IMG/VR virus record: IMGVR_UViG_3300033183_000185
Coordinates: 1 to 23,658 of that record
Source: a virus
Length of the DNA stretch: 23,658 nt
Reading direction: 5' to 3' (one strand)
Shown: piece by piece, positions 1 to 23,658 of the stretch
Layout: each line of letters opens with the position of its first letter
Position numbering within the stretch: position 1 is the first letter of the stretch
Notes under the pieces: generated by a model
Told to the model about the DNA's origin: nothing
The model's input: the letters and a program-made list of their open reading frames with translations, nothing else
Databases searched by the model: none
Made by a program: the position numbers and the translations under genes

Positions 1-1208
1 ACACCCTCCAGGGCATAGGCCCACATCTCGCTCCCAGGCGTTTGCGCTTTGTCAGACACCCAATCATACAGAACATTCATTCTGTTCTTGGTGACAGATA
101 GCTGGTTCTGCAAAAACCGTTGCTTGGTCGGCGTCTTGCCTTCCATGCGCTTCAACATAAAGCTGTCCAGGGTATCCTCGAGGAACCTAAACCCGGCGTT
201 AGGGTTTGGCCCCAGGATCTCCATGATCGCAATGTCCCGAGACATAGCATCGATGTGGCCCATCATAATATCAAACGGCTCACCCATCCCGAACTTTTCA
301 TTGTACTGCATCCAGGAGTCACCATCCTTGAACACCAAGAACCTGTGATGATTGTACTTCTTGCCAATCGCGCCAGAGCCTCGATACTTTCCAGCCTGGC
401 GTTTGTTCGCCCCTTCCATCGATATGCTTTCATATGCATCACGCAATGCTGCCTCGAGGTTAGGAGAAACCTGGATACGGCCTTCTGGATCTGTATTGCT
501 TAGAACCTTAAACGGTAACTGCGTCTTACGATCGATCATTTTATCGACGTTAAGCAATGGCAATATTTCATCGCGCCAGGCTTCGTATCCAGCCGCTCTG
601 ACCGAGATAGAGTTGTGGCGCTGTGGTAAGCCCCATCCTTCTAGGAACGGGATTGTGGACCCGGCTGCATTCGCTCGTAAGCGTAGGTATTCCGTAGCTT
701 CTGCCCAGGCTTTTGCTAGTTGCTTGGCCGCTGTGTTGCCACTGTCCTTGCCAAACAATTCAGTTAGCATGTCCTTTTGTGTCGCCTTGTTCCTGGTCGA
801 GCTAAGGAAATTGCGGCGGAAACTGACAAGAACATCAGTCATTCGGGACATGGCCATACCTCGAACGGTATCCTTTAGCCCCTCGATGTCCGGGTGTTTG
901 GACCGCACATCAAAGTCGAAAACACTTGTGAATGCTGCGTATATGTTGCCACCCTCGGCCTCATTGATCCGCTTCTTTAGATTTACCTGTGCCTGGATCT
1001 GCTTTAGACGCACCCGCTTGCGCTCTTTGACAGCAATGTTTAGCGCCTTGTTCGCCTCTGTCGTGGCTTTACTTGCCGCCGGACCTGGACCCATTTGCTT
1101 GTTGTAGCTTTCATAGAGGGTATCGAATAGCTCGAGCGCTTCATTCGCCTGGTCCTGGCTAATCACCCCAGATGTTACGCCGCCCTGAATACACGCTTTA
1201 TAACTCAT
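1..1208 (-). CDS. Large internal virion/ejection protein, C-terminus outside window
   Basis: The reading frame opens at ATG 1206-1208 and runs without a stop to the left edge, giving about 402 residues of a longer protein that begins MSYKACIQGG. Its ATG overlaps the TGA stop of the upstream 1313-residue gene (ATGA), so translation is probably coupled. The visible part is soluble, rich in charged helices, with no signal peptide or membrane segment. A short helical N-terminus (GVISQDQANEALELFDTLYE) is followed by a Lys/Arg/Gln-rich stretch at about residues 48-80. I recognise no catalytic motif in the visible part. Position at the end of the ejection cluster suggests it takes the place of the C-terminal part of a T7 gp16-like ejection protein. 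That role is inferred from gene order, not from a motif; the missing part could hold a lytic or other domain. Confidence 0.8.
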   Translation of the reverse strand, partial: MSYKACIQGGVTSGVISQDQANEALELFDTLYESYNKQMGPGPAASKATTEANKALNIAVKERKRVRLKQIQAQVNLKKRINEAEGGNIYAAFTSVFDFDVRSKHPDIEGLKDTVRGMAMSRMTDVLVSFRRNFLSSTRNKATQKDMLTELFGKDSGNTAAKQLAKAWAEATEYLRLRANAAGSTIPFLEGWGLPQRHNSISVRAAGYEAWRDEILPLLNVDKMIDRKTQLPFKVLSNTDPEGRIQVSPNLEAALRDAYESISMEGANKRQAGKYRGSGAIGKKYNHHRFLVFKDGDSWMQYNEKFGMGEPFDIMMGHIDAMSRDIAIMEILGPNPNAGFRFLEDTLDSFMLKRMEGKTPTKQRFLQNQLSVTKNRMNVLYDWVSDKAQTPGSEMWAYALEG

Positions 1209-4200
1209 ATCTGGCACACCTCTAGCTGTTTAAGGAAATCGTCCTCATCCTTGACCATCTGCTTGATTTCCGATATCGTATTGGTGGACACGTTACCATC
1301 TTCATCTTCGAGGCGGATCAACATGTCCGGATCATCAAATAAATCGGCTGTTCTCGCCTCATCGAATAACGATCCTTCTGGCATAGGATCGGTTCGACCT
1401 GTAAGCAGATCATCCATTTTTCTTTGCGCCAGCTCTCGGTCTGAGATACGCTCGGCACCAGGAATCACAACTTGCTCACCAGCGGCAGTAAGTTCTGTTG
1501 TCGTATATTCGGTGCGCAATTCAACGTCAGTAACAGGAGGAACATCCATGCGTTGGTTTATGATGGACGGGGATACACCCGTAGTTGTCTCATCAGATAA
1601 TACATTTGCCCTGGCTTGGGGCGATGGCGATTGGGCGCCCATAGATCCAGATGTCGTATTCACAGACGAAAGATCCCCAGAGGTAGACGAGAAACGAGCT
1701 TTGATTTCGTCCATGGTCATGGGTGCTGATTGGCTCAAGCTGCCAATGAACGCTTTGAACTCATCGTCTAAATCTTCTTGAACCGCGCCATACTTAACTA
1801 GCTGGCGATCCTGGGCTTCCAGGCGCATCTCCGGTGTGATCGCTGGGTCTTTCAATCCAAAGGCTTCATAGTAGTCGTGGCCGCTCCAGCCTGGCATATA
1901 TCCCTCATCGCCAGGTTTCTTGCCAATCCCCAGGTCACTTGCGTTTTCTGGCAAGTGTTGGTGCGTAACAACAGATCGATCGCCCTTGGCCTCGAGCATA
2001 CCAGGCACCCAAAGCTGCACCTCACCCATTGTGTTATCTTCGAAAATAACATTGAGCTTTGCATCGAAGTATCCAAGCGGCGTAAACTCAAACCCTTCGT
2101 TAATAACGTGCAAGCCTCGATCGGCCAAAGCATTCACAACCTTGTCTAGCTCATCTACCTTTTCAATAATAAACCCTGTCCGGGCAATATCTGTCAGGCC
2201 ACCAAAACGATATGATCCATCTGCATTTGTATATTTACGGTCTAATTTTGCTTGCGCTCGTTCTCGACTTTTCACTTTGGGCTGAGAAACAAAGATCCCC
2301 AATTCTTCGGCAATGCTTTCTGCAATTCCGGCCAACTCACGGTGATTTTTCTCACCACGTTCCAAGGCTTCATCTAAAGATTTGTTAGGACTTCTGCTTT
2401 TTTGCTCTCTCGAAAATACGTCAAACTCTGTCTGATCCGCTTCCTGGACATTAACAATCCGGCGCTTGGGCTTCTTGGGTGTCACCCCATCTTTCTCAAA
2501 CTTAACCTCTGGCTTTAGGATCTTACCCATCGCTTTGCTTTGCGTAGCTGCGGCGAACTCCTCCATCGTAAGCACTCTTGCCGGAAGCGTTGGCATTCCG
2601 GCTTCTGTGGCCACTGCATAGGTGCTGTTACCATCGAGCAATGAGTAAGTGCCATCACCATCATCATGTACTTGCAAAGGGCCGCGCTTAGTCATGCGCT
2701 GATCTTCTGGGATTAACCCTAGTTCGCTCTTTGCGGTCGTAACCATGAACTGCTTACTGTTTTCGATACCGTCCGGCCTTGCCCTCATCGGCTTAATTAG
2801 GCTTGTTGGGATCTCGACCCCATCCTCTAGGTCCAGGTAGTAACGATAATCTGGGACAATCTCATCGTTTGCGATCATCTCGCTCATTTCTTTTTGCGTA
2901 GGAAACTTCTTACCATCGTCTCCAAAGATATCGCGCTCTAGTCGCTCGATCTCTCTAACTGTTCCTTCTCCGCCTGGTTCTGCGAACTCAGTAATTTCCT
3001 GTTGCGGTTCGCTCTTATTCGTGCTGACTTCATTCGGAGGTTGGAAAGTGCGCTCGACATCGCTTCGTGATACCCGGTCAAAATCGCCCGCTTCAATTGC
3101 TCCTCGGATATCCCCGACGAATCGATCGGTGGCGGCGTTAAAATTTCCGTCTTGCTTTGCTGCCCTGGCTGCGTTGTTGAGGGCATCGGAGAGAGGTCCC
3201 TTTCGGTTGGCTGTGGCTTGGAGGAAGGCAATGGCTTGCGCATCGTTACTGACCCTTTTCTGGTTTGCATCGCGCTCGATCTTGTTACCCTCTGCCTCGA
3301 GCCGTGACGCATTCTTGTTGATGTTAGCAAAGGCCGCCTTGTCGCGTTTGATCTGATTGATTGCACCGCTTAGGATCTTAGCCCGTTCTGCATACAAGCT
3401 TTCAACTACCTGTTGCTCACCAAACAGATCCACTGTTGTCGTTGTTTCCTTGGGCGCAGCCGCCACCTGACGAGCGACCGCTTCGGCCTCGACCAGGCTA
3501 TCAGGTTTTACCTGGCGCAATACTTTGAGCGCTGGAACGTGTAGCTCTTTATCGTCAATAACTGCACCGACAACACCCGCAAACTTCTCATCGACATAGC
3601 CCTGTTCTACCAGGTCATAAGCTTCATCATCTAATCGTGCCAAATTTTTAGCATGTTGGACAAGCGCTGACTTTGGCGGCAAGTTGTCTAGCCGTGATGG
3701 ATCTATCTTTAATGCTGTCGCTGCATCGAGGGCTGTACCTGTCCCCTCTGCAATGTTTTTCATCGCTGCATCTAGGCGCACCGAAAGCTCGGTATGACCA
3801 TCGACTTCACGCTTTAGGGTGCCATACAAAACAATATTCTGGCTGGGATCTTTTGACATAATGCGACGAGCAAGCCCCAGGCGTTGGTGGCCATCTGCAA
3901 TTACCCGGCGACCGTTTGCATACTCAAACACCATAACGTCCCCGGCTGCGTCATAGTCCCATTCTTTCACGCCCTGCAATCTTTCGGTCACACCGAACTC
4001 ATCACCACCACGTTTAAACTGAAACACTGCCGCATCAACTTCGAGATCCGTAACATTGAACTTATATCTGCGCCCGTCCAGGTTATCTAAATCTCCAGCG
4101 CCCCTTGCCTCTAGCTGTGGCTCGAGCTTGTTGGGGTCTACAAGCGCGACAGGTTCCTCTGGGATCTCAATCCGTTGATTAGCTTGTAGCGCTCTATGCG

Positions 4201-5146
4201 CCTGGTCTAATCGTTGCTGATGCTCAAACGCTGCTAGGGCTTCCGAACTATGATCAAACCCGGTAAGTGGGTTGCTGTCCTGGATCTGGTCTTGCGTGTC
4301 TAATGCAGTTGCCAAGGCTCGATCTTCTGCGGGAATTGCATCAGGTCTGGCCTTGGCAATAGCCTCCCAGCCCTTCTTAGCTTGCGCTACAGTGAGGCTT
4401 CCCACTTCCTTAGTTAGACCTACCCCGGTTGCTATTCCCCGCCCTGCAAGCGGCAGTCCGGCGCCGAACGCTGCGTTTAGACCTATGTTTATTGCAAACT
4501 GTTCGCCTGTGTATTCCAGGCCAAGCTCATCATACCATCGAGCGACATCTACCTCAGAAAATGCACCGACCCCAGCGTTGATTGCTGCGTTCTGAAACAT
4601 TTGTTTCCATAGGGATTTAGACCATCCACCAAACGGCATTGTGATTGCTGTGGAAGGATCACCAAATCCAGAGAAAACTTGTCCGGTAAATCGCATAGAT
4701 GCTGCAACAAATCCTGGGTTTAATTCTGCATTCTCTGCTAGATCACGCTCATATGACTGCTTGATCTCTAGCGCCCGCTGGTTGATAGCTTCGGGCTTGA
4801 TGGCGTCATATAGCTCCGCCGATATGCTATCTTTGTTTTGCTCCGCCCAATCGTAGATCTTTTGCTCTGCTTTTTTTGCCAGGAGCGGATCGCTACCAAA
4901 ACCTGTCAGCATCATGCCCGTGCCGAACGTCGAGGGGTTCTCGAAAGTTTCACCATATTCGCTTTCGATCTCGTCAATGATTGGCCCCCAGACTTCCTGG
5001 CGGTTGAACCAATAAGAGTTAGACCCGGAACCACCGCCGTATAACGCCGCATTGAAGCCAGCTTTTAAGGTATCAAAGTTGTTGGGAATGCTGATGTTAG
5101 AGCCTTCCCCTGGCATAAGCGGTTTTGGTTCACGTTCAAAAAACAT
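1205..5146 (-). CDS. Polyvalent ejection protein: ParB-like + ParB-like + RelA/SpoT-like domains
   Basis: This is a 1313-residue multidomain protein in the ejection cluster. Residues 1-350 resemble the N-terminal part of podovirus internal virion proteins, with a Gly/Ala-rich, weakly hydrophobic stretch near 210-240. A ParB/DdrB-like domain spans about 360-500; it has the D418-G-H-Q-R422 motif and the family-typical EGTGTALDAA helix. A second ParB-like domain lies at about 770-860 with D838-G-N840. A RelA/SpoT-like nucleotidyltransferase domain spans about 925-1050: KSRERAQAKL at 959-968, metal-ligand candidate D986 in LTDIARTG, GY at 1025-1026, and E1042 in EVQLW. The C-terminus is acidic and low complexity. 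The start ATG overlaps the upstream TAA by one base, and the stop overlaps the next ATG. Such chains match the polyvalent proteins known from phages and conjugative elements, thought to enter the host with the DNA. Whether either activity is retained cannot be seen here. Confidence 0.85.
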   Translation of the reverse strand: MFFEREPKPLMPGEGSNISIPNNFDTLKAGFNAALYGGGSGSNSYWFNRQEVWGPIIDEIESEYGETFENPSTFGTGMMLTGFGSDPLLAKKAEQKIYDWAEQNKDSISAELYDAIKPEAINQRALEIKQSYERDLAENAELNPGFVAASMRFTGQVFSGFGDPSTAITMPFGGWSKSLWKQMFQNAAINAGVGAFSEVDVARWYDELGLEYTGEQFAINIGLNAAFGAGLPLAGRGIATGVGLTKEVGSLTVAQAKKGWEAIAKARPDAIPAEDRALATALDTQDQIQDSNPLTGFDHSSEALAAFEHQQRLDQAHRALQANQRIEIPEEPVALVDPNKLEPQLEARGAGDLDNLDGRRYKFNVTDLEVDAAVFQFKRGGDEFGVTERLQGVKEWDYDAAGDVMVFEYANGRRVIADGHQRLGLARRIMSKDPSQNIVLYGTLKREVDGHTELSVRLDAAMKNIAEGTGTALDAATALKIDPSRLDNLPPKSALVQHAKNLARLDDEAYDLVEQGYVDEKFAGVVGAVIDDKELHVPALKVLRQVKPDSLVEAEAVARQVAAAPKETTTTVDLFGEQQVVESLYAERAKILSGAINQIKRDKAAFANINKNASRLEAEGNKIERDANQKRVSNDAQAIAFLQATANRKGPLSDALNNAARAAKQDGNFNAATDRFVGDIRGAIEAGDFDRVSRSDVERTFQPPNEVSTNKSEPQQEITEFAEPGGEGTVREIERLERDIFGDDGKKFPTQKEMSEMIANDEIVPDYRYYLDLEDGVEIPTSLIKPMRARPDGIENSKQFMVTTAKSELGLIPEDQRMTKRGPLQVHDDGDGTYSLLDGNSTYAVATEAGMPTLPARVLTMEEFAAATQSKAMGKILKPEVKFEKDGVTPKKPKRRIVNVQEADQTEFDVFSREQKSRSPNKSLDEALERGEKNHRELAGIAESIAEELGIFVSQPKVKSRERAQAKLDRKYTNADGSYRFGGLTDIARTGFIIEKVDELDKVVNALADRGLHVINEGFEFTPLGYFDAKLNVIFEDNTMGEVQLWVPGMLEAKGDRSVVTHQHLPENASDLGIGKKPGDEGYMPGWSGHDYYEAFGLKDPAITPEMRLEAQDRQLVKYGAVQEDLDDEFKAFIGSLSQSAPMTMDEIKARFSSTSGDLSSVNTTSGSMGAQSPSPQARANVLSDETTTGVSPSIINQRMDVPPVTDVELRTEYTTTELTAAGEQVVIPGAERISDRELAQRKMDDLLTGRTDPMPEGSLFDEARTADLFDDPDMLIRLEDEDGNVSTNTISEIKQMVKDEDDFLKQLEVCQI

Positions 5147-8025
5147 TATTGAGCCTCATCCAACTTTTTAAGATTGATAGTAAACCGCTCTCGTTCACTC
5201 GGATCATTTGGGTTTGATGGGAAACTTAATGGCACATCTGTCCCTGGATAATAGAACTCATATACATATCCTGTTTTTGGGTTGCCATTGAGCAAGCGCA
5301 TTTCAAACTTATCAGTAATGTTTCTTGTCCATCTTTCTGTTCTTTCCTCTCCTGTGATTGGGTCGGTTACAACCTTGGACGCTTCCATCGATCCCCTGAT
5401 TTGATTTAATATGGCGTCTTTATCTGGGCCTAGTGCATCAAAGTCAGGCAAGTTTGAAACAAGTGTAATGTTTTCTGGGCTAAGATTGGCCAGAACATTA
5501 TCCATTTCATATTCGCCAAACGCTTGCGGCATAATCGTAGCTACACCCCGGTACTCAAGAATGCCTCCAGTTTTATGATCCCCATATCTGTCATACACTG
5601 CACCAAGAGACATATTTAGGGCTTGCATATATTTATCAGGGTTGAAATCTATCTTCCCGTCCTTATCAACATCATCTGTATCATCTACCAACTCTGAATA
5701 GATGTACCCCGCAGCTTTCTTTAAGCCCTTCATCATCCCAGTATGATCTGACAAAACCGGATCTATCATCATTATGTGTACTGATTCAGTATTAGATTGA
5801 GTTAGACCGGGGACTTTTTTTCCAGCTACATCAACTTGATTTTTACCCTCGAGGATCATCATCGCATTCTGAGCGGTTGCCGGGTTCATCAGCAATGCAC
5901 CAGCAAAGCCATACGCGGGCTGATCCGGCGCAATTTCGCTCATCATCTGACGGGCAACGTCAATTCCTGCACCCTCAAACATTGCGCTTAGAATTGACAT
6001 CTGCGTAGTAACAGGTGTCCGGGCATTCTCTGCACCATCTAGCATCTGCAAAAATTGAGCGCGTTCAGCTTTGGTAAACAACTTATATTCGCCACCAAAC
6101 TTGGACTGGGCCATATCAGCAAAATGCTTACGTTGCTGGAACTGCTCTTTAATTCTAAGCTCGATCGTTTCCGGTGTGTCATCTTCCTGGAAGGTGAAGT
6201 CAAACGGTACAAACTCTAAATCAGATCCATCTTGCTTTTGGACGCCAACCTTAGCCGCATACAAAATAGGATCTGCCTCGACTTGCTTTTGACGTTCTGC
6301 AACAAACTCGAGCAACGTGTCACGCAAAACCATATTGTTACGCTGTGTAATTGGGTTTTGCTCTTGGATAACCCTTTGATTTAGCTCTTGCACGGCTTTA
6401 GCCATTTGCTCCTTGGACATACCGGGCAAAGCTTTTAGTAATGTCCGGGCATCGACTAGAAATTCCATCGCGTCTTGGATGGCTTCATATTTATCTGTTC
6501 GATACTCAATCGGGATCTCCCCAAGACCCGCTATAAGATCAGAGATCTGCGCATTGTTTGGCATCTCATTGATGTTTGTCGCTCTTTCGAATATCGCATT
6601 TAGCACAGTAACCTGGTCACTCAGATCAGATACCTTGCTTGACCACATCGCAGTTTTTTCTTTTCGTTTTTCGTGAGCAATTCGCTGTTGCTCCGCGACA
6701 ATCTCATCCATCGTTGTAATTGCACTGTTAGTCAGTGCAGTTATTTTTTCTTCCAGGGCAATATCTTCTGCAATCTTTGCATCTTCGATAGCTTTGGCGG
6801 AGGCAAATAGTTTCTGCATCATGTTCGACACTTCGACCTCGAACACCGTATCCGCTCCCTCTCCCTCGTAACCAGGAATGCCTTGCTCTTTTATAATATC
6901 AATTGCATCGGCTAATTCTTCTGAACTCATCTTTTTCCAATTGTCCAAATTGGCAGCGATAAGTTTTAGATCTGCCTGGGCTTGGCGATTTTCTGCACTG
7001 AACACACCGTTTGTTTCAATACGGGTATCCATGTTTGTAAACCATTCCGCATCCGGCATCTTGCCACCATTTAGGGCAATCTTTTGCTTTTCTGAAATAT
7101 CCGCAGCAATAGATCTAGCTTCCCCCTCTGAGGCTCGGATTTTTACATTAAGAACGGTTTGAGCTTTGTTCGCAAACTGTAGGTCTTTTGTATAAGTACC
7201 CGTGATGCTGCGCTTTCCTGTAACGATATTATCTATAAATTGCTCAAGATCTTCTGCGTTGGAGTTCTGGATTTTATACGAAACCCACTGTTCCTCCGCT
7301 GCTTCTCTGGTAGCTGCCGCCCAGGCATCGGCCTTCTCTTGTGACCATCCTTGGTTTTCAACATAGTCTTTCGCCTTGATTGCAATCGACATGTTTAGAA
7401 CCCCGGTGTCTGCATCTTGGCCATACAGAGCCGGGATCTCTTTGATAATTGTCATCGCATCATTGCGACCGACCTCAGTACGCCGCGCGGCTGCAATCTG
7501 CGCTTGCTTCTTGATGTACCAATCAGAATAACGCAGCCCGGCTTTTTCACTTGCGGTAGATAGGTTCGAGCGCAAATTCCCCGCCGCTATTGGGTCGATG
7601 GTTGCAAGTGTTGCCGCATAACCGTCTGTAAGATCCGCAAGTTGCGCCTGGACCTGGGTGAATGGCGTTACGTTGCGCTCGGCCTCATCCAAGATCTTTG
7701 TAATCTGTAGCTCTGCATCATTCTGTATTTCTGTTTGCGCAATACGATTGGCTGCTTCATATGCGGTTTTTTCTTCCAACCCTCTTGGGCCGCCCTGGGC
7801 TTGTAGTTGCTCCAGTAGTGGTTGCGCACCCTCAGTGCGAACCCGCTCGAGGCCAGACTGTACCGCTTCTTCCTCTGCTTTTTTATAAAGGAAGTCACCC
7901 ATGCGATCGAACGCCTGGGACATGGCTTGCCCAGAGCGAGTTTGACCACGATAACCAGCGTAATCTATGTCTTGGAACTGTCTAGGTCTTACGCCTAATC
8001 TCTGGTAACGTGGTAGCTTGCCCAT
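5146..8025 (-). CDS. Internal virion/ejection protein, T7 gp15-like by position
   Basis: A 959-residue soluble, mostly helical protein with no signal peptide or membrane segment. The N-terminus is short and basic (MGKLPRYQRLGVRPRQ); the rest is rich in Glu, Ala, Gln and Lys, with probable coiled-coil stretches at about 50-130 and 415-470. Its place between a gp14-like small protein and the very large ejection proteins is the place of T7 gp15, which forms part of the conduit that carries DNA across the cell envelope. It is longer than T7 gp15 (about 750 residues). No enzyme motif was found. The stop codon TAA shares one base with the start of the next gene, suggesting coupled translation in a fixed stoichiometry. 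Assignment rests on size, composition and gene order. Confidence 0.82.
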   Translation of the reverse strand: MGKLPRYQRLGVRPRQFQDIDYAGYRGQTRSGQAMSQAFDRMGDFLYKKAEEEAVQSGLERVRTEGAQPLLEQLQAQGGPRGLEEKTAYEAANRIAQTEIQNDAELQITKILDEAERNVTPFTQVQAQLADLTDGYAATLATIDPIAAGNLRSNLSTASEKAGLRYSDWYIKKQAQIAAARRTEVGRNDAMTIIKEIPALYGQDADTGVLNMSIAIKAKDYVENQGWSQEKADAWAAATREAAEEQWVSYKIQNSNAEDLEQFIDNIVTGKRSITGTYTKDLQFANKAQTVLNVKIRASEGEARSIAADISEKQKIALNGGKMPDAEWFTNMDTRIETNGVFSAENRQAQADLKLIAANLDNWKKMSSEELADAIDIIKEQGIPGYEGEGADTVFEVEVSNMMQKLFASAKAIEDAKIAEDIALEEKITALTNSAITTMDEIVAEQQRIAHEKRKEKTAMWSSKVSDLSDQVTVLNAIFERATNINEMPNNAQISDLIAGLGEIPIEYRTDKYEAIQDAMEFLVDARTLLKALPGMSKEQMAKAVQELNQRVIQEQNPITQRNNMVLRDTLLEFVAERQKQVEADPILYAAKVGVQKQDGSDLEFVPFDFTFQEDDTPETIELRIKEQFQQRKHFADMAQSKFGGEYKLFTKAERAQFLQMLDGAENARTPVTTQMSILSAMFEGAGIDVARQMMSEIAPDQPAYGFAGALLMNPATAQNAMMILEGKNQVDVAGKKVPGLTQSNTESVHIMMIDPVLSDHTGMMKGLKKAAGYIYSELVDDTDDVDKDGKIDFNPDKYMQALNMSLGAVYDRYGDHKTGGILEYRGVATIMPQAFGEYEMDNVLANLSPENITLVSNLPDFDALGPDKDAILNQIRGSMEASKVVTDPITGEERTERWTRNITDKFEMRLLNGNPKTGYVYEFYYPGTDVPLSFPSNPNDPSERERFTINLKKLDEAQ

Positions 8026-8036
8026 CTTTTAAAACC

Positions 8037-8468
8037 TTATAACTGTCCAAACTTGAATATTGCAGACCCTATTGTGCTGAATGCATTGTATCTAGCTGTA
8101 GTCATAGCGGCATCGCCAGCCATTCGATATTGATCTGCCTGTATCGCAGCTTGATTTTCTGCCAGAACTGCGTTGTCAGCCGAAGTATGAAACTCCCTCG
8201 CCGCTTCTGCCGTGTTAGCTGTAGCAATCGTATAAGCCGCGCCGCCTCCCTTTGCGCTTCTCGCAATGACTGCCGCCAAGTTATCATTTAATCTAGCAAG
8301 GACATCTGCGCCTTGTTGCTTGTAGGCAATTGCCTCGGATCTGCCTTTCATAATCGCATCCGCTGCTTTTGCATCATACATGCGCTGTTCAGCACGGCCG
8401 GCCTTCATTTGGCCCATCGCGCTCATCGCGCTTGTTGCTAAGAATAAAGGCGCTGCTACTGATGACAT
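8037..8468 (-). CDS. Small internal virion protein, T7 gp14-like
   Basis: A 143-residue Ala-rich protein. The N-terminus (SSVAAPLFLATSAMSAMGQM) is mildly hydrophobic and is followed by a long amphipathic helical region (about 22-130) with regularly spaced Ala, Gln and charged residues, including EAAREFHTSADNA. This composition and the position directly after tail tubular protein B and before two giant ejection proteins match the T7 gp14 class, the first ejected protein that enters the outer membrane. It is somewhat shorter than T7 gp14 (about 196 residues). The gene lies 3 bases after tail tubular B, and 11 bases separate it from the 959-residue gene. The function is known for the family; the assignment here is by resemblance and context. 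Confidence 0.78.
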   Translation of the reverse strand: MSSVAAPLFLATSAMSAMGQMKAGRAEQRMYDAKAADAIMKGRSEAIAYKQQGADVLARLNDNLAAVIARSAKGGGAAYTIATANTAEAAREFHTSADNAVLAENQAAIQADQYRMAGDAAMTTARYNAFSTIGSAIFKFGQL

Positions 8469-8471
8469 GAC

Positions 8472-10670
8472 TTAGTTCCCCACACTCATTTTGTATTCCA
8501 GACCTAGAACCGTCATAGGCAATGGAACTGTTTGCGTTAATGTTATCTGACCCGTTGCGCTGTAACCAAGGATACCGTGCGCAGTTTTTACGCCAGTAAA
8601 CCCCTCGATCGCTGTATCCAAAACATCCTCCCCGAAGTTTCTAAAGGATATTTGCTTTCCGTTTATAACAAGATCTTTTGTTTGATTAACAATAGCGTCA
8701 ACCTGGACAATCCGCTTTCGAACGCCCTGGACAGATCCAGATTGAAGAACTGGCTCGGTTGGCATCGTCTTAACGGTAACTGTGTAATCTAGCCCGACCT
8801 GGTATTCACTTGTTGCTGCCGAAGCAAATGTAATTGTAAACGGTGTCGCCGGGACCGTCTGTACTGGCTCCACAACGCCATCACGAACTATCTCGACCTC
8901 TTTCCCCTCGAGGTGGTCCATCGTTACTGAGGAAGCCGCTCCGCCGCTCTTGGCGCTATCCACGGTTAAATCAGGGTTAAACTTTTCCAGGATATATTTT
9001 GTTGCGCTGTTTACAGTACGTTTCACGATCACATAGACATCTGAGATCTCAACCGCGACTGCGATAAACTCCCCGTCAGTTGTAAACTGGCTGGGCGCAA
9101 TGACGTTCTGCCCGACCAGCAAAGAATACACGGCCATAGATCCATCATCCCCATTGACCAGGAACAAGGTATCCGCCTCATCTGTTGAAGTTGATCGACG
9201 CGCGGCCAGATCGACCGGGTTTTTAATAAGGTGTGACGAAAGTACCGAAACCTGTTGGATCTGATACGACCTGGTAGTTGAACCAAACTGGAAGGCATTT
9301 AGAGATTTACCCTGGCGCTGCACAAATACAGACGCACCATTCAGATCCTCGGTAGGAACGCCAGGTTTTGATCCAAGCCTGGTTTGTGGGCGTACAAGAA
9401 AATTAGAAGGCGTTACCGGGCTATCCTCTGATTGGATAACAACGAACTCACCTCCGGTTGTGAAGATCCGCAAGTCTGCCGATGCAATAATATTCACAAT
9501 AGAGTTAAGCTGATTGGTGTTGATCGTGGCTTCGACCCCCTCATCATCTAACCCAGAACCAGTATTAAAGTTGAAATAATCAATAACATTGGAACCCCAA
9601 ATTGTATTGGGGCGTGATTTCGATCCACCGAAATACAAACGGCCTTCATGGAAGGTCGCAGATTTGGGCCATCCCCGATCATTCGACCAAACATCTTCAT
9701 AGCCATATTCACCCTCATGTTCTCCAGCTACGATTGCATTCGTATCGAAAAACGGGACTTCGACCACGGCCTTCATTTCTGTGGTACTTACAAATTCAAC
9801 ATACCTTGCTCGACCAAAAGTTGTTATGTTTTGAGCATAGCCATTAACTGAATTTTCTGAAAATGGGTCTACACTATAAACACTTGTGTTGTCGGGCTGT
9901 GTGTCCCACGCCGGATAAACAGTAGCAACCTTTGTTGAGCCTACATAATCCGTAATAAATCTTTCCTGACCTGATCCGGTCCCCGAAGTGATTTTAATTT
10001 GTAAGCCATTTGCATCATCATCGCTTGTGTATCCACTCCCACTTTTCAGTGTAATTGTATTTGCACCACCCGCCTGTGCCGTGCCAGTTTCGGATGTATG
10101 GTTCGATGCAGTGATTGTTATATTCCCATCAACCGCACTAGGGGTGATATCATAGTTTGGCTGATGCGCCACGAACGCATACGCATACTTGGGAAGGTTC
10201 GTAAGCGGTAGGTTCTCCAGGGTCCAGTTATCATCCGCATTGCGCACCAGGCGTTTTGTTTGCAGATCCTCATGGCAAAGGATCAAAGTATCCACCGCCT
10301 GGGTATATTGCAAATCATCAAGAATATCAGAGGTGATAGATGCAGCCGCCAGATAATCATTGCCTGATCCATTGATGTCGGTTTGCTGCACCCCGTCCTT
10401 GTAGACATAGACCCGACCAACAACGAACACCAGGAGATAGCTATCTGTTACGCTAAACTCGAACGGGATCAGCTTAAACTTGGTGAAGCTCGATCCAAAG
10501 TCTGTGACGAACTCTAAGCCATCCCGGCGGCGCACTCCGCCCTGGGGCTGCACGATTACGTTAGTCGCTTCCTCGAGGGCATTCTGATATTGCTGCAAGT
10601 CGGTACGCGCACGAAGTAACGGATCTAGTTCCCCAACAGAGAAATTTGTTTGAAACTGTGTTACGCGCAT
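8472..10670 (-). CDS. Tail tubular protein B-like (T7 gp12 type nozzle)
   Basis: A 732-residue protein whose N-terminus (VTQFQTNFSVGELDPLLRAR, residues 3-22) and the following NVIVQPQGGVRRRDGLEFV are the typical opening of podovirus tail tubular B/stabilization proteins: a tail-nozzle protein announces itself with F-S-x-G-E-L-x-P and G-G-x-x-R-R-x-G. The segment GWPKSATFHEGRLYFGGSKSRPNTIWGS near the middle is another hallmark of this family. The remainder is beta-rich. It forms the distal tail tube on which fibres or spikes sit. The start codon follows directly after the stop of tail tubular A with no gap. No lytic insert domain was recognised. Confidence is high because the motifs and the order A-B-ejection proteins agree. 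Confidence 0.93.
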   Translation of the reverse strand: MRVTQFQTNFSVGELDPLLRARTDLQQYQNALEEATNVIVQPQGGVRRRDGLEFVTDFGSSFTKFKLIPFEFSVTDSYLLVFVVGRVYVYKDGVQQTDINGSGNDYLAAASITSDILDDLQYTQAVDTLILCHEDLQTKRLVRNADDNWTLENLPLTNLPKYAYAFVAHQPNYDITPSAVDGNITITASNHTSETGTAQAGGANTITLKSGSGYTSDDDANGLQIKITSGTGSGQERFITDYVGSTKVATVYPAWDTQPDNTSVYSVDPFSENSVNGYAQNITTFGRARYVEFVSTTEMKAVVEVPFFDTNAIVAGEHEGEYGYEDVWSNDRGWPKSATFHEGRLYFGGSKSRPNTIWGSNVIDYFNFNTGSGLDDEGVEATINTNQLNSIVNIIASADLRIFTTGGEFVVIQSEDSPVTPSNFLVRPQTRLGSKPGVPTEDLNGASVFVQRQGKSLNAFQFGSTTRSYQIQQVSVLSSHLIKNPVDLAARRSTSTDEADTLFLVNGDDGSMAVYSLLVGQNVIAPSQFTTDGEFIAVAVEISDVYVIVKRTVNSATKYILEKFNPDLTVDSAKSGGAASSVTMDHLEGKEVEIVRDGVVEPVQTVPATPFTITFASAATSEYQVGLDYTVTVKTMPTEPVLQSGSVQGVRKRIVQVDAIVNQTKDLVINGKQISFRNFGEDVLDTAIEGFTGVKTAHGILGYSATGQITLTQTVPLPMTVLGLEYKMSVGN

Positions 10671-11288
10671 TTAGCTTCTCACTTCGATTAGAGAATAATC
10701 CTCAACGATCTGTGTGGATTGCCCACGGGCATCGATGTTCATCGCTTGACGCATTTTGCCACCTCGTCCGTTTTCAAAAGGCGCACCGTATGCTATCGCA
10801 CGAAAATACTCCGCTTTGGCTGCCTGGTCAGTAATAACGATTGCTAACTCGGAAGCGAGTGCATTTCTCAATAAGTCTACAAAATACACGGGCATTTTGC
10901 TTTCGGAAACGCTTTGCTGATAATCGATGTAAACCGTCTGCATGTTTGTATAAAGTTCTTCGCCATAGATCTCCCACCCATAACGACGAGATCTTTCGGC
11001 GGTTCCGCTTGTCTCAAAAACCGCCAAAACACCAGAAAGCATATCACCAGGTAATTGATACGCATACTGCCATTCATTTACCGGGGCCGTTGAAAGCCGT
11101 GATATCTGTTGTTTTTTGAGAGACCAGGACCAGACATATGAACTGATGATTGTATCTCGTAAGTCCGGGTATAATCGAGAGCAAGCTTGCGCTGCGTCTG
11201 TGCCTTCGGTGAAGGACGTAATAGGCGAAGCTCCCAAGAGGATCAGTGCATCCGAGCAAATTGAAATATCTGTGTCACCAGTTGCCAT
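10671..11288 (-). CDS. Tail tubular protein A-like (T7 gp11 type adaptor)
   Basis: A 205-residue protein matching the tail tubular A/gp11 family: an early segment ICSDALILLGASPITSF, then ACSRLYPDLRDTIISSYVWSWSLK, then YAYQLPGDMLSGVL and MPVYFVDLLRNALASELA. These are the helix-bundle segments that dock onto the portal ring and form the upper tail ring. The length agrees with the T7 protein (196 residues). The start ATG at 11286-11288 is preceded by GGAGG with a 6-base spacer. A GC-rich hairpin lies in the 51-base gap upstream, the only sizeable gap in the tail block. It is immediately followed by tail tubular B, as in T7-like phages. Confidence 0.93.
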   Translation of the reverse strand: MATGDTDISICSDALILLGASPITSFTEGTDAAQACSRLYPDLRDTIISSYVWSWSLKKQQISRLSTAPVNEWQYAYQLPGDMLSGVLAVFETSGTAERSRRYGWEIYGEELYTNMQTVYIDYQQSVSESKMPVYFVDLLRNALASELAIVITDQAAKAEYFRAIAYGAPFENGRGGKMRQAMNIDARGQSTQIVEDYSLIEVRS

Positions 11289-11311
11289 TGTAATCCTCCA
11301 GGTAAGTGTGG

Positions 11312-11331
11312 GGGGCCAGTTGCCCAGCCCC
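11312..11331 (-). terminator. GC-rich hairpin between capsid block and tail genes (no U tract)
   Basis: GGGGC (11312-11316) and GCCCC (11327-11331) can pair with a 10-base loop in the - strand transcript. It lies between the decoration-like gene and tail tubular A, the same place as T7 terminator T-phi. No run of U follows the stem, so a classical intrinsic terminator is not supported; it may act as an attenuator, an mRNA end stabiliser or nothing. Confidence 0.3.
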
Positions 11332-11339
11332 TCGGAGTA

Positions 11340-11618
11340 TTAGTCTGTGTCGGTCGATGTGATTGTTAGACCGTCTGTTACGTCAACAACGCCGCTTGCG
11401 TTAGACGCCACATAAACCCATGAAAGAGCTTGTGTCGCACCTGTTGAAGAACGCACTAGAATAACGTCCCCTACCGCAAGTGTATCTGACAAATCGTTGA
11501 AGTAACCAGATGTGTTTACTGTCGCAATCGTGTCGGCTGTTGAGTAGCCATAAAGACCAGGCGAATCGCCCTTTTTACCGCCGCCATAATTAACGAAACC
11601 TGTTGTGCTAAAAGCCAT
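11340..11618 (-). CDS. Small head decoration-like protein
   Basis: A 92-residue Gly/Ser/Thr-rich, beta-type protein directly downstream of the capsid gene, 12 bases away, with a good ribosome site (AAGGAG before ATG 11616-11618). It opens MAFSTTGFVNYGGGKKGDSPGLYGY and continues with the pattern GYFNDLSDTLAVGDVILV. I recall similar small proteins next to capsid genes in many podoviruses, usually unnamed or called head decoration proteins. No membrane segment or enzyme motif is present. The position within the capsid transcript suggests it is made in amounts close to the capsid protein. The structural role is inferred from context. Confidence 0.75.
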   Translation of the reverse strand: MAFSTTGFVNYGGGKKGDSPGLYGYSTADTIATVNTSGYFNDLSDTLAVGDVILVRSSTGATQALSWVYVASNASGVVDVTDGLTITSTDTD

Positions 11619-11630
11619 TGTTCAGTCTCC

Positions 11631-12464
11631 TTATTCAGTACATGAGATCTTGACGATGCCTTCATCGTCGATCGCTACCGCACCCGCAGAGAACATTGAG
11701 CTTACTAGGAACGATGTTTTCTCTGGGATATAGTTGACCTCTGACTTTTGCGCCATTGATTCAGCATAACCCATTGAGTCCTGGTGCCATGCGAAACATG
11801 TGCGTGTAGATGGTTTTGGAACACCACCTTCGTCACGATCACCCATTGTGTGGATCTGGAAGCCCATGAACGAATTGATCTCGCCACGAACAAGCGCTTT
11901 TACTGATGCGAAGTCAGCAGATGTGATCTCTGTCTCGCCTAGTAGAGCGTCAAGCTGTGATGAGTGCATCAACAAGTGGCGGCCTTCCGCTGGTACGTTC
12001 TTGTCGTTCAGCGCTTTTGCAGCCGCACGTAGCTTCTCGATGTTCATGTTTGAACCAGCGCCACCAACAGATGTTGCAACTGTGGATGGTGAAGATGCTG
12101 CGTTCAACGCATCGATGCAGATCTGGTCCATACGACGAGCGATTGACTTAGATACAACCTGTACCAACTCACGGCGCTCATCAAAGTTCACATGTGATTG
12201 GTGGAAGATATCTGAGTATTCAGCCGCAATGTAATCTGTCATTGTCGCTGTTACTTGTGAATAAGTCACGTTCAACGGTGTAACGTCTGTTTGTGGAACG
12301 CGAACTGTAGCAACACCTTTACCGATTTTCGGGAACTTTACAGTGTTACCTTGGACACCAGAACGTGTACGCATGGTGCCGCGAAGTAGGGCTTCGCCCT
12401 GATATGCCTGTTTAACTTCTTCGTCAAAAAGAGTTACAAAGGCGTTAGTAATACTCTGCGCCAT
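11631..12464 (-). CDS. Major capsid protein
   Basis: A 277-residue protein that matches a widespread phage capsid family, presumed HK97 fold: an N-terminal helix (SITNAFVTLFDEEVKQAYQG), then TVKFPKIGKGVATVRVPQTDVTP with the VTATMTDYIAAEYSDIFH strand, then FDERRELVQVVSKSIARRMD (spine helix region) and a C-terminal half with PAEGRHLLMHSSQLDALLGE and SFMGFQIHTMGDRDEGG. It is shorter than T7 gp10A (344 residues). The gene follows the scaffold gene, as usual. It has the strongest ribosome site in the late block (perfect AGGAGG, 8-base spacer) and a 176-base structured leader, both consistent with very high expression. No slippery site or extended second form comparable to T7 gp10B was seen. Confidence 0.93.
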   Translation of the reverse strand: MAQSITNAFVTLFDEEVKQAYQGEALLRGTMRTRSGVQGNTVKFPKIGKGVATVRVPQTDVTPLNVTYSQVTATMTDYIAAEYSDIFHQSHVNFDERRELVQVVSKSIARRMDQICIDALNAASSPSTVATSVGGAGSNMNIEKLRAAAKALNDKNVPAEGRHLLMHSSQLDALLGETEITSADFASVKALVRGEINSFMGFQIHTMGDRDEGGVPKPSTRTCFAWHQDSMGYAESMAQKSEVNYIPEKTSFLVSSMFSAGAVAIDDEGIVKISCTE

Positions 12465-12472
12465 AGCAGAAG

Positions 12473-12478
12473 CCTCCT
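12473..12478 (-). promoter_or_regulatory. Perfect Shine-Dalgarno of the capsid gene
   Basis: AGGAGG on the - strand with 8 bases to ATG 12462-12464. Most late genes here have shorter or weaker sites, so this agrees with strong capsid synthesis. Confidence 0.8.
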
Positions 12479-12530
12479 ATTAGGTTTCCATTAGAACGCA
12501 TACTGTTGGCCGATGTATCTCGGGCAGTTT

Positions 12531-12620
12531 GCTTGCGCGAATGTGGCCGCGCCCACCACTGGTTTACCAGATCTACGGGCCGCGCAGCGGTTAGCCGTTA
12601 CACCACATATACACGCAAGC
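12531..12620 (-). ncRNA. Branched structured leader upstream of capsid gene
   Basis: The 176-base gap between scaffold and capsid genes has nested inverted repeats. Outer stem GCTTGCG (12531-12537) pairs with CGCAAGC (12614-12620); next ATGTGG (12541-12546) with CCACAT (12603-12608); then CGCGCCC (12548-12554) with GGGC-GCG (12577-12584, one bulge); inside it CTGG/CCAG closes a 4-base loop (12559-12570); a side hairpin AGCGG/CCGTT spans 12586-12599 with one G-T pair. The transcript can therefore fold into a branched, cloverleaf-like element in the capsid mRNA leader. It lacks a TTC-type T loop and anticodon arm, so it is not called a tRNA. A processing, stability or terminator role is possible; none is shown. 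Confidence 0.45.
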
Positions 12621-12625
12621 TTGCT

Positions 12626-12640
12626 ATATTGCAACAATAT
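12626..12640. repeat. Perfect inverted repeat right after the scaffold stop
   Basis: ATATTG and CAATAT flank a 3-base centre, starting directly beyond the scaffold stop codon. It is adjacent to a 10-base palindrome GCAAGCTTGC (12615-12624) that shares bases with the outer stem of the capsid leader. No U tract follows, so it is listed as a repeat and not as a terminator. Confidence 0.5.
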
Positions 12641-13414
12641 CTAGCTGTTGGCCGCAGCCCATTGTTGTTCGATCTTCGTGCGCCACACTGGATCGCTTGT
12701 CCATCGAGGGTCTGCGATAGCCTGGCGAAGATCCTGGACATTCATTTCCGGTGTCGCAACAACGGGTTCTGTTGGGATGCCTTCGTTGGTATATCCCTGG
12801 ATAAACTTGACCATCGCATTGATGCTATCAGCATTGTTTAAGCTCATTGCCAGGGCATTGCGTTCCGCCTGGTTCAATGGCGCTTTCGTGATGTGGTTCT
12901 CGAGATATGTAATTTTCTCTTGAGCCTTTGCGCCTAGCTTCTGCATTTCCTGTTGCTGATCGTATTGCATCGCTGCATCTGCATCACCGCTTATTTCCAG
13001 GATGTTGCCAGCCAATTCCTCAAACGCCTGTTGAGATATGCCATACTTCTGCGCCCACTCCTGATACGCGATTGTAGCCGGATCTTCCAGATCGAGACCT
13101 CGATCAACCAAATCTTCCACATCGTAACCATTTTCAGGAGCTTTATGCTTCCCGGCTTTGAATGCCTTTTCAAGCTCGGCATAGCTTTTTGCGAGTTTTT
13201 CAACATCGGGTCCATCCTCATCCCAAAATTTCTGTGGATAATAATCAGGCCGTTCTAACGGCTCAAAGTCATCATCTACATCGTTAAAGGATGCATCCTC
13301 GGGCTGTTCATGCACCGGAATAGGATCTTCGGTTTGAACTTCTTGTTCTTGCTGAAAGTTTACAAGCCCTTCCTGGGGCGCTTCCGTTTCTGATACTTGT
13401 GTCTCATCAGACAT
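12641..13414 (-). CDS. Scaffolding protein
   Basis: A 257-residue strongly acidic protein between the portal and capsid genes, the standard place of the scaffold. The N-terminal third is full of Glu, Gln and Asp; then DYYPQKFWDEDGPDVEKLAKSYAELEKAFKAGK (about 59-91) is the phrase commonly seen in podovirus scaffolds. The middle and C-terminal parts are helical (QEMQKLGAKAQEKITYLENHI), fitting the helical tail that contacts the capsid. It assembles inside the procapsid and leaves before or during packaging. Its start overlaps the stop of the Bbp19-like gene by 8 bases. The family assignment is by composition, motif and position. Confidence 0.88.
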   Translation of the reverse strand: MSDETQVSETEAPQEGLVNFQQEQEVQTEDPIPVHEQPEDASFNDVDDDFEPLERPDYYPQKFWDEDGPDVEKLAKSYAELEKAFKAGKHKAPENGYDVEDLVDRGLDLEDPATIAYQEWAQKYGISQQAFEELAGNILEISGDADAAMQYDQQQEMQKLGAKAQEKITYLENHITKAPLNQAERNALAMSLNNADSINAMVKFIQGYTNEGIPTEPVVATPEMNVQDLRQAIADPRWTSDPVWRTKIEQQWAAANS

Positions 13415-13664
13415 TGTTTGACCTTTCCACCCTGCGCTCGATCAAGCGAACAAGCTCGGCCATGCCAGTTCTGACATATCCGTGACTTGCATCCTCACCT
13501 GGATACCACGAGGGTTGTTCGATAGTTATCTGCCGCAAGTGACTTAACACCTTTTGGCCTTCCTCAGATTTAAAGAGCCGACCATACAATAGATCGATCT
13601 CATCCGCCTTTGGCGGTTCAGCGAACGCCGGACTTAAACCTTCCCACCCTTCGACTGAACTCAT
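13407..13664 (-). CDS. Bbp19-like small phage protein
   Basis: An 85-residue protein between portal and scaffold. The core LYGRLFKSEEGQKVLSHLRQITIE, followed by a spacer and TGMAELVRLIERRVE, matches the pattern of the Bbp19 family (named after Bordetella phage BPP-1), small proteins of unknown function found at this spot in many short-tailed phages. It is helical at both ends with a Pro/Trp/Gly-containing link. The start overlaps the portal stop (ATGA), and the stop overlaps the scaffold start. A role in head assembly is inferred from the conserved position only. Confidence 0.75.
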   Translation of the reverse strand: MSSVEGWEGLSPAFAEPPKADEIDLLYGRLFKSEEGQKVLSHLRQITIEQPSWYPGEDASHGYVRTGMAELVRLIERRVERSNNV

Positions 13665-15220
13665 TGCATTGCCTCCGCGACTTGCTCATCGCCTGGCAAA
13701 GCTTGTTGCTGTTGTGCCATCATCTGTTGCTGCATTTGCATCTGCATCATTTGCTGTTCTTCCGCTGTGTTAAGAACGCGCTGATCGATGCCCATCTTTT
13801 CAGCAATAAATGCAATGGCCTCTTGTAGATTGATCGCTGTTACCCCGGCTGGACCCATAGCCTGGGCAATCTGCATAAAGTTTAACACCTTGTTTACTTC
13901 CTCCATCTTTGGCGCTTCTGCCAGTGGAGACACGGGTGTTACCTTAATCTGCACACCGTTTACCTTGAGCGGCAAATCGATCAAGCCCTGGCGATCCAGG
14001 ACAAACAATACCCGCGCGACCAAGGGGTTCATAATCTCTGTCATTAAGCGACCAAACGCAGATCCCAGGTTTGTTGCCAGTTCCGCCTGGCGCTGGGCGA
14101 TCTCCGTGGCTGATCGAGCCGACATTGTGTCTGGCGGCAAAGTATCGTCCATCATCATCTTTTTGATGTTCACACGCAAATCCTGGAGCAAGATCTGACT
14201 TGTGTTGAAGTCCCCGGCTCTAGGGAGAGGAGCCAGGGACGCACCCCCTGGGCCACCATTCCGAGCGACAGGAATGATTGCTCCTGGCTGGATCTTGATG
14301 TTCTGCGGGTTCAGTACCCCATCATCCGCAGCGAGGAATACACCAGAGATCGCCAAGCTTGCGTTCTTCAACACTAGCTCGAGGGTTTTGTTTAGCGTCT
14401 TGATGTCGGCAATCGCATCGACCAAAGGCCCACGGCCATAAACTTCCCCGGCTGTTTTGCTAAATCGCGCAACGATAAATGGGCTTGAGTCCATTTCACG
14501 ATAGACAAGCTCCTGGGCTTTAGCTGGCCAGATAACATGATAGTGATATCTGCCGCTTTCCTGGTCGAACAAGATCACGTCGAATAGATCTAGCTCCTCG
14601 CTTGGGCGCCGAACCATTGCATCCTCGAGATCTGGTGTCATTTGAATGTCTGGGAACTCACGCTGTATCGCTTCCGCCTTGATACGCAGCTTGCGATATA
14701 CGTTATCGATTGTCCCGTTTGCGCCTTCCTCAATTGCCACTAGGTATTGAGGGACTGCAGTAAACCGAATTGGTGTGACCTCATCCCCAGGCATCACCAT
14801 CATCACGGCTGTACCCACGCATAGATCAAGCAAGAACTCACCCATCGCTAGATCAAAACTTGTCTGACGTAGCTGATCAAACATGATATCAACATATGCA
14901 TCGAGGATCTCTTGTGCCCGTGGCCGCTCCTGCAATGGGATAGCTGCCCCAGGTTCTAGCTTGCACCAGTGACGGTTAGGCGGGAACAATCCCGCTTGCA
15001 TACGGTTTGCAAAGCGTTTGGTCGAGGACATTGCTGTACTGTCAAACACCCGCTGCATTTTATTTTTGCCAGGCGTTTTGCCTTCCCAGTATCCGCCATA
15101 AAGGTTGCGCTGGGGCAGGGCATATTCGTAACAATCTTCATAGATTGATCTAAATTCTTCTTTACGCGCCTGTGCCTTAGCTTCGCGCTGCATGACTTCT
15201 TTTACGTTTAGCTTAGGCAT
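13661..15220 (-). CDS. Portal / head-to-tail connecting protein
   Basis: A 519-residue protein of the podovirus head-to-tail connecting family (T7 gp8 type). Hallmarks: EDCYEYALPQRNLYGG near residue 30, then RVFDSTAMSSTKRFANRMQAGLFPPNRHWCKL (about 57-88), PFIVARFSKTAGEVYGRGPLVDAI (about 248-271), and DTLPPDTMSARSATEIAQR (about 366-384). The length equals that of T7 gp8 (536) closely. It forms the 12-fold ring through which TerL pumps DNA and on which the tail adaptor docks. The C-terminus is a Gln/Met-rich low-complexity tract (QQMMQMQMQQQMMAQQQQ). The start overlaps the stop of the DUF6321 gene by 8 bases. Confidence 0.95.
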   Translation of the reverse strand: MPKLNVKEVMQREAKAQARKEEFRSIYEDCYEYALPQRNLYGGYWEGKTPGKNKMQRVFDSTAMSSTKRFANRMQAGLFPPNRHWCKLEPGAAIPLQERPRAQEILDAYVDIMFDQLRQTSFDLAMGEFLLDLCVGTAVMMVMPGDEVTPIRFTAVPQYLVAIEEGANGTIDNVYRKLRIKAEAIQREFPDIQMTPDLEDAMVRRPSEELDLFDVILFDQESGRYHYHVIWPAKAQELVYREMDSSPFIVARFSKTAGEVYGRGPLVDAIADIKTLNKTLELVLKNASLAISGVFLAADDGVLNPQNIKIQPGAIIPVARNGGPGGASLAPLPRAGDFNTSQILLQDLRVNIKKMMMDDTLPPDTMSARSATEIAQRQAELATNLGSAFGRLMTEIMNPLVARVLFVLDRQGLIDLPLKVNGVQIKVTPVSPLAEAPKMEEVNKVLNFMQIAQAMGPAGVTAINLQEAIAFIAEKMGIDQRVLNTAEEQQMMQMQMQQQMMAQQQQALPGDEQVAEAMQ

Positions 15221-15497
15221 TCTTGTTCCTCTTACTTATGGCCGCTGCCTTCTTACGCGCATCTGCTTTTGACGAAGCACCCCAGGCACGGAGGGATAGT
15301 AGCAGCCGGGTGGGATTACCCCGACTATCGCGCTCCGGCCCGGGGTTCCCCGCCATCCGAGCCAGGAAGGACGCCCGACGAGGATTGTCGCCTTTCTTCA
15401 CCGGAGGCTTCAGGTTCGATCCTGATTTCCGTTTGAAGTAGGCCCGACCAGCGGCGTTCAAACCGCCTTTAGGATTTTGATGTGCTTTTTTTACCAC
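15213..15497 (-). CDS. DUF6321-like protein, start uncertain (possible frameshift with upstream gene)
   Basis: The core NPKGGLNAAGRAYFKRKSG ... NPRRASFLARMAGNPG ... NPTRLLLSLRAWGASSKADARKKAAAI is typical of DUF6321 proteins, small very basic phage proteins of unknown function. The frame stays open back to 15569, but the only start there is a TTG without a ribosome site. A GTG at 15495-15497, with AGAAGG upstream, gives 94 residues and is used here. The start lies inside the preceding 46-residue gene in another frame, exactly at an A7 run (T7 at 15486-15492 on +). A +1 slip there would join PRGKK to AHQNPKGG in one protein, which reads like a natural DUF6321 N-terminus. So this could be one gene split by slippage or by a sequencing indel. 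It overlaps the portal start. Confidence 0.7.
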   Translation of the reverse strand: MVKKAHQNPKGGLNAAGRAYFKRKSGSNLKPPVKKGDNPRRASFLARMAGNPGPERDSRGNPTRLLLSLRAWGASSKADARKKAAAISKRNKNA

Positions 15498-15609
15498 GAG
15501 GTGCAGCCTTCTTGGGTTTAGTTGCTTTCGGTTTTGGCTCAGATTTTTCCTCGACCTGGACCTCAACAACTTTGCGATACACGCGATTATCTTCTTTGAT
15601 CTTTGTCAT
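15469..15609 (-). CDS. 46-residue basic protein, or N-terminal part of split DUF6321 gene
   Basis: ATG 15607-15609 overlaps the stop of the 153-residue gene (ATGA), a coupled start of the kind used throughout this operon. The product starts MTKIKEDNRVYRKVVEVQVE and goes on to a Lys/Pro/Ala-rich tail ending KKAAPRGKKSTSKS. After the A7 run it reads only five more codons before TAA. The tail composition is like the disordered N-terminal arms often in front of a DUF6321 core. I see it either as a real short protein whose translation couples to the GTG start of the next gene, or as the first part of a fused product. Confidence 0.6.
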   Translation of the reverse strand: MTKIKEDNRVYRKVVEVQVEEKSEPKPKATKPKKAAPRGKKSTSKS

Positions 15610-16067
15610 GTCAGTTTCAAAAGCTTCATATACCGCTTGCGCAGTGCAATCCGTCTTTCGCCCTTTGCTTTTTCAAATTTCTTCCGTGCGGCCTGGCCTT
15701 CTTTGCGCCGTTTCTCTAGCGCTATTTCTTCAGGTGTTGGCCCTGGGGTTGGCTCTACCGCTGGCCTTGCTCGATCTCGCTCAGATGATCTATTCATACG
15801 CTCAACCGCCTCTTGCGATCTACGGCTTCGCTCCGGCAAGCGCGAATAGTATCCAGCGTCTTTAGGCTTTAGGCCCAAATCCATTGCAATATCATCCTTA
15901 GTCTTTTGAAAAGATGATTTACTACTTGGATATGCTGCGCCTATTGATGATTTCGCTTTCGAGTAGCTCCCGTATCCTTGGTCCCCTGCCTTTTTCTTGG
16001 CGGCAGAGCTGGCCGCGCTCGATTTAATCGAGCTTGTGACAGACTTGAAAATGGAACCCAAAAGCAT
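15606..16067 (-). CDS. Hypothetical basic Ser/Lys-rich protein
   Basis: A 153-residue protein that I do not recognise. It begins MLLGSIFKSVTSSIKSSAASSAAKKK and is rich in Ser, Lys and Arg throughout, with a Pro-rich hinge (PAVEPTPGPTPEEIALEKRR, about 102-121) and a charged helical C-terminus (KKFEKAKGERRIALRKRYMKLLK). No signal peptide or enzyme motif is apparent. It starts one base after the stop of the 82-residue gene and overlaps the next start. Its place among small virion-type genes between TerL and portal suggests a structural or assembly role, but this is a guess from context. Confidence 0.7.
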   Translation of the reverse strand: MLLGSIFKSVTSSIKSSAASSAAKKKAGDQGYGSYSKAKSSIGAAYPSSKSSFQKTKDDIAMDLGLKPKDAGYYSRLPERSRRSQEAVERMNRSSERDRARPAVEPTPGPTPEEIALEKRRKEGQAARKKFEKAKGERRIALRKRYMKLLKLT

Positions 16068-16068
16068 T

Positions 16069-16317
16069 TTAGTTACCGCCTAATTTGTTCCGCGTCGATC
16101 CTAATGCGCCCGGTCCCTCTTGCCTTAGCTGAGAGAATAGCAATCGCATCCCGCCGCTACGCATACGTCTGCGTCTGCGCTGTGCGCCCTGCATCTGCTT
16201 TTCCTCTTGCGCTTCTGCACGGGCCTCTTGACGCTCTTGCGCTGCCGAAACTTGCTGTTGAGGAGCTGGAGTTGGTGCTGGTGCTGGTGTCGATTTACGA
16301 CCAAATATTCCACCCAT
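16069..16317 (-). CDS. Small virion-type hypothetical protein (MGGIFGRK)
   Basis: An 82-residue protein: Gly-rich start MGGIFGRKSTPAPAPTPAP, a Gln/Glu/Ala-rich helical middle, an Arg cluster (QRRRRRMRSGGMRLLFS) and a Gly-rich end. I recall small proteins of this layout, with Met-Gly-Gly start and C-terminal RSGGxRLL-like segment, in many podovirus late regions; their role is not known. Its start overlaps the stop of the GNAT-like gene by one base. An alternate frame in the same region (16125-16313) is a shadow. Confidence 0.7.
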   Translation of the reverse strand: MGGIFGRKSTPAPAPTPAPQQQVSAAQERQEARAEAQEEKQMQGAQRRRRRMRSGGMRLLFSQLRQEGPGALGSTRNKLGGN

Positions 16318-16799
16318 TATTCAAACCTCGCCATAGATAAATAGTCGGCCCCCTCTGGGCCATACTTCCTTAACTTGCACTCTACCTCAAAATGTAGTGC
16401 CTTGGCAAACCTTAACGCTACCATATGTTGATCTTTTACGAAAATTTGCATCCTAGCGATATCGTAATCCTCGAAAGCCTGAGCAAGTGTAGCTCTAGCG
16501 CCGACTAAAGTTGTCCTGGCGTGGCGGTCTAGTCCTTCGCCTGGAATAAACCAGCACTCAACTACTCCAGGCCAGATCTGACGCAGCCCATAACAGGCAA
16601 CGACTTTGCCTCGACCGATCGCAGTCCAGGACCATCCTAGCTCAGAATTGTCATAGACATAATCTCGATAACCAGGAATGACGCGCTCATACTCTTGTTC
16701 GTGCGGCCCTAGCTTCAACATAAACAAATGTTCGTATTGGAGCGGCACAATTTGTTCATCGGGCCGGGTTTGGAAAGTTGGGAGCTGAATAAGTGACAT
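16317..16799 (-). CDS. GNAT-fold-like phage protein (T7 gp13-like)
   Basis: A 160-residue protein. The pattern GKVVACYGLRQIWPGVVECWFIPGEGLDRHARTTL, then MQIFVKDQHMVALRFAKALHFEVECKLRKYGPEGADY fits the acyltransferase-like fold found in small podovirus proteins related to T7 gp13, needed for virion assembly in T7. The usual acetyl-CoA binding signature (Q/R-x-x-G-x-G/A) is not evident, so catalytic activity is doubtful. The start shares one base with the TerL stop. Whether it is packaged in virions is not known from sequence. Confidence 0.72.
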   Translation of the reverse strand: MSLIQLPTFQTRPDEQIVPLQYEHLFMLKLGPHEQEYERVIPGYRDYVYDNSELGWSWTAIGRGKVVACYGLRQIWPGVVECWFIPGEGLDRHARTTLVGARATLAQAFEDYDIARMQIFVKDQHMVALRFAKALHFEVECKLRKYGPEGADYLSMARFE

Positions 16800-18334
16800 C
16801 AGAAGATATTAAAGTCAGTGTTTGCTGTCATGGCCGGAGCCTGGGCAAATCCGCTACCATAAGTTCCCCGGCGCAATCGACGTTGTTCTCCGCCGCCCAG
16901 CATCAGATACCCGAACGCATCCCCGCAGTGTGAATGTTCGTTCTTTACTGGCGCGTCCTTAAACCGTTCTTGTCCGGCGCCGAGGGATTGGCGCTTGAAG
17001 AAATAGCCGCCGCTCAGAGATTTACGCAGACGAATACACTTTTTATCGACCATCAGCCCAGGTTTCGAGTTTACCAGGCGCGACATCGGCCCCGCCCCAG
17101 CTTCCCGGCGTACCTGGAAAGCGTTACTTTCTGTCGGCTGCGCCTTAAATCCGATCGATCGAAGGTGATCGAAGGCCGTAACCTCATAGATCTCGTCGCG
17201 CTTATTACCCGCAGGGTCGCCCCAGATCATTATTTCATGCTTAGAATATCGCTCCGCGATCCGCCCTAGAAGCTCCTGGCCAAATCTTTCCAGGCCCATA
17301 TCAAACGTCACAAGCTCATCGATGATCCGCCAAGACCCCGCCGTGGTTCTCTGGCCAAAGATCGCCGCCGGGGTCAAACCAAAGTCAACACCGATCTGTA
17401 TCGGATAATATGGATCTACCTCGACATCCCCAGACATAAGCTCATCGTCATACTCTGGCCATACGGGACGCCCCTCTTGGACAAATGTGTAAAGCCCTTG
17501 CGCATAACACCTGATCCAATCGGCATTCTTACCGCCCAGGAGCTGTTGATAGTATCCAGGCGGGAGATTGTTGCTGTTTTCCGCGTTGGGATTAACTTGC
17601 CACCATTTACCACCAGAGAACACAAAACCCTGGGCATCAGGATTTTCCTTCGGGATATCTTCTTTCTTGGGAAGGATAACACCGCCAGGCTGTCGAAAGA
17701 ATGACCAGGCAAATTTCCCGGTGATAGGATTTTTCTCTGCAAGCTCATGCCACCAGTGATCGCTATCCGGCGGGTTGGTATCCATCCAGATCCCGTACCA
17801 GGTAGGACCGCCATCGGATTTTGTAGGATATCGCCCGACCCGGTGCGTCAATCCATCGATCACGGCCTTCGGAAGCTCTCGAGCCTCGTTCACCCAAGCG
17901 CCCGTAAGTTCCAGGGACAACAGTTTCCGAACATCTTGCGGCGAAGAAAGCGCCATGAATATCACTTCGCAATCGATCCCAGGGATATCACCCCGCGTAG
18001 GAATACGAATGTGGTGTGAAATCGGCGGCTGCCAGCGCATCGATCCCCAGGTGTCCTCGGGAAATAGCTCTTGCCAGGTCTTGATGGTGGTCGTGCGCAG
18101 CTCGGGATAAGTATTACGAACAATAACAAATCGGGTATAGCGTATTCCGTCGCGCGGGCTGGGTTGTTGCCTAACCGCCCTAAGCATTATCTCGGCTGCG
18201 CAACCATAGGACTTACCCGAACCAACCGGACCCATCAACCCCCTAACGAAGCTATCGTCATGTAAAAATTTCCAAACAGTCGGACTGTTCTCGAAATTCA
18301 AATCAAGGCTGGGGATCTCTGACATATTCACCAT
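16799..18334 (-). CDS. terL: Terminase large subunit
   Basis: A 511-residue packaging motor. The ATPase part has Walker A GPVGSGKS at residues 35-42 and a Walker B-like segment LTGAWVNEARE near 143-153. The RNase H-like nuclease part has the expected acidic residues: D317 in GVDFG, D373 in WGDPAG and D472 in HCGDAFGYL. The length is normal for the family. It cuts concatemers and drives DNA through the portal. The start ATG 18332-18334 is preceded by AAGGGA and lies inside the preceding 50-residue gene (32-base overlap); an alternative ATG three codons later is possible. The stop overlaps the GNAT-like gene by one base. Confidence 0.96.
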   Translation of the reverse strand: MVNMSEIPSLDLNFENSPTVWKFLHDDSFVRGLMGPVGSGKSYGCAAEIMLRAVRQQPSPRDGIRYTRFVIVRNTYPELRTTTIKTWQELFPEDTWGSMRWQPPISHHIRIPTRGDIPGIDCEVIFMALSSPQDVRKLLSLELTGAWVNEARELPKAVIDGLTHRVGRYPTKSDGGPTWYGIWMDTNPPDSDHWWHELAEKNPITGKFAWSFFRQPGGVILPKKEDIPKENPDAQGFVFSGGKWWQVNPNAENSNNLPPGYYQQLLGGKNADWIRCYAQGLYTFVQEGRPVWPEYDDELMSGDVEVDPYYPIQIGVDFGLTPAAIFGQRTTAGSWRIIDELVTFDMGLERFGQELLGRIAERYSKHEIMIWGDPAGNKRDEIYEVTAFDHLRSIGFKAQPTESNAFQVRREAGAGPMSRLVNSKPGLMVDKKCIRLRKSLSGGYFFKRQSLGAGQERFKDAPVKNEHSHCGDAFGYLMLGGGEQRRLRRGTYGSGFAQAPAMTANTDFNIF

Positions 18335-18455
18335 CCAATCCCTTACGGGCTAACATTGCATAGAACTCGACGCCCTCGCTAACCAGGGCAACGCGCTCGA
18401 TCTCCTCCAGGCAAGCTTCGAGATCCTTCACACGCTCCTCAAGAGTTTTCGTCAT
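18303..18455 (-). CDS. 50-residue coiled-coil protein between TerS and TerL
   Basis: A short frame starting at ATG 18453-18455 with GAGG and a 6-base spacer and ending at TGA 18303-18305. The product is MTKTLEERVKDLEACLEEIE followed by RVALVSEGVEFYAMLARKGLDGEYVRDPQP. Residues 4-24 show a heptad of Leu, Val, Leu, Leu, Ile and Val, a probable short coiled coil. It overlaps TerS by 17 bases and TerL by 32 bases and fills the otherwise empty stretch between them, which supports a real gene. The function is unknown; a terminase-associated role is only suggested by position. Confidence 0.62.
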   Translation of the reverse strand: MTKTLEERVKDLEACLEEIERVALVSEGVEFYAMLARKGLDGEYVRDPQP

Positions 18456-18852
18456 CTACTACCTCGGCATATTCTGTGGTTGCCGGACCCTTCATGTTGA
18501 TCCCAACAATCGAGGGCTTGTCGCTTTCCTTCTCTGGATTATCCAAGAACCCAGCCGCTTTAGCCAATACCCTTAACACCGCAACCTTATCATGCATTTC
18601 AATCGCAACCCGGCCATCAGGCATGGGCGTGATTTTCTTGATCGCCCTCAATGCATAATCCGGGATATCTTCCTGTTTCTTCATCGTACCATCGAGGTTC
18701 ATTATCTCGGTGATCGATGTGGTCCCAAGAGCTATTAGCTCCTGGGCAACGGCTTCCTTATGGTTCTCTAATGTCTCACTCGTCTTTATTCGACGCTGCG
18801 CAACACGGATACCACCAAAGCGGCCAATAGGACTTTGCCGCGTCCGGGCCAT
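18439..18852 (-). CDS. terS: Terminase small subunit
   Basis: A 137-residue protein with the C-terminal core ALRAIKKITPMPDGRVAIEMHDKVAVLRVLAKAAGFL typical of small terminase subunits, in which a strand pair is followed by an oligomerisation helix ending in K-x-x-G-hydrophobic. The N-terminus is basic, consistent with DNA binding at the packaging site. The short length lacks an obvious long helix-turn-helix domain. Its start ATG overlaps the stop of the SSB-tailed gene (TAATG). Position directly before TerL supports the call. Confidence 0.85.
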   Translation of the reverse strand: MARTRQSPIGRFGGIRVAQRRIKTSETLENHKEAVAQELIALGTTSITEIMNLDGTMKKQEDIPDYALRAIKKITPMPDGRVAIEMHDKVAVLRVLAKAAGFLDNPEKESDKPSIVGINMKGPATTEYAEVVDDENS

Positions 18853-19112
18853 TAGAACGGGATCTCATCGTCCATCTTGGACTTGTTAAAGTTATCAGGG
18901 TTATCAGGGTTTCCACCCGCCTTACCCCCAGACCCATCATCCTCGAATAGGTTTATCCAAACCTCACCGTTCTCATCCTGCAAAGGCAGCGCGTTCAGCT
19001 TAATCCGCGTTCCCTTGCTATCAGACCAACCAATGCCCAGGCGAACCCAATCCGTTTTCTCCGGATCATTACGGCGCTTCTGTGGCTGCACCACTCTCAA
19101 TGTCTTTTTCAT
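18852..19112 (-). CDS. Small protein with SSB-type C-terminal tip (candidate ssDNA-binding protein)
   Basis: An 86-residue protein ending in MDDEIPF, the acidic-Ile-Pro-Phe tip by which bacterial SSB recruits repair and replication partners. A Gly/Asn/Asp-rich linker (about 57-75) precedes the tip, also like SSB. The N-terminal part (TDWVRLGIGWSDSKGTRIKLNALPLQDENGEVWINLF) resembles a short beta-rich family seen in phages and is too short for a complete classical SSB OB fold of about 110 residues. Two perfect 9-base tandem copies of TTATCAGGG (18892-18909) encode the NPDNPDN part of the linker. GGAAGGA precedes the start. It lies between replication and packaging genes. I think it takes the SSB role, but binding is inferred. 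Confidence 0.72.
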   Translation of the reverse strand: MKKTLRVVQPQKRRNDPEKTDWVRLGIGWSDSKGTRIKLNALPLQDENGEVWINLFEDDGSGGKAGGNPDNPDNFNKSKMDDEIPF

Positions 19113-19452
19113 TACTCATCCTTCCTGATTGAGTTAATCGGGACTTCATAGCCCCACCTTCATCCGACCGCCGAGCCGCAGCCATCATAGCCGCATCCAG
19201 CGATTCAAACCGGGGAAACTTCTCCCCAGTGTTCTCCTCCCAATTCTTTGCCATCTCCCAGGCATCATCAGGACGACCCTTGAACAAATACGCATTCCCA
19301 TTCGGACCCCACCAAATGCTGGGGATGTTCCAGAACATACCGTCCGGAGACTTCTCACTCATCAGGTATTCCGTACTCTTGCCACCAAGACCCACATCCT
19401 TCGGACTATGCTTGGCCGGGTCAAACGGTTCCAGAAATTCTTTCCAACTCAT
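19069..19452 (-). CDS. Hypothetical protein
   Basis: A 127-residue protein of unknown function, starting MSWKEFLEPFDPAKHSPKDV. The ATG at 19450-19452 is chosen because GGAAGGA lies 6 bases upstream; the earlier ATG and TTG have no usable spacing. The middle, IWWGPNGNAYLFKGRPDDAWEMAKNWEENTGEKFPRFESLDAAMMAAARRS, looks like a compact domain with aromatic-rich strand and helices. The last 44 bases overlap the SSB-tailed gene, an unusually long overlap for this operon. It is the first gene after the 197-base gap that follows the replication initiator, so it may head the late transcript. Confidence 0.7.
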   Translation of the reverse strand: MSWKEFLEPFDPAKHSPKDVGLGGKSTEYLMSEKSPDGMFWNIPSIWWGPNGNAYLFKGRPDDAWEMAKNWEENTGEKFPRFESLDAAMMAAARRSDEGGAMKSRLTQSGRMSNEKDIESGAATEAP

Positions 19453-19664
19453 ATTCATTCCTTCCAATTACGGTATCGCACAAACAGCCCAGAAATTCCA
19501 GAAAATATTTTTGTGGGACACCTCACACTAGCGCGCGGGGGCGGGGGGGCAGGGGTGCCGTGCGATCGATCGGCTCATATGCTAATCCTGCGATGTTAGC
19601 GCTATAAACGTATAATGTCGATTATGTTAAATTATTGAGCTTGCAAGCCCTTGATTTGATTGCA
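19453..19664. other. Intergenic gap with G-rich tract and dyad, possible start of late transcript
   Basis: The gap follows the initiator stop. It holds an AT-rich part (about 19600-19664), an inverted repeat ATAAT-GTCG-ATTAT (19614-19627), the palindrome CGATCGATCG (19562-19571) and a G-rich tract (19537-19555). It is the only sizeable gap between the replication genes and packaging genes, so a promoter for the late block is expected here. I could not find a convincing -35/-10 pair on the - strand. Confidence 0.5.
19537..19555 (+). other. Potential G-quadruplex tract
   Basis: Three G runs of 5, 7 and 4 bases separated by C and CA on the + strand. If the 7-run splits, four G3 runs with very short loops are available. 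The G-rich strand is the template strand for the leftward genes. Confidence 0.55.
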
Positions 19665-20528
19665 TTAAAATCCTCTGGTTGATCTGACAGTCTTTTTAAG
19701 GATGCTAGTCGCGTCCTGGTTGTAGCATCTGGGCTTCCTGGTGGTCACGCGCTCGACCGGATTGGCAAAGTATCCGATGCCTCGAGCATAGTCCCGGTGC
19801 TTGTCCCGGCAGTATTGCCAGTGATCCTCCAGGATCTTGGCCCATTTTTCCCTGGTCAGACCGTTCCTGATCCACTGAGACATTACATCGATGTCACGAT
19901 CATTGATAATCCTTGGAGTTCCAAAACTTTCCGCAGATCTCAAAAACATTACACAAAACTGTCTAGCCTCATCACTATAATAGTTAATAGACTTATCGTT
20001 ATATGGTGTGTTTATGCAACTTCCAGAGGTTGCACCCCCTGCAACTTCCAGAGGTTGCACCCCCTGAGAGTTATCCACAGGTTGATTGGGTTGTCTGTTT
20101 ATCTTTTCTAGTTGCTCTTTGGCTTCCTGTTGGAACTGTAGCCCAGCTTGTCTGCGCCCTTCTTCGACGCCTATTTGTTGTGCTGCTGTCAGGTTTGCTT
20201 TGGCCTCATCCAGATCCTCTGGCGCTCGTTTGAATACCACGCGGATCGATCTTGTCTTTTGCCATTTGTTGAGGGGCTTGGCGTCTTTGATGTATCCGTA
20301 TTCTCTCAGCTTCTTAATTTGCTTGGCAACAGCTTGCCTGGATACGCCCAACTCGGATGCAATCCTTCCCTGGCTTACCCAAGTGACGCCCAGGTAATCA
20401 CAATATGAACAGATCAAGGCCAGGACAGAGAACGCGGCGGTTCCGTGCAATCGATGATCTCTACATGCCTCGATCGGGATCACTGCGAAGTTCCGCAGAT
20501 CCTTATTCTTTGCCATTGGCGGTTTCAT
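19665..20528 (-). CDS. Winged-helix replication initiator (lambda O-like by organisation)
   Basis: A 287-residue protein. Residues 30-80 form a winged helix-turn-helix: AAFSVLALICSYCD, then VSQGRIASELGVSRQAVAKQ, then LREYGYI. A charged, Gln-rich linker (about 100-180) is followed by a helical C-terminal domain (ARQFCVMFLRSAESFG ... IRNGLTREKWAKILEDHW ... GIGYFANPVERV) that may contact a helicase or loader. DNA for the linker holds two 25-bp iterons, a DnaA box and an AT-rich stretch, as lambda O carries ori in its own gene. ATG 20526-20528 overlaps the upstream stop and has AGAGGAA before it; ATG at residue 5 is an alternative. The regulator and RusA genes lie upstream. Initiator function is inferred from the fold and the internal repeats. 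Confidence 0.78.
   Translation of the reverse strand: MKPPMAKNKDLRNFAVIPIEACRDHRLHGTAAFSVLALICSYCDYLGVTWVSQGRIASELGVSRQAVAKQIKKLREYGYIKDAKPLNKWQKTRSIRVVFKRAPEDLDEAKANLTAAQQIGVEEGRRQAGLQFQQEAKEQLEKINRQPNQPVDNSQGVQPLEVAGGATSGSCINTPYNDKSINYYSDEARQFCVMFLRSAESFGTPRIINDRDIDVMSQWIRNGLTREKWAKILEDHWQYCRDKHRDYARGIGYFANPVERVTTRKPRCYNQDATSILKKTVRSTRGF
20016..20065. repeat. Two perfect tandem 25-bp iterons
   Basis: Copies at 20016-20040 and 20041-20065 are identical. Each starts with GCAACTTCCAGAGGTTGC, whose outer arms GCAAC and GTTGC are inverted, followed by ACCCCCT. The 25-base period is not a multiple of three, so the two copies encode different peptides (GVQPLEVA and GATSGSC). Conservation is therefore at the DNA level. 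Confidence 0.9.
20071..20079 (+). promoter_or_regulatory. Perfect DnaA box
   Basis: TTATCCACA, the high-affinity consensus for host DnaA, lies 5 bases beyond the second iteron. It encodes ordinary residues VDN of the initiator linker. Confidence 0.7.
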
Positions 20529-20755
20529 GTTGTTTCCTCTGGATCATCAAAAAATGGCATCCAATGCGTGACACCGCTTATTGGTTTGCCATGATCGGCC
20601 ACCCAGAATTGCCGCTTTGCGTTCCACCAGGCGCCAGTGACACCCCACCTTTTTTGGCCGTCAAGCGGATCTTCATAGTCATACGAAACCAGCACCCGCT
20701 TTGTTGGTCTGCGATCCCCTTTGTTTATTTTCGTCCAAGGCGGTAATTTTCTCAT
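20525..20755 (-). CDS. DUF551-like small protein
   Basis: A 76-residue protein starting MRKLPPWTKINKGD. The C-terminal part (residues 33-71) has KRWGVTGAWWNAKRQFWVAD and GVTHWMPFFDDPEE; the VTHWMP ending is the hallmark of DUF551, a family of small phage proteins without known function. It is compact and aromatic-rich. The start overlaps the RusA stop by 4 bases and the stop overlaps the initiator start by 4 bases (ATGA), so it is cotranslated with the replication genes. Confidence 0.75.
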   Translation of the reverse strand: MRKLPPWTKINKGDRRPTKRVLVSYDYEDPLDGQKRWGVTGAWWNAKRQFWVADHGKPISGVTHWMPFFDDPEETT

Positions 20756-21165
20756 TCATCCCACTCCACGCTGACCAGCATCAATGGATCTCCATATCGT
20801 TTCGTTGCTATAATACGATCGACCTGGGCATCATCATCGAACGTAACGCCATTACAAGCGTCCAGGACAGCCTTAACAATGTTATCAATGTCTGGCCTAC
20901 CTGGGGACACTTCCCCGCGTGTAGCGGCTTCTCTGCGCTTCTTAGACCATGATTTGGGGATATCGAACTGTGCCAGGATGTGAACCGTGCATTGCCCGGT
21001 TGCTGGCTCATAGCCCAGATCTTGCATGGCATCAGATGCAGCGGCGGCCAATCGATGTTCGTATTCCTTTGTCTTGGCTGGTGTGTATGCGCGGCCTTGC
21101 CTGGTAAACCGTGGTCGGCCCTTGCCGATGGGTTGACCCTTTAACCAGAAGTCAACTCTATGCAT
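20752..21165 (-). CDS. rusA: RusA-family Holliday junction resolvase
   Basis: A 137-residue protein starting MHRVDFWLKGQPIGKGRPRF. The family core GRPDIDNIVKAVLDACNGVTFDDDAQV has the expected catalytic aspartates (D92, D94 and D110 in this numbering), and basic residues in GKGRPRFTRQGRAYTPAKT at the N-terminus fit the usual DNA-contact region. It resolves branched DNA before packaging. ATG 21163-21165 is chosen; it lies 2 bases before the stop of the regulator gene. A TTG three codons upstream would give 140 residues. The ribosome site is weak (GAG), suggesting coupling to the regulator gene. Length matches E. coli RusA (120) with a slightly longer tail. Confidence 0.92.
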   Translation of the reverse strand: MHRVDFWLKGQPIGKGRPRFTRQGRAYTPAKTKEYEHRLAAAASDAMQDLGYEPATGQCTVHILAQFDIPKSWSKKRREAATRGEVSPGRPDIDNIVKAVLDACNGVTFDDDAQVDRIIATKRYGDPLMLVSVEWDE

Positions 21166-21394
21166 TGCGCTCAAGCCAATCGATCACATCGATCTGTTCC
21201 TCATGTTCCTGGTATGGAACCGGGGCAACGCTTGGCCGAGGTTTCCCCAGGTAATTATCAATCAGATCTGTGAGAACCATTGCAGCACTCACACCCTGCT
21301 CTCGAGCTTCACCCATCAATCGGTCCTTTACTGGCCGGGGCAGCCGACAATGAAATGCGGTTAGATCCTCAGATGTTTGACGTTTGGTTGACAT
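21158..21394 (-). CDS. Ribbon-helix-helix DNA-binding regulator
   Basis: A 78-residue protein, MSTKRQTSEDLTAFHCRLPR and on. Residues 12-19 (TAFHCRLP) form the probable DNA-contacting strand, PVKDRLMGEAREQG the first helix, and SAAMVLTDLIDNYL the second, the plan of Arc/MetJ-type dimers. The C-terminus (EEQIDVIDWLERNA) is acidic. ATG 21392-21394 is chosen because GGAAAGGA (21401-21408) is 6 bases upstream; the frame extends to 21565 but crosses the divergent promoter, so the longer version is not used. It heads the leftward operon next to divergent early promoters that carry CGATATCG palindromes, likely its operators. Target sites are inferred. Confidence 0.85.
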   Translation of the reverse strand: MSTKRQTSEDLTAFHCRLPRPVKDRLMGEAREQGVSAAMVLTDLIDNYLGKPRPSVAPVPYQEHEEQIDVIDWLERNA

Positions 21395-21436
21395 ATCGAT
21401 TCCTTTCCTAAGTGCGACATTCCGCCGCAGTATTAA

Positions 21437-21444
21437 CGATATCG
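21437..21444. promoter_or_regulatory. Candidate operator 1, CGATATCG
   Basis: Perfect 8-base palindrome ending one base before the -35 box of the early promoter. It shares sequence with operators 2 and 3. The same 8-mer also occurs by chance in coding DNA (for example 1271-1278), so binding needs a test. Confidence 0.5.
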
Positions 21445-21445
21445 G

Positions 21446-21474
21446 TTTACAATGCGATATCGCTTGCCTATATA
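21446..21474 (+). promoter_or_regulatory. Early sigma-70 promoter P1
   Basis: TTTACA (21446-21451), 17-base spacer, TATATA (21469-21474). It is 38 bases upstream of the first rightward start and fits host RNA polymerase. Confidence 0.78.
21455..21462. promoter_or_regulatory. Candidate operator 2, CGATATCG in P1 spacer
   Basis: Perfect palindrome between -35 and -10 of P1; a bound regulator would block the polymerase. Confidence 0.55.
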
Positions 21475-21511
21475 CAAGTTGTAAGTTTGATTTAGCAAGG
21501 AAGGAAACGAG

Positions 21512-21661
21512 ATGGGAATGATGATTTTGGCAATGGGCTTGGCGGCATACGCCTGGTTCGCCCACCAGCCCCGCCCTCGTTTAGCATTTGCAGTAAGTGA
21601 GGCGCGGTTGCGCCAGGACGCCCGTTACGCAGTATGGGCAAACAACATGGAAGGAGCTTAA
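21512..21661 (+). CDS. 49-residue small membrane protein
   Basis: ATG 21512-21514 follows a strong site, AAGGAAGGAAACGAG. The product starts MGMMILAMGLAAYAWFA, a hydrophobic segment long enough for one membrane span, followed by a basic tail (HQPRPRLAFAVSEARLRQDARYAVWANNMEGA). It is the first gene downstream of P1, so probably very early. A role in the host envelope, for example excluding other phages or altering the membrane, is speculative. The stop lies 2 bases before the next start. Confidence 0.7.
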   Translation: MGMMILAMGLAAYAWFAHQPRPRLAFAVSEARLRQDARYAVWANNMEGA

Positions 21662-21663
21662 TC

Positions 21664-21915
21664 ATGTTACCTGAATTACGTCACCAAATTAATCGAGCCG
21701 CAGAGCGTTACGCTCAGATGGTCCACATCGGCGACGAAATGACTGCCTTGGGTCACGAGCGCTGGGGCAAGTTGATGGGCTTGTTGTGGGTCTGGCGTTA
21801 CTTGCACGACAACCAGGAGGCTGTGATCGGCATGGCCCACCGTGAGGTCGAGGCCGCCCAGGTTCGTTTGGGTTACATCGATGAAGAAGGTTACGCAGTA
21901 GAAGGAGCCGCATAA
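21664..21915 (+). CDS. Hypothetical early protein
   Basis: An 83-residue helical protein starting MLPELRHQINRAAERYAQMV. ATG 21664 is chosen since AAGGAG lies 7 bases upstream; the frame also opens at 21634, but that would run deep into the preceding gene. Trp-rich centre (RWGKLMGLLWVWRYLHDNQE) and acidic end. No family recognised. The stop shares one base with the next start (TAATG). Confidence 0.72.
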   Translation: MLPELRHQINRAAERYAQMVHIGDEMTALGHERWGKLMGLLWVWRYLHDNQEAVIGMAHREVEAAQVRLGYIDEEGYAVEGAA

Positions 21916-22232
21916 TGCAATTCGCAACTGTCGCAGAAGCTATCCAGGAATGGGCTTACAACGTGGGCCACGAGCGCCCAGAATGCGCCTGGATCTGTAG
22001 TGATTACGATACCTGGGAGCGCAACCCATACTACCGGGGACCACCCGTTGAGCATCCCGAGGTAGAATATGCCAACCAACAAGCAGAAGCCGAGCGCATC
22101 GAGCTACAGAACCGCAACGGCGTTGACATGCCTTGGTTGGGTCAGGTGAACGAATTTACCTTTAACTTTTTCGGTTTCGAGGTTTGCCGTGCTAACGGCT
22201 GCGTCCAGGTCGAAGATGTAATTCCATTTTAA
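21915..22232 (+). CDS. Hypothetical early acidic protein
   Basis: A 105-residue protein starting MQFATVAEAIQEWAYNVGHE. It is acidic and rich in aromatic residues (DTWERNPYYRGPPVEHPEVEYANQQ), ending FGFEVCRANGCVQVEDVIPF. I recognise no family. Translation is coupled to the previous gene through TAATG; AAGGAGCC lies just upstream. Confidence 0.72.
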   Translation: MQFATVAEAIQEWAYNVGHERPECAWICSDYDTWERNPYYRGPPVEHPEVEYANQQAEAERIELQNRNGVDMPWLGQVNEFTFNFFGFEVCRANGCVQVEDVIPF

Positions 22233-22247
22233 TCAGGAGGAAAACAA

Positions 22248-22505
22248 ATGAAAAAGAATATGCGTTACGCTTTCAATGCACTGAAAAAGATCGGCGCCCC
22301 AGTGATCGATCACGGCGAGGAGAACTTTTACATCAGCGCCGAGAACAATGTCACTGAGATCTGGGCTGACTATTGGATGATGGGCATGGGGAACAGCTTT
22401 GTCGATGACTTCGGAGTGAACAAGCGAATCAATCGCATCTTGGATCGTTACGGCCTGTTTGCCGAGTGGCAGAACCCAGGTTGCTTGGCCGTTCACGAAA
22501 ATTAA
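22248..22505 (+). CDS. Conserved hypothetical phage protein
   Basis: An 85-residue protein starting MKKNMRYAFNALKKIGAPVI after AGGAGG. The segments GAPVIDHGEENFYISAENN, ADYW and NKRINRILDRYGLFAEWQNPGCLAV follow a pattern I have seen in unnamed small proteins of phages. Their role is not known. A 15-base gap separates it from the previous gene, and a second early promoter (P2) begins 9 bases after its stop. Confidence 0.75.
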   Translation: MKKNMRYAFNALKKIGAPVIDHGEENFYISAENNVTEIWADYWMMGMGNSFVDDFGVNKRINRILDRYGLFAEWQNPGCLAVHEN

Positions 22506-22514
22506 TAGGGGGGG

Positions 22515-22542
22515 TTGACACCGTTAGAGATATCGCTATATT
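22515..22542 (+). promoter_or_regulatory. Early sigma-70 promoter P2
   Basis: TTGACA (22515-22520, perfect -35), 16-base spacer, TATATT (22537-22542). It sits in the 74-base gap before the 70-residue gene. A G7 run (22508-22514) lies directly upstream. Confidence 0.78.
22528..22535. promoter_or_regulatory. Candidate operator 3, AGATATCG in P2 spacer
   Basis: One mismatch to CGATATCG, ending one base before the -10 box of P2. The same near-palindrome sits in the spacer of both early promoters. Confidence 0.5.
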
Positions 22543-22579
22543 TAACTTGCAAGAGGGATTTAGGAAGAAAGGAGGAAAG

Positions 22580-22792
22580 ATGATTGATCGCGTTGCAGTC
22601 CGGTTGGAGATGGCCGCTGAGGCCCCTGCGGTTTGCGATCGACCTTTGGCCGCGTTGGCTGATTTGTTCCAGGAGCAATTAGTCGACCGACTTCGGGCCG
22701 GTGCCGACTACGGTAACATCCGTGGTGAGAACGGTGAGGTGCTTGGTCACTGGAACATTTACTTGGACGGTGAAGAACCCGTCATTTATTAG
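22580..22792 (+). CDS. Hypothetical early protein
   Basis: A 70-residue protein starting MIDRVAVRLEMAAEAPAVCD. ATG 22580 is chosen because AAAGGAGG lies 6-8 bases upstream; a longer frame opening at 22466 would begin inside the previous gene and across P2. It is amphipathic in the first half and has a strand-rich end (YGNIRGENGEVLGHWNIYLDGEEPVIY). No family recognised. The next gene follows 12 bases on. Confidence 0.72.
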   Translation: MIDRVAVRLEMAAEAPAVCDRPLAALADLFQEQLVDRLRAGADYGNIRGENGEVLGHWNIYLDGEEPVIY

Positions 22793-22804
22793 GAAGGAAA
22801 TCAA

Positions 22805-23278
22805 ATGAGTGCTTATCTATGTAACCCCGAACACATTGGCGTTCTTGCCAATGCCATGTATCGCGCCAATGTTGGCTTGTACTGCCAGCCCAACAGCCCC
22901 CAGAAAATGGCGGCGGCCCTAGCCAAAGCCAACTGGATCAGCATCGAGGCCCGTTACCCCAACGATGATTTCATGCTTGGGAACCAGAGCTTTGAAGAAT
23001 ACTGCGAAGCTTGCCAGCGCGAAGCTTGCCGCCCCGACCCTGATCTAAAGCCTATCGACTTCATCAAGCTTGCTCAGTGCTTTGCCTACCAGGCATGTGA
23101 GGCTTACGAGTTCCAGGCTGCAAAGTATGACAGCGACTACATCGGGGACCACCACATCAATGCATTCATCATGGCGATGGTACGCAAGATGCCTGGCTAC
23201 GATGATGCGCCCTGGGGTTACGATCGTAAGCCTGACGCGCCAGAGGTCATGGACCTTAGCGCAATGATGATGGGTTGA
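22805..23278 (+). CDS. Conserved hypothetical phage protein
   Basis: A 157-residue protein starting MSAYLCNPEHIGVLANAMYR, preceded by AGGAAGGAAA. The combination of MSAYxCxxxHI, a central NWISIEARYPNDD and a helical part FIKLAQCFAYQACEAYEF is similar to unnamed small proteins in other phages. It has six Cys residues without a recognisable metal-binding pattern. Largest of the rightward genes in this window; the function is unknown. A UACG-loop hairpin follows it. Confidence 0.75.
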   Translation: MSAYLCNPEHIGVLANAMYRANVGLYCQPNSPQKMAAALAKANWISIEARYPNDDFMLGNQSFEEYCEACQREACRPDPDLKPIDFIKLAQCFAYQACEAYEFQAAKYDSDYIGDHHINAFIMAMVRKMPGYDDAPWGYDRKPDAPEVMDLSAMMMG

Positions 23279-23287
23279 TCTTGTTTA

Positions 23288-23303
23288 GCGCCCTACGGGG
23301 CGC
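23288..23303 (+). terminator. UACG tetraloop hairpin between early genes
   Basis: GCGCCC-TACG-GGGCGC: six GC pairs closed by a C-UACG-G loop of the very stable UNCG class. No U run follows. It may be a partial terminator, RNA end stabiliser or RNase III site. Confidence 0.45.
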
Positions 23304-23332
23304 GTTGCTGGTTCAATTAGAAAGGAAGGTTA

Positions 23333-23527
23333 ATGAAAGAGCTTTACGAAATGATGGACGCAGACAACATGCGCCCCACTGCCAAGGTCACGAAGCAGAT
23401 CGACGGTCTCGTTGGTCGCTACAATAAAAAGTCTGTTGACAAGGCAATCAGAACCAGCCGCCAGAAGATCAGCGGCAAAGAAGCAAAAGCAATTCATGCA
23501 CTATTGAAAGGACGCAGCAATGGATAA
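23333..23527 (+). CDS. Small basic hypothetical protein
   Basis: A 64-residue basic protein starting MKELYEMMDADNMRPTAKVT, with further helices VGRYNKKSVDKAIRTSRQKIS and KEAKAIHALLKGR. AAAGGAAGG precedes the start. The charge could suit a nucleic acid partner, but no family is recognised. The stop overlaps the next gene by 8 bases. Confidence 0.7.
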   Translation: MKELYEMMDADNMRPTAKVTKQIDGLVGRYNKKSVDKAIRTSRQKISGKEAKAIHALLKGRSNG

Positions 23528-23642
23528 CTGGCAAGACTTCATACGCATTCTGAAATCAATCACCCTGGGCGACATCCTGGGGTGCATTGGTTTGTTTGTG
23601 TTGCTTTACATCGGTCTATTCGGGATCTTGGTCTATGGTTGA
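23520..23642 (+). CDS. 40-residue single-span membrane protein
   Basis: ATG 23520-23522 with AAAGGACG upstream. The product is MDNWQDFIRILKSITLGDIL followed by GCIGLFVLLYIGLFGILVYG: a short polar start, then about 22 hydrophobic residues to the C-terminus, a single membrane span. It overlaps the previous gene by 8 bases and its neighbour on the right starts inside it. The function is unknown. Confidence 0.65.
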   Translation: MDNWQDFIRILKSITLGDILGCIGLFVLLYIGLFGILVYG

Positions 23643-23658
23643 GCTTTCACTTGAGGCA
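23635..23658 (+). CDS. Start of a next gene, cut by the window edge
   Basis: ATG 23635-23637 begins MVELSLEA and is open to the right edge. Only eight codons are visible; it overlaps the previous stop by 8 bases, like its neighbours. The ribosome site is not clear. Confidence 0.35.

Follow-up and report, generated by a model that had tools for sequence, protein, structure and literature searches.

The stretch of DNA analyzed here (the window) comprises 23,658 nucleotides of a viral record (IMGVR_UViG_3300033183_000185) and encodes, on its minus strand, a head and tail module followed by genes in the positions of a T7-like ejection module (Table 1). In the order of transcription these are the terminase, the head-tail adaptor, the major head protein, two tail proteins, a gp14-like protein, P0002, P0001, and P0003. 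P0001 lies directly after the genes in the gp14 and gp15 positions, as expected of a T7-like ejection-module gene; P0002 is assigned as a putative gp15-type protein from synteny only. P0003, which is homologous to the "virion structural protein" DVVG_00009 of the Dunaliella viridis virus SI2, has its likely start codon (ATG) at 1208-1210, so that it overlaps the stop codon of P0001. SI2 shows the same order of genes. Judged from this synteny and from what is known of the T7 ejectosome (PMC8954989), P0001 would be located in the virion and ejected from it. A tblastn search with full-length P0001 in 50,697 phage records matched only SI2 and Ruegeria phage 45A6, and no sequence similarity to T7 gp16 was found. 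P0001 contains no strong hydrophobic segment, and no MuF domain was detected in it with Pfam or PHROGs. An additional 118-aa ORF with a TTG start (15213-15569, minus strand) is matched by PHROGs without an assigned function; several of these represent the C-terminal ends of longer phage proteins.

P0001 is composed of a constant N-terminal part, a ParB-like domain, a helical region, a payload slot, and a constant C-terminal tail. Within the slot, the window, L035, L036, and L072 have a segment with the motif DGNSTY ahead of the SYNTH domain; this segment is absent from L005 and L006, and its ParB/Srx-like identity is tentative, being read from sequence with no profile match. The same ParB module is also found within a 3912-aa protein of Ruegeria phage 45A6 (L003:9811-21549) and in large proteins of three prophage-like loci (L121, L122, L124). 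SI2 (L004, NC_023841) is recorded as a green-alga virus, yet this tailed phage has an ejection module of the T7 type that is related to those of alphaproteobacterial prophages, and its host label deserves doubt. Prophages such as those of Aureimonas and Bradyrhizobium suggest alphaproteobacterial hosts for the family.

Table 1. Features of the window, with the evidence for each assignment.
Feature	Position	Strand	Evidence
P0003, virion structural protein after P0001, cut by window end	3..1217	minus	phrog_684, 5.7e-69
P0001, 1313-aa ejection-type protein	1205..5146	minus	ORF; ortholog alignment; conserved position before P0003/P0006-like gene
P0001 constant C-terminal tail, ending ...LEVCQI (relatives ...RLxxCxx)	1208..1381	minus	Ortholog alignment
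P0001 variable payload slot, residues ~740-1255	1382..2929	minus	SI2 alignment; cassette census; DNA breakpoints; PBECR1 loci
P0001 Tas1-type SYNTH (RelA/SpoT-fold) payload domain, residues ~917-1125	~1772-2398	minus	PDB sequence and profile matches; AF2 model; fold search
P0001 second, tentatively ParB/Srx-like segment, motif DGNSTY, residues ~770-870	2540..2840	minus	Sequence reading and alignment
P0001 ParB-like domain and helical region, residues ~355-665	3152..4084	minus	phrog_10691 and phrog_21
P0002, 959 aa, gp15 (tunnel protein) position	5146..8025	minus	ORF; homologs adjoin relatives L001 and L036
Internal virion protein, 143 aa, gp14-like position	8037..8468	minus	phrog_418, 4.3e-5
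Head and tail module	8472..18334	minus	PHROGs
Tail proteins	8472-11288	minus	PHROGs
Major head protein	11631-12464	minus	PHROGs
Portal/adaptor	13661-15220	minus	PHROGs
Terminase large subunit	16799-18334	minus	PHROGs

Fold, clade, and active site of the payload domain

Among all PDB chains searched with phmmer, Tas1 (6ox6_A) was the best match of P0001 residues 900-1130 (E 1.5e-10) and no RelA or SpoT chain was matched; the whole 1313-aa protein matched Tas1 as its sole PDB chain (2.1e-9). A domain profile built from 27 sequences matched Tas1 at 9.8e-51 and SaEAS at 4.7e-4. An AlphaFold2 model of the domain (pLDDT 82.5, pTM 0.79) likewise returned Tas1 as the best fold match in the PDB (E 9.2e-9, probability 1.0), followed by SaEAS, CapRel, SpoT, and RelP. 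As far as computation goes, the RelA/SpoT fold of the window domain is established, and within this fold the domain groups with the toxic pyrophosphokinases of the Tas1/Apk clade and not with the RelA/SpoT housekeeping (p)ppGpp synthetases. The Pfam RelA_SpoT model, all PHROGs, and NCBIfam do not detect the window domain; for RelA_SpoT this reflects a limit of the Pfam model, as the fused relative L020 also falls below its cut-off.

The active-site positions of the domain are K959, K967, D986, R989, G1025-Y1026, D1028/K1030, E1042, and Q1044. K959, K967, D986, and R989 are invariant in all 37 ejection-type proteins and all 30 other relatives compared, E1042 is kept in 36/36 scorable ejection-type proteins and in the same 30 others, and G1025-Y1026 is kept in nearly all relatives. 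In the alignment, D986, R989, E1042, and Q1044 are equivalent to SaEAS D121, R124, E182, and Q184, and the D121A substitution inactivates SaEAS (PMC12691689). The donor-site and metal/catalytic residues of the window domain look intact. Two features are particular to the window copy: a glycine at position 1097, where arginine is kept in 25 of the 29 scorable ejection-type relatives, and an insertion of ~28 aa at 1057-1084, which forms a loop beside the active site and is of low confidence or disordered in the AF2 model.

A first-pass annotation had proposed, from sequence, a RelA/SpoT-fold domain of the (p)ppGpp synthetase type at residues ~925-1050 of this ejection-position protein, to be checked by structure prediction. 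The fold and its location are borne out by sequence, profile, and model, each leading to Tas1, and the domain proves to be longer than had been thought (Table 1). K959-S960, D986, G1025-Y1026, and E1042 are found at the positions given for them, with the equivalents of D986 and E1042 kept in all scorable relatives. The proposed KS-x-K signature survives in part: only K959 and K967 are general, as S960 is replaced in every other ejection-type relative.

The enzymatic type has to be revised, as can be seen from the acceptor loop. This loop reads GYFDAK in the window and GYxDxK in 36/36 scorable ejection-type proteins (one with SY for GY), compared with GYSGxx in most other phage relatives and GYSGVN in Tas1, and it is unlike the loop of any characterized enzyme compared; the GYxDxK SYNTH proteins appear to form a new subfamily, as far as can be read from their sequences. 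The acceptor motif is GxN in the adenosine-specific Apk2 and SxH in guanosine-specific enzymes (PMC12226406), and the GxN following GY is absent from the window domain. As GYFDAK is neither SxH nor GxN and the domain falls in the Tas1/Apk clade, the evidence does not support synthesis of (p)ppGpp. An ordinary (p)ppGpp synthetase, which would raise (p)ppGpp at entry and drive the host into a stringent state, would share the RelA/SpoT fold, and enzymes of this kind do appear lower down in the fold list; however, the nearest relative, Tas1, is a (p)ppApp maker and the guanosine-recognition motif is replaced. We consider this reading quite improbable and have rejected its simple form, as the domain has its affinity to Tas1 and lacks SxH.

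The loop also bears on a second possibility, that the domain pyrophosphorylates the CCA end of tRNA in the manner of FaRel2 or CapRel and so stops host translation. CapRel is among the fold matches, the conserved basic residue of GYxDxK could suit an RNA acceptor, and another cassette of the same slot, PBECR1, is a predicted RNase. Sequence and profile nevertheless favor the metabolite-modifying Tas1 clade, and a stop in translation at entry would harm the phage as well, making a tRNA target unlikely.

When the domain or the whole protein served as a single-sequence query, scans of viral contigs returned nothing or one truncated contig, so that an alignment including the Tas1 piece and the solo small alarmone synthetase of L002 was needed to search them; a plasmid collection contained no match to the domain. 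The relatives include phage proteins of ~420 aa with a fused Tas1-type SYNTH domain (L007-L011 and L014-L034; e.g., L008:4701-5960 and L020:7287-8549). These were at one time read as MuF fusions for L008-L034, a reading that was dropped when Pfam gave an N-terminal XkdF-type prohead protease domain (PF14550) in the two proteins tested. A convergent HD-type hydrolase gene lies ~250 bases downstream of the ~420-aa SYNTH genes (e.g., L008:6183-6704, minus strand), and the two are likely an immunity pair; such a hydrolase is found close by in about 25 of these relatives and at the solo synthetase of L002 (faecal phage MT835636, unannotated), where the Tas1-like synthetase adjoins an HD-type alarmone hydrolase (5914-6528 and 6849-7322). 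In L012 (5502-8564), a 1020-aa phage protein has a MuF-like N-terminal part, which an intein-like segment flanked by HPHC and CRCHAIP seems to interrupt, followed by a SYNTH domain. In L017, L038, and L039 the SYNTH domain is located in giant phage ORFs of >3500 residues that are open at the contig end, as in polyvalent proteins.

The payload slot and its exchange

A scan of viral contigs with an alignment of the ParB region identified 394 relatives of P0001, of which the best 80 were analyzed. The slot, which has the constant helical region on one side and the constant tail on the other, holds a zeta-toxin kinase (zeta) cassette in 34 of these 80 loci, the SYNTH type of the window (rel) in 28, and a second SYNTH type (relB) in seven; it holds none in eight, and the remaining three loci end too early to be scored. 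Two cassette types were never found in one slot among these best 80 of 394 loci. When collapsed at 90% identity, 45 distinct complete proteins remain (17 rel, 16 zeta, 6 relB, and 6 empty). The slot of the SI2 ortholog DVVG_00008 is also empty. A PBECR1 RNase domain (PF18809) fills the slot in two Aureimonas prophage-like loci (L128:5633-9016 and L133:5411-8989), and three further loci from the genome collection carry the SYNTH type in it. The SYNTH domain of the window is therefore one of several interchangeable payloads of a slot, a context that the first-pass annotation had missed.

Zeta cassettes are recognized by Pfam PF06414 (7.6e-20 and 9.9e-18 in the two tested). The relB cassettes (L040, L049, L050, L074, L075, L103, and L117; e.g., L103:8201-8785) share the hallmarks SILAKKPWHK...HIRDSYR...GHLLFEEWR and are 81-89% conserved across different backbones. 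A relB sequence finds no PDB match; by profile comparison relB is related to the window SYNTH type (probability 95.5, E 1.4e-8), and a model of modest confidence (pLDDT 65) matches small alarmone synthetases by fold. None of the slot cassettes matches a PADLOC model.

Mapped on a backbone tree of 79 proteins, built on the ParB-like and helical region as a quick tree in which the window and SI2 have long branches, the cassettes changed at least 25 times, the minimum possible being 3. The exchange can be seen at the level of DNA in pairs of loci that differ in payload. L064 (zeta) and L075 (relB) are 99.2% identical in the upstream and 99.1% in the downstream flank, and L044 (rel) and L045 (zeta) are 97.4% and 95.9% identical, respectively; further pairs of lower identity are L040/L041, L052/L081, L090/L103, and L115/L117. 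The breakpoints of these swaps coincide at about base 8100-8150 of the locus. Assembly chimeras might conceivably account for some swaps, which is made less likely by the many independent pairs and by their shared, in-frame breakpoint. One-for-one exchange in such a slot appears to be new for T7-like ejection proteins.

Pairwise dN/dS lies at 0.05-0.17 in rel cassettes and at 0.02-0.24 in zeta cassettes, with about 0.05 in relB, and such low values indicate that the payloads are maintained as proteins. This has to be weighed against the possibility that the window domain has decayed or survives as a remnant with a purely structural role, as might be suggested by the glycine in place of R1097, the 28-aa insertion near the active site, and the fact that the slot can be empty. 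The donor-site and metal/catalytic residues are, however, all intact in the window, its relatives are under purifying selection, and the domains that replace it in the slot are likewise enzymes, with toxin folds recognized by Pfam. We therefore regard a remnant as rather improbable.

No linked immunity gene was found at the ejection-type loci. In 69/69 complete loci the ejection gene and the structural gene that follows it share 4 or 13 bases, whichever payload is present. A search for hydrolases with PF13328 was set aside after it missed even the positive records, and was redone with the L008 hydrolase as the query. This query matched in 5/5 protease-type records searched and in neither the window nor 18 other ejection-type records, all of which are record fragments; its sensitivity as a single sequence is limited, as it missed the divergent hydrolase adjoining the L002 synthetase. 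Given the fragmentary records and the missed L002 hydrolase, an unlinked immunity gene for the ejection-type payloads is possible.

Proposed function and comparison with known systems

The explanation we favor, with a probability of roughly 0.7, is that the window domain functions as a pyrophosphokinase of the Tas1 type and that the ejection protein of a T7-like podovirus carries it as a payload, in an exchangeable slot close to the C-terminus. Computation supports this through the fold, the clade, the intact donor-site and catalytic residues, the purifying selection on relatives, the position in the ejection module, and the repeated exchange of cassettes; the lack of a strong hydrophobic segment and of similarity to T7 gp16, the loss of R1097 together with the loop insertion in the window copy, and the atypical acceptor loop count against it. 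P0001 would be synthesized late, become part of the virion, and leave it together with the DNA, bringing the payload to the cytoplasm of the infected cell. There it may use ATP to pyrophosphorylate the 3'-OH group of an acceptor, which could be an adenine nucleotide, a tRNA end, or some other ribonucleotide, and a nucleotide or RNA pool would be drained or modified early in infection. The phage might thereby be favored over host metabolism, host defense, or a rival. The other payloads of the slot (zeta kinase, relB, and PBECR1 RNase) would play similar parts against different targets. An adjacent immunity gene could be dispensable if synthesis of the enzyme occurs late and the cell producing it keeps it inactive or sequestered.

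Late structural genes are by their nature expressed in the producing cell, and delivery is an inference; the enzyme might accordingly act there, late in infection, in nucleotide signaling, lysis timing, or the exclusion of rivals, and not be injected. The fusion at the ejection position, the constant parts on both sides of the payload, and the lack of a separate antitoxin fit delivery better, and action in the producing cell seems very unlikely. A more serious proposal concerns the benefit of delivery: the swappable enzymes may serve in counter-defense, removing or modifying nucleotides, signals, or RNAs that a host defense needs at entry. Rapid exchange of payloads between near-identical phages is what would be expected under host-specific selection, and the loci have no linked immunity gene; on the other hand, no direct link to a defense system was found, and the cassettes match no PADLOC model. 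Counter-defense is possible, if somewhat doubtful, and it is compatible with delivery of a working pyrophosphokinase by the ejection protein and inseparable from it here. Beyond the window, a broader scheme is conceivable, to which we give appreciable weight while placing it below even odds: marine and alphaproteobacterial T7-like phages may carry polymorphic, immunity-free injected enzymes in one slot of an ejection protein, with the GYxDxK SYNTH domain using an acceptor new for its fold and payloads being swapped to match host physiology or defenses. Podoviral ejection proteins have been studied mainly as a DNA conduit, and an exchangeable-enzyme slot would make one of them a vehicle for enzymes at the first moment of infection. 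The phages of the swap pairs provide a natural near-isogenic set differing mainly in payload, and a role of effectors at the entry stage is thus directly testable.

A RelA/SpoT-type domain in a protein of a phage virion module is not new in kind, given the precedents in polyvalent proteins, in MuF-Apk2 proteins, and in UniProt, where some proteins of uncultured phages are already named RelA/SpoT or DdrB-like. The first-pass annotation knew of no ejected alarmone enzyme in this phage type; as it was worded its observation is not new, since RelA/SpoT domains in virion-packaged phage polyvalent proteins and MuF-fused phage (p)ppApp synthetases are already in print (PMC5512222, PMC12226406, PMC12691689). 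In the open-licence literature we found no description of a toxin-type payload slot in podoviral ejection proteins or of the GYxDxK subfamily. The parts of Iyer 2017 consulted assign RelA/SpoT, ParB-like, PBECR, and zeta domains to polyvalent proteins of phages or to MuF fusions and propose that polyvalent proteins are delivered together with DNA; in those parts, no T7-like ejection carrier, one-for-one slot exchange, or GYxDxK subfamily is described (PMC5512222). In its architecture and neighbors P0001 agrees with the polyvalent proteins, being long, multidomain, and encoded beside virion genes, with ParB-like and effector domains. The P0001 family also combines a constant carrier with exchangeable toxin domains, as polymorphic toxins do, although its payload is not at the extreme C-terminus and is followed by a constant tail.

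The Apk2-type (p)ppApp synthetases of MuF proteins in temperate phages have been characterized (PMC12226406, PMC5576092, PMC12691689) and, like P0001, join a phage structural carrier to a variable toxin, with the Apk-type synthetase at the C-terminus of the structural protein (PMC12226406, PMC5576092). Their carrier, a MuF head protein, comes from siphophages that are mostly temperate and has the immunity genes iapK and aph1 downstream, whereas that of P0001 belongs to a podoviral ejection module, continues in a constant tail after the payload, and is overlapped by the next structural gene. Tas1/Apk1 of Pseudomonas aeruginosa (PDB 6ox6) has the same fold as the window domain, with 31% identity over 177 aligned residues, the same K, D, R, E, and Q positions, and the same C-terminal GHxYYE motif. 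This (p)ppApp synthetase effector differs from the window domain in being delivered by a T6SS and accompanied by the immunity protein Tis1, and in its loop (GYSGVN versus GYFDAK, or GYxDxK across the ejection-type family).

With T7 gp14, gp15, and gp16 the window shares gene order and position and the presence of long proteins after the tail genes (PMC8954989). Ejection proteins of the T7 type are known to be mosaic in their enzyme domains, with a peptidoglycan hydrolase in gp15- or gp16-like proteins (PMC8954989). The enzyme domain of T7 gp16 opens peptidoglycan, and toxins are not mentioned in that review (PMC8954989); gp16 also has putative membrane regions, in contrast to P0001 with no strong hydrophobic segment. 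The closest counterpart of the carrier itself is DVVG_00008 of SI2, an ortholog with a ParB region 37% identical to that of P0001, the same neighbors, and the same C-terminal tail, which at 792 aa differs from P0001 in carrying no payload.
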